NCBI GenBank assembly: GCA_021731085.1
Contig: JAKFYB010000029.1
Span: 1-42,053, forward strand
Length of the DNA stretch: 42,053 nt
Direction of reading: 5' to 3'
Origin: Dehalococcoidia bacterium
Lineage (GTDB): Bacteria > Chloroflexota > Dehalococcoidia > DSTF01 > JACRBR01
In this document: positions 1 through 42,053 of the stretch, one piece after another
Layout of the letters: every line of letters begins with the position of its first letter
Position numbering within the stretch: position 1 is the stretch's first letter
The notes under the pieces: generated by a model
What the model was told of the DNA's origin: nothing
What the model saw: the letters and a program-made list of their open reading frames with translations, nothing else
Databases searched by the model: none
Translations under genes and position numbers: made by a program

Positions 1-160
1 ACACCAACACCACCCCAGCCTCCGCACCCCAAACCACCGCAATTGATCACTTAACGACTTATTATTCGCCACTTCCTTTCTCAGCCCGTTTTTCCCAGCG
101 TCCAGCGACAACCGGCCACCGACGACCCACAACCGCCGACTGCTACACTGAACCCACATC

Positions 161-346
161 CAAGGGGAGTAGCCGGGGATCATGGCTCGCGACCGTGCGA
201 GACACTCCCGCCGCTGTCGTCATTACGCGCGAGACCCCGCGCCGGCAGCGGATGCGTAGAACGCGCTCGACGCGCCTTCTCCGCTGGTCAGACCTTGCAG
301 CATCAATTGATGTCGCAAGGGTCTGCGTCAGTGCTGAGGAGGCTTT
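161..346 (+). promoter_or_regulatory. yybP-ykoY (manganese) riboswitch
   Basis: The leader opens with the family's conserved block GGGGAGTAGCCGG (164-176) and contains a second conserved segment, GCGAGACC, near 230. It then closes a long helix in which GACCTTGC (292-299) pairs with GCAAGGGTC (315-323), followed by GCTGAGGAGG (333-342). This primary and secondary pattern is that of the yybP-ykoY family, which binds Mn2+ and usually controls TerC/Alx or MntP exporters. The next gene is a TerC protein, so function and context agree. I see no clear terminator between the aptamer and the gene, so control of translation initiation is as likely as attenuation. A possible -10 element TACACT lies at 143-148. 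Confidence 0.82.
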
Positions 347-405
347 TTCATGTCCTGTTGTGATCGTGCACGCCCGCACACGGGCGACGTCCGGCGGTGG
401 TTCTA

Positions 406-1401
406 ATGATGGAACTGCTGCCCTGGGCGCTCTTCCTTCTCTTCGTATTCGCCATGCTCGCCCTCGACCTCGGTGTCTTCCATCGCAGCGCCCACGAGGT
501 CAAGCGCAAAGAGGCGTTGATCTGGAGCGCCGTCTGGATCGGCATGTCGATCGCCTTCAACATCGGCGTCTACTACTTCCAGGGCTCGACGAAGGGCCTG
601 GAGTGGACGACGGGCTACCTCATCGAGAAATCGCTGAGCATCGACAACATCTTCCTGTTCATCCTGATCTTCGGGGCGTTCCAGGTGCCGGCGCAGTACC
701 AGCACCGCGTGCTGTTCTGGGGCATCCTCGGCGCGCTCGTCATGCGCGGCGTGCTGATCGCGATGGGCGCGGCGGTACTCTCGGCTTTGCACGTCACCAT
801 CTACCTCTTCGGCGCCTTCCTCATCTTTACGGGCATCAAGTTCCTGCTCGACACAGGAGACCACACGCCGGAGCTGGACAAGAACATCCTCGTGCGGATC
901 GCGAAGCGGTTCCGTCCGGTAACGGAGGGCTACGAAGGCCAGAAGTTCTTCGTGCGGCGGCCCGCTGTCGGGGCCGCCGGGGAGGTAGCGGGCAAGACGG
1001 TGCTCTGGATGACGCCGCTGTTCCTCGTGCTGCTCTTGATCGAAAGCACGGATCTTGTGTTCGCCGTCGACTCGATCCCGGCCATCTTCGCGGTCACCGA
1101 CGACCCGTTCATCGTCTTCACGTCGAACATCTTCGCGATCCTGGGGTTGAGGGCGCTGTACTTCGTCCTGAACGGCTATCTGGCTGGCCTGCCGTATCTG
1201 AAGCCTGCCCTGGCGGCCATCCTGGTCTTCGTAGGAACGAAGATGCTGCTCGTGGACGTGTACAAGATCAATCCTCTCGTGAGTTTGGCGGTGATTGGGG
1301 GCATCCTTTCTATATCTATAGTGGCGTCGCTGTGGAAGCAGCGGCGCGATTTCGAGCACGGCGGCCCGCCAACAGAGGTTCATCCTGTGGAGGGTGGTTA
1401 A
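406..1401 (+). CDS. TerC/Alx-family membrane protein, probable Mn2+ exporter
   Basis: This is an integral membrane protein of about 331 residues with roughly eight to nine hydrophobic segments. The TerC family hallmarks are all present: ALDLGVF in the first helix, EKSLSIDNIF around residues 75-85, and ESTDLVFAVDSIPAI in the second half, which supply the intramembrane acidic residues. Family members such as Alx and YkoY export manganese or metallate secreted enzymes. The yybP-ykoY riboswitch upstream supports manganese as the effector here. The start was set at ATG 406 because GGCGG (393-397) lies about eight bases upstream; GTG 397 and ATG 409 are alternatives. The sequence ends with a short hydrophilic tail. 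The gene converges on the TRIC gene at 1474. Confidence 0.92.
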   Translation: MMELLPWALFLLFVFAMLALDLGVFHRSAHEVKRKEALIWSAVWIGMSIAFNIGVYYFQGSTKGLEWTTGYLIEKSLSIDNIFLFILIFGAFQVPAQYQHRVLFWGILGALVMRGVLIAMGAAVLSALHVTIYLFGAFLIFTGIKFLLDTGDHTPELDKNILVRIAKRFRPVTEGYEGQKFFVRRPAVGAAGEVAGKTVLWMTPLFLVLLLIESTDLVFAVDSIPAIFAVTDDPFIVFTSNIFAILGLRALYFVLNGYLAGLPYLKPALAAILVFVGTKMLLVDVYKINPLVSLAVIGGILSISIVASLWKQRRDFEHGGPPTEVHPVEGG

Positions 1402-1473
1402 TCCGCGAAGAGCCAAAAGGTTCGAAGGGCGTGACGACTGTTCACCGGCACAAAGGCGGTGATCTGGCTGTCC

Positions 1474-2310
1474 TCAGGCGTCCGGCTGCGCGTCGTCCGT
1501 GGGGAGTCGAGCTTCGGCGACATCCCCGTCGGGTTCAGGCGCGCGGCGGCGTCGGAGCGGCAAACGAATGCGGCGTCGCCCTTGGTCGCCCTGTGCTTGT
1601 TTGCTGGCGGTGGGGCGAATCCGGAGTGGTGCCGTGAGAATCGAGCCGCCAACGGCCGTCATGCGAGCCGGGACTTCACTGGCTTCGGGCGTAACCCATC
1701 CAAAGAATTCAGAGGCCAGCCGAAGAGCCATGACGACGGTGACAACAATCCATACGTCAATGTACCCAGGAATCCCCAATGCGTGGAGGACGGCGTACAC
1801 TAGCGCGCCAACGATCGCAGCCGTCATTGTCAGGTGGCCGGGGCGTAGTACGTTCGGAACTTCGCCGCTTAGCAAGTCGCGAAGCAGCCCACCGCCGGTG
1901 GCTGTGATCACGCCGAGGAGCATCGCCGTCAGGACCGGAAGGTCGAAGTTCAGTCCTTTCTGCATGCCAACAAAGGTGTATAGGCCGAGTGCGGCGGCAT
2001 CGATCGGGACGAACCACTGATTCACGCGGCTAACGTACTGCCGAAACACGAATCCAACGGCAGCTGCAGCGAACGCCGTGTACAGGTAGTCTGGGTTGCG
2101 GAGCGCGGCTGGCGGTCCTGCGCCGATGAGCACGTCGCGGATGAGACCGCCGCCGAGGGCGGATACCATCGTGACGACCATCACTCCGGCGACGTCGAAC
2201 TTGTTGCGCGTCGCGATCAGCGAGCCGCTGAGGCCGGCGATGAACACAGCGAGAAGATCGATCCAGAGAGGAATCTCAACCGGGACGAAAACCTCAGGCG
2301 CACCATCCAC
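1474..2310 (-). CDS. TRIC/UPF0126 family membrane channel protein
   Basis: The N-terminal 210 residues are hydrophobic and contain two copies of a three-helix unit, each marked by a glycine-rich motif followed by Arg-Asp: SALGGGLIRDVLIG and TATGGGLLRDLLSG. This duplicated GGGxxRD signature defines the bacterial TRIC-like (UPF0126, YicG) family, which are trimeric cation channels; some members are tied to glycine uptake. The start is GTG at 2310 with only a weak ribosome binding site. After the last helix there is an unusual basic and Pro/Asp-rich tail of about 60 residues (residues 215-278) that is not typical of the family and may be cytoplasmic or poorly conserved. It is the last of five minus-strand genes. 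Confidence 0.88.
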   Translation of the reverse strand: MDGAPEVFVPVEIPLWIDLLAVFIAGLSGSLIATRNKFDVAGVMVVTMVSALGGGLIRDVLIGAGPPAALRNPDYLYTAFAAAAVGFVFRQYVSRVNQWFVPIDAAALGLYTFVGMQKGLNFDLPVLTAMLLGVITATGGGLLRDLLSGEVPNVLRPGHLTMTAAIVGALVYAVLHALGIPGYIDVWIVVTVVMALRLASEFFGWVTPEASEVPARMTAVGGSILTAPLRIRPTASKQAQGDQGRRRIRLPLRRRRAPEPDGDVAEARLPTDDAQPDA

Positions 2311-2353
2311 GTGTTAGATCCGGTCTGGACTATCGCCGGTGAAGGTTGGTCGG

Positions 2354-3694
2354 TCAGTTCCCGCCGAACTTGTTGAGGAAAATCGACTGCGCGAGGATCA
2401 TATCGCGAATCTCGTTGGGATCGACGCTCTCGTTGTTCGCATGGATGCGGGACAGAGCGAGGTCCTCCGCGCCCCACAGGATGAACTGCGCTTTCGGCGC
2501 GACGTCCTTGAGGATGTCGAGGAGTGGGATCGAGCCGCCGGAGCCGCAGTCGCCTGCGGGCTTGCCGTATGCCTCTGTGAGGGCAGCCTTTGATGCCTCG
2601 TACGCAGAGCCAGCCTTATCGACCGCAAACCCGTTCGAGACCTTGCCGCGCTCGGTCTTCACGTGCACGCCCCATGGCGCGACGGACTTAAGGTGCGCCA
2701 TCAGCGTCTCGATCTCGTGATCGGCGTCGGACCCTGGCGCGATGCGGAGGGCAACGCGTGCGCGCGCGGATGGTAGAAGCACATTCGACGCCTTATCGAC
2801 AGACGGACAGTCGATGCCGAGGACGCTGACGGACGGCTTCGACCACAGCCGCGATCCGACTGTGCCAGTGCCGATGAGCTGGACGCCGTCGAGAATGGCC
2901 GACGTCGAGCGATACGTGTCCTCGGGGTAGTCGCCGCCCGCCCATTCAAACGACGTCAGGCCTTTGACGGCGACTTCTCCGTTGTCGTGATGGAGGGTGG
3001 CGAGCATGCGGATGAGCGCAACGAGCGCGTCAGGTGCGACGCCGCCGAATTCACCGGAGTGCAGCGGGTGGTCGAGTGTCTCGACCGTGACGATGCAGTG
3101 CACGTGGCCGCGCAGGGTCGACGTCACGGCGGGCTCACCAGGTGCGAGATTGCCCATGTCGGCGACGATGAAGGCGTCGGCTTGGAACATGTCCTTGTTG
3201 GCGTAGACGAAGTCGCCGAGGTGGCTGACCGTCTCCTCTTCGCCTTCGACCACGATCTTCAGATTGACGGGCGGCTTGCCCTCGAACGCGCGGAAGGTGC
3301 CGGCGTGGATGGCGATCCCGGACTTGTCGTCCGCAGCGCCGCGACCGAAGATGCGCCCATCCTTGCGCGTCGGAACGAAGGGTTCGGTATCCCAGTTCTG
3401 CTCGGGAGGGGCGGGCTGCACGTCGTAGTGCGCGTACATCATGACGGTCGGGCTTCCTGGCGGTCCGGCGAGTTCGCCATAGACGGCCGGGTAACCACCG
3501 GGCACGTCGACCTTGCGCGCGCTTGGTAGTCCGTAGCGCTGCAGAAGGTCGACGGTGGCGTCGGCCATTTCGTGCACGTGTTCCGGCGGAAAGCCAGGGA
3601 AGGCGCAGGACGGGATGGCGACGAGCTTCTCCAGGTCCTTTTCTACATCGGGCATCATCGCTTTGACGTTGGCACGCAACTGATCCGTGTTCAT
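2354..3694 (-). CDS. M20 family metallopeptidase (dipeptidase-like)
   Basis: This is a 446-residue zinc peptidase of the M20/ArgE-DapE-CPG2 superfamily, closest in layout to carnosine-type dipeptidases. The first metal motif MYAHYDVQP places His89 and Asp91, GRGAADDKSG places the bridging Asp122/123, and EGEEE at 150-154 holds the general-base and metal-binding Glu. A late conserved RIHANNE supplies the last metal histidine. No signal peptide is visible, so it is probably cytoplasmic and hydrolyses short peptides or acylated amino acids. AGGTGAGAG upstream of ATG 3694 is a good ribosome binding site. It lies in a minus-strand cluster with a C4-dicarboxylate carrier and a second M20 peptidase, which suggests amino-acid or peptide catabolism. 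Confidence 0.9.
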   Translation of the reverse strand: MNTDQLRANVKAMMPDVEKDLEKLVAIPSCAFPGFPPEHVHEMADATVDLLQRYGLPSARKVDVPGGYPAVYGELAGPPGSPTVMMYAHYDVQPAPPEQNWDTEPFVPTRKDGRIFGRGAADDKSGIAIHAGTFRAFEGKPPVNLKIVVEGEEETVSHLGDFVYANKDMFQADAFIVADMGNLAPGEPAVTSTLRGHVHCIVTVETLDHPLHSGEFGGVAPDALVALIRMLATLHHDNGEVAVKGLTSFEWAGGDYPEDTYRSTSAILDGVQLIGTGTVGSRLWSKPSVSVLGIDCPSVDKASNVLLPSARARVALRIAPGSDADHEIETLMAHLKSVAPWGVHVKTERGKVSNGFAVDKAGSAYEASKAALTEAYGKPAGDCGSGGSIPLLDILKDVAPKAQFILWGAEDLALSRIHANNESVDPNEIRDMILAQSIFLNKFGGN

Positions 3695-3736
3695 GACACT
3701 CTCACCTGACTAGCTTCCCCATGCAAAAAGAACCGG

Positions 3737-4186
3737 TTACTCGTCGCTTTGGCTCCCTGATCCTGAGCCGCCGCAATCCACCTCATTGAGAACTTGCGAT
3801 GCTTCCAGGGCGACATTCTCAATTTCCTCGTCAACCTCATCGAGCGCGTCTTCAAGCGTCGTGCCCTCATCTAGGTTTTCCACGGCTTCCGCCAACTGAT
3901 CATAGGCCGCCTGGAGGTCGTCGAGGCGAACATCAACGACGCCCTCCGCGGACGCAATCATGTCAGCGTATGCATCGCGGGCACTCTCGCGCGCGGCGTC
4001 GATCTCGTCGACGGTCGAATTGAGATCGAGATCGCGAATCGCGCGGAGGGATGCGATCAGGTCGGCGGCGTCATCGCAGAATTGCTCGTTTGCCGCTTCT
4101 TGCGTCGGCTCATCGTCGCAAGCGACGAACGCGAGCGCGGATGCGGTCAACAATCCCAACAGAAGTAACGATACGCGCTTCATCAT
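3737..4186 (-). CDS. Small helical lipoprotein, paralogue A of a three-member family
   Basis: This 149-residue protein has a lipoprotein signal (LAFVAC, lipid-accepting Cys23), so it should be anchored on the outer face of the cytoplasmic membrane. The mature part is acidic and predicted to be almost all helix, with heptad-like spacing. It starts with a conserved QFC near residue 37 and ends with VDC, so a disulfide linking the two ends of a helical hairpin or bundle is possible. It aligns along its whole length with the proteins at 9684-10511 and 34359-34769. They share FC..., a L-x-D-L segment, D-x-A-R-(D/E)-x-x-x-x-A, the DLxxAxxxLxxAIxxLDE pattern, and a terminal Cys. I do not recognise a named family and assign no function. 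Confidence 0.82.
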   Translation of the reverse strand: MMKRVSLLLLGLLTASALAFVACDDEPTQEAANEQFCDDAADLIASLRAIRDLDLNSTVDEIDAARESARDAYADMIASAEGVVDVRLDDLQAAYDQLAEAVENLDEGTTLEDALDEVDEEIENVALEASQVLNEVDCGGSGSGSQSDE

Positions 4187-4235
4187 GGCTTTGCTCCTGT
4201 GCTCTCCACTCGCTTTCTACGGCTCCACCACGTCA

Positions 4236-5855
4236 TCATGGCGTTGTCGGCACGAGTGTCGGCGTCCCGGCCGGTTCCGTTGCGGCCACTTCGGTCGGCT
4301 CCTCCGGTGCGGTTGTCGGCTCTTCGGCGGGCGCCGTCGCTTCCGGATCGGTCGTTTCTTCGGGTGCCACTGTCGCCTCGACAGCAGGTGTCTCCTCGGC
4401 GGGTTCCGTCGCTTCGGCCTCCGGTGTAGGTGTCTCGGCGGCCGCAGGCGTTGCGGACGCGACTGCGGTGGGAGTGTCGACAGGCACGGGTTCGGCCGCA
4501 CCAGCACTCGTCCCGTGTAACACGATGGCCAAGACGGAACCGAATGCTACGGAGAGGATCCACATGATGATCGTGTTCGGCTGGAAGGAGTGATTGACGA
4601 CAAACTTCCCGATGGACGTCGATCCGGTGCGGTCTGCGGCGATGGCCGCAAGCTGCGTGCCGTTTGCCGGCAGGAAGTACACACCAATCAGCGATGGCCA
4701 GAAGGCGATAAGCAGCTGCGCCGGAAGTCCCAGTGCTATGCCGATGGGAATGATGGACTTCGTCGTCGCTGACTGACTCGTCGTGAGCGCTGCCATCGCG
4801 AACAGGGCGATGGCGAGGGTGAAGGGAACTGCCGTCACGAGGTCGCTAAGCAGCACGTTGATGTAGTCGATGTTCGCCTCGACGAACGTGTCCGCGAGCC
4901 AGGCGATGCCGAAGAGGGCGATCATTCCTGTCATGCCGGCAAGGAAGATGGGGGCCTTCAAGATCTGACCCGCGTTGATGTTGCAGGTCATGAGGATGAT
5001 GGTGGCGACGGTTAGCATGACCATCTGAATCGACAGTGTCACGCTGAGTTGTTCGAACTCGTCGGGCGCGACTTCGTAGACAGGCCGCAGCTCTGAGAAC
5101 AGCCCCAGCACTACGATCGTGAGTACGCCGGCAAGGAAGATGTATGCGGCGAGGGCCGCCCGTGGCGGCAGCTCTTTTTGTGCGATTTTTTCGGCGGCAG
5201 ACTGTTCGACGATCTCGCCCGCGGCGAGACGCCGTTGGTACTCAGGGTCATCCTTGAGTTCCTTACCAATGCGTCCCTGGATGATCGAGCCGATGACAAT
5301 CGCGGCAACTGACGCCGGAATGAGGATGATGAGCATCTCGGTGAGGCTGAAGCCGAGAGGCTCCATGAGGCCGACCATGACGGCCATCGCCGCGGACACG
5401 GGGCTTGATGTGATGCCAAGACCACCTGCGACTGTGGCAGCGGCGAGCGGCCGTTCCGGCCGAATGCCGTTCTTGTACGCCGTTTCTTCGATGACAGGAA
5501 TGAGTGAAAAGTAGATGTTGCTGGTGCCGGCGCCGACGGTGAAGATGTAGCTGACAAGCGGCGCAATGATCGTTATCTGTTTCGGATTGCTCTCGATGAT
5601 TTTAGAGGCGATCTTCACAAGGTAGTCGGTGCCGCCGGCCGCTTGCATTGCCGCCGCCGCGGAGATCACCGCGATGATGATCAACATTGCGTCGATTGGC
5701 GGAGACCCTGGCTGTTCCTGCAGCACGAACGCGAAGAACAGGACGCCGACGCCTCCCCAGAGCCCGAGGCCGACGCCTCCGGACCGTACGCCGAGGAAGA
5801 TGAAGACGATTAGGGCAATGAATTGGACGAGTAACTGGATTGCATCATCGCTCAT
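4236..5855 (-). CDS. Dcu-type anaerobic C4-dicarboxylate carrier with acidic Pro/Thr tail
   Basis: Residues 1 to about 445 form a polytopic membrane protein with the features of the Dcu family (antiport or uptake of fumarate, malate, succinate and aspartate): a GxGTSNIYFSLIPVI segment, GGLGITSSPVSAAMAVMVGL, a hydrophilic loop with DPEYQRRL, and a second repeat with SQSATTKSIIPIGIALGLP. E. coli DcuA and DcuB are about 430-445 residues. This protein carries an extra C-terminal tail of about 85 residues made almost only of Ala, Pro, Thr and Glu, with repeats such as APEEPTE. DcuA-like carriers place the C terminus outside, so the tail may be an extracytoplasmic stalk. ATG 5855 is the start. Neighbours on both sides are a lipoprotein and M20 peptidases. 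Confidence 0.85.
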   Translation of the reverse strand: MSDDAIQLLVQFIALIVFIFLGVRSGGVGLGLWGGVGVLFFAFVLQEQPGSPPIDAMLIIIAVISAAAAMQAAGGTDYLVKIASKIIESNPKQITIIAPLVSYIFTVGAGTSNIYFSLIPVIEETAYKNGIRPERPLAAATVAGGLGITSSPVSAAMAVMVGLMEPLGFSLTEMLIILIPASVAAIVIGSIIQGRIGKELKDDPEYQRRLAAGEIVEQSAAEKIAQKELPPRAALAAYIFLAGVLTIVVLGLFSELRPVYEVAPDEFEQLSVTLSIQMVMLTVATIILMTCNINAGQILKAPIFLAGMTGMIALFGIAWLADTFVEANIDYINVLLSDLVTAVPFTLAIALFAMAALTTSQSATTKSIIPIGIALGLPAQLLIAFWPSLIGVYFLPANGTQLAAIAADRTGSTSIGKFVVNHSFQPNTIIMWILSVAFGSVLAIVLHGTSAGAAEPVPVDTPTAVASATPAAAETPTPEAEATEPAEETPAVEATVAPEETTDPEATAPAEEPTTAPEEPTEVAATEPAGTPTLVPTTP

Positions 5856-5901
5856 ACTGGCTCCTCCAACTTAGGCAGCGCGGCAATGGGCCGGGGCCGA
5901 A

Positions 5902-7020
5902 TCAAGCTTCCTGCTCCTGCGTGACAACCGTAACCAAAACCTTCGCGGCGGTCACGAGATCCTCGATTGAGATATGTTCCGTTGTTGCGTGCTCATCCAC
6001 CATGCCGGTGCACATGGCGACACAGCGGATGCCCGCGTTGTTGAAGACGTTGCCATCGGTGCCACCACCGCTCTTCCGATGGATGACTTCGATGCCGAGG
6101 CTTTCGAGCGCGCGCGTAGCTTCGCGGTAGGGGCGCTCGGACGGATCGATCTTGTACGTACGATACTTCTCTTCCGCTTCGAAGTCGACTCTTGCGCCGT
6201 ACTTGGCCGCGGCGTCCTCGAACGCCTTCTTCATGACCGCGATCTGGGCGTCGAGCTTTGACTGATCGTGGCTGCGCGCCATGCCGACCATGTGCACCTC
6301 ACCGGGGACGATGTTGCGCGCTTCACCGCCTTCGATCGTGCCGATGTTGGCGACAGTTTCCTCGTCGATGCGACCGAGAGGCATGTTGGCGATGGCTTCG
6401 GCCGCGACCTTGATCGCGTTGATGCCCTTTTCCGGTTCGACACCGGCGTGCACCTTCTTGCCGTGGACGGTGATCGTCATGAACACGGACGTCGGCGCCC
6501 AATAGGTAATCGCGCCGACGCCACCGGCGGCATCGAAGACAAGGCCCCACTTCGCCTTCAGCTTGCTCTTGTCCAAGGCACGCGACCCATTGAGACCCTG
6601 CTCCTCGCCGACGGTCACGACGATCTCGAGATTCGGATGCGGCCACTTGTGCTCGTTGAGCAAGTGCAGGAGTTCGAGCACCTGCGAGAGACCTGACTTG
6701 TCGTCGGCGCCGAGGATGGTTGTTCCGTCGGAATAGATGACGCCATCGCGGATCTGCGGCGTGATGCCGACGTCCGTCCCAGCCGTGTCCATGTGAAAGC
6801 TGAGTAGCAGCGTGTCGTCGCGGTCACCCGGATAGGTCGCGATGATATTTCCATGCTCATCCATCGTGACGTTGCAGCCGGCCTCGGTAAAGCGGCGCTT
6901 CAGTTCTGCGCCGATGGCTTCTTCGTGTCCGGTCGGGCTATCGATCGCGACAAGTTTGAAGAACGTGTCGAGCAATCGCTCGCCATCAACGGCATCACCG
7001 TTCCTCCGGATAGCGCTCAC
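5902..7020 (-). CDS. PepT-like M20 family peptidase
   Basis: This is a 372-residue cytoplasmic zinc peptidase of the M20 superfamily, of the PepT-like (tripeptide aminopeptidase-related) type. SFHMDTAG gives metal ligand His76 with Asp78, GADDKSG gives the bridging Asp106, TVGEEQGLNGS gives Glu139 (catalytic) and Glu140 (metal), and a C-terminal EHATTEHIS segment carries the last histidine. The lid domain lies between roughly residues 180 and 290. The start is GTG 7020 with GGGAGGG seven bases upstream on the minus strand. A perfect palindrome ATGTATACAT at 7052-7061 sits where a -10 element would be. It is likely the first gene of the minus-strand set that includes the Dcu carrier. Confidence 0.9.
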   Translation of the reverse strand: MSAIRRNGDAVDGERLLDTFFKLVAIDSPTGHEEAIGAELKRRFTEAGCNVTMDEHGNIIATYPGDRDDTLLLSFHMDTAGTDVGITPQIRDGVIYSDGTTILGADDKSGLSQVLELLHLLNEHKWPHPNLEIVVTVGEEQGLNGSRALDKSKLKAKWGLVFDAAGGVGAITYWAPTSVFMTITVHGKKVHAGVEPEKGINAIKVAAEAIANMPLGRIDEETVANIGTIEGGEARNIVPGEVHMVGMARSHDQSKLDAQIAVMKKAFEDAAAKYGARVDFEAEEKYRTYKIDPSERPYREATRALESLGIEVIHRKSGGGTDGNVFNNAGIRCVAMCTGMVDEHATTEHISIEDLVTAAKVLVTVVTQEQEA

Positions 7021-7475
7021 GATGGGTCCCTCCCATTCGCCAGCATCGCGTATGTATACATCTTTTGCTCCGTGCGAAAGAGCCTGACGGCCCTCGGGTC
7101 GACATCAGCATCTTGCGTCGAGATCCGGCGAACGTCCCGGTGCCTGCTCTCGCGGCTATTATTGCTCGCCGAAACCCGCAATGTTTGGCGAACGTTCGGT
7201 ATTTCTCTCACCAGTTTCCATTGCAGCCGAGATAGGCACGCGCCCATGCTTTGGGGGTATCCGATGGCGGAGGCAAAGGTGACAATGGCAGCGGCCTCGC
7301 CGTCGTCTAGGTCTGGAGGAATGAGCCGTGACTTGACATCCCGCCCGACTGAGGAGGGCTGAAGTGCCCGAACCCGCTTCGAGACGCAGGGTCTGGTAGG
7401 CGAAGATCGCATCCTACAGCAAAAGGGCTATTTGAAAGGTGGATTCTCCCCTCGTAGATCACGTATCACATAGCC
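7021..7475. other. Divergent intergenic region with palindromes
   Basis: This 455-base stretch separates the minus-strand PepT-like gene from the plus-strand LuxR-type regulator. I see no convincing gene in it: the longest frame (minus strand, 7412 to 7017) has an atypical basic, Ser/Arg-rich composition and no family resemblance. It holds the palindrome ATGTATACAT (7052-7061) and CGAACGTTCG (7189-7198). The latter lies inside GAACGTTCGGTAT (7190-7202), whose reverse complement recurs with one mismatch just after the regulator gene (9055-9067). Confidence 0.5.
7432..7460 (+). promoter_or_regulatory. Possible sigma-70-type promoter of the LuxR regulator
   Basis: TTGAAA (7432-7437) and TAGATC (7455-7460) are separated by 17 bases. 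Transcription would start near 7467, only about nine bases before ATG 7476. That fits the absence of a ribosome binding site and suggests a very short leader. The -10 match is modest. Confidence 0.35.
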
Positions 7476-9023
7476 ATGACGGCCTCACATGAACGGCGTT
7501 CAGCCCGGCTACGCGCTCTGCGGCCGATCCCACAACCGATCTTGCTCCAACAGGCCTTGTTCGAGCTCATCTCGCGCACGGCGCCGCTGGTGGGAGACGC
7601 ATACTTCGTGGGCGTCGTCCAGTCGCTAACAGAGGTGTTCGGATGCACGTCTGCGTTCGTCATCGAACGCACCCGGCGCAATGCAGAATTGCTTCGACCT
7701 GTTGCTGTGATACGCGACGGAACTCCGTGTCCCGTGGGACGTTACTCGCTCGAAGGCTCAGCGGCGCTCTCTTCGCTGTCTGGAGTGGCCTCAATCCACA
7801 ACAACGCAACGCAATCGTACGCCGATGACGCTGTGATCGCTGCCACACAATCAGATCACGTGATCATTACATCTGTGTGTAGCGCCGACGGAACGCCGAA
7901 CGGCTTCCTGGGTGTAGGCGATTCATCGCCGTTCGATGACGCGTTGACGATTGAAGCGATCCTGCGACTCGCAGGGCCTCGTGTCGGCGCGGAAATCGAG
8001 CGGTTGCAGGCGAGCGCGGAACTCAAAGAGCAGTCGGGCATGTTGCGCGACTTCATGGATCGGGCCGCGGACATGGTTTTCCGCACGCGCCCCGGTGTAA
8101 CGCCGGTTGTGGAATATGTGAATCCCGCGTTTGAGACCATGTTCGGACACACGTGCGAAGAGCTGTACGAGGATCCGGAACTGCTGCTGCGCGTGGCCCA
8201 CCCGGATGATCGCACAGACTTCGCGAAAATGATGTTGGAAGGCGACGTCAATCAGGGGCGCCTTTGGCGGTGGATCCGCCGCGATGGTTCAATCCTCTGG
8301 ACAGAAGGGACACGGATTGCGCTCTACGACGACTCAGGCGCACTCGTCGCGCTAGAAAGCATCATTCGCGATGTGAGTCTTCAGAAGGAGGCCGAGCAGC
8401 GTGCGGCCGCGGCGGAACGTATGGCCAGCCTCGTGATCGCCGCGATTCCCGACACTGTGATTTTCGTTGACCGGGATGGGATCGTGACGCGTCCTCCGGG
8501 CGCAGACGCAACCTCCGTCCTGTTGGGAGCTTTCGCGGATGGGGCAGAACTAGGATCGTTGCTGGCGCCGGATGTCACGCGTGACGTTATGCGAGCCATC
8601 AGAGCGGCCCTCCTGAGCACGGCCACCGAAACGGCCCGATTCTCGACAGGCCACGCCGACGGCGACCGCGTGTTTGAAGCGAGGATCGTGCCTGCGGATC
8701 GCGAGCAGGCCATCGTCTTTTTCCGGGATGTCAGTGGAGACGAGCTGTTGTCGCTTGCGGCGGAGCGAGAGAAGTCCAAGGATGAGCTAGAGGTCAAAGC
8801 CGAGCGGCGCATCCTGCGTAGCAACCCATACGGCCTGACGTTCCGTGAATTCACAGTCCTCGAACTCATGGCACGCGGCTTGACGGACAAGCAGATCGCC
8901 TCCGAACTCAGCATCAGCTTGAACACCGTCGGAAAACACGTCTCCAACGTGCTTGGAAAGATGCAGGTATCGTCCCGGACGGAGGCCAGCGTACACGCTG
9001 TGCAGCAGCACCTGCTCGACTAG
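7476..9023 (+). CDS. GAF-PAS-PAS sensor with LuxR-type DNA-binding domain
   Basis: This is a 515-residue single-component or stand-alone sensory regulator. Residues about 20-175 resemble a GAF-like sensor. About 185-305 is a clear PAS/PAC fold (VEYVNPAFETMFGHTCEELYEDPE, then VHPDDR-like VAHPDDRTDF and RRDGSILWTEG with DVSLQKEAE). About 310-425 is a weaker second PAS-like region (AAIPDTVIFVDRDGIV). A short coiled linker leads to a LuxR/NarL helix-turn-helix at about 447-510 (LTFREFTVLELMARGLTDKQIASEL and LNTVGKHVSNVLGKMQVSSRTEA). There is no receiver or kinase domain, so the ligand is probably sensed directly. The target genes are unknown. The downstream frameshifted DUF1269 gene and lipoprotein may be part of the regulated set. 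Confidence 0.88.
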   Translation: MTASHERRSARLRALRPIPQPILLQQALFELISRTAPLVGDAYFVGVVQSLTEVFGCTSAFVIERTRRNAELLRPVAVIRDGTPCPVGRYSLEGSAALSSLSGVASIHNNATQSYADDAVIAATQSDHVIITSVCSADGTPNGFLGVGDSSPFDDALTIEAILRLAGPRVGAEIERLQASAELKEQSGMLRDFMDRAADMVFRTRPGVTPVVEYVNPAFETMFGHTCEELYEDPELLLRVAHPDDRTDFAKMMLEGDVNQGRLWRWIRRDGSILWTEGTRIALYDDSGALVALESIIRDVSLQKEAEQRAAAAERMASLVIAAIPDTVIFVDRDGIVTRPPGADATSVLLGAFADGAELGSLLAPDVTRDVMRAIRAALLSTATETARFSTGHADGDRVFEARIVPADREQAIVFFRDVSGDELLSLAAEREKSKDELEVKAERRILRSNPYGLTFREFTVLELMARGLTDKQIASELSISLNTVGKHVSNVLGKMQVSSRTEASVHAVQQHLLD

Positions 9024-9146
9024 AATCTTCGCCTAACTAGAAATCACCACGAACATACCGAACGCTCACAATCCTTGCGTGTCAGGTGATGCCATACCTT
9101 GCGATCGAACAGGACGCATTGATGAGCACTATCTGGGTAGACCTTC

Positions 9147-9687
9147 GTGGAACCTGCGACCAGTGTCATTGCGGTGTACAGCGATAGCGAAGAAGGCGCC
9201 TTGCGCCTTCTGAGAGAAGCGCGGTCGACATTGGCGGCGGACGGCGTCGCACTCGTCGGCGCAGCAATCGTCACGCTCGAGGGAACGGACGGCAGTGTGC
9301 GCCTGAAGGTCGAACCCCAGGGCGAGGCCGGTGTCGAGGAAACCTCAGAAATCATCGAGCTGCTGTTCCCGGAGTCGGTTCGCAAGGGTTCCGGCAGTTG
9401 GGCGACATGCCGACGCCGCGGCGGGTTACTACAAGAGCATTGGCGCGGAGTCCAACCTGTTGAAGGAACTTGGGGAGAACCTTGCGCCGAACGGCGCCGC
9501 CCTCGTGGTGCTCATCCGTGAGCATTGGGTGCATGAGGTTGAGCGTGCCTTGAATAATCCGGGCCTGAGCCGATTCGTGTTGCACGGGGGGTGTCGCCAT
9601 GACGATTTGATTGGATTCACGCTCGCTCCGCGTCGGCTGAGTGGGCGCCACGCGGGCAACGTTGGAGGAGTAGGAGAACGAAGATGA
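9147..9687 (+). pseudogene. Frameshifted DUF1269-like protein gene
   Basis: The frame opening at GTG 9147 reads like the N-terminal half of a DUF1269 protein (VIAVYSDSEEGALRLLREAR, DGSVRLKVEP). It loses family resemblance after LLFPESV near 9380. The family resemblance resumes in the next frame from about 9400 (GRHADAAAGYYKSIG, LLKELGENLAPNGAALVVLIREHW, VERALNNPG) and runs to a TGA at 9685-9687. The switch lies between 9381 and 9400, so one inserted base or two lost bases would explain it. The end of the second frame also looks unlike the family and follows a run of six G near 9586, so a second indel is possible. This may be a true pseudogene or an assembly error. The stop overlaps the start of the next lipoprotein (ATGA). 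Confidence 0.7.
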
Positions 9688-10511
9688 ACCTCAGGATATT
9701 CGGAATGCTAACTGCGGTGGCCTTGTTGGCTTCGCTGGCGGTGGCGTGCAGTGACGATGACGACGCACCCACGACAGAAGAAGCGCGTACGCAGTTCTGT
9801 TCGGATCTCGACCAACTCAGGGTCGAAGTCGATAACCTGAGGCAGCTAACGGGCGAATCGACCGTTGGCGACCTGCAAACGGCACGCGATAACGTCCAGA
9901 CAGCGCTCGAGAACGTGAGGACTTCAGCTGAGGACGTCGGCGAGGCGGAAATCAGCGCGGCGGAAGACGCATACGATGACCTCACCGCTTCGATCGACGA
10001 CCTCGACGAGAGCCAGTCGCTTGCCGCGGCCCTTCAGGAGATTGCGCCTGAACTGGTTGCGTTCGACGAGGCATGGGACGAAGTCTTCCTCGTGAGCCGC
10101 TGCCACGAGCGCCCGGGCTTCACGCCAACCGGGGGTCTTTCAACGGCGATCGCCGCAACAGCGGCCGCAGGTGGGCCGACAACCGCACCGCCAGCCGGGG
10201 AGACGCCGGCAGCCGCCACGCCCGTTCCCGAATCACCGACGGAAGATCCAGGCCCGGCGATGACGGCAACAATCGAAGCGGCGATTCCAGAAGTGCAGAC
10301 AGCAATCGTCGGAACGGTTACAGCGCAGACCGCCGTCGCTGGCACTGCGATCGCCGCCGCAACGGCAACGGTCGAGGCCGCGATTCCGGAAGTCCAGACG
10401 GCGATCGTCGGAACTGCCATCGCAGGTGCGACGCAAACCGCGGAAGCCATCCCGACCGAGACACCGGCGCCAGAGCCAACGCCGACACGGGAGGGCGAAA
10501 TCGACCAGTAG
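9684..10511 (+). CDS. Lipoprotein, paralogue B of the three-member family, with repeated C-terminal tail
   Basis: The signal ends in LAVAC with lipid-accepting Cys22, followed by an acidic linker. Residues about 32-145 align with the proteins at 3737-4186 and 34359-34769, including the opening QFCSDL, the L-x-x-A-R-D-N-V-x-x-A-L segment, the DDLTASIDDLDES stretch and a closing Cys (SRCHE). Unlike its relatives it continues for 130 residues as an Ala/Thr/Pro-rich tail containing two copies of a 16-residue unit (T-I/V-EAAIPEVQTAIVGT), ending in a Pro/Thr segment. A strong ribosome binding site (GGAGGAG, 9664-9670) precedes ATG 9684. The function is unknown. The tail might be a wall-spanning or coiled region. 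Confidence 0.82.
   Translation: MNLRIFGMLTAVALLASLAVACSDDDDAPTTEEARTQFCSDLDQLRVEVDNLRQLTGESTVGDLQTARDNVQTALENVRTSAEDVGEAEISAAEDAYDDLTASIDDLDESQSLAAALQEIAPELVAFDEAWDEVFLVSRCHERPGFTPTGGLSTAIAATAAAGGPTTAPPAGETPAAATPVPESPTEDPGPAMTATIEAAIPEVQTAIVGTVTAQTAVAGTAIAAATATVEAAIPEVQTAIVGTAIAGATQTAEAIPTETPAPEPTPTREGEIDQ
10269..10415 (+). repeat. Two in-frame 48-bp coding repeats
   Basis: Positions 10269-10316 and 10368-10415 both encode a 16-residue unit with the core EAAIPEVQTAIVGT, differing in only one residue (Ile/Val) but at several synonymous positions. The preserved protein sequence with drifting codons indicates selection on the peptide and not a recent DNA duplication. The spacer also contains shorter TA(I/V)AGTA units. 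Confidence 0.8.
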
Positions 10512-10526
10512 TTACAAAGAGTTTCA

Positions 10527-10577
10527 AAGCGGGTGATGCGGCCTCCCTTTCCCTCCCTTAGACTGCATCACCCGCTT
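10527..10577. other. 13-bp inverted repeat between genes
   Basis: AAGCGGGTGATGC (10527-10539) and GCATCACCCGCTT (10565-10577) are perfect reverse complements separated by a 25-base pyrimidine-rich loop. No T-run follows, so it is not a standard intrinsic terminator. It lies between the lipoprotein stop and the ribosome binding site (AAGGAG) of the SHOCT protein. It could be a transcript-stabilising hairpin or a weak terminator. Confidence 0.6.
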
Positions 10578-10600
10578 GAGACGTATCAAGGAGAAGCAAC

Positions 10601-10969
10601 ATGGGTCTATTGCTCGACACGACCAGCTTTTGGGATGTGATCTGGTGGATGATCATCGGATACTTTCTGTTCCTGGTCATCTGGATGTTCGTTGGCGTCT
10701 TCGCCGATATCTTCCGCCGCGACGATCTCAGCGGCATTGCGAAGGCGATCTGGATCATCGCGTTATTTCTCGTGCCATGGCTCAGCATCATCCTGTACTT
10801 CTGCTTCCGGCCACGCCAGACGGCATCGGACCGACAGATGATGGCGGCAGCCCAACGCGCCAGTGGATACTCCGCGGCGGAGGAAGTCGCGAAGGCACAA
10901 GCGCTCCTGTCCCAGGGTGCGATCACGCAAGCGGAGTTCGACACGCTCAAGGCGCGCGCACTGAGCTGA
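10601..10969 (+). CDS. PLDc_N and SHOCT-domain membrane protein
   Basis: This is a 122-residue protein with two transmembrane helices in the first 65 residues (WWMIIGYFLFLVIWMFVGVFADIF and IAKAIWIIALFLVPWLSIILYFCF), the arrangement of the phospholipase-D-nuclease N-terminal (PLDc_N) family. A short SHOCT motif follows at the C terminus, residues about 92-121 (AKAQALLSQGAITQAEFDTLKARAL). SHOCT is a small oligomerisation module. The catalytic domain of phospholipase D is absent, so this is not an enzyme. It is preceded by AAGGAG at a normal distance and followed after 13 bases by a cupredoxin, suggesting co-transcription. The role is unknown; membrane stress or envelope functions are common guesses. 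Confidence 0.85.
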   Translation: MGLLLDTTSFWDVIWWMIIGYFLFLVIWMFVGVFADIFRRDDLSGIAKAIWIIALFLVPWLSIILYFCFRPRQTASDRQMMAAAQRASGYSAAEEVAKAQALLSQGAITQAEFDTLKARALS

Positions 10970-10982
10970 TGGGAGCCATCGT

Positions 10983-11387
10983 ATGCATCTTCGCTACCTG
11001 ATCAGACGCAGCATGCTTGTTACTTTCGCGCTGGCAAGTGCTCTGCTAATCGCGTGCGGCTCAGACGGCGACGACGAGGAAGCAACACCGACTGGTGGAG
11101 GCGAGCTCCCCGTTATTGCGAAAGACTTCGAGTTCGTTCCCGTTGAGCAGACGGTGGAGGCGGGCGAAGTGTCGATCCAGTTCGAGAATCAAGGATCGGA
11201 GCGGCACACGTACAGCATCTATCGCGATGGTGAGTACGAGGAGTTGGTGGACACGACCACGGGCGTGAATGCCGGAGGGCGGGTGGAACTCGAGCTTTCG
11301 CTTTCACCCGGTGAGTACTTCGTGCGTTGCGACCTTCACCCGACCCAGATGCAAGCGACGCTGGAAGCTCAGGAGGCCGCGGACTAG
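10983..11387 (+). CDS. Cupredoxin-domain lipoprotein (type 1 copper site)
   Basis: This 134-residue protein begins with a lipoprotein signal (LLIAC, lipid-accepting Cys25) and an acidic Thr/Gly spacer, followed by one plastocyanin-like beta-barrel (residues about 42-130). The four expected type 1 copper ligands are visible: His75 in SERHTYS, then Cys116, His119 and Met123 in VRCDLHPTQM. The protein therefore probably carries electrons or copper at the outer face of the membrane. The loop between Cys, His and Met is short, as in plastocyanins and related single-domain cupredoxins. It follows the SHOCT protein closely; a partner oxidase or reductase is not in the window. Confidence 0.9.
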   Translation: MHLRYLIRRSMLVTFALASALLIACGSDGDDEEATPTGGGELPVIAKDFEFVPVEQTVEAGEVSIQFENQGSERHTYSIYRDGEYEELVDTTTGVNAGGRVELELSLSPGEYFVRCDLHPTQMQATLEAQEAAD

Positions 11388-11512
11388 GATGAATCCCCCG
11401 GCCGGGAGCCCCTATGCGTCTGTTACTAGTGATGCTTTCCTTCCGTCTGACGGTGCACATGGACAACGTACTCCTGCTCCTCGGTCGAACCGAGCATTCC
11501 GCCAAGCGGACG

Positions 11513-11536
11513 CCTGATTGACGTACTACAATCAGG
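11513..11536. promoter_or_regulatory. 8-bp inverted repeat overlapping a possible -10 element
   Basis: CCTGATTG (11513-11520) and CAATCAGG (11529-11536) form a perfect inverted repeat with an 8-base spacer. TACAAT at 11527-11532 could be a -10 element for the zinc-ribbon gene at 11570, which would put a regulator site on the promoter. No good -35 was found. Confidence 0.4.
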
Positions 11537-11569
11537 GCCACGGACGAGCACACCACAAGGAAGGTCACG

Positions 11570-11821
11570 ATGGATTGTCCCAAGTGTCAGAAGGCAATGG
11601 CGACACGTACGCGCGACGAGATAGAGGTCGACGTGTGCGGACAGTGCGGCGGCGTCTGGCTGGACGGCGGCGAACTCGCAAAGATCCTCGAAGCGGAACG
11701 CGAGCGTTCGGACGCGGAGAAACGCGAGAACTGGCGACTGTACGATCGCGGCCGTGACAACTACGATCCGGCGCCAACCCAGGAGCAGGTGAAGAGCACG
11801 CTTGAGTCGCTGCTCGGATAG
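11570..11821 (+). CDS. Zinc-ribbon protein (zf-TFIIB family)
   Basis: This is an 83-residue soluble protein. Residues 3-40 contain the zinc-ribbon signature of the bacterial zf-TFIIB domain: MDCPKCQKAM, then CGQCGGVWLDGGEL with the family's typical CxxCxGxWLDxGEL end. The rest is charged and helical. Such small proteins are widespread but poorly characterised; metal binding through the four cysteines is the only safe statement. AAGGAAGG at 11550-11557 is a suitable ribosome binding site. It is followed after about 40 bases by an MFS exporter gene in the same direction. Confidence 0.88.
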   Translation: MDCPKCQKAMATRTRDEIEVDVCGQCGGVWLDGGELAKILEAERERSDAEKRENWRLYDRGRDNYDPAPTQEQVKSTLESLLG

Positions 11822-11860
11822 CATCAGGATCGTTTGGGCATGAGCGCGTAAGGATCTCGC

Positions 11861-13354
11861 GTGGCTACAGCAAACCCCGGCGTTCAAGACAAAGGCAAGG
11901 CCGCCAGCATGGCGGTCTTGCTTGTCGCCTGTCTTTCTACGCTCGTGGTTAATGCAAACACTTCGGCCGTCAGCATTCTGCTTCCTGCGATCAGCGATGA
12001 CACGGGCATGTCGCTGCAGACACTGCAATGGGCCGTGACTGGCTATTCGCTCGTCGGTGCGGCCGTCATCGTCACGTCTGGCGCTCTCGGCGATGTTTTT
12101 GGGCGGCGGCTCCTGTTTCTGCTCGGAATCGGGCTGTTCGTCGCCTCATGTGTGTTCATCGCTCTATCCTCATCTGGCGAAGCTGTGATCATCGGCCGGA
12201 TGATTCAGGGTGCGTCCGGGGCGACGATCCTGGCGTCTGGGCTGAGCCTGATCACCGTGGCGTCTTCGGGCTCAGAGCAAACGCGCGCAGTCGCCTTGTG
12301 GGGAGCCGCATCTGCGGTTGGCGCGGCGGTGGGACCACTGATCGGTGGCGTGTTAGTGGACTTCACCGGCTGGCAAGGTCTCTTCTGGCTGGACGCAGGC
12401 ATTGCTCTCGCTCTCGTTCCCGTCACGCTGCGCGGCGTCGAAGAGTCGAACGATCCCACGAGATCACATTCGATCGACTATTTGGGAACCGTCCTCGTGG
12501 CAGCGATACTCGTGCCCATCATTTACGGCATGACAAAAGCGACGGACTGGGGGTGGATCTCACCGCAGACGATCGGCATGTTTGCGCTGTCCGCGGTGGC
12601 GGCCGTCGCGTTCGTTCAGGTTGAGCAGAGGGTCAAGGCACCGCTTGTGGATCTCGCGTTGTTGCGCAACATTACGCTCGTCGGTTCGACGATCGCGATC
12701 CTCATCGGAGCGGGCACGATCAATGCCTTGGGATACCTGCTGAGCATTTACTTCCAGAATCCGGCTGTCCTCGACATGTCACCCCTTCAGGCTGGGGTGG
12801 CGACGCTGCCGATGACAATAGGCCTCGTGGCGGTTACGCCGTTCGTCACCAAGCTCGCCGTGAGCCTTGGAACACGTCAGACGGTATCGCTGGGTTTCAT
12901 CATCAGCGGTGCGGGATTTGTTGCGCTCGCGTTCGTGCAGGAGTCGTGGGAGTACCTGTACTTTGTGATTCCGATTGTCGCCGTTGCCGTCGGGATGGGG
13001 CTCTCCAACGGGCCCGCGACAGCAGCGTCCACAGCATGCGTAGAGCCTCGCCAGATCGGGTCTGCATCGGGAATCTCGAATATGGCCCGGTACGTCGGAT
13101 CGTCCGTGTTCGTCGCACTCGCGGCGTCGGTCTACACGGGCGTCGCGCAGGGTCGAGCTGACGACGGGCGAGAGGTGTCCGATGCGCTTGCGTCAGGACT
13201 CGCGTGGTCCTGCGTGGTGCTAGCGATCACGTGTGGGCTCGGCATCGGCATGGGGTTGCTCGGCCGCTATCGCCAGAGCCAGGCCCGTGGCATCGACATC
13301 GCCGCAGCAGCCGCATCGCACTCTCACACGGTGCCTACGCCTGCGACGAATTGA
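11861..13354 (+). CDS. MFS transporter, DHA2 (14-TM, EmrB/QacA) type
   Basis: This is a 497-residue integral membrane protein with about 14 hydrophobic segments, the length and layout of the drug:H+ antiporter-2 family. The sequence shows the family pattern at the first helices (LVVNANTSAVSILLPAISDD, SLQTLQWAVTGYSLVGAA), motif A (GALGDVFGRRLLF) and motif C-like GAASAVGAAVGPLIGGVLVD. The start is GTG 11861, preceded by AAGGA at a six-base distance. The probable function is export of drugs, lipids or a metabolite; the substrate cannot be told from the sequence. The next gene, a P450, has its own promoter, so co-function with it is only suggested by proximity. Confidence 0.9.
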   Translation: MATANPGVQDKGKAASMAVLLVACLSTLVVNANTSAVSILLPAISDDTGMSLQTLQWAVTGYSLVGAAVIVTSGALGDVFGRRLLFLLGIGLFVASCVFIALSSSGEAVIIGRMIQGASGATILASGLSLITVASSGSEQTRAVALWGAASAVGAAVGPLIGGVLVDFTGWQGLFWLDAGIALALVPVTLRGVEESNDPTRSHSIDYLGTVLVAAILVPIIYGMTKATDWGWISPQTIGMFALSAVAAVAFVQVEQRVKAPLVDLALLRNITLVGSTIAILIGAGTINALGYLLSIYFQNPAVLDMSPLQAGVATLPMTIGLVAVTPFVTKLAVSLGTRQTVSLGFIISGAGFVALAFVQESWEYLYFVIPIVAVAVGMGLSNGPATAASTACVEPRQIGSASGISNMARYVGSSVFVALAASVYTGVAQGRADDGREVSDALASGLAWSCVVLAITCGLGIGMGLLGRYRQSQARGIDIAAAAASHSHTVPTPATN

Positions 13355-13499
13355 GTCGCATCACCATGGCGGCCCGTGTCTCTGCTGGATTGACCTGGGC
13401 TTCGCGGCCCGCATACACAGAATATGAAGGGTCCTTTCACCCTCCGGGTCTCACCGAGGAGGCCAGTTTGACGTTGCGAAAAGCTCATGGCCGGGGGTA

Positions 13500-13545
13500 T
13501 TGCAAAACGGCCAAAAGCCGACTATTCTACTAAGCGCTCGCTAGG
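13500..13545 (+). promoter_or_regulatory. P450 promoter with operator-like inverted repeat at the start point
   Basis: TTGCAA (13500-13505) and TATTCT (13523-13528) are 17 bases apart, predicting a start near 13535. Centred there is CTAAGCG-CT-CGCTAGG (13530-13545), an imperfect inverted repeat with a perfect AGCG/CGCT core, the style of many TetR-family operators. A repressor bound here would block initiation. No TetR gene is present in the window. Confidence 0.5.
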
Positions 13546-13608
13546 TTAACGGAGCGCCTGGTAGCCGCCGCCTGCGGGCGGGCGCCAATCTGAGGAAGGG
13601 TTCGACAC

Positions 13609-14868
13609 ATGACCATGGAGACCAAGCCCGCAGAAGCGGGCGTGAAAGACTGGAAGCACGACTACGACATTTTTGCGCGGGAGTACATCAAGGATCCCTT
13701 CCCGATCTGGGACGAGATCCGCGAAGAGTGCCCGATGGCATCGACGGAGCGCTGGGGCGGCAGCTTCATGCCCACGCGCTACGAGGACCTCTTCGATATC
13801 GCGAAGAACATCCAGACGTACTCATCGCGTGATGTGCTCGTGTCTTCGGTCATGCCGGCACCGGATCAGGAGCGCGAAACGCCGACTGAGGAGGAGCAGG
13901 AGCTCATCCAGCAGTACAACGTCGGCGCCCCGCCGATCACGTCGGACCCGCCCGTCCACACGTGGGCGCGCAAGCTGCTTCTCAAACCGTTCTCGGTGAC
14001 GTCGGTCGCTAAGTACGAGCAGGAGACGCGCGAACTCTGCAACGAGTTGATCGATGCGGTCATCAAGAACGGCCGCGCTGACGGCGCTGTCGACTACGCG
14101 CAACAGATTCCACCGCGGGTGATCGCCAGCATGCTCGGCATCCCGAAGGAAGAGGCGGCGACGTTCACGGAGTGGGTGCGCGGCTTCCTCGAGCTGGGGC
14201 TGACGAACCCGGAGCTTCGCGAGCAATCGGCGCGCAGCATCTTCGAGTACATGATCGCGCAGGTGGCGCTCCGCAAGGAGAACCCCGGGGACGACCTCAT
14301 CAGCTACTTGCTCAACGAGAAGGTCGACGGCGAGCCGGTGCCGGAGCCGCACGTCGTCGGAACCTGCTTCCTGCTGATGGTGGCGGGCATCGACACGACG
14401 TGGAGCTCGATTGGTTCGGCGATCTGGCACCTGGCGCAGCGCCCGGACCACCGCAAGGAACTGATCGAGAACCCGGAGCTGATCGACAACGCTGTCGAAG
14501 AGCTGCTGCGGGCGTACTCGCCGGTAACGATGGCTCGCTACGTCGCCGAGGACACTGAGTACAAGGGTTGCCCGATGTCCGAGGGCAGCAAGGTCCTGAT
14601 GAACTTCCCGGCGGCGAACCGCGACCCGCGGGTGTTCGAGCACCCGGAGGAAGTGGACCTGCACCGCGAGAAGAACCCGCACATCGCGTTCGGCGTGGGT
14701 ATCCACCGCTGCGCAGGCTCGAACCTCGCCCGCATGGAGATGAAGGTTTCGATCCAAGAGTGGTTGAAGCGCATTCCCGACTACAAACTCGAAGCGCCAG
14801 AAGCCGTAACATGGGCAGGCGGTCAAGTCCGTGGACCGCGCACGATGGGAGTCGTATTTCCGTCATGA
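13609..14868 (+). CDS. Cytochrome P450
   Basis: This is a soluble bacterial-type P450 of 419 residues without a membrane anchor. The I-helix motif AGIDTT lies at about 259-264, the ExxR motif is Glu298-Leu-Leu-Arg301 (EELLRAYSPV), and the heme-binding loop FGVGIHRCAGSNLARMEM contains the thiolate ligand Cys368. These are the invariant P450 elements, so it should be a heme mono-oxygenase fed by the ferredoxin encoded immediately downstream. The substrate is unknown; a lipid, terpenoid or xenobiotic is typical of this size class. GAGGAAGGG upstream supports the start at ATG 13609 (ATG 13615 is an alternative). Its last bases overlap the ferredoxin start (ATGA), so the two are translationally coupled. 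Confidence 0.95.
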   Translation: MTMETKPAEAGVKDWKHDYDIFAREYIKDPFPIWDEIREECPMASTERWGGSFMPTRYEDLFDIAKNIQTYSSRDVLVSSVMPAPDQERETPTEEEQELIQQYNVGAPPITSDPPVHTWARKLLLKPFSVTSVAKYEQETRELCNELIDAVIKNGRADGAVDYAQQIPPRVIASMLGIPKEEAATFTEWVRGFLELGLTNPELREQSARSIFEYMIAQVALRKENPGDDLISYLLNEKVDGEPVPEPHVVGTCFLLMVAGIDTTWSSIGSAIWHLAQRPDHRKELIENPELIDNAVEELLRAYSPVTMARYVAEDTEYKGCPMSEGSKVLMNFPAANRDPRVFEHPEEVDLHREKNPHIAFGVGIHRCAGSNLARMEMKVSIQEWLKRIPDYKLEAPEAVTWAGGQVRGPRTMGVVFPS

Positions 14869-15074
14869 CGACGAAGAAGGTTCACGTAGACAGCGAGAAG
14901 TGCCAGGGCCACAACCGGTGCTACGCAATGGCGCCGGGCATGTTCAAGGTCGACGACGAGGGCTACGCAACGCCGCGCGGCGATGGCGCACTCGCCGATC
15001 AGAAGGCGATCGATCTTGCGCAGCGGGCAGTCGACAACTGTCCCGAGAAGGCAATCTTCATCACGGAAGAGTAG
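14865..15074 (+). CDS. P450-type [3Fe-4S] ferredoxin with His at the variable ligand position
   Basis: This is a 69-residue ferredoxin that begins inside the P450 stop codon (ATGA overlap, ATG 14865). The cluster motif is Cys13-x-x-His16-x-x-Cys19 ... Cys59-Pro. The position that holds the second Cys in [4Fe-4S] ferredoxins is His16, the pattern known from mycobacterial and actinobacterial P450 partners, where the cluster is usually [3Fe-4S]. It should pass electrons from a ferredoxin reductase, not found in this window, to the adjacent P450. It is followed by a strong hairpin terminator at 15098-15124. Confidence 0.92.
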   Translation: MTTKKVHVDSEKCQGHNRCYAMAPGMFKVDDEGYATPRGDGALADQKAIDLAQRAVDNCPEKAIFITEE

Positions 15075-15097
15075 TCCTCCAACACAGAAGCCAGAAA

Positions 15098-15124
15098 AGG
15101 GCGGCACCGCAAACGTGCCGCCCT
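15098..15124. terminator. Bidirectional intrinsic terminator
   Basis: AGGGCGGCAC (15098-15107) and GTGCCGCCCT (15115-15124) form a perfect 10-bp stem with a 7-base loop. AAAA precedes it, giving TTTT on the minus strand, and a short CTTG tract follows on the plus strand. It sits between the converging ferredoxin and the membrane-protein gene ending at 15149, so it can serve both. Confidence 0.85.
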
Positions 15125-15148
15125 CTTGCGTTGTTCGGAGCTACGGCG

Positions 15149-15805
15149 TCAGACAGAGACGCTGATGGGGAAGGTTGCGATCCAGATGACGGTCGCAACA
15201 AAGGTGACGCAGCCCAGCGCGAGGACGACAAGGCGCGGACCATTGGTCTGGAAGCGCGTGCTGAGCCCACCGAGGAAGAGCGCAGCGGCAAACATGACGA
15301 CGCCAAGCACGTAGTTCGAAGAACGCTGGATATTGCGCCGGGCTTCAGCTGCCTTTGCTTCGGCCTGGGCGTCGAGGCGTTCAGCTTCGACATCTGATGC
15401 GCGGACGTATTCGTCCATTACGAACGGGGTGAGTGGGGCATCGGGGTTGTCGAAAGGGTCGGTGTCGAGCCATGCGTCGAACGCGACCGCGAACTCGGGG
15501 CGGAAACGAGCCTCGTAGAAATCCGCAAGCTCGGTGTTGTCTTGCGCGAAGGCGTCGACCCATTGAGTGAAAGTAATGACGTCGACTTCCGCGAACGCGT
15601 TGCCGAGGCCCGCCGCCTTGGCCGACTCGATGCGAAGTGCGTTCGCGGACGCGCCGGCCTTGGCCTGTTCGCCGTTCCAGCGGTTCGCCTGGTAGCTGCT
15701 CCATGCGGTCGCGACGGTCGCGAGCGCGAGCAAGACGGTCGCGACGAGCTCGAAGCGCTGGAGGTGGCGTGACTTTTCGGCGGCGGGGCTTGGATTGGCG
15801 CTCAT
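15149..15805 (-). CDS. Uncharacterised membrane protein, likely partner of the upstream gene
   Basis: This is a 218-residue protein with one transmembrane helix near the N terminus (residues about 20-40, ELVATVLLALATVATAWSSY), a soluble helical region of about 110 residues rich in Ala, Glu and Asp, and two closing helices (about 165-187 and 192-214). After the first helix comes YQANRWNGEQAK, a pattern I associate with DUF4337-like membrane proteins, though I would not insist on it. The start overlaps the stop of the preceding gene by ATGA (15802-15805), so the two are translationally coupled and probably form a complex. No function can be given. Confidence 0.8.
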   Translation of the reverse strand: MSANPSPAAEKSRHLQRFELVATVLLALATVATAWSSYQANRWNGEQAKAGASANALRIESAKAAGLGNAFAEVDVITFTQWVDAFAQDNTELADFYEARFRPEFAVAFDAWLDTDPFDNPDAPLTPFVMDEYVRASDVEAERLDAQAEAKAAEARRNIQRSSNYVLGVVMFAAALFLGGLSTRFQTNGPRLVVLALGCVTFVATVIWIATFPISVSV

Positions 15806-16635
15806 TGTGTTAGCAGCACTCCGTTCGCGTCGCAGGGGAGGGGAGCTTGATCAGCGATCGCCTCGAACTCGCCGAGGACCCGGAGCGTGCTTTCCATTGC
15901 GGTCGGTTCGAGTGCGCCCGTCCCGAAGGAGTACGGATTCTCGAGCACGCGTATCAGAATCATGGTCGCCGTCACTACAAGGACGACGGTGCCGATGAGC
16001 ATGGCCTGAGACAATGCGCGTTCGCCGCTATCGGCGAAGAGCATCATGTAGGCGACGATGACGGCCGCCGTGAGGAGCAGCACAACCCAGAGCGCGGGCG
16101 CGATGATTCCCTGCGCTCCCTGCAGGCGATCGAGACGCGCGACCTGACGTTCGGACGTTTGGTCCATCCACTTGGAAAACGCGGCCTCTTCGGCAGCTGT
16201 TCCGGGTTCCGTGTCGCGGAGTGTCAGGAACATGGCGACGCCCCAGGGGTTGCCGGTTTCAGTCGCATCGCCGCTCTCCATCTGACCCCACTCGCGGTTG
16301 ACGACATACCTGCCGTAGCACGTGAGTTCAGAAGCGAGGACGCCGCCCTGTGGTTGCGGGAGGAACTGCGCGGTCTGGTATTGCTGGATGACAAGCTCGG
16401 CTTCGACTCGCGCGCCGTTGCGTGACTCGTCGAAACTGGCGAAGGCGAGGACGACAATGAGGCCGAGGAGGACGGAAAAGCCCGTCGCGAGAACACCAAA
16501 GACGGCGCCGGCGCGATCGCTGTCGCTGAAATAGCTGCCTTCGGGAGCCGTGCGGCGCACCAAGAGCATCAGGCAGATCGCGGCTGCCGGAGCAAGGATC
16601 AGCGCGAGAATCGCGAGAACGAGGCTTGATTCCAT
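15802..16635 (-). CDS. DUF4239-like membrane protein
   Basis: The protein has about 277 residues with four hydrophobic helices: two in the first 80 residues (LAILALILAPAAAICLMLLV and AVFGVLATGFSVLLGLIVVLAF) and two around 195-250. A soluble segment lies between the pairs and a short tail follows. The phrase FSVLLGLIVVLAFASFDESRNGARVEAE resembles the DUF4239 family (bestrophin-like fold), in which this region follows the second helix. I chose ATG 16635; an in-frame TTG at 16662 would add nine residues, but neither has a strong ribosome binding site. It is coupled by ATGA overlap to the gene ending at 15149. The role is unknown; the pair may form a small ion channel. Confidence 0.75.
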   Translation of the reverse strand: MESSLVLAILALILAPAAAICLMLLVRRTAPEGSYFSDSDRAGAVFGVLATGFSVLLGLIVVLAFASFDESRNGARVEAELVIQQYQTAQFLPQPQGGVLASELTCYGRYVVNREWGQMESGDATETGNPWGVAMFLTLRDTEPGTAAEEAAFSKWMDQTSERQVARLDRLQGAQGIIAPALWVVLLLTAAVIVAYMMLFADSGERALSQAMLIGTVVLVVTATMILIRVLENPYSFGTGALEPTAMESTLRVLGEFEAIADQAPLPCDANGVLLTQ

Positions 16636-16770
16636 TTTGTGGAATGTATCCCACAGCGCCAACTGGCGCGAATGGCGCAGTGAAGGGAGCCCCCGCCCAG
16701 GTCGATACTAAACCGTGGTCGGTTGGCGGCGTGCGTGACGCCGCGTCCGGCGCTGCGGTGCGATCGCCTC

Positions 16771-17328
16771 ATGACGACAAGGTTCGACTTCGCTGACGCC
16801 TGGTGGTTCCGCGGGCCACTGCGCGCGCTGACGATCGCCGTCATCGTCTTTACGCTACTTTCGCTGGCGCCCGCCCTTACCGACGGGACGAATCCGGACC
16901 ATGTTCGCGCGTTGTTTGGCATCGTCGTGCTCTCGGCGTTCGTCCTTGGCGCTGTGCTGTTCTGGGTCGCCATCAGCGACAGCTACGTCGAGGTCAGCGG
17001 CGATACGATTGCCGTGCGGTTTGAGTCCTTCTTCAATGTGCGTATCCCCGTAGAGGGCATCGTGGACGTGCGGCCCCTCGATCCGCAGCCGCGCTTCAGA
17101 TTTCGTTGGGGATTGGCGACGAACTTCCGCGACCGCATCTCGTGTTCACACGGTGGCCGCATGCTTGTCCTCACGTTGTCGGAGCCGGTCACGGTGCGGT
17201 TGTGGCCGCGGACGTTGCTTGTGACCCGCTTCTGGCTTGCGGTCCCCGACGATCAGGCGTTTACGGCAGCGATTGAGCAAGTGCGGGCGGCGGCTTCCGC
17301 TCAACCCGTCACGCTTCGCGCTGCCTGA
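16771..17328 (+). CDS. Membrane protein with PH-like domain
   Basis: The protein has about 185 residues, with two transmembrane helices (residues about 18-40 and 52-75) followed by a soluble beta-rich region in which DSYVEVSGDTIAVRFESFFNVRIPVEGIVDVRPLD resembles a bacterial PH domain (DUF304-like): a short helix pair followed by a VxxxxIxIRF...IPxxxIxxV pattern. I chose ATG 16771; an in-frame TTG at 16723 would add 16 residues of atypical composition. It is divergent from the DUF4239-like gene and 63 bases upstream of pgpH. The function is unknown; such domains often bind lipid or a protein partner at the membrane. Confidence 0.75.
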   Translation: MTTRFDFADAWWFRGPLRALTIAVIVFTLLSLAPALTDGTNPDHVRALFGIVVLSAFVLGAVLFWVAISDSYVEVSGDTIAVRFESFFNVRIPVEGIVDVRPLDPQPRFRFRWGLATNFRDRISCSHGGRMLVLTLSEPVTVRLWPRTLLVTRFWLAVPDDQAFTAAIEQVRAAASAQPVTLRAA

Positions 17329-17391
17329 GTTGGTGTCCGCGGCTGTTGTTGGGCCGCGTCGGACGCTTGGCAGGCGCGCTACTATGGTTGC

Positions 17392-19614
17392 ATGACGACG
17401 GGCGTTCTCAATCGCGCGCGGCCCATCTCACGCTCGCGTGCGATCACGTTTGGCGTAGCGCTCGCGGCGTTGTTGCTCGTGGCGCTGTTCCCCTTCTTTC
17501 CCCAGCAGTTCAGCGTTCGCGTTGGGGATATCGCGTCCCGCACCGTAACCTCGCCGCGTGATGTGTCATTCGAGAGCACGTCATTGACCGAAACCAAGCG
17601 CGATGAGGCCGCAGCCGCAGTTCCGCCTTCGCTCGTCTTCGACCAGACCGTGCGTACGGAGCAGATCACCGCGTACGACGCCGTGATTCAGCAGATCGAG
17701 CGCATTCGCCTGCAGACGAGTGATGAGGCCAGGAAGCGCGAGCAACTGGAATCGCTCGGCCTCTCGGCGCGGACAATCGACACCGTGCTGGTACTGGACG
17801 ACGACGAGTGGGCAGCCGTCGTCACAGAGGGAGGGCGCGTCCTCACGCAACAGCTCAGCGTGTCCCTCGACGACAACAGCGTGCAGAGCGCACGTGACAG
17901 CGTCGATGCCGTAATCGGCGCCGAGTTCAGCGCTGACAGCGCACTCCTGGTGGCCGAGCTCGTACGGCCACTCATCGCCACAACCCTCATCGAAGACAGC
18001 GCACAGACTGAAGAGCAGAGGGCAGCCGCGCGTGCTGGCGTCTCGCCGGAGCTCGTGAATATCGCCGCCGGCGACATTATCCTCGCTGCGGGGCAGCCTG
18101 TTGATGAAGTGACGAGCGAGAAGTTTCGCGCGGCTGGCCTCGTGGCGCAGCGCGTGGAGTGGGAGAACGTCGCGGCGGCGGCAATCGTGGCGGCGGCGGC
18201 GGCGGCGGCGCTCGCGGGCTATCTGTTCGTGATGCAGCCGCGCGGCATCAATTCCGAGCGTCATCTGATCGTGCTCGCCGTTCTCACTGCGACGCCCGTA
18301 CTCGTTGCCAAGCTCTATCTGCCGCTCGTGATGCCCGACGACGAGAGCACATACTTGCCCTACATCCTGCCGATCGCCGCGGCGCCGATCCTGATCGCGG
18401 CCCTGCTCGAAACGGACGTCTCGGTCGTCGCGTCCGTCATCATCGGCTCGCTGGCCGCATTCATCAGCACGTTTCTGCCGGATCTCTCGCTGGTCGCATC
18501 AATCGGCGTGCTCGATACGTTCCGCCTGCTCGGTGTGTACGCGCTCGCGCCGATCGCCGGCATCTTCCTCGTGCACCACGCCGATCGGCTGAATCGGTAC
18601 CTTACAGCGGGCGTCGCCGTGGCCGGCGCTTCATACGTGATCCTGTTGTCGACCTGGCTCGTCGAGAACAACCGCGAGCCCGAAGACCTGGCATGGATGG
18701 CACTCGCGGCGAGCGTCGGTGGTATCAGCGCGGGTATTATCGCGGCGGGTGCGTTCGTGACGGCGGGGTCGCTGTTCGGCGTGACGACGCGGCTGCAGCT
18801 GATGGAGCTGTCGCAGTTAAACGCGCCGCTGCTGCGACGACTTCAGGACGAAGCGCCAGGCACGTTCCATCACAGCATCCTTGTCGGCAACCTCGCCGAG
18901 CGCGCGGCGGATCTCATCGGCGCAGATCCGCTGCTGACCCGTGTTGGCTGCTACTACCACGACATCGGCAAGACGCTGCAGCCGGGCATGTACATCGAAA
19001 ATCAACTAAACGGAGAGACGACGCCGCACGAGGACATGACGCCGGAAGAGTCGGCAAGCACGATCATGCAGCACGTCATAGGCGGTGTAGCACTGGCGGA
19101 ACACGAGCACCTGCCCGCGCGTGTGCAGGCGTTCATCCCGGAGCATCACGGCACGCGGCTTGTCGCGTACTTTTACCGCAAGGCTGCGGAGAAGGACCCG
19201 GACATCGACCCGGCCGCGTTCACGTATCCGGGCCCGCGTCCGCAGTCAAAGGAGACGGCGATCGTCATGCTCGCCGACTCGACGGAAGCGACCGTGCGCA
19301 GCGCGACGGATCGCTCACCGGAACAGATCAGCGAGATGGTGGACGCCGTGATCGCCGAGCGCCTGTCAGAGGGGCAGCTCGACGAGAGCGACCTGACGCT
19401 GCGAGACATCCGGACGATCGCGGAGAGCTTCAAGACAACGATGCGCGCCGTCTACCACCCGCGCGTCGCGTACCCGGCGCCGAGCGCGGCTGAGGAACGC
19501 CGCCGTATCCTGCGGTTGCCGACGATGCGCCCACCAGCGCCGACAGCGCCATTGCCGCCGCCTGCCGTCACGAAGACGGCGACGCCGCGCCGGAAGCGGA
19601 AGTGGGAGCAGTGA
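17392..19614 (+). CDS. pgpH: PgpH/YqfF-type 7TM-HD cyclic-di-AMP phosphodiesterase
   Basis: This is a 740-residue protein with the three-part layout of the 7TMR-HD family. It has an N-terminal transmembrane helix with a large extracytoplasmic domain (residues about 45-250, containing the SxRDVxxxxT pattern SPRDVSFEST and ending before ENVAAAAIVAAAA), seven membrane helices (about 255-465), and a cytoplasmic HD domain (about 490-690). The metal motif is complete: FHHSILVGNLAERAADLIGAD, then His522-Asp523 in YYHDIGK, QHVIGG and EHHGTRLVAYFY. Homologues hydrolyse c-di-AMP to pApA and so influence potassium and osmotic balance. In many bacteria this gene precedes ybeY; here a HEAT-like gene follows instead. 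The C terminus is Pro-rich and basic. Confidence 0.93.
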   Translation: MTTGVLNRARPISRSRAITFGVALAALLLVALFPFFPQQFSVRVGDIASRTVTSPRDVSFESTSLTETKRDEAAAAVPPSLVFDQTVRTEQITAYDAVIQQIERIRLQTSDEARKREQLESLGLSARTIDTVLVLDDDEWAAVVTEGGRVLTQQLSVSLDDNSVQSARDSVDAVIGAEFSADSALLVAELVRPLIATTLIEDSAQTEEQRAAARAGVSPELVNIAAGDIILAAGQPVDEVTSEKFRAAGLVAQRVEWENVAAAAIVAAAAAAALAGYLFVMQPRGINSERHLIVLAVLTATPVLVAKLYLPLVMPDDESTYLPYILPIAAAPILIAALLETDVSVVASVIIGSLAAFISTFLPDLSLVASIGVLDTFRLLGVYALAPIAGIFLVHHADRLNRYLTAGVAVAGASYVILLSTWLVENNREPEDLAWMALAASVGGISAGIIAAGAFVTAGSLFGVTTRLQLMELSQLNAPLLRRLQDEAPGTFHHSILVGNLAERAADLIGADPLLTRVGCYYHDIGKTLQPGMYIENQLNGETTPHEDMTPEESASTIMQHVIGGVALAEHEHLPARVQAFIPEHHGTRLVAYFYRKAAEKDPDIDPAAFTYPGPRPQSKETAIVMLADSTEATVRSATDRSPEQISEMVDAVIAERLSEGQLDESDLTLRDIRTIAESFKTTMRAVYHPRVAYPAPSAAEERRRILRLPTMRPPAPTAPLPPPAVTKTATPRRKRKWEQ

Positions 19615-19623
19615 AGCTGGAAG

Positions 19624-20250
19624 ATGGATGATAGGCCGATGGATGGTCGAGGTGAGGCTGTCGAGCAGACCGACGTGTTCGCGCGACTCAACGCAAAGTC
19701 TTTTCACGAGGAGCTGAACGCCGATGAAACGAGCTTGCTCTGCCGTGAATTGCTGTCGGACTCTGCCACTTCGAAAATCGTCCTGCTGCAGGCGCTCGGA
19801 CATGCGAGTCCTGCGTGCGCACCCGCCGTCGCTCAGTTTATAGAGCAGACGACGAACGACCAGGCAGCAGCCTACGCACTCGGCGTGTTGGTGCAGAATT
19901 ATGATCGTGGATGGGACTATCGGGCGAAGATCGTCGATTGGCTCAGCGGTTCAGATTCCGAGAACTCTGAGCTTCTGTTGGGCGCGATCGGTTGCGTGGG
20001 TGTACTGCTTCACGATAGATGGGATGGCGACCTCGCAGAGCGACTTCTGAAAATTCACGATGATCCCGATCGACGCGCGGTCATGAGGGCGGCGGCACTC
20101 TACGCGATGGGCGACGCACTGCATGAAGCGTGGGCAGCTCGCAGCGGCTTCACTACAGCAATTCTGAATGATGCCGACGTGGGCAGAAGGCTGACAGGGC
20201 GCATTCGACAACGCCTGGAGGAGAAGGGTGACGAACCGCTGCACGCCTGA
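19624..20250 (+). CDS. HEAT-repeat-like hypothetical protein
   Basis: This 208-residue soluble protein is made of successive helical pairs with Ala/Leu patterning (KIVLLQALGHASPACAPAVAQFIEQ, QAAAYALGVLVQNYD, ELLLGAIGCVGVLLHDRW, RAVMRAAALYAMGDALHEAW). This suggests a HEAT or Armadillo-like alpha-solenoid used for protein binding. No catalytic motif is seen. It begins ten bases after the pgpH stop and ends six bases before the -35 box of the cobalamin operon promoter. Its start (ATG 19624) has GGAAG nearby; ATG 19639 is an alternative. The function is unknown. Confidence 0.7.
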   Translation: MDDRPMDGRGEAVEQTDVFARLNAKSFHEELNADETSLLCRELLSDSATSKIVLLQALGHASPACAPAVAQFIEQTTNDQAAAYALGVLVQNYDRGWDYRAKIVDWLSGSDSENSELLLGAIGCVGVLLHDRWDGDLAERLLKIHDDPDRRAVMRAAALYAMGDALHEAWAARSGFTTAILNDADVGRRLTGRIRQRLEEKGDEPLHA

Positions 20251-20255
20251 TCCTA

Positions 20256-20284
20256 TTGACGGCGTGGTGCTGCTGTCGTATGTT
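20256..20284 (+). promoter_or_regulatory. Promoter of the cobalamin-uptake operon
   Basis: TTGACG (20256-20261) and TATGTT (20279-20284) are separated by exactly 17 bases. The predicted start near 20291 lies about 15 bases before the first helix of the cobalamin riboswitch, as expected. Confidence 0.65.
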
Positions 20285-20304
20285 CAACGCACAACCAAAT
20301 AGAT

Positions 20305-20426
20305 GCGCTTGAGGACGTCGTCCCCCGAGGGGATGATCAAAGGGCAAGCCGGTGAGAATCCGGCGCTGTCGCGCAACTGTGTGGTCCGCCTACCGCGGGC
20401 CGAGTCAGAAAACCTTTCTCAAGCGA
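20305..20426 (+). promoter_or_regulatory. Cobalamin riboswitch aptamer
   Basis: Helix P1 is formed by CGCTTGAG (20306-20313) and CTCAAGCG (20418-20425). Inside are the conserved core AAAGGGCAAGCCGGTGAGAA, ATCCGGCGCTG, CGCAACTGT and the 3' element GAGTCAGAAAACC. This is the B12-sensing element that lowers expression when adenosyl- or methylcobalamin is abundant. CCTTTCTC (20413-20420), which includes part of P1, can instead pair with GAGAAAGG (20442-20449), giving a ligand-dependent switch. A hairpin terminator follows at 20483-20507. Confidence 0.93.
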
Positions 20427-20482
20427 ATCCGGAACCTTCGCGAGAAAGGGGCGGGAATCATGTTCAACGAACACTGAAGCCT

Positions 20483-20507
20483 GACCTCGAACGATGCGTT
20501 CGAGGTC
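20483..20507 (+). terminator. Riboswitch expression-platform terminator hairpin
   Basis: GACCTCGAACG and CGTTCGAGGTC form a perfect 11-bp stem with a 3-base ATG loop, followed by TTCTGTTATCC. The T-tract is weak, but the position between aptamer and first gene fits attenuation of the cobalamin operon. Confidence 0.65.
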
Positions 20508-20535
20508 TTCTGTTATCCAAACACCCACCCACCTA

Positions 20536-20554
20536 CGCGGGCTGAAGGCCCGCG
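20536..20554. repeat. REP-like GC hairpin
   Basis: CGCGGGC (20536-20542), loop TGAAG, and GCCCGCG (20548-20554) form a short palindrome flanked by CTA and CTAC. Elements of this look (CGCGGGCTGAAGCCCGCG) are, from memory, frequent extragenic repeats in some bacterial genomes. Only one copy is in this window. Confidence 0.4.
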
Positions 20555-20578
20555 CTACAGGTTCATCAGGAGATGATG

Positions 20579-22162
20579 ATGCGACGGTTTCTTGTCGCGT
20601 GTTTGGCGTTGACCGCGGTCGTTGCCGCCAGCACGCAATCCTTTGCCGCAGAGCCACAGATGGACGCGGCCGACAACGCGGTCTCGTACATAGACGGCAT
20701 ACAGAATGCCGACGGCGGATTCCCGGGGTTTAGCCCGTCGTCGTCGGCGGGTTCGACGCTGGACGCCGTGTTTGCGCTGTCGGCGGCGGGCGTCGACCCG
20801 AAGTCGGTCACGAACGGCGGTCTGGGGCCGGATGACTATCTTGCAACGCAGGCCCCGGCGTTCAGTGCGTCATCGCCGGGATCGGCAGCGAAACTGGTGC
20901 AGGGTGTGCTGACGATGGACCTTGACGAGACGAACTTCGGGTCGATCAACCCGCTGGCCGTGATGCATTCGAACTACACGCCCGGCACGGGCGCGTACGG
21001 GACGGACACCTTCGCGCAGTCGCAGTACATCCTTGCGCTGGATGCCGCCGGCCTTCCGATACCACCGCTGGCTGTGACGTATTTGGCTTCGCTTCAGCTT
21101 GGCAACGGTTCGTGGGAGTACTGCTGCGGGTTCGGCGGCGACACGAACACGACCGCACTGGCAATTCGAGCACTGACTGCGGGCGGCGTTGTGCCAGCCG
21201 ACCCGGACATCGTCGCCGGCATCGCGTTCCTGATGGCGAACCAGGAGGCCGACGGCGGCTTTCCGTATCTGCTGTCGTTTGGCTCGGAGCCAAACTCAAC
21301 GGGCTTTGTGACACAGGCGCTCGTCGCGGTAGGGCAGAACATCGACGCTGGCGGGCCATGGGACAAAGGCGTCGGCCTGACGCCGCAGGCGTTTCTGCTC
21401 GGGTCACAGGATCCGACAACGGGCGCGCTCGAGTACTTCGGCAACGACGACGCATTCGCGACCTACCAGGGGCTCCCCGGCCTGACGCTGGCCGCGTTCC
21501 CGGAACAGGCCGACGTTGACGGCGACGGTCTGCTGTACGCCGCAGACAACTGCGCGACCGTCGCCAATCCCGCGCAGGCGAACTACGACGCCAACTTCAT
21601 CGACCAGACGCCCCCTTCCACGCAAGACGACCTCACCTGGATCATGTCCGACGGCCGTGGTGACGTGTGCGATCTGGACGCCGACAACGACGGCATCGCG
21701 AATGGCGCTGAGGCCACGGGCTGCAACAGCAGCGGCTCTCTGTCTTCCACCAACCGCGACACCGACGGCGATCGCGTCATCGACGGTGCGGAGTGCGCCA
21801 TCGGCACGAACCCCGGCAGCGCGGCGAGCAAGCCGACGCCGGCACAGTGCGCCGCTCATCTCAGCGTTTCGTTGCCAACAGACACCGACGCTGATGGGAT
21901 TCGCGATGCGACAGAGTTCTGCGGGTACATGAGCTCGCGGACGGACAGCGACACGGACGGTGACGGCGCGGACGATGGCTGCGAAGTCGCGTCGTTCAAT
22001 GTCGACACCGTCGTCAATCCCGCCGACATGGGGCTGCTTGCAACCGAGATGCTGCGCGCCGCTCTACCGTCGGCGAAGCTCGCGAACATGGATGTGAACA
22101 AGGACGGTGTGCTCAACCCTGCGGATCAGGGCATCGTCGCAAGCTTGTTTGTGCCGTGCTGA
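20579..22162 (+). CDS. Secreted alpha/alpha-toroid protein with TSP3/dockerin-like tail, probable cobalamin-binding subunit
   Basis: After a signal peptide (cleavage near SFAAEP, residue 23) come about 280 residues of prenyltransferase/squalene-cyclase-type toroid repeats (AVSYIDGIQNADGGFPGF, SLQLGNGSWEYC, MANQEADGGFPYLLSFG), each followed by a Thr/Ser-x-x-A-x-x-A-L helix. The same fold forms the alpha domain of human intrinsic factor and transcobalamin. Residues about 310-465 hold calcium-binding thrombospondin type 3 DxDxDGxxD repeats, and the last 60 resemble a dockerin pair (VVNPADMGLLA, DVNKDGVLNPADQGIVA). It is the first gene after a cobalamin riboswitch and heads an ECF transporter operon, so I infer capture of corrinoids outside the cell. 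Of three consecutive ATGs, 20579 has the best spacing from AGGAG. A terpene-cyclase role is unlikely, because the protein is secreted and no DxDD motif is seen. Confidence 0.8.
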   Translation: MRRFLVACLALTAVVAASTQSFAAEPQMDAADNAVSYIDGIQNADGGFPGFSPSSSAGSTLDAVFALSAAGVDPKSVTNGGLGPDDYLATQAPAFSASSPGSAAKLVQGVLTMDLDETNFGSINPLAVMHSNYTPGTGAYGTDTFAQSQYILALDAAGLPIPPLAVTYLASLQLGNGSWEYCCGFGGDTNTTALAIRALTAGGVVPADPDIVAGIAFLMANQEADGGFPYLLSFGSEPNSTGFVTQALVAVGQNIDAGGPWDKGVGLTPQAFLLGSQDPTTGALEYFGNDDAFATYQGLPGLTLAAFPEQADVDGDGLLYAADNCATVANPAQANYDANFIDQTPPSTQDDLTWIMSDGRGDVCDLDADNDGIANGAEATGCNSSGSLSSTNRDTDGDRVIDGAECAIGTNPGSAASKPTPAQCAAHLSVSLPTDTDADGIRDATEFCGYMSSRTDSDTDGDGADDGCEVASFNVDTVVNPADMGLLATEMLRAALPSAKLANMDVNKDGVLNPADQGIVASLFVPC

Positions 22163-22175
22163 GGACGGTGAACGC

Positions 22176-23237
22176 GTGAATCAGATCGAACAGCGGCGAG
22201 GATTGTTGCATCCGGCGTGCTGGGCGGCGTGGCTTCTCGCCGGTGTGACGTGCGTGATGCTGACCTCGAACCCACTGTATCTCGCGACGCTCGGGTTGTG
22301 TGCGCTCGCCGTGTATGCGGCGTGGCGCCGGCCCGAGCGTCGGGCGCTAGACACGCTGCTTCTGGTCTCGATCGGTGTGGCGCTGCTCACGCTGCCGCTT
22401 AATCTTGCGACGGGTAGCAGCGGCGCGACAGTGCTCTTCACGCTTCCCGAGATTGTGCTGCCGGGCTGGCTCGCGAGTGTGCGGTTCGGCGGCGACGTCA
22501 CGGCAGAGTCGATGCTGTTCGCAGCGACACGCGCGCTCGGATTGATCGCCATCATCGCGATGGTGTGTGCGTTCAATGCGGGCGTCGATCACTTCCGGCT
22601 GCTGCGGCTTGTCCCGGCGAGCATGGCGCAGCTCGGCATCATCCTCACCGTCGGTGTCGTACTTGTCCCCGAAACGATCGCGCGCGCGGCCGCCCTTCGC
22701 GAAGCGCGTATCGTGCGTGGTCATGGCGGTGGCATGGGCACGTACATCGCACTCTTGCTGCCACTACTCGCCGAAGCGCTGGAACGCTCTGTGCAGCGAG
22801 CGGAGTCGCTCGATGCGCGCGGCTTCGGGCGGCTGGCTGCCCAGCGTGATCCGCGCACAGTCATCGTGGTGGTTGCGTGCGTCGCAGGTGCGGCGATCGC
22901 GTTCTTCGCTTCGTACTACGTGGACCATGGCTCCGCCGCCTTCGCGAGTGGTGCTGGGTTGGCGCTTGTTGCCGTTGTGATCGCATGGCGGCAGGGAAGA
23001 ACAGGTGGTGCCGTACGCATGCGCCGCGCACCGCTGCTGCGGCCGGACATCATCGTCGTGGCCGCGAGTGGTTTCGCCGTCGCGACGTTCATGACGATGC
23101 GACAGTTTGGAGTCGGCGGTCTTTCCTACCTTCCCTTCCCAGAGGTCGTGATCCCTGAGTTCGGCATTGCTGCCGCTGCGGGCATTCTCCTGCTTGCCGC
23201 GCCGACCCTGTTCGCCGGTGGAGGGCGGCGGCTGTGA
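22176..23237 (+). CDS. ECF transporter T component (EcfT/CbiQ-like)
   Basis: The protein has about 353 residues with hydrophobic helices at both ends. It carries the coupling motifs of ECF T proteins that contact the ATPases: REARIVRGHG near residue 175 and ESLDARGFG near residue 210 (the Ala-Arg-Gly signature). It would be the permanent membrane scaffold of the cobalamin ECF importer. The start is GTG 22176 with GAGGAC about nine bases upstream, 13 bases after the toroid gene. The C-terminal region contains extra helices (IIVVAASGFAVATFMTM and later) beyond the usual T component length of about 260 residues, so it is somewhat long. It overlaps the ATPase gene (GTGA, 23234-23237). Confidence 0.87.
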   Translation: MNQIEQRRGLLHPACWAAWLLAGVTCVMLTSNPLYLATLGLCALAVYAAWRRPERRALDTLLLVSIGVALLTLPLNLATGSSGATVLFTLPEIVLPGWLASVRFGGDVTAESMLFAATRALGLIAIIAMVCAFNAGVDHFRLLRLVPASMAQLGIILTVGVVLVPETIARAAALREARIVRGHGGGMGTYIALLLPLLAEALERSVQRAESLDARGFGRLAAQRDPRTVIVVVACVAGAAIAFFASYYVDHGSAAFASGAGLALVAVVIAWRQGRTGGAVRMRRAPLLRPDIIVVAASGFAVATFMTMRQFGVGGLSYLPFPEVVIPEFGIAAAAGILLLAAPTLFAGGGRRL

Positions 23238-24829
23238 GCATGGTGCAAGCCCGTGGGCTAACGTTCTCGTACGGATCATCGCCACGCCCGGCGCTTCGCG
23301 ACGTTTCGTTCGATATTCGCGATGGCGAACTCATCGTCCTCGCAGGACCATCCGGCGGCGGCAAGTCGACGCTACTGCGCTGCATCAACGGCCTCATTCC
23401 GCACTTTCACGGCGGCACATTCGGCGGCGAGGTGCAAATCGCGGGCGTTGATACGCGCACCCGGCAACCGCGCGAGCTGGCATCGCTCGCGGGCATGGTG
23501 TTCCAGGAGCCGGAAGCACAGGTCGTCGCGAACACGGTCGAGGACGAGATCATCTTTGGGCTCGAGAACCTTGGCACTCTGCCAGCGGTCACGCGCAAGC
23601 GACTCGAGGAGATGCTCGACGCGCTCTCGCTCGTGCACCTGCGCAATCGCGAGATGACGACGCTTTCCGGCGGCGAACGCCAGCGCGTCGCAATCGCCGC
23701 CGTGCTGACGATGCAGCCCCGCGTGCTCCTGCTCGACGAGCCGACGTCGCAGCTCGATCCGCAGTCGGCGCAAGATGTGCTCGCGAAGGTGGTGGAGCTA
23801 CGTGACGAGATCGGGTTGACCGTAATGGCGGCGGAGCATCGGCTCGAACGGCTAGCGGCGTACGCGGATCGATTCATGACCGTCGGCCACGGTTGTGGCG
23901 TTCGCATGCTCGAACCGCGGGAGGCGATGAGCGAGGATATCTCGGCCCCGCCGGTCGCGCGCATCGGTGCGGCACTTGGCTGGTCGCCGCTGCCGCTATC
24001 GCTCGCGGAAGCCCGCCCGTTCGTGCGTAGTGCGACGGACTCTGTCAGTCCTGACCGCACGCCAATCTCGTCGGGCGACAACGTCGTGATGGTCCAAGGT
24101 CTGCGCGTGACCCTGGGCGAGACGCGCGTCCTGAACGGGATCGACGTTGAGCTGCAAGCCGGCGAAATCGTTGCGCTGATGGGCAGAAATGGTGCCGGCA
24201 AGACGACGCTCCTCCGCGCGATCGCCGGGCTGATTCCGGGATCACGCGCGAGCATCGCGTTCGCCCGGGAGGCCGAGGGCCGCGAGTTCTACCGGCATGT
24301 CGCTTACGTCGCCCAAGATCCCGCTGCGATGTTGTACGCGTCGACGGTGCGGGCAGAGATCCTGGATGTGCTCAACGGCACGCGGCGTGATGGTTCCGTC
24401 GACGACGCGTTCCATGAGTGGCAGCTGCACGACATCGCGGATGCAAATCCGCGTGACCTGAGCGTAGGCCAGCGGCAGCGCGTCGCACTCGCGGCGATGC
24501 TCGCTGGTGCGCCGGAGCTCATCTTGCTCGACGAGCCGACGCGAGGCATGGATGCGCGCACGGCAGATCTACTCGTCGCGAACCTGCAAATACGTCGGTC
24601 AGCGGGCGCCTGCGTCGTGCTCGCTAGTCACGAAGTCGAGCTTGCCGCCCGCTGTGCTGACCGCGTAATCCTCCTTGCCGATGGCGACGTAATCGACGAC
24701 GGTCCGCCGGCGAAGGTGCTCAGCGGTTCTCTCGCCTTCGGTACGCAGGCCAACAAGCTGTTCGGCGGCGATGTCTTAACTGTGGAAGACGCGCTCGCAT
24801 TCACGCGGTCGGCGGAGTTCGCGCGATGA
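23234..24829 (+). CDS. Fused double ATPase of ECF transporter
   Basis: This is a 531-residue protein made of two complete ABC ATPase domains. The first (residues about 5-235) has Walker A GPSGGGKST near 37, signature LSGGERQRVAIA, and Walker B LLLDEPTSQLDP. The second (about 285-515) has Walker A GRNGAGKTT near 316, signature LSVGQRQRVALA, and Walker B LILLDEPTRGMD. This corresponds to EcfA1 and EcfA2 fused into one chain, a form common for ECF importers in high-GC Gram-positive-type bacteria. It powers the neighbouring T and S components. The start is GTG 23234 (an ATG follows two codons later). The stop overlaps the DUF4430 gene (ATGA). Confidence 0.94.
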   Translation: MSMVQARGLTFSYGSSPRPALRDVSFDIRDGELIVLAGPSGGGKSTLLRCINGLIPHFHGGTFGGEVQIAGVDTRTRQPRELASLAGMVFQEPEAQVVANTVEDEIIFGLENLGTLPAVTRKRLEEMLDALSLVHLRNREMTTLSGGERQRVAIAAVLTMQPRVLLLDEPTSQLDPQSAQDVLAKVVELRDEIGLTVMAAEHRLERLAAYADRFMTVGHGCGVRMLEPREAMSEDISAPPVARIGAALGWSPLPLSLAEARPFVRSATDSVSPDRTPISSGDNVVMVQGLRVTLGETRVLNGIDVELQAGEIVALMGRNGAGKTTLLRAIAGLIPGSRASIAFAREAEGREFYRHVAYVAQDPAAMLYASTVRAEILDVLNGTRRDGSVDDAFHEWQLHDIADANPRDLSVGQRQRVALAAMLAGAPELILLDEPTRGMDARTADLLVANLQIRRSAGACVVLASHEVELAARCADRVILLADGDVIDDGPPAKVLSGSLAFGTQANKLFGGDVLTVEDALAFTRSAEFAR

Positions 24830-25845
24830 GGACAGTCGCGTTCCTGCTCGCAGTCTTATCCTTCGCCGTTGTCGCCTTCGCATTGCCTTCCTCGTCCCTC
24901 GCAGGCTCCGGTGGCGGTTGTAGCGGCACTGCGGGAAGTGACGTGCATCGAGCCGGGCTCGTCGTCTCGTTCGGTGGCCAGCAGCCAACGCAGCGATTCT
25001 GCGTGGAGTTCACCGAGGAGTCGATCTCCGGCATCGAACTGCTCCAACGTTCCGGGTTGAGTCTCGTCACACAGATTGAAGGCGGTCTTGGTGCGGGCGT
25101 ATGCGCTATCGATGGCATTGGCAGCGATGATCCGACCAACTGCTTCAAGTACTCGACGACGCCGCCTTATCGATACTGGGTGTACTTTCGCTGGACGGGC
25201 GCCGATTCGAACGGCGCCTGGCAGTTCTCGAACGTCGGTGCCTCGACGCGCGAGATCCATGACGGCGACATCGACGGTTGGTCGTGGGGCAACGGAGCGA
25301 ACGCACCGCCGGAATCGCCCGACGGCGTACTCGATCTGCCGACCCCGACGCCACTTCCGCCCACACTGACTCCGACGCCAGTTCAGGCGACCAACACGCC
25401 ACGCCCGACGGCTACACGCGCAACGACAATTACACCGGTTCCGGCTGATACAGCCGCGCCAAACGCGACCCTGTCACCAGCGACTCCAGAGGTGGTAGCG
25501 ACTCCGACCGTTTCATCAGGGTCCGATGGCATACCGCCTCCGCCCTCGCCCGCCGACGCCGAGGTGGCCGGCGCGCAGGCGACGCCACGGCCAGCGTTGA
25601 CCGTGACGGGAGCGAGCAGCGTGGCATCGGTCACACTCACGCCTGCCGCCACGCCGACGGCGCCCAGCGGGGTCATCGTCGTCGACCCAACGCAAGCACG
25701 CGACAACGCCGCGACTGCCGAGCGAGCCGACGGTGACAGCGGGAGCGGCGGCAGCAGCGCCCTGATCGGATTTGCGCTCGTCGCCGCCGTGATAACAGGA
25801 GGCGCTGGCGTCATCCTGTATCGGAGGCGTAGTGGCGATGCTTGA
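24826..25845 (+). CDS. Membrane-anchored DUF4430 (transcobalamin beta-domain-like) protein
   Basis: A signal peptide (cleavage near LAGSGG, residue 28) is followed by a single DUF4430-type domain (residues about 40-165). It shows AGLVVSFGGQQPTQRFCVEF, then SGIELLQRSG, GVCAIDGIGSDDPTNCFKY and YRYWVYFRWTGADSNGAWQFSNVGAS, the order seen in the C-terminal beta domain of transcobalamin-like proteins. A stalk of about 130 Pro/Thr/Ala-rich residues follows, then a transmembrane helix (about 305-328) and a short basic tail (YRRRSGD). The domain would thus be displayed above the membrane near the ECF transporter. Being encoded between the ECF ATPase and S component in a B12-riboswitch operon, it most likely helps capture cobalamin, possibly as partner of the toroid protein at 20579. 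Confidence 0.87.
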   Translation: MRTVAFLLAVLSFAVVAFALPSSSLAGSGGGCSGTAGSDVHRAGLVVSFGGQQPTQRFCVEFTEESISGIELLQRSGLSLVTQIEGGLGAGVCAIDGIGSDDPTNCFKYSTTPPYRYWVYFRWTGADSNGAWQFSNVGASTREIHDGDIDGWSWGNGANAPPESPDGVLDLPTPTPLPPTLTPTPVQATNTPRPTATRATTITPVPADTAAPNATLSPATPEVVATPTVSSGSDGIPPPPSPADAEVAGAQATPRPALTVTGASSVASVTLTPAATPTAPSGVIVVDPTQARDNAATAERADGDSGSGGSSALIGFALVAAVITGGAGVILYRRRSGDA

Positions 25846-26662
25846 GGACGCACGTGCGCTGCCAATCCAACGGCGCACGCGACCTGTTCTGACGCTGTCG
25901 GCGCTCACGCTCACGGTGGCGAGCGGTGTCGGCGTGGCCGCGTTCTTGTATCCGTTCATCTTGTCGTCCGCGCCCCGCGCAGAAAGTCAGGCGCACGCCG
26001 GCGATGCGCCGCTGATGTTCGGCATTCTCGTCGCGCTGGCGGCAATGCTCTTTCTCGTCGAGATGTCATCCGGGGGGGTGAACGCGAAGGTCGCATCGGC
26101 GCTCGCCGTCCTGACCGTCGCCGCCGCAGCCTTGCGCGTGCCCGTCCTGCCCGCTGGTGGTAGCGCCTTCTTCTTTCTCATCATGCTCGGTGGATACGTC
26201 TTCGGGCCGCGGTTCGGGTTCCTGCTTGGTGCGCTGGCTCTGTTTGTGTCGTCGTTCATCAGCGGTGGCTTCGGTCCGTGGGTGCCGTACCAGATGTTCG
26301 CGTCCGGGTGGCTCGGACTGACGGCCGGGTGGCTCGGAGCCTTGCGTCCGCAGCTCCACCGTGCGCCATTGGTCGAGGTCGGTGTCCTAACCGTATTCGG
26401 CGTCGCGTGGGGCTTCCTGTTCGGCGCGATCATGAACCTCTGGTTCTGGCCATATGTGGCTTCTGGAGAATCCGTGTCGTGGGTTCCCGGTCTTGGTCTT
26501 GCCGAAACGATGCGCCGTTACTGGGCCTTCTACCTGCTGACCTCTGCTGCGTGGGACTTCTGGCGTGGCATCGCCAACGTCGTGCTCATTGCGCTGGCGG
26601 CACGGCCCGTGCTGGCGATCCTCGTGAGGTACCGGGAGCGATTCACTGTGCGCTGGGCGTAG
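25832..26662 (+). CDS. ECF transporter S component, probable cobalamin specificity (CbrT-like)
   Basis: This is a 276-residue membrane protein with six or more helices; the family-like part includes GGSAFFFLIMLGGYVFGPRFGFLLGALALFVSSFISGGFGPWVPYQMFASGWLGLTAGWLG, the glycine-rich middle typical of ECF substrate-binding subunits that are CbrT-like. It begins 14 bases before the DUF4430 gene ends (GTG 25832; ATG 25838 is an alternative), so it is translationally coupled and is the last gene of the riboswitch-controlled operon. The T and A components are encoded upstream. Cobalamin or a precursor is inferred as the substrate from the riboswitch and not from any residue. The N-terminal extension of about 30 residues is hydrophilic. 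Confidence 0.85.
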   Translation: MAMLEDARALPIQRRTRPVLTLSALTLTVASGVGVAAFLYPFILSSAPRAESQAHAGDAPLMFGILVALAAMLFLVEMSSGGVNAKVASALAVLTVAAAALRVPVLPAGGSAFFFLIMLGGYVFGPRFGFLLGALALFVSSFISGGFGPWVPYQMFASGWLGLTAGWLGALRPQLHRAPLVEVGVLTVFGVAWGFLFGAIMNLWFWPYVASGESVSWVPGLGLAETMRRYWAFYLLTSAAWDFWRGIANVVLIALAARPVLAILVRYRERFTVRWA

Positions 26663-26759
26663 CGCTGTCACCCCGTCGGCTGGCGAAACGTCAATTTCTG
26701 CAACAAATTCTGGGCAAATCCTGCGTTTCTCGGCGAACCGTGCTTGAGTCAGCGCACAG

Positions 26760-26800
26760 CTTAGCTTAGGGTTGCCAGCGAGATTAGCACCAGCTATTCC
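26760..26800 (+). promoter_or_regulatory. Promoter/operator of the HtaA gene (iron-box-like)
   Basis: TTGCCA (26772-26777) and TATTCC (26795-26800) are 17 bases apart. The spacer holds TTAGCACCAGCTA (26784-26796), and TTAGCTTAGG (26761-26770) lies just upstream. Read from 26761, 12 of 19 bases match the DtxR/IdeR iron-box consensus as I remember it. The same arrangement (CTTAG, 13 bases, ATTAGCAC) occurs before the second heme unit at 29826. Confidence 0.5.
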
Positions 26801-26826
26801 AACACAGGGTCTGAGGAGGAGCCGGG

Positions 26827-28638
26827 ATGCTGCGGAAGCAGGGCAAGAGCAGATTGGTGGTAGCAGCACTGGCCGCGGCCGTTGCGCTGGGATTTGGCGC
26901 GATGACATGGAGTAGCCCCACGGTCGAGGCCGCGCCGCAGAACATAACGGGAGGATACCTGGATTGGGGCGTGAAGGCCTCGTTCAGAAACTACATCTTG
27001 TTCGGCCCAGCGGCGGGTTCGATCACGCTCTCGCAGGGAGCCCTGCAGAACGGCGATGGTACCTTCCGATTCCCCGCTGTTGCGACAGGTTCGTACGACA
27101 GCGACACCGACACCACAACATCGTCATACTCAGGCAAGGTGTTCTTTACGGGGCACTCCGGCGCGCTCGAGATGGAAGTCACGGACATTCGGGTACAGAT
27201 CACCGGCACGACAGGCCTGCTTATCGCCGATGTCGTCAGCAGGGGTCTGGCACCGCCTGGGCTCCCAGTGGCGTACCCCGATGTTGAATTTGCAGCGTTG
27301 GATCTGACGAGTGTGCCGCCCAACGAGACGGGAACATCGGTCTCGTGGACAAACATGCCCTCGATACTAACCGCCGCTGGTGTACCTGCCTTTGCGGACT
27401 TCTACGCGGAGGGCACGGCTCTCGACCCGGTGTCACCGACGCTCCAACTCGAGCCAGAACCAATCGGTGACCTGACGTGGAAGATCTCGCAGCACGCCTG
27501 GACGAGCAGCAGCCTTTCGCCCTCGCACGCAACAGGCGCCCCGGCCGCGAAGGACGTGGTCAACGGGTTCGTCTGGCCGACGTTCGACGTGATCAACTAC
27601 GACCGCATCACGGGCGCGACGGAACTCTCGTTTGATGGATCGATAACCCTCGGCAACGTGATGCAGGGCGGCTACCGCATCATGTTCGACAACCCACGGA
27701 TCATCATCGATGAGGACAACGACGGCGAGATTCACGCCGATGTCTCGTACTGCGTCTCGGCCGCAGCCTGCCTCAATCCATGGGTTGGGCCAGCGCTCGA
27801 CGTCACGCTGACTACGTTCATCGCGAATCCGGGCGGAATCACAGACAACGGCAGCCACGTCTCGTGGACGTTCACGCCGGAGTACTCCTCCGTCGGCAAC
27901 CAGTTCGACCAGGAGTTGATCGACACGCTGGACGCCAGCCTTCGGGGTCACTTCCGCGCGACGGGCGGTGCATCAGACCCGAACAAGCCCCCGGCGCCGA
28001 TCTCTGTCCAGTTTGATTACGTCTGTCCGTCGGCCCAGAACTCGGACGCCAACTTCATCGAGAATAGCCCCTTCGTAAACGACGATGGCACGATGGTTCG
28101 TTCCGACACGGCCGGTAACGCCTGCGATGGCGACGACGACAACGACGGTCTCAACGACCTCATTGAGCTTGGGACTCCGTGCGCTTCGGCCACGGGCGCG
28201 ACCAACCCGGACGTCCGCGATTCCGACGGCGATCGCGTGCTGGACGGCATCGAGTGCACGATGAACTTCGACCCGGCAAGCGCGCTGAGCAAGCCAACCG
28301 TCGCACAGTGCGTCACTCAGTCAGGCGCGCCGATAGGCATGGACACGGACGGCGACAAGATTCGCGACTACATTGAGGTCTGCTACTACGGCACCGGCCC
28401 GACTGTCGTGGACACGGATGGCGACGCTGGGGCAACCGGCGCGAAGGATGGATGTGAAGTGGCTTCGCTGAATCCTGATCGGATCGTGAACGTCGCCGAC
28501 ATGGGTATGCTTGCGTCGGCGATCGGCAACCCCACGTTCCGGATCGCAAACGTCGACATCAACAAGGACGGTGCGTGGAACCCCGCCGATCAAGGGATCC
28601 TGGCGGGCTTCATCGCGCCAGCCGGACAGTGTCCATAA
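26827..28638 (+). CDS. Secreted HtaA-domain hemophore with TSP3/dockerin-like tail
   Basis: A signal peptide (cleavage near VEAAPQ, residue 36) precedes an HtaA heme-binding domain at about 40-200 (ITGGYLDWGVKASFRNYILFG, GDGTFRFPA, FTGHSGALEMEVTDIRVQI). Tyr56 and His110 occupy the positions of the Tyr/His pair needed for heme binding in Corynebacterium HtaA. A second HtaA-like domain (about 210-400, LTWKISQHAWTSSSL, LGNVMQGGYRIMFDNPRIII) lacks the Gly-His of the first. Then come calcium-binding DxDGDxxxD repeats (about 420-540) and a dockerin-like pair (RIVNVADMGMLAS, DINKDGAWNPADQGILAG). There is no membrane anchor, so it is probably released or held by its tail. GAGGAGGAG precedes ATG 26827. 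It stands beside heme oxygenase and HmuTUV genes and is followed by a strong hairpin. Confidence 0.88.
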   Translation: MLRKQGKSRLVVAALAAAVALGFGAMTWSSPTVEAAPQNITGGYLDWGVKASFRNYILFGPAAGSITLSQGALQNGDGTFRFPAVATGSYDSDTDTTTSSYSGKVFFTGHSGALEMEVTDIRVQITGTTGLLIADVVSRGLAPPGLPVAYPDVEFAALDLTSVPPNETGTSVSWTNMPSILTAAGVPAFADFYAEGTALDPVSPTLQLEPEPIGDLTWKISQHAWTSSSLSPSHATGAPAAKDVVNGFVWPTFDVINYDRITGATELSFDGSITLGNVMQGGYRIMFDNPRIIIDEDNDGEIHADVSYCVSAAACLNPWVGPALDVTLTTFIANPGGITDNGSHVSWTFTPEYSSVGNQFDQELIDTLDASLRGHFRATGGASDPNKPPAPISVQFDYVCPSAQNSDANFIENSPFVNDDGTMVRSDTAGNACDGDDDNDGLNDLIELGTPCASATGATNPDVRDSDGDRVLDGIECTMNFDPASALSKPTVAQCVTQSGAPIGMDTDGDKIRDYIEVCYYGTGPTVVDTDGDAGATGAKDGCEVASLNPDRIVNVADMGMLASAIGNPTFRIANVDINKDGAWNPADQGILAGFIAPAGQCP

Positions 28639-28671
28639 GGTTGACGCGGGCGTGACTCCTCACGCTTGTAC

Positions 28672-28726
28672 ATCAAACGGCATTCGCCAGGTGGTCGACT
28701 GACCATCTGGCGGATGCCGTTTTGAT
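28672..28726 (+). terminator. Long intergenic hairpin, probable terminator
   Basis: ATCAAACGGCATTCGCCAG...GGTC and its near-perfect complement GACCATCTGGCGGATGCCG...TTTTGAT form a stem of more than 20 bp with a 4-base loop (GACT). The 3' arm ends in CCGTTTTGAT, a short T-tract. It lies after the HtaA gene and before the DUF2470 gene, so it probably ends the HtaA transcript. Confidence 0.75.
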
Positions 28727-28761
28727 CCGGCCGAGTTTTGAGATGAAGGTAGAGGTGCGTA

Positions 28762-29088
28762 TTGGCCAGCAATGAACCGAAGCAGGGTGCCGTCTTCAGT
28801 GATGATGTAGTGACTGCCGTCATGCGGCACATGAACGTTGACCACTCGGAAGATTCGACGCTGATTTGCCGCTCACTCGGCGGCCAGCCTGATGCCACCG
28901 CGGCGCACATGACGGGCATAGACGAGCACGGGATCGACTTCGGGGCAACGGTCGGCGGCGGGGAAGTAGCTCTCCGCCTGCCATGGAGCCAAACACTCTC
29001 AGAGCGAGCACAGGTTCGTGTCGAAGTTGTGCGGATGTACCAGGAGGCGTGCGCCGCGCTCGGCATCGAACCTCGGGCGGCAGAGTAA
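28762..29088 (+). CDS. DUF2470-domain protein (heme utilisation-associated)
   Basis: This 108-residue protein is one DUF2470 domain: VMRHMNVDHSEDSTLICRSLGG, then DATAAHMTGIDEHGIDFGA, VALRLPWSQTL and a final helix VRVEVVRMYQEACAALG. This domain forms the C-terminal part of HugZ/HutZ heme-degrading proteins, where its histidine-rich start contacts heme, and it also exists alone near heme loci. The start must be TTG 28762, because an in-frame stop lies at 28744. GAGGTG precedes it at a rather short distance. It converges with the heme oxygenase gene, ending 24 bases from it, within the heme island. A role in heme handling is inferred from domain and context. Confidence 0.87.
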   Translation: MASNEPKQGAVFSDDVVTAVMRHMNVDHSEDSTLICRSLGGQPDATAAHMTGIDEHGIDFGATVGGGEVALRLPWSQTLSERAQVRVEVVRMYQEACAALGIEPRAAE

Positions 29089-29112
29089 GACTGCAAGGGG
29101 AATTGGCGGGGG

Positions 29113-29760
29113 CTACAGTCCCTGCAGGAGCCGCGTGTTCAGCTCGTACGCCAGCAGGACTTCGTCGATGATCCGCCGACGCTCTTCGGCATCCCACGGC
29201 GCGGCATCGAGACGGGCGCGATACTGGTCCTTGAACGCCGTAGCGTCAGCAATGCCGTCGAATGTGTAGAACTTCGCGCCGTTGCCGTTGAAGTTGTAGG
29301 TCCGGCGGATGATCTCACCAATGTGTTGGCCGCCCGACAGGTCTCCCATGTAGCGCACGTAGTGGTGCGCGACGAAGCCGCCCGCCCGCGTCAGGCATGC
29401 CTCTCTGATGCGATCACAGTAGACCGTGGTCGCGCTTGTCGGCGTGATCTTGTTCGCCCACTGTGCGCCGAGAAGATATGCCAAATCCGCCTCAAGCGCC
29501 GGCGTACGGCGAAGGTCGGCGGAGATGAACGTTCCGGCGACAGGGTCGGACGCCATCGCATCGCCCGCGTGCTCCAGCTCGCGATAGACGAAGTAGTGCT
29601 GGGCGACGAGCCGGGCATACGCCTCGAGGGCTGACTTCCCGGCGAGCAGATCGCGCACGAACGCCGACGATTGCGCGTCGCGGTGGGCCGTCATGCTTGC
29701 GGCGCGAATGTCTGCCGAGAAGGCGGTGTGGGCGGCGGCTTGTTCCGTCGTCGCGGCCAT
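29113..29760 (-). CDS. hmuO: Heme oxygenase (biliverdin-producing)
   Basis: This is a 215-residue all-helical protein with the heme oxygenase hallmarks: proximal histidine His26 in SMTAHRDAQ, and the distal-helix GDLSGGQ at 139-145, followed by YNFNGNGAKFYTF, as in Corynebacterium HmuO and the eukaryotic HO-1 family. It cleaves heme to biliverdin, CO and ferrous iron using an external reductant. No membrane tail is present, so it is cytoplasmic. It is divergent from the operon encoding the surface protein and HmuTUV, and its promoter region (a possible -35 TTGTGC and -10 TAAGAT on the minus strand) overlaps the palindrome at 29845-29858, suggesting shared control. AGGAG lies about nine bases before ATG 29760. 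Confidence 0.94.
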   Translation of the reverse strand: MAATTEQAAAHTAFSADIRAASMTAHRDAQSSAFVRDLLAGKSALEAYARLVAQHYFVYRELEHAGDAMASDPVAGTFISADLRRTPALEADLAYLLGAQWANKITPTSATTVYCDRIREACLTRAGGFVAHHYVRYMGDLSGGQHIGEIIRRTYNFNGNGAKFYTFDGIADATAFKDQYRARLDAAPWDAEERRRIIDEVLLAYELNTRLLQGL

Positions 29761-29825
29761 GCGAGGTTGACTCCTGTTTGCATAGGTTTGCGCAGCTTCG
29801 GGTGTTGCTGCTGAATCCAGAGTAT

Positions 29826-29858
29826 CTTAGTGTAAGGATGCTTATTAGCACAAGCTAA
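29826..29858. promoter_or_regulatory. Shared operator-like element between heme oxygenase and heme uptake operon
   Basis: CTTAG (29826-29830), 13 bases, then ATTAGCAC. TTAGC (29845-29849) and GCTAA (29854-29858) form an inverted repeat with a 4-base spacer. The whole arrangement repeats that before the HtaA gene (26765-26796) with the same internal spacing. It lies in the divergent gap and could control both directions. Confidence 0.5.
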
Positions 29859-29907
29859 ATCCCTTCGCCGAAGGCTAGGGGATGGTCTGGGTTCGGTCGA
29901 GGTCTGT

Positions 29908-31356
29908 GTGAACGTGTCCCTGCGAATGCCGCTTCTCAGCCTGCTCGCCATCCTGTTCCTCGCAGCCTTCGTTGCCGTTGTTCCGTCAATCAGAACGGCG
30001 TTTGCAGAGAGCGGTTCAGCTTCGGATGGGACGAGGACGCTGACCGTGTCCGACATCTCGGGCCTGAATGTCGATGGGGACACGGTGACGGTCAGCGGCT
30101 CCGGCTATGACATGGAGAAGGGCGTCTACGTCGCGTTCTGCATCGTGCCCGTGCCCGGCCAGCGGCCGACGCCCTGCGGCAACGTGGACATCAGCGGCGG
30201 CAGCACTTCGGCTTACTGGATTTCCTCAAACGCTCCTCCGTATGGCGATGGCCTGGCGCTCCCGTACGGATCCGGTGGCACGTTCTCGGTGGAGCTGTCG
30301 CTCGGTGCGACGTTCAACAATCCACCGAACGGGTCAGTCGATTGCCGCGTCGTATCGTGCGCGGTCGTGACGTTCAGTGACCACACGCGCCTGTCCGATC
30401 GCTCGCAAGACGTGATCGTGCCGGTGACCTTTGGTGGAGAAGAGCCCACCGCCACGAACACGCCACCGACGCCGCCGACCTCGACGCAGACGCCGGTCCC
30501 TGGCGCCTCATCGACGCCGGTACCGCAATCGACGCAGGCGCCAGCTACAGCAGGGCCATCTGCCGCCGCGAGCGCGACGGTGGTCGCCGTCGTCCCAACG
30601 TCACCATCAGGTGCTTCGCCCACAGGCGTAGGTACCAGCCCACGGCCGACGTTGTCGTCTACCCAGAAGACGGCAGTACCGCAGGGAACACCGCGTCCAG
30701 GCGCGAGCGTCGTCCCCACCGCCACGGGCCTCCCGGCGGTTACCACCAAGATCTCGAACAACGGACGCACGGCAACCGCTGGCGAGCTCGTCCTCACATC
30801 TTCGAAGGTTCGCCTCGAAGGTGTTGGCGGTGAGGTCAAGATCGAGGGGAAGGGCTACAACGAGTCGAAGGGCGTCTATGTCGCGCTTTGTGCGGTACCG
30901 GAGAAGGGCAAGGCCCCGAAGGTCTGCGCCGCGGGCGACGGTGTTTCGGCGTGGATTTCGTCGAACCCGCCGGACTACGGCATCGACCTGGCGGAGCCTT
31001 ACGAAGACGGCGGCAGCTTCGGAGTCGAACTCGCGTTGAAGCCGGTGATCGATACTAAAACGGACTGCCGCGTCGTTGCATGCGCGATCATCACGCGCAA
31101 TGACGACACCGCTGCCGAGGATCGTTCACAAGACGTCATCCTGCCCGTGAGCTTCGGCACGAATGCGAGCAGCGGAAGCACGCCAAAGAGTGGCGTGCAG
31201 GGCGCCGTGGCCTCCCCGACTGATGGCGGCGGTGGTGGTGGCGCGAATCCCATCGTCTGGGTCGTGCTCAGTGTCATCGCGTTGGGAGCGCTCGGTGGCG
31301 GCGCATATGGCATCTACCTCTACCAGCGCGGTCGCGTGCAGAGTGCGGGTATCTGA
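29908..31356 (+). CDS. Membrane-anchored surface protein with two neocarzinostatin-like modules
   Basis: A signal peptide (cleavage near TAFAES, residue 35) is followed by a module at about 45-175, a Pro/Thr stalk (about 178-280), a second copy of the module (about 290-418), a Gly-rich linker and a C-terminal transmembrane helix (about 446-470) with a short basic tail. Each module reads V-x-G-x-G-Y...KGVYVA(F/L)C...C...(Y)WISSN(A/P)P(P/D)YG...(E)PY..GG(T/S)F.VEL...DCR(V)V(S/A)CA(V/I)(I/V)T...DRSQDVI(V/L)PV(S/T)F. The two cysteine pairs and the closing DC...C...VSF resemble the neocarzinostatin/actinoxanthin immunoglobulin-like fold. Its gene heads the HmuTUV operon, so it probably receives heme from HtaA or the medium; direct heme binding is not shown. 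The start is GTG 29908 (GTG 29914 or ATG 29926 are possible). Confidence 0.82.
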   Translation: MNVSLRMPLLSLLAILFLAAFVAVVPSIRTAFAESGSASDGTRTLTVSDISGLNVDGDTVTVSGSGYDMEKGVYVAFCIVPVPGQRPTPCGNVDISGGSTSAYWISSNAPPYGDGLALPYGSGGTFSVELSLGATFNNPPNGSVDCRVVSCAVVTFSDHTRLSDRSQDVIVPVTFGGEEPTATNTPPTPPTSTQTPVPGASSTPVPQSTQAPATAGPSAAASATVVAVVPTSPSGASPTGVGTSPRPTLSSTQKTAVPQGTPRPGASVVPTATGLPAVTTKISNNGRTATAGELVLTSSKVRLEGVGGEVKIEGKGYNESKGVYVALCAVPEKGKAPKVCAAGDGVSAWISSNPPDYGIDLAEPYEDGGSFGVELALKPVIDTKTDCRVVACAIITRNDDTAAEDRSQDVILPVSFGTNASSGSTPKSGVQGAVASPTDGGGGGGANPIVWVVLSVIALGALGGGAYGIYLYQRGRVQSAGI

Positions 31357-32375
31357 TGTCCAGCATGAACACTCGACGAGCCGCGCAGCTATTCGCGATA
31401 ACAAGCCTCGTCGTCGTGGTCCTGAGCGCATGCAGCACCGCGACCAGCGGTAGCGATGTCGATCAGGATCCGCAGCCGACAATATCCGTCGTCGATGACA
31501 CAACCGGCGCAACGCTGCCCGTGACCGTCACGTCATCGGATGGCCGCGAAGTGACCATCACCGACACGAGCCGCATCGTTCCGCTGTGGGGCAGCCTCAC
31601 GGAGATTGCGTTCGGACTTGGCCTCAGTGAACAGGTGGTAGCGCGCGACGTATCGTCAACACTCGAGGAAGCACAAGACCTTCCCGTCGTTACGCGCGCG
31701 CACGACGTTTCGGCGGAGTCCGTGTTGGCCCTTCGACCGACCGTCGTCCTTGCGTCAGAGAACACCGGCCCGTCAAGCGCCCTCGCCCAGATCCGCAACG
31801 TCGGAATTCCCGTCATCACCTTCAAGGAGCCCGGCAGCATCGAAGACATCATCCCGCGCGTGCACGAGATGGCCGCCGCGCTGGGTGTGCCGGAACGGGG
31901 CAACGTGCTGGCAGCCCAGATCGAGCAAGAGATCGCCGCCGTGCGTGAAGGCGTCCCCCCAGGCGAATCCCCCAGGGTCGCCTTTCTCTACATGCGCGGA
32001 CAGGTCGGCGTCTACCTGATCGCAGGACCGGGTTCCGGTGCGGATTCGATGATCGCTGCAGCCGGCGGCATCGACGCAGGCACGGCGATGGGCCTCGACA
32101 ATCCCTTCACGCCGCTCACGAGCGAAGCGCTCGTGCAGTCTGCGCCGGACGTCATTCTCATGACGAGCACCGGCCTTGAGTCCGTCGGCGGGATCGAGGG
32201 CCTGCTGGAGATCCCGGGTGTCGGGCAGACACCCGCCGGCGCGAATCGACGGGTCATCACAGTCGAGGACGGGCTGCTATACAGCTTCGGGCCGCGCACG
32301 CCGGTCGCGCTCGAACTCCTCATCCAGAAACTCTACGAGCAGCCCGCGGCTTCCGCCGAACCGGTCATAGAATAG
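31356..32375 (+). CDS. hmuT: Heme ABC transporter substrate-binding lipoprotein (HmuT-like)
   Basis: A lipoprotein signal with VVLSAC (Cys26) anchors a 339-residue type III (BtuF/FhuD/HmuT) binding protein. Its two lobes are visible in SRIVPLWGSLTEIAFGLGLSEQVVARD and in FLYMRGQVGVYLIAGPGSGADSMIAAAGG, with LLEIPGVGQTPAGANRRVITVEDGLLYSFGPRTPVALE near the end. This pattern is that of heme-binding HmuT homologues of actinobacteria. The gene begins at the last base of the preceding stop (TGATG) and is followed five bases after its stop by the permease. Heme rather than B12 is inferred from the neighbours (HtaA, heme oxygenase); the fold alone would also allow corrinoids or siderophores. Confidence 0.9.
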   Translation: MSSMNTRRAAQLFAITSLVVVVLSACSTATSGSDVDQDPQPTISVVDDTTGATLPVTVTSSDGREVTITDTSRIVPLWGSLTEIAFGLGLSEQVVARDVSSTLEEAQDLPVVTRAHDVSAESVLALRPTVVLASENTGPSSALAQIRNVGIPVITFKEPGSIEDIIPRVHEMAAALGVPERGNVLAAQIEQEIAAVREGVPPGESPRVAFLYMRGQVGVYLIAGPGSGADSMIAAAGGIDAGTAMGLDNPFTPLTSEALVQSAPDVILMTSTGLESVGGIEGLLEIPGVGQTPAGANRRVITVEDGLLYSFGPRTPVALELLIQKLYEQPAASAEPVIE

Positions 32376-32379
32376 AAAC

Positions 32380-33474
32380 ATGACGACACCCGAGACCGTG
32401 GTCGGCGAGCAGGCGATGCGTCGCGCGCCGCTGCGCCGTGGTTCGCTTACTCCGCCTGTCCTGCTTGGCGGGCTGAGCGTTGCGCTGATTATCGCCGTGA
32501 TTGTCGCCGGCGCATCGGGCGCGTACCCCATCTCGCCGGGCGAAGTCATCGGCTCGCTGCTGCACGTGATCGGCATCGACGTCGGCACACGCGCGGACAC
32601 AGTGGGCGAAGATGTGCTCTGGGAGATCCGCTTCCCACGGGTCGTGCTCGCCGTCCTCGTCGGCGCATCCCTGGGGTGTGCGGGCGCCGCGATGCAGGGC
32701 ACATTCTCGAATCCGCTGGCCGAGCCCGGCATCATCGGCGTGTCGGCTGGCGCGGTCGTGGGCGCTGTCGCGCAGATCGTCATGGGGTTCACGTTCGCTG
32801 GTTCAACATGGAGCATCACGCTAGCGGCCTTCATCGGTGGCCTCGTCACGGTGATGCTCGTGTACCTGGGATCACGTTCGAACGGGAAGACGGAAATCGT
32901 CACACTGGTTCTGACGGGCGTCGCCGCGAACGCCTTTGCGGGAGCCCTCATCGGCCTGTTGATCTTCTTCTCCGATGACGCCCAACTGCGATCGATCACG
33001 TTCTGGACGCTCGGCAGCATGGCGCAGGCGACGTGGGCGAAGGTTGCCGTGGTGATGCCGGTGGCCCTCCTTGGCGTCGCTCTCGCGTGCGTGCATGCGT
33101 CCAAGCTCGACCTGCTGGCGTTGGGTGAGCGCCCGGCGCGCCACCTCGGCGTAGACGTCGAGCGCCTTCGCGTGACGATGCTCGTGATCGTCGCCGTGCT
33201 CACCGCGGCAGCAGTCGCGGTGTCTGGCATCATCCTGTTCGTGGGCCTCGTCATCCCACACCTCATCCGCATGGTCTCCGGCCCCCGCCATCAACTGCTG
33301 CTGCCGGCGTCGGCGCTTGCGGGTGCGGTGATTCTCGTCGTCGCCGACACGGTGGCGCGCACGATCGCAGCGCCGTCGGAACTGCCGCTTGGTGTGCTTA
33401 CAGCGCTCATCGGTGCGCCGTTCTTCCTCTGGCAACTGCGTCGGACGCGCGCGCAGCAAGGCGGCTGGGCATGA
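32380..33474 (+). CDS. hmuU: Heme ABC transporter permease (HmuU/BtuC family)
   Basis: This is a 364-residue membrane protein of the FecCD family with about ten helices. Family motifs are clear: EIRFPRVVLAVLVGASLGCAGAAMQGTFSNPLAEPGIIGVSAGA, then FWTLGSMAQATW, GILFVGLVIPHLIRMVSGPRHQLLLP in the form GIILFVGLVIPHL, and the final DTVARTIAAPSELPLGVLTALIGAPFFLWQL. It forms the membrane channel for the HmuT cargo. The N terminus has about 25 extra residues that are hydrophilic. Its stop overlaps the ATPase start (ATGA, 33471-33474). Confidence 0.95.
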   Translation: MTTPETVVGEQAMRRAPLRRGSLTPPVLLGGLSVALIIAVIVAGASGAYPISPGEVIGSLLHVIGIDVGTRADTVGEDVLWEIRFPRVVLAVLVGASLGCAGAAMQGTFSNPLAEPGIIGVSAGAVVGAVAQIVMGFTFAGSTWSITLAAFIGGLVTVMLVYLGSRSNGKTEIVTLVLTGVAANAFAGALIGLLIFFSDDAQLRSITFWTLGSMAQATWAKVAVVMPVALLGVALACVHASKLDLLALGERPARHLGVDVERLRVTMLVIVAVLTAAAVAVSGIILFVGLVIPHLIRMVSGPRHQLLLPASALAGAVILVVADTVARTIAAPSELPLGVLTALIGAPFFLWQLRRTRAQQGGWA

Positions 33475-34292
33475 AATGGGCGCGTTCTACGCTGCAGGTG
33501 CCACAGCCGGTGGCTATGGGCGATGTGCTGCTCCAAGCCCGCGGAGTGTCCGTAAGCTACGGCCCGTTTCCCATCCTGCACGACGTCGATCTCGTAGCGC
33601 GGGCAGGCGAAGTCGTTGCGCTTGTCGGCCCGAATGGATCTGGAAAGTCGACGCTGCTCGCCGTTCTCGCCGGCGACCTCGAACCAGCACAGGGATCCGT
33701 CGACGTGTTCAGCGAACGCATCACTGAGTGGTCAAATGCTGAGTTGGCATTGCGCCGCAGCGTGTTGCCACAGCATGTCGCCGTCAGCTTTCCCTTCCTC
33801 GTGGACGACGTCGTTCGTATGGGGCGCGCGCCGTGGCTGAACACAGACGCCGAAGCGCAGGATGATCTGGTGGTCGATGAATCTCTTCGGCAGACCGAGA
33901 TCGATGCTCTTCGTGGACGACAGTTTCCGTCGCTCTCCGGCGGCGAACGCGCGCGCGTCGCTCTCAGCCGTGTCCTCGCGCAGCGAACGCAGCTTCTCCT
34001 GCTCGATGAGCCCACCGCAGCGCTCGATGTGCACCATCAGGAAATGGTGCTGCGACTCGTCAAAGAACGTGCGTCTCAGGGCGCCGGCGCCGTTGTCGTC
34101 CTGCACGACCTGAGTGTGGCGTCTTCGCACGCCGACCGCGTCGCCGTGCTCTCGCAAGGGCGCATCATTGCCGACGGTCCGCCACGCGATGTCTTCGCAC
34201 CTGCACTGTTGAGTGAGGTGTATCGGCACGAGATCGAGGTCATAGCGCACCCTCGTACGGGTGAGCCGATCATCGTGCCCAAGCGGGACTAA
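33471..34292 (+). CDS. hmuV: Heme ABC transporter ATPase (HmuV)
   Basis: This is a 273-residue ABC ATPase of the FecE/BtuD type. Walker A is GPNGSGKST (near residue 54), the Q-loop lies at LPQHVAVSFPF, the signature is LSGGERARVALSRVLA, Walker B LLLLDEPTAALD and the H-loop VVLHDLSVA. The FPFLVDDVVRMGRAPW segment is characteristic of HmuV heme ATPases. It starts inside the permease stop (ATG 33471), which gives about 17 extra residues compared with an internal GTG or ATG at 33516. It is the last gene of the surface protein-HmuTUV operon. Confidence 0.95.
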   Translation: MKWARSTLQVPQPVAMGDVLLQARGVSVSYGPFPILHDVDLVARAGEVVALVGPNGSGKSTLLAVLAGDLEPAQGSVDVFSERITEWSNAELALRRSVLPQHVAVSFPFLVDDVVRMGRAPWLNTDAEAQDDLVVDESLRQTEIDALRGRQFPSLSGGERARVALSRVLAQRTQLLLLDEPTAALDVHHQEMVLRLVKERASQGAGAVVVLHDLSVASSHADRVAVLSQGRIIADGPPRDVFAPALLSEVYRHEIEVIAHPRTGEPIIVPKRD

Positions 34293-34358
34293 GGCAACAG
34301 CCGGTGTCGCTTGCGCATCCAGTAGAATTGTCTTTGAACAAGCCCAAAGGTTGGAGGC

Positions 34359-34769
34359 ATGATGATCCCCCGCACGCTGTCAGTAGTGTTAGTGGCCGCC
34401 GTCCTGTCCGTATCGCTTGTCGCGTGTGGCGATGAAGAGGCCGAAGCAAGTCTGTGCGACAGTCTCAGCGGCTTTCAGTCGTCCGTCAGCGATCTCCGCG
34501 ATCTCGATGATGATTCCAGCAAGGAAGAGCTCGAAGCGGCACGCGACGACGTGGGCGAAGCGCTCGATCAGGTGATCTCTGACGCAAGCGATCTCGCAGG
34601 TGTTCGACTCGACGGCCTCCAGTCCGCGTTTGGCGATCTCCGCACGGCAATCGACGATCTGCCCGATGACACATCGATCAGTGACGCCGTCGAAGAGTTG
34701 GAGCCGCAGCTTGACTCGATTGGAACGGCGTTCCAGGCGATCTTCGCCGGCTTGAACTGTGACGAATAG
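34359..34769 (+). CDS. Small helical lipoprotein, paralogue C of the three-member family
   Basis: A 136-residue lipoprotein (signal VSLVAC, Cys23) followed directly by the helical domain shared with 3737-4186 and 9684-10511: ASLCDSLSGFQSSVSDLRDLDD, ELEAARDDVGEALDQVISDASDLAGVRLDGLQSAFGDLRTAIDDLPDDTSISDAVEELEPQLDSI and a closing NCDE. The two mature cysteines (near residues 31 and 134) match those in the other copies. It begins after TTGGAGG and ends one base before the converging TPR gene. The function is unknown. The high Asp/Glu content and the helical repeats suggest an extracytoplasmic coiled scaffold or binding protein. Confidence 0.83.
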   Translation: MMIPRTLSVVLVAAVLSVSLVACGDEEAEASLCDSLSGFQSSVSDLRDLDDDSSKEELEAARDDVGEALDQVISDASDLAGVRLDGLQSAFGDLRTAIDDLPDDTSISDAVEELEPQLDSIGTAFQAIFAGLNCDE

Positions 34770-34770
34770 C

Positions 34771-36207
34771 TCAGGGTGAGACGCGAGGCAGGTACAGCAG
34801 CGCGCCGTGTTGCGTGAAGATGTTCCGGGCGCGTGAGAGTAACTCTTCGGCCGCGGACGTTTCCCCGCGCGCCATCGCAAGCCCACCAAGTCCGCCGAGG
34901 CACAGGCCGGCATCGATCGGCGTGCGCTCGCGTTCGCACCAATCAAGCCCTTCGCGGTAGACGCGCTCGGCATCCTCGAAGCGCAGCAGCCGCGTGAGCA
35001 GCGCGCCGTGCGTCGGTGCAACCGCGCGCCCGGACAGCACCGCGAAGGTCGGCGCCCGCGGCTCGCCGGGCTTCGGCGCTTCATAGCTTTCGACTACCTC
35101 CGCAACCAGTGCGTCATCCCCCAGCGCCGCGATGCACTCGAACAGCACAGGCGCTTCGATGCCCATGTCGCCATTTGGACGGCCGATTTCCGCCCACTGC
35201 TCCAGCTCGCGCCTCGCCGGATCCTCGAGGCCTGCGCGGTACAGCACGCCTGCCGCCGCTGCGTGCGTCTGCGACATGCCGGTGGCAGCACGGCCCGCGC
35301 GGTCTGGGTCGACCATCATCTGAACGGCGGCCTTCGTATCGCCTGAACGCTCGACCACCCACATGCGGTACAGGTCGGCCCGGAAGTCGGTGTTCGTCGT
35401 CAGTTGGCAGAGCACGTCGTTGCAGCCGTCATAGTCAGCGCGTGCAAAGTGCACGCCCGCTAGGTCGGTCAGTGCGAGCTCCTCGTCGAACTTGAGGTGG
35501 AACGACCGCGCGTGCTCTACACACTTCCAGGCGATCTCCGAGCCGCGGTCGAGCAGCCCATGTTCGATCGTACCGAACCCTGTCTGGCGTAGCGTCATCG
35601 TCGCTGGCTGAAACACGCCGAGACGGGCGTACGTCTCGAACGAACGAAGCGACGTCTCGATCATCGCGTCGATGTCGCCTGTCTCGCGATAGGCGACGAA
35701 CGCATCGTTCTGCGTCCGTTGCGTGAGCAGGTCTTCGAAGCCGTGCTCTTCCGCGATGGCCATCGCCTGATCGAAGCGATCGTCCCGCCCGCGCCAGGCC
35801 GTCGACAACAACAAGCGAGCGCGCAAGTACGGATCGCCGTCCGGTCCGAGTAGTTCGAGCGCGTCGTCGGCCATCGCCTGCTGGCGCTCCCACGGCCCCC
35901 AGATGCGGAGCACCTGCACCGTCGCCAGCGCGAGACCCAGGCCATCGCCGCGCTCACGGTACAGCTGCATCGCCCGTCGCAGCGTCCGCCATCCCGTTCG
36001 CGCCTCCGACATGCTCCAGTAGCAGGCACCAAGGTTCGTCAAGAGCTCCGGCTCATCCAGCCCGAGCCCATCGTCAGTGCCAGACATGAGGGAAAGCGCA
36101 GCTTCGTACTCGCGCGCGGCATCAGACCACAGCGTCGCCGCATATGCTGAGTCGGCTGCAGTCTTGTGTTGTTGTGCCTTCACAACGATGTCTGGTTCAG
36201 AACTCAT
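34771..36207 (-). CDS. TPR-repeat protein
   Basis: This is a 478-residue soluble protein made of helical pairs that fit tetratricopeptide repeats over most of its length, clearest in AADSAYAATLWSDAAREYEAALSLM, PELLTNLGACYWSMSEARTGWRTLRRAMQLYRERGD, and MRLLRFEDAERVYREGLDWCERERTPIDAGLCLGGLGGLAMARGETSAAEELLSRARNIF near the C terminus. There is no enzymatic, membrane or DNA-binding part, so it is probably a scaffold or the sensor half of a split regulator, as in MalT-type proteins. It converges with the lipoprotein gene at 34769. Nothing in the neighbours points to a specific partner. Confidence 0.8.
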   Translation of the reverse strand: MSSEPDIVVKAQQHKTAADSAYAATLWSDAAREYEAALSLMSGTDDGLGLDEPELLTNLGACYWSMSEARTGWRTLRRAMQLYRERGDGLGLALATVQVLRIWGPWERQQAMADDALELLGPDGDPYLRARLLLSTAWRGRDDRFDQAMAIAEEHGFEDLLTQRTQNDAFVAYRETGDIDAMIETSLRSFETYARLGVFQPATMTLRQTGFGTIEHGLLDRGSEIAWKCVEHARSFHLKFDEELALTDLAGVHFARADYDGCNDVLCQLTTNTDFRADLYRMWVVERSGDTKAAVQMMVDPDRAGRAATGMSQTHAAAAGVLYRAGLEDPARRELEQWAEIGRPNGDMGIEAPVLFECIAALGDDALVAEVVESYEAPKPGEPRAPTFAVLSGRAVAPTHGALLTRLLRFEDAERVYREGLDWCERERTPIDAGLCLGGLGGLAMARGETSAAEELLSRARNIFTQHGALLYLPRVSP

Positions 36208-36276
36208 GCGTGACAGGTTACGGGAAAGGGCCGCGCATTGCGCGACCCTCCGATATCCCGAACCTAAGCGCGCTCG

Positions 36277-37197
36277 CTACCTGCGCGTCCGCTCCCGGAT
36301 CGCGACGCCGAGACCAACTGTGCCCACCACCACCACGACCAAGACCGTGGCTAGGATCCAGGCTTCGACGCCAGATTCCGGCGAAGATCCGGCGCCCGTG
36401 TTCGGCGCTGTCACGCCAGCAGTCTCTGTTGATGCTGGCGCTGTTGGTACCTGCGCGACCGTCGCCGGGGACGCGCTGTTGCCGACTGATTGCAACACGA
36501 TCTCGAAGCCGGGACCGGTCTCACGCGCGAGCCCGACGCCCGGGCAGTGCCACTTGAATTCCTCGAGGCCCGGTTCGAGCGGCGTGTAGTCGCGAGTCTT
36601 CACACAGTTTGTGTACGTGCCGGCGGGCGTCGTCACGCTGTCCGTGACCGAGAGGATGTCGATCATGTCCTCGGCGACACCTGGAGCGTTCTCCTGCTGG
36701 TACGTCTCGCCGACTTGCGGATGCGCAGGCATGATGACGCCCGCCTTGTTGTCGCCCTCGCCAGAGAACCACTGACCATCGTTGTTCACGACGACGCCGT
36801 CCTCGTAGTTGTCGACGTGTTCGCCGAAGTACCAGACGTTGCCGGCGCTGTCTTGCGCGAAGTAGTCGAGTGCTACCTCGACCAATTCGCCGTCCTCATA
36901 GGCGCGTTCCTCCCACGTTGCGACGGTAACGCCGTCGAGGACAAGCGTGTGGCTGAGAAGGCGCGACTCAAGTCGTTTGTCGTACGTCTCGCCTGTGTCG
37001 GGATCTGTTTCCTGGCCGACCAGCAGTTTCGGGCCGGTGAGCGACAGCGGAAACAGCGGGTTCGTAATGTTGGTCGAGAAGTCGCTTGCAGGCGGCTGTT
37101 CAATCACGACCGGTGTGCCGTCCTGCGCCGCGGCCATCGCGCCTCCACCTAGTATGACGATGGCAACGCATGCTGCGGCTAACGCATGCAGTTTCAT
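36277..37197 (-). CDS. Secreted protein with C-terminal membrane anchor
   Basis: A 306-residue protein with a signal peptide (cleavage near AMAAAQDG, residue 24), an extracytoplasmic domain of about 200 residues (FSTNITNPLFPLSLTGPKLLVGQETD, WYFGEHVDNYEDG, AGVIMPAHPQVGETYQQENAPGVAEDMIDIL, TPLEPGLEEFKWHCPGVGLAR), an Ala/Thr/Pro linker, and a hydrophobic helix with basic end (TVGLGVAIRERTRR). Two cysteines (NCVKTRDYTPLE and HCPG) may pair. The domain resembles widespread uncharacterised proteins with conserved ITNPYFPL and GVGLV(R/K)E segments. It is preceded by AGGAG and lies in the direction of the PadR operon, 76 bases beyond the PepSY gene. No function is proposed. Confidence 0.8.
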   Translation of the reverse strand: MKLHALAAACVAIVILGGGAMAAAQDGTPVVIEQPPASDFSTNITNPLFPLSLTGPKLLVGQETDPDTGETYDKRLESRLLSHTLVLDGVTVATWEERAYEDGELVEVALDYFAQDSAGNVWYFGEHVDNYEDGVVVNNDGQWFSGEGDNKAGVIMPAHPQVGETYQQENAPGVAEDMIDILSVTDSVTTPAGTYTNCVKTRDYTPLEPGLEEFKWHCPGVGLARETGPGFEIVLQSVGNSASPATVAQVPTAPASTETAGVTAPNTGAGSSPESGVEAWILATVLVVVVVGTVGLGVAIRERTRR

Positions 37198-37273
37198 ACG
37201 TTTCTCCTTGCACGAGGGGCGATGTCACCGCCCCTCGCGAATCTCTGTTGTCGTGTATCGGGTTCGGATGCGG

Positions 37274-37615
37274 CTAGTTGTCGCCGCCCGATTCGTCGTC
37301 CGCTGCGTCGGCCTCGTCGCCAACGACGTTGAAGTCCGCGTCGAGCTGCACGTCGATCTGCGATCCGTCGTCGAGCGTCACTTGGACTTCGTACAAGCTC
37401 TCTTCATCGCCGACTTCCGTTTCGGTCACAGTGCCACCGCCCGTGTGCGCAAGCGCCGCCGCACTTGCCTTGTTAAGGGCATCGTCCGTGATCGGTGCTT
37501 CGTTGTCATCGCCGACCGCACCGGTCGCGACCGCGACGCCCACACCGCCGCCGATGATGGCTAGCGCTGCCACGATCCCGCCGATGAGCAGACCCTTCTT
37601 CGTGCGCATGTTCAT
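37274..37615 (-). CDS. PepSY-domain membrane protein
   Basis: This 113-residue protein has one N-terminal transmembrane helix (GLLIGGIVAALAIIGGGVGVAVATG) and an outside PepSY domain (ITDDALNKASAAALAHTGGGTVTETEVGDEESLYEVQVTLDDGSQIDVQLDADFNVVGDE), the short beta-alpha fold thought to inhibit peptidases or modulate sensors. A long in-frame extension upstream is possible, but ATG 37615 is the right start: AAAGGA lies seven bases before it, and the extra residues would only shadow the next gene. It ends in an acidic tail. It is the third gene of a PadR-controlled set (PadR, membrane protein, PepSY). Confidence 0.85.
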   Translation of the reverse strand: MNMRTKKGLLIGGIVAALAIIGGGVGVAVATGAVGDDNEAPITDDALNKASAAALAHTGGGTVTETEVGDEESLYEVQVTLDDGSQIDVQLDADFNVVGDEADAADDESGGDN

Positions 37616-37646
37616 GGTCCTTTCGATTAGCGAGCGCGCGGCCGGC

Positions 37647-38066
37647 CTAGTGCCGATGCCTCGGCGTCGCATCCGTGTGGTTGAAGATCCTGTTGATGGC
37701 AAGAACGACCAACCCCACGAGCAGCACGCCTGACACCCAGGCGAACTGCAAGAACACGTCATCATCCATCCGGAATCCCTCGAAGTCAGAGTTTCCGCCG
37801 ATCGAAAACAAGACGATGGCATGGAGGGCAACAACGATCGCCCACCACAGAACGCCGGGCACGAACATCGCCGCCCGCAGCCGGACAACCGAACCGACGA
37901 TCGCGGCCGCCCCGAGCATCCAGCGAAGACGTACGCTTCCGCCGTCAATTGCGGTGAGTTCGGCGAACATCGCGTCGATCCACGCACGTTCGTTGGCCGG
38001 ACAGGCCATTGCAGTCAAGCGATGCAGGAGGCCGCGACGTTGCGCGGACATCGGTCCGGTCGTCAT
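37647..38066 (-). CDS. Membrane protein encoded with PadR
   Basis: A 139-residue protein whose first 45 residues (RRGLLHRLTAMACPANERAWIDAMFAELTAI, then RLRWMLGAA) follow a pattern I know from many PadR- or sigma-linked proteins (helix pair with ER-x-W-x-x-A-M-x-A-E-L). Three transmembrane helices follow (about 50-65, 70-92, 106-128). It starts inside the PadR stop (ATGA, 38063-38066), so the two are translationally coupled. It could be the effector that PadR controls. The biochemical role is unknown. Confidence 0.8.
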   Translation of the reverse strand: MTTGPMSAQRRGLLHRLTAMACPANERAWIDAMFAELTAIDGGSVRLRWMLGAAAIVGSVVRLRAAMFVPGVLWWAIVVALHAIVLFSIGGNSDFEGFRMDDDVFLQFAWVSGVLLVGLVVLAINRIFNHTDATPRHRH

Positions 38067-38386
38067 GGTGTGCCTCCTTCGACCGCCGCCGTCATCGACG
38101 ACGGCGACGGCGCTTCGCGGACGCTGAGGATGCGCGCCGCTTCCTCAGATCCAAACGCCGTCAGGCGATACAAGTGTCGCCGCGGCTTGCCAGGCGCCGG
38201 CTCATCCTCCCACACCGCTTGGAGCCAGTCCTGCCGCTCGAGGCGCATGAGGATGGGGTACAGCGTGCCCGACTTCAGCCCCGTTTCGCGACTGAGGTCG
38301 TACCCGTGCCGCCACTCGGACGCCGCTTGTAGCAGCGCCACAAGAACGGCCTCCGTCTGCTTCGATGAGTTCGGTCGTCGTGCCAT
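38063..38386 (-). CDS. PadR-family transcriptional regulator
   Basis: A 107-residue winged-helix protein: EAVLVALLQAASEWRHGYDLSRETGLKSGTLYPILMRLERQDWLQAVWED, then a basic wing with RRHLYRLTAFG, the standard PadR core (Y-x-L-x-x-x-T-G-x-x-x-G-T-L-Y-P-x-L-x-R-L). The C-terminal dimerisation helix is short, as in the small PadR subgroup. It should bind a palindromic operator; one (TCTACATAGGTAGA) lies in its own promoter at 38398-38411, so it is probably autoregulated. ATG 38386 has no ribosome binding site and lies at the predicted transcription start. Confidence 0.92.
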   Translation of the reverse strand: MARRPNSSKQTEAVLVALLQAASEWRHGYDLSRETGLKSGTLYPILMRLERQDWLQAVWEDEPAPGKPRRHLYRLTAFGSEEAARILSVREAPSPSSMTAAVEGGTP

Positions 38387-38393
38387 CAGGGCT

Positions 38394-38422
38394 ATTATCT
38401 ACATAGGTAGAGTAAAAGTCAA
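38394..38422 (-). promoter_or_regulatory. PadR promoter with operator in the spacer, probably leaderless
   Basis: On the minus strand TTGACT (38422-38417) and GATAAT (38399-38394) are separated by 17 bases. The inverted repeat TCTAC-ATAG-GTAGA (38398-38411) fills the spacer. Seven bases after the -10 box comes the ATG of padR, so transcription should begin at or next to the start codon. Confidence 0.7.
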
Positions 38423-38456
38423 GACCCAAAGTTGACGCGTTGTGAGGCCGCCAGGG

Positions 38457-39449
38457 TCAGCTTCCTGGCAACTCCACCGTCTCCTCCGGGACCAGCTCCA
38501 GCTTCACATCCAGGCCCGAGAGTCCCTTCGCATCGAGCAGCGCGCGCAGCTCATCCGGCGCCGGCGACGGCAGCGCTCCGGAAGCGCGCACAACGATGCC
38601 GCTGTTGTCGACCTCGACGGACAGCACGTCCCAATCGCCTGCTGCCGCCCACTCCGTAGCCGCGTCGGTCGCGCGCCCCGTGTTCAGCCGGTCGCGCGAA
38701 ATCTGCACCGTCGCCGCGCCGAGCGGGATCACCAGCAGGGCAACGAGGACGGCGACGCCGATCACGGCCGTTAGATGGTGCTTGCCGGCCCCGATATTCG
38801 TGAAGACCCGCGCCGTCTCGCTCACGCGGAAGATGGCCATCACGATCAGACCGCTGAACAAGATCGCGATGACGTTCGTCGAGAACAGCAGCAGCGCACC
38901 GAGCGACTGATCCGTCTCCCCGGCCTCGAGCGTCAGCCCTACAACGGCGAGCGGCGGCACGAGCGAGATCGCGATCGCGACGCCCGGCAGCGTGTCCGAC
39001 ACGTCCGCGCGCGACAGCGCGAACGCCCCGACTGCACCCGTTGCCAGCGCGGCGAGCAGATCGATCATGCGCGGATGCACGCGGGCAGCAACCTGCGAGT
39101 TCGTATCCGCCACCACATCGACCGGCGCGATCTGCCCCAGCAGCCAGCCGATGAAGATCGCCAGTGCCGCCCCCGTTACGACGAGCGCCAGCGACCGCCC
39201 GAGATTCTTCGCGTCCGCCGTCACGATCGCGAGTACCGTACCCAGGATCGGCGTCATCAGCGGCGCGACGATCATCGCCCCGATGACCGTCGCCGTCGAG
39301 TCGCCGATCACGCCCGCCGTCGCGATGATCGACGCCAGCGCGAGCAGCACCCAGAACTTCGTGAGTTTCTGCGACGCCTTAGGCCCGTCGAAGAACAGGC
39401 TGTCGCGCATGCGGGCGAGGTCTTCCGCGGGAAGAGGCTGCATCGGCAT
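38457..39449 (-). CDS. DUF389 family membrane protein
   Basis: The protein has about 330 residues. After a short N-terminal segment (EDLARMRDSLFFDGPKASQKLTKFWVLL) the DUF389 core follows, with LASIIATAGVIGDSTATVIGAMIVAPLMTPILG, GWLLGQI, ALATGAVGAFALSRADVSDTLPGVAIAISLVPPLAVVGL and LFSTNVIAILFSGLIVM: six or more helices containing the family's conserved small-residue and Pro motifs. A soluble beta domain ends the protein. I chose ATG 39449 with AAAGGA about eight bases before it; an in-frame upstream extension to 39596 would add 49 residues of atypical composition. It is the gene upstream of padR on the same strand. The function is unknown; a membrane transport role is often suspected. Confidence 0.85.
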   Translation of the reverse strand: MPMQPLPAEDLARMRDSLFFDGPKASQKLTKFWVLLALASIIATAGVIGDSTATVIGAMIVAPLMTPILGTVLAIVTADAKNLGRSLALVVTGAALAIFIGWLLGQIAPVDVVADTNSQVAARVHPRMIDLLAALATGAVGAFALSRADVSDTLPGVAIAISLVPPLAVVGLTLEAGETDQSLGALLLFSTNVIAILFSGLIVMAIFRVSETARVFTNIGAGKHHLTAVIGVAVLVALLVIPLGAATVQISRDRLNTGRATDAATEWAAAGDWDVLSVEVDNSGIVVRASGALPSPAPDELRALLDAKGLSGLDVKLELVPEETVELPGS

Positions 39450-39600
39450 TCCTACCGTCCTTTCTGTCCGACGGCAGTTTACGGACGAGCCTCCTGAACC
39501 GCTTCCGCCGGTGTTTCCTGTGCAAGCTTGACGCAGCCCTTGACCGTCAGTTTGGGCCGGCAGTACTGTTGGACGCACCGTCGTGCGAAAGGCCAAGCTG

Positions 39601-40575
39601 ATGTCGTCTGCTCAGTCACATCGCCTGCACACCAGCCTGCTCGTGCTCATTCTGATCACCGGCTTGGCGATCCTCGCGACGCTTGCGTCTAGCGCGTTCG
39701 GAGGGCCGCTCGACCCACCCGCACCGCCAGGGTCGACGATGAAGACGCTTCAGCAGGTCGAGCCGCGCACGCCGATCTCATCCGTACCCTTTACGATCAC
39801 CGAATCTGGATCGTACTACTTTACTAACCACATCGTGGCCGCGCCGAACGCTGCCGGGATCTACGTTGACGCGAGCGACGTCACGATCGACCTCAACGGC
39901 TTTTCGCTCGTCGGAACCACGACAAGTCAGGATGGCATTCTCGCTCTAGAAAATTCATACAGAAACCTCACCGTTCGAAATGGGACGATTACGGGCTGGC
40001 GCAACGGAATCGGCGCGGAGTTCATTCTGGGCGCGGTCTACGAAGACCTCACTCTGAGGAACAACACCGGCGGAGGCCTGCGCGCTGGTGCCGGAGTTCT
40101 CATCGACCGCGTGCGTGCGCTAGTTAATGGCGACCACGGCATCCTCATCAACGAGGCCGTGACAATTGACAGCGTGGAGGGTTCGGTGATTCGCTCGAGT
40201 ATGGCGAACGGAAACGGGCTCGATGGCATCCAATTCAACGAGGTCGACGATTTCAGGTACCGACCTGGAGGGGTTCTCATCGAAGACAATATCGCGAGTG
40301 ACAACGGTGGCTCGCTTGGCGCGCCGTACGGCGCTGGCATTCGCATCAATGGCAACCGGGCCCGAGTCGAAGGCAACAATGTCGTGAGCAATGATGGGTT
40401 CGGCATCAACGTCACGGGCGCCCACAACTACATCATCGGCAACAGCGGCGCCTACAACCTCAATGCCACCGGCGATGACTTGGGCTTTGACAACTTCAGC
40501 TTCGCAGGCGGTAACTATGCACCTGAAGAAACGTCGCCTACCGTCACGAACCCGCTCTCAAACGTGAACTACTGA
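39601..40575 (+). CDS. Secreted right-handed beta-helix protein
   Basis: The protein has about 324 residues. A signal peptide (TSLLVLILITGLAILATLASSAFGGP) is followed by repeating short beta strands typical of NosD/pectate-lyase-like parallel beta-helices: IYVDASDVTIDLNGFSLVG, NLTVRNGTITGWRNGIG, YEDLTLRNNTGGG, VLIEDNIASDNGG, RVEGNNVVSNDGFGINVTGAHNYIIGNSG. The start at ATG 39601 has GAAAGG nine bases upstream; GTG 39583 is possible but lacks that spacing. No catalytic residue set can be recognised, so carbohydrate binding or an inactive scaffold are as likely as an enzyme. It is divergent from DUF389 and in the same direction as nadB, which has its own operator. Confidence 0.8.
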   Translation: MSSAQSHRLHTSLLVLILITGLAILATLASSAFGGPLDPPAPPGSTMKTLQQVEPRTPISSVPFTITESGSYYFTNHIVAAPNAAGIYVDASDVTIDLNGFSLVGTTTSQDGILALENSYRNLTVRNGTITGWRNGIGAEFILGAVYEDLTLRNNTGGGLRAGAGVLIDRVRALVNGDHGILINEAVTIDSVEGSVIRSSMANGNGLDGIQFNEVDDFRYRPGGVLIEDNIASDNGGSLGAPYGAGIRINGNRARVEGNNVVSNDGFGINVTGAHNYIIGNSGAYNLNATGDDLGFDNFSFAGGNYAPEETSPTVTNPLSNVNY

Positions 40576-40618
40576 TCCGCTTCCCACGTCCAGGAATTGA
40601 CGCAGCCAGCCTCCGGTG

Positions 40619-40639
40619 TTAGTGTCACTATGACACTAA
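40619..40639 (+). promoter_or_regulatory. Operator-like perfect inverted repeat before nadB
   Basis: TTAGTGTCA (40619-40627) and TGACACTAA (40631-40639) are perfect 9-bp arms around a 3-base centre, ending 19 bases before the nadB start. The TAGTGT/ACACTA style resembles, from memory, sites of NAD-metabolism repressors such as NrtR, but the regulator is not in the window. Confidence 0.65.
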
Positions 40640-40658
40640 GTCAGCGGCAGGACGGGTT

Positions 40659-42053
40659 ATGTCCCAGCGATTCGACTTCATCATCGTCGGCTCCGGCATC
40701 GCCGGCCTCTACGCCGCGCTCCTCGCCCGAAACCACGGTTCCGTCTGCATCCTCACGAAGGGCAGCATCGACGAGACCAACACCAAGTACGCGCAGGGCG
40801 GCATCGCCGCGGCCGTCGGCGCCGACGACGACCCGGAGCTCCATCTCCGCGACACCATCGAGGCCGGCGCCGGGCTCGTCGACGAGCACGCCGCGCGCAT
40901 TCTCGTAGAAGCCGCCGCCGACCGCATCCACGATCTCGTGAACTTCGGCGTGCCCTTCGACGCCACCGACGGCGAAGTCGCGCTCGGCAAGGAGGCCGCC
41001 CACTCCCGGAACCGCATCCTCCACGCGGGCGGCGACAGCACCGGCGCGCACATCGAGATCTCGCTCGGCGGCGTCGCGCGCATGTCGCGCATCACGATCA
41101 AGGAGCACGTCCAGGTCGAGGACATCGTCGTCGAGGACGGCAACGCAGCAGGTCTCATCGCCCTCGACACCCGCACCAACGTCAGCACGCGATTCGATGC
41201 GTCAGCCATCATTCTCGCGACCGGCGGCGTCGGCCAGCTCTTCCGCGTCAGCACCAACCCCGACATCGCGACCGGCGACGGCATCGCGGTCGCGTATCGA
41301 GCGGGCGCCGACGTCACGGACATGGAGTTCATCCAGTTCCACCCGACCGCGCTGCGACTCCCCGGCGTGCCCATCTTCCTCATCTCGGAGGCCGTGCGAG
41401 GCGAGGGCGGCGTCCTCCGCAACGCGGCCGGCGAGCGTTTCATGCTCGCCGTGCACGAAAAAGCCGAGCTCGCCCCGCGAGACGTCGTCGCCCGCGCGAT
41501 CGTTAGCGAGATGCAGCGCACGAACGCCGACCACGTCCTGCTCGACATCAGCCACCTCGCGCCCGAGCGCATCACCGCGCGCTTTCCGCAGATCTACCGC
41601 CAGTGCCTCGACCACGGCATCGACATCACGAAGGACCCCGTGCCCGTCTCGCCCGCCGCGCACTACATGATGGGCGGCGTCCGCACGAACACCTGGGGTG
41701 AGACCTCCATCGCCAACCTCTACGCCTGCGGAGAGTGCGCGAACACCGGCGTCCACGGCGCCAACCGCCTCGCCAGCAACTCACTCCTCGAAACGGTCGT
41801 CTTCGCCAAGCGCATCGTAGAGCGCGTGACAGCGGGCGCGGGGACGGAGGATGGCGGAAGTCAGATGTCGGGCGATCTCATCCGCGCCCTTGGCGACTCG
41901 AACATCGAACACGCAACAACATGGACCATCCAGGCACCGCCTACCCGCGCCGATGTTCAATCGCTGCTTTGGGACAAAGTAGGCATCGTGCGCGACGGCG
42001 CCGGCCTGACCGCCGCAGCAGCGCAGCTAGCCGCCTGGCGCGAAACCCTAGCC
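40659..42053 (+). CDS. nadB: L-aspartate oxidase, 3' end beyond the window
   Basis: 465 codons are present and the frame is still open at the window edge; NadB is usually 520-540 residues, so about 70 are missing. It oxidises L-aspartate to iminoaspartate, the first step of de novo NAD synthesis, with FAD as cofactor. FAD-binding GSGIAGLYAA lies at residues 12-21, TKYAQGGIAA follows near 46, then HAGGDSTGAHI, ATGGVGQLF, EFIQFHPTAL, SEAVRGEGGVLRN, PVSPAAHYMMGGV and the NadB-typical GECANTGVHGANRLASNSLLE. These also occur in succinate dehydrogenase, but the spacing and the ending fit NadB. ATG 40659 has GGACGG upstream. nadA and nadC probably follow outside the window, but that is not visible. 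Confidence 0.95.
   Translation, partial: MSQRFDFIIVGSGIAGLYAALLARNHGSVCILTKGSIDETNTKYAQGGIAAAVGADDDPELHLRDTIEAGAGLVDEHAARILVEAAADRIHDLVNFGVPFDATDGEVALGKEAAHSRNRILHAGGDSTGAHIEISLGGVARMSRITIKEHVQVEDIVVEDGNAAGLIALDTRTNVSTRFDASAIILATGGVGQLFRVSTNPDIATGDGIAVAYRAGADVTDMEFIQFHPTALRLPGVPIFLISEAVRGEGGVLRNAAGERFMLAVHEKAELAPRDVVARAIVSEMQRTNADHVLLDISHLAPERITARFPQIYRQCLDHGIDITKDPVPVSPAAHYMMGGVRTNTWGETSIANLYACGECANTGVHGANRLASNSLLETVVFAKRIVERVTAGAGTEDGGSQMSGDLIRALGDSNIEHATTWTIQAPPTRADVQSLLWDKVGIVRDGAGLTAAAAQLAAWRETLA

Follow-up and report, generated by a model that had tools for sequence, protein, structure and literature searches.

The two secreted proteins compared here end in the same type of tail, and this tail is probably (at a likelihood of roughly 0.78, judged from sequence) a portable surface-docking module that holds secreted proteins on anchored cohesins. 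Within this module, thrombospondin type 3 (TSP3)-like calcium repeats would form a stalk, and a double F-hand resembling type I dockerins, closed by a Cys clasp, would form a plug at the extreme C-terminus. After secretion, the plug would bind cohesin modules on membrane- or lipid-anchored proteins, which comprise single cohesins and one polycohesin. In this way, secreted proteins by the dozen, unrelated to one another, could be held at the cell surface though they have no transmembrane (TM) segment or sortase anchor of their own; an HtaA heme binder and an ECF-associated toroid protein are among them.

The shared tail and its carriers

Both proteins are encoded in the window, the whole 42,053-nucleotide stretch of Dehalococcoidia DNA that was analysed. 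Their open reading frames were confirmed (20573/20579-22162 and 26827-28638), as was the earlier note's claim that their C-termini align, with the motifs it quoted present in both and 49-50% identity over approximately 210 residues. Local alignment of the two tails scores 454, compared with a mean of 48 and a standard deviation of 8.5 for 1000 shuffled sequences, the best of which reached 82 (z ~48), while the passenger parts in front of the tails align at chance level and are unrelated. Thus, the shared tail is real and modular. The tails and the genes around them are as follows.

20573-22162, + strand: secreted protein with signal peptide, alpha/alpha-toroid domain and tail (SQHop_cyclase_N 24.5 bits; NCBIfam SCO2321_fam 2.2e-16)
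21479-22159, + strand: tail 1, TSP3-like repeats and dockerin (alignment; whole-tail profile match from 21518, E 1.1e-80)
22107-23237, + strand: membrane protein, putatively of the ECF T-component kind (no family match)
23234-24829, + strand: fused double ATPase of an ECF-type transporter (ABC_tran and ECF_ATPase matches)
24826-25845, + strand: SCO2322-like secreted partner with Pro/Thr linker and C-terminal TM anchor, without the tail (NCBIfam SCO2322_fam 2.7e-06)
25832-26662, + strand: ECF transporter substrate-specific component (PF12822 1.5e-09)
26827-28638, + strand: HtaA-domain heme-binding protein (predicted) with signal peptide and tail (PF04213 HtaA 1.6e-49)
26953-27435, + strand: first HtaA domain, part of the passenger (PF04213 match)
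27997-28635, + strand: tail 2, TSP3-like repeats and dockerin (whole-tail profile match from 28024, E 1.1e-79)
29113-29760, - strand: heme oxygenase (PF01126 1.5e-54)
29908-31356, + strand: secreted two-domain protein with linker and C-terminal TM anchor, without the tail (sequence)
31356-34292, + strand: heme/corrinoid-type ABC importer, comprising binding lipoprotein, FecCD permease and ATPase (PF01497, PF01032, PF00005)

The ligands assigned to the two passengers fared differently. Heme binding by the second protein is well supported as a prediction, given its membership of the HtaA family and the adjoining heme oxygenase and ABC importer genes. The label of B12 binder given to the first protein finds no direct support. 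Its domain is similar to squalene-cyclase toroids and to SCO2321, and transcobalamin is not among its matches; a transcobalamin/intrinsic-factor-type binder was considered and rejected, the PDB search returning only squalene-cyclase-like and other toroids. The locus of this protein is that of an ECF transporter and includes SCO2321/SCO2322-like proteins, and the partner at 24826-25845 has no match in the PDB. The protein at 29908-31356 resembles, in a comparison by eye, the domain that separates the HtaA repeats in actinobacterial HtaA.

A search of the own genome (3.58 Mb in 52 contigs) with the first protein returned dozens of strong matches to the tail. In the stretches around these matches, the tail is present at 60 bits or above on 44 frames, nearly all with a signal-peptide-like start. 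In 43 of them it ends no more than 20 residues from the stop codon. The passengers include S8 and C25 peptidases, penicillin amidase, beta-lactamase-fold, metallophosphoesterase and glucose/sorbosone dehydrogenase proteins, along with kelch, NHL, PD40 and RCC1 propellers, LamG and CARDB; dockerin-bearing glycoside hydrolases are absent among the tail passengers scanned, a subset of those in the genome. In 12 further frames, a dockerin-like module is present but the tail is incomplete. As a C-terminal module, the tail is generic, being shared by over 40 secreted proteins that are otherwise unrelated, and this comes near the outcome that the earlier note named as fatal to its proposal, a tail ubiquitous on hundreds of unrelated secreted proteins, albeit with tens rather than hundreds. 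Neither window tail is the closest relative of the other, and a tree built from 40 tails places them on different branches, so that a recent duplication of one into the other did not occur.

Two loci depart from the common arrangement. On contig C8 (L025:6986-8679), the tail gene is apparently split over two overlapping frames, and the frame with the tail continues for approximately 130 residues past it, making this the sole tail that is not C-terminal. On contig C2 (36337-36480; L037:5122-5484), a short frame with no passenger ends with 49 dockerin residues that are 69% identical to the heme protein's tail, and it is probably what remains of a former tail gene.

Architecture of the tail

The columns of the tail alignment begin with TSP3-like D/N-rich repeats; a pair of F-hand-like loops comes next, and a Cys closes the tail. 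The dockerin parts of the two window tails are placed as follows.

21974-22159, + strand: dockerin module of tail 1 (Dockerin_1 25.2 bits in the genome search, over the cut-off; C-terminal Cys)
21992-22027, + strand: dockerin loop 1 of tail 1, F-hand-like, SFNVDTVVNPAD
22091-22126, + strand: dockerin loop 2 of tail 1, F-hand-like, DVNKDGVLNPAD
28447-28635, + strand: dockerin module of tail 2 (Dockerin_1 18.5 bits, under the cut-off; C-terminal Cys; profile of the dockerin part matches PDB dockerins)
28465-28500, + strand: dockerin loop 1 of tail 2, SLNPDRIVNVAD
28555-28590, + strand: dockerin loop 2 of tail 2, DINKDGAWNPAD

The match to Pfam Dockerin_1 (PF00404; gathering cut-off 22.9 bits) is borderline for single tails. 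Tail 1 scores 25.2 bits in the genome search and 20.1 bits on the whole protein, tail 2 scores 15.4-18.5 bits and approximately nine of the genome's tails exceed the cut-off; on the whole proteins, Pfam reports TSP_3 (29.9 bits) with a weak Dockerin_1 for the first and HtaA with a weak Dockerin_1 for the second. When a profile of the last ~63 residues is compared with the PDB, type I dockerins rank first (2y3n_B 9.1e-9, 2ccl_B 7.6e-8, 1ohz_B 1.3e-7), and the whole-tail profile matches the type 3 repeats of COMP and thrombospondin-2 at its front and dockerins at its end. Tail 1 also exceeds the TSP_3 cut-off of 25 bits; tail 2 alone is unmatched by TSP_3, and the family profile matches COMP and thrombospondin-2. 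These profile matches favor the proposal that the tail is a Ca2+-binding module, in that they point to a dockerin/TSP3 module of the calcium type.

The two duplicated F-hand calcium loops follow the pattern D-x-N-x-D-G-x-x-N-x-x-D, and both contain the motif A-D-x-G-x-x-A. Loop 2 is canonical. In loop 1, 39 of 40 tails have Ser at position 1, where dockerins usually have Asp, and 23 of 40 have Arg at position 6. A pair of Cys residues flanks the dockerin in all 40 readable tails, one just ahead of loop 1 and one at the C-terminus, and this pair would form a disulfide clasp. AlphaFold2 models of the two window tails (pLDDT 28) and of the two dockerins (pLDDT 50) were too poor for use.

Cohesins and the position of the anchor

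The dockerin-like end has candidate partners in the same genome. Pfam Cohesin marks four sites, and a cohesin profile built from the genome's own cohesins (contigs C22 and C26) and those of relatives, which matches solved scaffoldin cohesins in the PDB (3l8q_A 1.1e-17), finds 16 modules in 10 of the genome's frames at 20 bits. Strong matches outside the sequences from which the profile was built are those on C23, at C1:78407 and in the C11 polycohesin, a frame of 2505 aa with a TM segment at its end and no Pfam match by itself. A signal segment, together with a TM segment and basic tail at the C-terminus, marks the cohesin proteins of C22, C1, C23 and C17, while those of C26 and C18 are lipoprotein-like with a lipobox; no carbohydrate-binding module (CBM) was found on the cohesin proteins scanned. 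On C1, the gene for a TM-anchored cohesin immediately follows a tail gene. The same cohesin layouts recur in relatives, including TM-anchored polycohesins with up to nine modules. The search for a cohesin-like receptor that the earlier note had proposed thus yields about 16 modules in 10 frames, several of them membrane- or lipid-anchored.

Several features of these cohesins merit separate mention. On C22 (L021:4745-8041), a 671-residue protein that ends with a partial cohesin and a dockerin adjoins a TM-anchored single cohesin, and the two are possibly an adaptor and its anchor; similar pairs are found in five stretches from relatives (L053, L057, L061, L064 and L065). Two polycohesin frames (L104:6421-13935, on C11, and L062:9966-16616) contain TM-like segments in their interior and, midway along the frame, a second signal-like stretch, after which more cohesin and a TM segment follow; they look like two proteins fused in frame. 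The alignment of own and related cohesins also has two invariant Cys residues and a GR motif, which to our knowledge are not expected of classical cohesins. Perhaps this Cys pair forms a disulfide that matches the Cys-clasped dockerins.

Comparison with orthologs shows what stands in the place of the tail elsewhere. Nine relatives (L111-L119) have orthologs of the first passenger in which a linker, as a rule rich in Thr and Pro, leads to a C-terminal TM segment with basic residues behind it, often with an LPxTG-like motif ahead of the TM segment; none of the nine has the tail. Relatives of the HtaA protein in Nocardiopsis and Streptomonospora, which stood in for near orthologs, end in LPNTG and a TM segment. 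Among the 60 relatives searched, HtaA was found in the window's genome only, which suggests lateral gain, and the HtaA gene, in the region window:26827-34292, may have been acquired from actinobacteria. In both passengers, the tail occupies the position of a surface anchor elsewhere, and this natural exchange, the strongest functional evidence, points to surface retention. The suggestion that the tail attaches both proteins to a common surface partner is thus plausible, because the genome encodes cohesins and the tail stands where orthologs bear a membrane or sortase-type anchor. Binding of tail to cohesin, its calcium dependence and the matching of particular cohesins to particular dockerins are inferred.

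Across 294 genomes of the class, with dockerins and cohesins called at 1e-5, cohesins occur in 56 and dockerins in 49; both are present in 39 genomes, from 18 families, cohesin only in 17, dockerin only in 10 and neither in 228 (Fisher 6e-26, kinship of genomes ignored). Within the order, two genomes of family f3 have neither cohesin nor dockerin. In family f4 (G012-G017), dockerins number between 4 and 65 per genome and cohesin matches between 4 and 23, which apparently indicates a second cohesin-dockerin network of large size.

Alternative readings and known systems

An alternative possibility is that the tail is merely a calcium-stiffened, disulfide-clasped spacer or stability cap whose dockerin-like end does not bind cohesin. 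TSP3 repeats are known structural calcium modules, and position 1 of loop 1 is off the dockerin norm, both of which accord with such a role. However, the tail replaces membrane or sortase anchors in orthologs, whereas proteins with a mere spacer would have no anchor, and its extreme C-terminal position in 43 of 44 frames and the co-occurrence of cohesins with dockerins also argue against a spacer, making it unlikely. Strict C-terminal position, the conserved last motif ISPSGQCPG and the many secreted carriers could suit a C-terminal sorting signal for a secretion or attachment machine, perhaps cleaved, like the T9SS CTD or PEP-CTERM. Such a signal is less probable still, since the tail has no hydrophobic or basic terminal segment, its conserved end lies directly after the second F-hand and bears the paired Cys, and the similarity to dockerins spans most of the tail end.

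The earlier note had taken the tail as the mark of a platform for tetrapyrrole capture. In favor of this, both window proteins are tailed and lie beside uptake transporters. As a platform specific to tetrapyrroles, the proposal is contradicted by the 44 copies on unrelated passengers and could hold only for a sub-assembly on a single scaffoldin; the separate branches of the two window tails and the lack of support for tetrapyrrole binding by the first passenger in the PDB search also weigh against it, and it is the most improbable of the alternatives. Surface docking on cohesins thus remains the preferred reading. Its widest form, a general display network in which the disulfide-clasped TSP3-dockerin tail took over from covalent or TM anchoring in some 45-55 secreted proteins, nutrient receptors for heme and an ECF substrate among them, and docks them on membrane-anchored single cohesins and polycohesins, has about an even chance of being correct.

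Cohesin-dockerin pairing is best known from the cellulosomes that digest cellulose. Like the type I dockerins of clostridial cellulosomes (PDB 1ohz, 2y3n), the tail has duplicated F-hand loops and a C-terminal position on secreted proteins, but it differs in the Ser at position 1 of loop 1, in Val-Ala and Pro-Ala at loop positions 10-11, in the Cys pair at both ends, in the TSP3-like stalk in front and in its non-cellulolytic passengers. Unlike in the cellulosome, no glycoside hydrolases were seen among the passengers scanned and no CBM on the cohesin proteins scanned here. Noncellulosomal cohesin/dockerin modules are reportedly few per genome in most cases. The tail has in common with that class (Peer et al. 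2009, cited in PMC6461901 and PMC8542988) a proposed use outside cellulose breakdown, with dozens of modules here.

The closest precedents are predicted complexes. The planctosome of freshwater Planctomycetes, a non-cellulosomal cohesin-dockerin surface complex, likewise combines TSP3 repeats with an adaptor of the cohesin-dockerin type and a protein that provides the anchor (PMC6461901); it comprises a few peptidases and a lamin-tail-domain anchor (PMC6461901), in contrast to the more than 40 varied tailed proteins, TM-anchored and lipoprotein cohesins, single polycohesin and nutrient binders found here. The cellulosome-like complex of Cloacimonadota shares dockerins on S8 and C25 peptidases and a large polycohesin, but also has GH18/GH57 enzymes, CBM2/CBM3 on its scaffoldin and a conserved C-terminal attachment domain, none of which was seen here (PMC8542988). 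Actinobacterial HtaA proteins share the heme-binding passenger, and the nearest relatives found among them end in LPNTG and a TM segment where the dockerin tail stands here. The earlier note had not seen such a platform described, yet non-cellulosomal cohesin-dockerin assemblies have already been published (PMC6461901, PMC8542988). Literature searches returned no paper joining cohesin and dockerin with Dehalococcoidia, cohesin, dockerin and scaffoldin with Chloroflexota, or HtaA with dockerin. The non-cellulosomal cohesin-dockerin assembly is therefore known in outline; the novelty here lies in the scale, in a Cys-clasped dockerin carried by a TSP3 stalk, in sockets with TM anchors and in nutrient receptors as passengers.

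The proposed network would match a large cellulosome in scale, with cellulases apparently absent. In orthologs, the swap of an LPxTG/TM anchor for a docking tail provides a clean, testable case of a network gaining new members, and the compact Cys-pair dockerin is a potentially useful docking part, if binding holds. Ultimately, if the proposed docking is true, it would carry cohesin-dockerin pairing beyond polymer degradation, into nutrient capture and numerous further roles of secreted proteins.

Follow-up and report, generated by a model that had tools for sequence, protein, structure and literature searches.

Most of what is known of the neocarzinostatin (NCS) fold concerns its role in carrying enediyne antibiotics. 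In corynebacteria, heme has been described to travel from HtaA to HtaB and from there to HmuT (PMC4926363), and the relay formed by HtaB and other CR-domain proteins links HtaA with HmuT through a protein bound to the membrane (PMC4926363, PMC12494546). A comparable arrangement is the NEAT relay (IsdC/IsdA), in which extracellular modules serve a Gram-positive heme path; according to the same source, a tyrosine serves as heme ligand in CR as well as NEAT domains (PMC12494546). The DNA analysed here (hereafter the window, 42,053 nucleotides of the contig JAKFYB010000029.1 from a Dehalococcoidia bacterium) encodes at 29908-31356 a protein with two NCS-like modules that would occupy the same place in the pathway as the HtaB/CR relay. 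Unlike that relay, the protein is devoid of an HtaA/CR domain, as 29908-31353 gives no PF04213 match up to E 1 in Pfam. It also differs from the NEAT relay in that its modules carry NCS-type Cys pairs and are hosted by Actinomycetota and Chloroflexota, a NEAT domain giving no Pfam match up to E 1 in the window protein, while the tyrosine ligation described for NEAT is proposed here as well. We consider that the NCS-like protein is probably a membrane-anchored heme-handling subunit of an importer of the HtaA-HmuTUV type, acting between HtaA and HmuT, and the comparisons below suggest that the NCS fold, known mainly for antibiotic carriage, also takes part in heme uptake. Among the matches listed from the open-licence PMC literature, no title connects heme uptake with a domain of the neocarzinostatin kind.

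The protein is encoded within the following set of genes.

26827..28638, + strand: HtaA protein, 603 aa, with two HtaA stretches (PF04213, E 1.6e-49)
28762..29088, + strand: small DUF2470 protein (HugZ N-terminal-like; Pfam/NCBIfam)
29113..29760, - strand: heme oxygenase, divergent from the NCS gene (Pfam)
29908..31356, + strand: NCS-fold heme-locus protein, GTG start, 482 aa
31354..31358, + strand: translational coupling by TGATG, overlap of the NCS stop (TGA 31354-31356) and the hmuT start (ATG from 31356)
31356..32375, + strand: hmuT, heme-binding lipoprotein (Pfam, CgHmuT alignment)
32380..33474, + strand: hmuU permease (FecCD; Pfam/NCBIfam)
33471..34292, + strand: hmuV ATPase (NCBIfam heme ABC transporter ATP-binding, 307.9 against a cut-off of 261)

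In a phmmer alignment, the HmuT residues that correspond to His141, Tyr240 and Arg242 of CgHmuT, described as its heme-site residues (PMC4926363), are all kept; the CgHmuT numbering was assigned by counting, and the His-Tyr spacing of 99 agrees with the published numbers. Since HmuV exceeds the heme-specific cut-off and HmuT keeps its heme-site residues, the locus is a heme importer by its parts, and the NCS-like protein belongs to the known HtaA-HmuTUV kind of system, as a variant with an NCS-fold subunit. The HtaA protein (26827-28638) additionally displays a weak C-terminal match to dockerin type I, and a similar tail is found in the secreted protein at 20573.

The NCS-like protein itself is organized as follows.

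29908..30006, + strand: signal peptide region, aa 1-33 (by eye from the sequence)
30019..30441, + strand: NCS-like module 1, aa 38-178 (module alignment, predicted fold)
30241..30243, + strand: codon of Tyr112, candidate ligand-contact residue (kept in 12/12 hmuT-adjacent modules)
30442..30756, + strand: Pro/Thr/Ser-rich linker separating modules 1 and 2, aa 179-283 (sequence)
30757..31170, + strand: NCS-like module 2, aa 284-421 (alignment with module 1)
30976-30978, + strand: codon of the module 2 tyrosine, aa 357, equivalent of Tyr112 (module alignment)
31249..31323, + strand: C-terminal membrane helix, about aa 448-472 (by eye from the sequence)

A short Ser/Gly-rich segment lies between module 2 and the membrane helix, which is followed by a ten-residue tail. 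An earlier note, made from the sequence alone, had described a duplicated module with two Cys pairs sitting on a Pro/Thr stalk above a membrane helix and coupled to hmuT by TGATG. The duplication is real, as the two modules share 48% identity in a pairwise alignment with both Cys pairs (C78/C90 and C146/C151 in module 1) in register, and the coupling is equally evident, with the stop codon overlapping the hmuT ATG at 31356. The Pro/Thr stretch and the helix exist too, but the stretch separates the two modules instead of lying under both, and it lifts module 1 alone.

To what extent these modules are related to the NCS family can be judged at the sequence and at the structure level. The match of the 482-aa protein to PF00960 (E 0.014, 15.8 bits) lies below the Pfam cut-off of 25, and that to the enediyne antibiotic chromoprotein family NF040680 (E 8.9e-8, 32.1 bits) lies below the NCBIfam cut-off of 86, a value also missed by 8/8 relatives scanned. 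As a single sequence, the protein matches only one PDB entry below 1e-3, namely ThiX of C. glutamicum (7QHM chain M, E 3.5e-6). A profile was then derived from 30 module stretches, 20 of them at E<1e-11 and 19 retained in the alignment, leaving out L057 (partial) and the weaker stretches of L049, L050, L055, L056 and L058; in the PDB this 19-row profile recovers ThiX (E 3e-11), the NCS mutant 2cbt (0.0041) and macromomycin (0.024), with further NCS, kedarcidin and C-1027 chains matched up to E 0.25. The AlphaFold2 model of module 1, built on a seven-row alignment, is of modest confidence (pLDDT 64, pTM 0.63). When the PDB is searched with it by Foldseek, NCS-family chains take the first 12 places (best E 1.8e-4), and they also make up the ten best rows in VIA-align (Z 8.8-7.1, rmsd 2.6-3.1, 92-105 residues aligned), unrelated rows starting at Z 7.0 and going down. 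A chance Ig-like likeness was considered for module 1 and discarded, because NCS-family chains top both structure rankings above other Ig-like chains. The model of module 2 is poorer (pLDDT 56, pTM 0.48); macromomycin is its best Foldseek match and NCS chains tie with other Ig-like chains by VIA, so the assignment of module 2 rests on its 48% identity to module 1 together with Foldseek. The structural likeness to neocarzinostatin, which had been put forward earlier as a check, is thus found in the predicted fold of module 1 by Foldseek and VIA, and weakly in the sequence.

All four cysteines are kept in 12/12 hmuT-adjacent modules of the alignment, and the second pair (DCxxxxC) falls in register with those of macromomycin and NCS in the profile alignment. 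As far as predicted structure can tell, the modules are remote fold-relatives, not members, of the enediyne chromoprotein family. With the chromoproteins of PF00960 (NCS, macromomycin, C-1027, kedarcidin) they have the predicted fold and both Cys pairs in common, and the ligand cleft of that family would be expected at the same place. In the modules, unlike in those proteins, the first Cys pair is followed by an extended loop that contains SNxPxY, and the window protein is duplicated, membrane-anchored and located in a heme locus. Among the 19 window ORFs scanned there is no enediyne gene, an enediyne polyketide synthase included, and one P450 was found at 13609. The closest solved sequence, ThiX, shares both Cys pairs and the DHT motif with the module and is without the SNxPxY tyrosine in the profile alignment. 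ThiX has been described as a lipid-anchored subunit of the cytochrome bcc-aa3 respiratory supercomplex with an unresolved soluble domain (PMC8795186), and the match suggests that this soluble part is an NCS-fold domain. A neocarzinostatin-like domain has also been reported in a sortase-dependent candidate protein of Actinoplanes (PMC13251363).

Conservation points to specific residues within the modules. The positions kept in 12/12 hmuT-adjacent modules include the four cysteines, Trp104, Tyr112 (in SNxPxY), Pro119 and Asp158, among others. Tyr112 is present in 12/12 of these modules versus 2/7 other modules, while His159 of the DHT motif is found in 9/9 first or single modules, 0/3 second modules and 6/7 others; accordingly, module 2 of the window is without the DHT histidine of module 1. 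Against 2cbt, the tyrosine column falls on NCS position 52, in a weak HMM alignment (domain i-E 1.8), and this position has been described, together with Trp39, at the ligand cleft (PMC5952040, PMC3754942). Taking together the conservation of Tyr112, its alignment to position 52 and the tyrosine ligation in CR and NEAT domains, Tyr112/357 becomes the first candidate residue, and we infer from the sequences that this conserved tyrosine (aa 112 and 357) would be the likeliest candidate iron ligand. Across the nine hmuT-adjacent proteins, first or single modules have a mean identity of 54%, and they are 37% identical to the seven other modules. In a tree in which most other forks are weak, the three second modules group together (97/98) apart from first modules, and the duplication therefore predates the split of the three two-module genes.

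The distribution of the modules was examined in samples of genomes, in which scoring was confined, within each genome, to the top candidates from a permissive initial pass (for instance 11 in the actinobacterial module search), and counts may therefore be low. Within the class, a search with a two-module alignment matches 3/288 genomes, which are that of the window, G282 and G122, and a PF04213 search finds HtaA in the same 3/288. The three carriers belong to three different families, and the single additional genome searched from the window's genus (G001, 72% complete) has neither the module nor HtaA. In both G282 (Dehalococcoidia SJ813, L018/L020) and G122 (Dehalococcoidia SJ354, L019/L022) the two-module gene is divergent from a heme oxygenase and directly 5' of hmuT-hmuU-hmuV. 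The heme locus of G122 also carries a DUF2470 domain fused to a larger anchored protein (L019 15673-17211, - strand). A peptide-pattern scan of the genome contigs, which employed a single pattern, gave at least three loci, and the plasmids searched contain no match to the NCS-like protein. PF00960 was also tried as a heme marker and rejected: it matches 8/294 class genomes at E<=1e-3, that of the window (G000) not among them, and in 10 loci (~3 kb each) of the 8 positive genomes none of the heme-uptake genes of the window finds a match, which indicates that PF00960 in general has no specific tie to heme.

Beyond the class, Actinomycetota provide further cases. In Acidimicrobiales SKW114 (G294, L021), a divergent HtaA gene is accompanied by a single module with an anchor and by hmuTUV. 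Module matches were obtained in 11/346 actinobacterial genomes at E<=1e-3 and in 9/346 below 1e-5, the two weak ones being G413 and G537. Seven of the nine strong genomes (G294, G430, G458, G500, G521, G548, G580) have hmuTUV in the stretch fetched, while in G403 and G634 (short contig) the strong match is not beside hmuTUV. HtaA is present in 21/346 genomes and in 7/9 strong module genomes, an overlap with a hypergeometric p of 3.5e-8 (3.0e-7 with all 11) by a statistic that ignores relatedness. A heme oxygenase adjoins in the window and in L020, L022, L049, L050, L052 and L053. The two components can also be found apart. In G458 and G548 the module lies 5' of hmuTUV and no HtaA was detected in the PF04213 search, so the module does not need HtaA. 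Conversely, five HtaA-HmuTUV loci (L063-L067, HtaA pairs in large actinobacterial genomes) give no module match, showing that the module is not essential to HtaA-HmuTUV systems, and G403 carries two NCS genes away from hmu (L054) as well as an hmu locus without NCS (L067). The module is hence an optional part of HtaA/HmuTUV systems, and where present the subfamily is mostly found at such loci. The association with heme loci outside the genome of origin, which the earlier note had set as another check, holds both in the Chloroflexota class sample and in Actinomycetota. In L054, the two NCS-module genes are adjacent (8170-12100) and the second ends, by eye, in a LAxTG-like sorting signal.

The linkage with hmuT is maintained at the level of gene junctions. 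The NCS gene is immediately 5' of hmuT in nine loci, the window and eight further ones, from two phyla. In seven of them (window, L021, L022, L049, L051, L052, L053) the stop codon runs into the hmuT start, with hmuT starts in the nine loci placed by eye from the lipoprotein signal that follows, and L050 has a 1-bp gap. In L020, no stop codon separates the NCS gene from hmuT and the two share a single reading frame, either a lost stop or a sequencing error of the MAG being possible. The recurrence of a one- or two-module protein 5' of hmuT in eight further loci of two phyla is more than chance. In the same DNA as L020 (L018 10760-13678), the NCS-HmuT junction weakly matches NF058595 (20.9 bits against a cut-off of 37), the 'lipo-invert putative C-terminal anchoring domain' of NCBIfam. 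Matches to HtaA and to the NCS-like module are moreover found on one ORF in L053, L055, L057 and L058; the order in L053 is HtaA-NCS, and L055 combines two strong modules, two HtaA domains and a helix. Weak matches in L068 (1.8e-5) and L069 (2.8e-5) point to the HtaA-NCS fusion architecture as well, and in L052 a cell-wall-binding protein bears a second NCS module.

A membrane-proximal relay, as suggested in the earlier note, is the most economical reading of a membrane-anchored protein made together with HmuT, and that suggestion is partly supported. The NCS scaffold has reportedly been engineered into hybrid oxidation catalysts with metalloporphyrins, which makes a metal-cofactor ligand in the NCS fold plausible. 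Under the relay model, heme would be captured by secreted or surface HtaA, handed to the outer module 1, passed from there to module 2 near the membrane and delivered to the lipoprotein HmuT, which would feed HmuUV. The heme site would be the cleft that in NCS accommodates the enediyne chromophore; the conserved Tyr 112/357 would most likely ligate the iron, possibly assisted, in module 1 alone, by His159 of DHT. The window protein would in this way fill the job of HtaB in corynebacteria or of IsdC in staphylococci. Counting against this model are the modest confidence of the predicted structures, the weak alignment of the tyrosine to position 52, the loss of the DHT histidine from second modules, the loci L063-L067, the strong matches of G403 and G634 located away from hmuTUV, the place of ThiX in a respiratory supercomplex and the lack of a convincing iron box in the window, whereas the boxes upstream in L053 and L055 described below count in its favour.

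The main rival is that the modules make no contact with heme and act as docking or spacer domains, which keep HtaA close to HmuT or hold HmuT in position. Spacer functions are frequent among Ig-like folds, and the DHT histidine is lost in second modules (0/3); the module is missing from the HtaA-HmuTUV loci L063-L067, and HtaA-NCS fusions fit a docking role too. Nevertheless, G458 and G548 combine NCS and hmuTUV with no detected HtaA to dock, and the SNxPxY tyrosine tracks hmuT-adjacent modules (12/12 versus 2/7 others), a pattern that speaks against a mere spacer, and we consider docking unlikely. Still less probable is that the modules bind another tetrapyrrole or hydrophobic ligand (biliverdin, a corrinoid or a product of chlorophyll degradation, for example) that HmuTUV would carry as well. 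PDB titles record testosterone-bound NCS mutants, which indicates that the scaffold accepts varied ligands, and the locus is directly preceded by a set of ECF genes of the vitamin type; however, the three CgHmuT heme-site residues are kept in HmuT, HmuV exceeds its heme-specific NCBIfam cut-off and a heme oxygenase adjoins in the window and in the six relatives listed above.

Lastly, the protein might serve as a receptor for a heme-carrying protein instead of heme, in the way that HbpA recognises hemoglobin. The long linker that pushes module 1 outward and the further NCS module on a cell-wall-binding protein (L052) would suit such a function, but the membrane anchor, the coupling of the gene to hmuT and the presence of only one module in several relatives make it very improbable. 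Transfer of heme from HtaA to HmuT through the modules is retained as the preferred reading. The wider proposal that the NCS fold is a natural heme-binding module, which would add a beta-sandwich relay with a cleft tyrosine to the NEAT and CR classes, in Actinomycetota and some Chloroflexota, is offered as a tentative possibility. If this is true, enediyne carriers and ThiX would be other branches of one envelope ligand-carrier superfamily, and antibiotic carriers may derive from heme-handling surface proteins, or the reverse. The repeated overlap with hmuT and the fusion with HtaA give the NCS fold a candidate physiological role in heme import. They suggest a candidate for the missing relay step in heme systems without HtaB, with a residue named for mutation. 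Such a role would also bear on the origin of antibiotic carriers and offer a starting point for working out what ThiX does in the respiratory supercomplex.

The upstream sequences were scored for iron boxes with the DtxR/IdeR consensus. DtxR/IdeR-like boxes are found upstream in L053 (17/19) and L055 (16/19) and, weaker, in L021 and L050 (13/19). None was found upstream in L049, L051 and L052, and there is no convincing one upstream in the window, where the best scores 11/19 and 96/300 shuffles are as good. The stretch that separates the NCS gene of the window from the divergent heme oxygenase gene holds, at 29845-29858, the palindrome TTAGCACAAGCTAA (TTAGC-N4-GCTAA), which is the only TTAGN6CTAA in the window. 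Directly upstream of the heme locus, 20573-26662 encodes an ECF transporter set that consists of a secreted protein carrying TSP3 and looking like an alpha/alpha-toroid, a membrane protein resembling EcfT, a double ATPase, an anchored protein rich in Pro and Thr, and an S component. The whole set looks like a vitamin uptake system of transcobalamin-like type.
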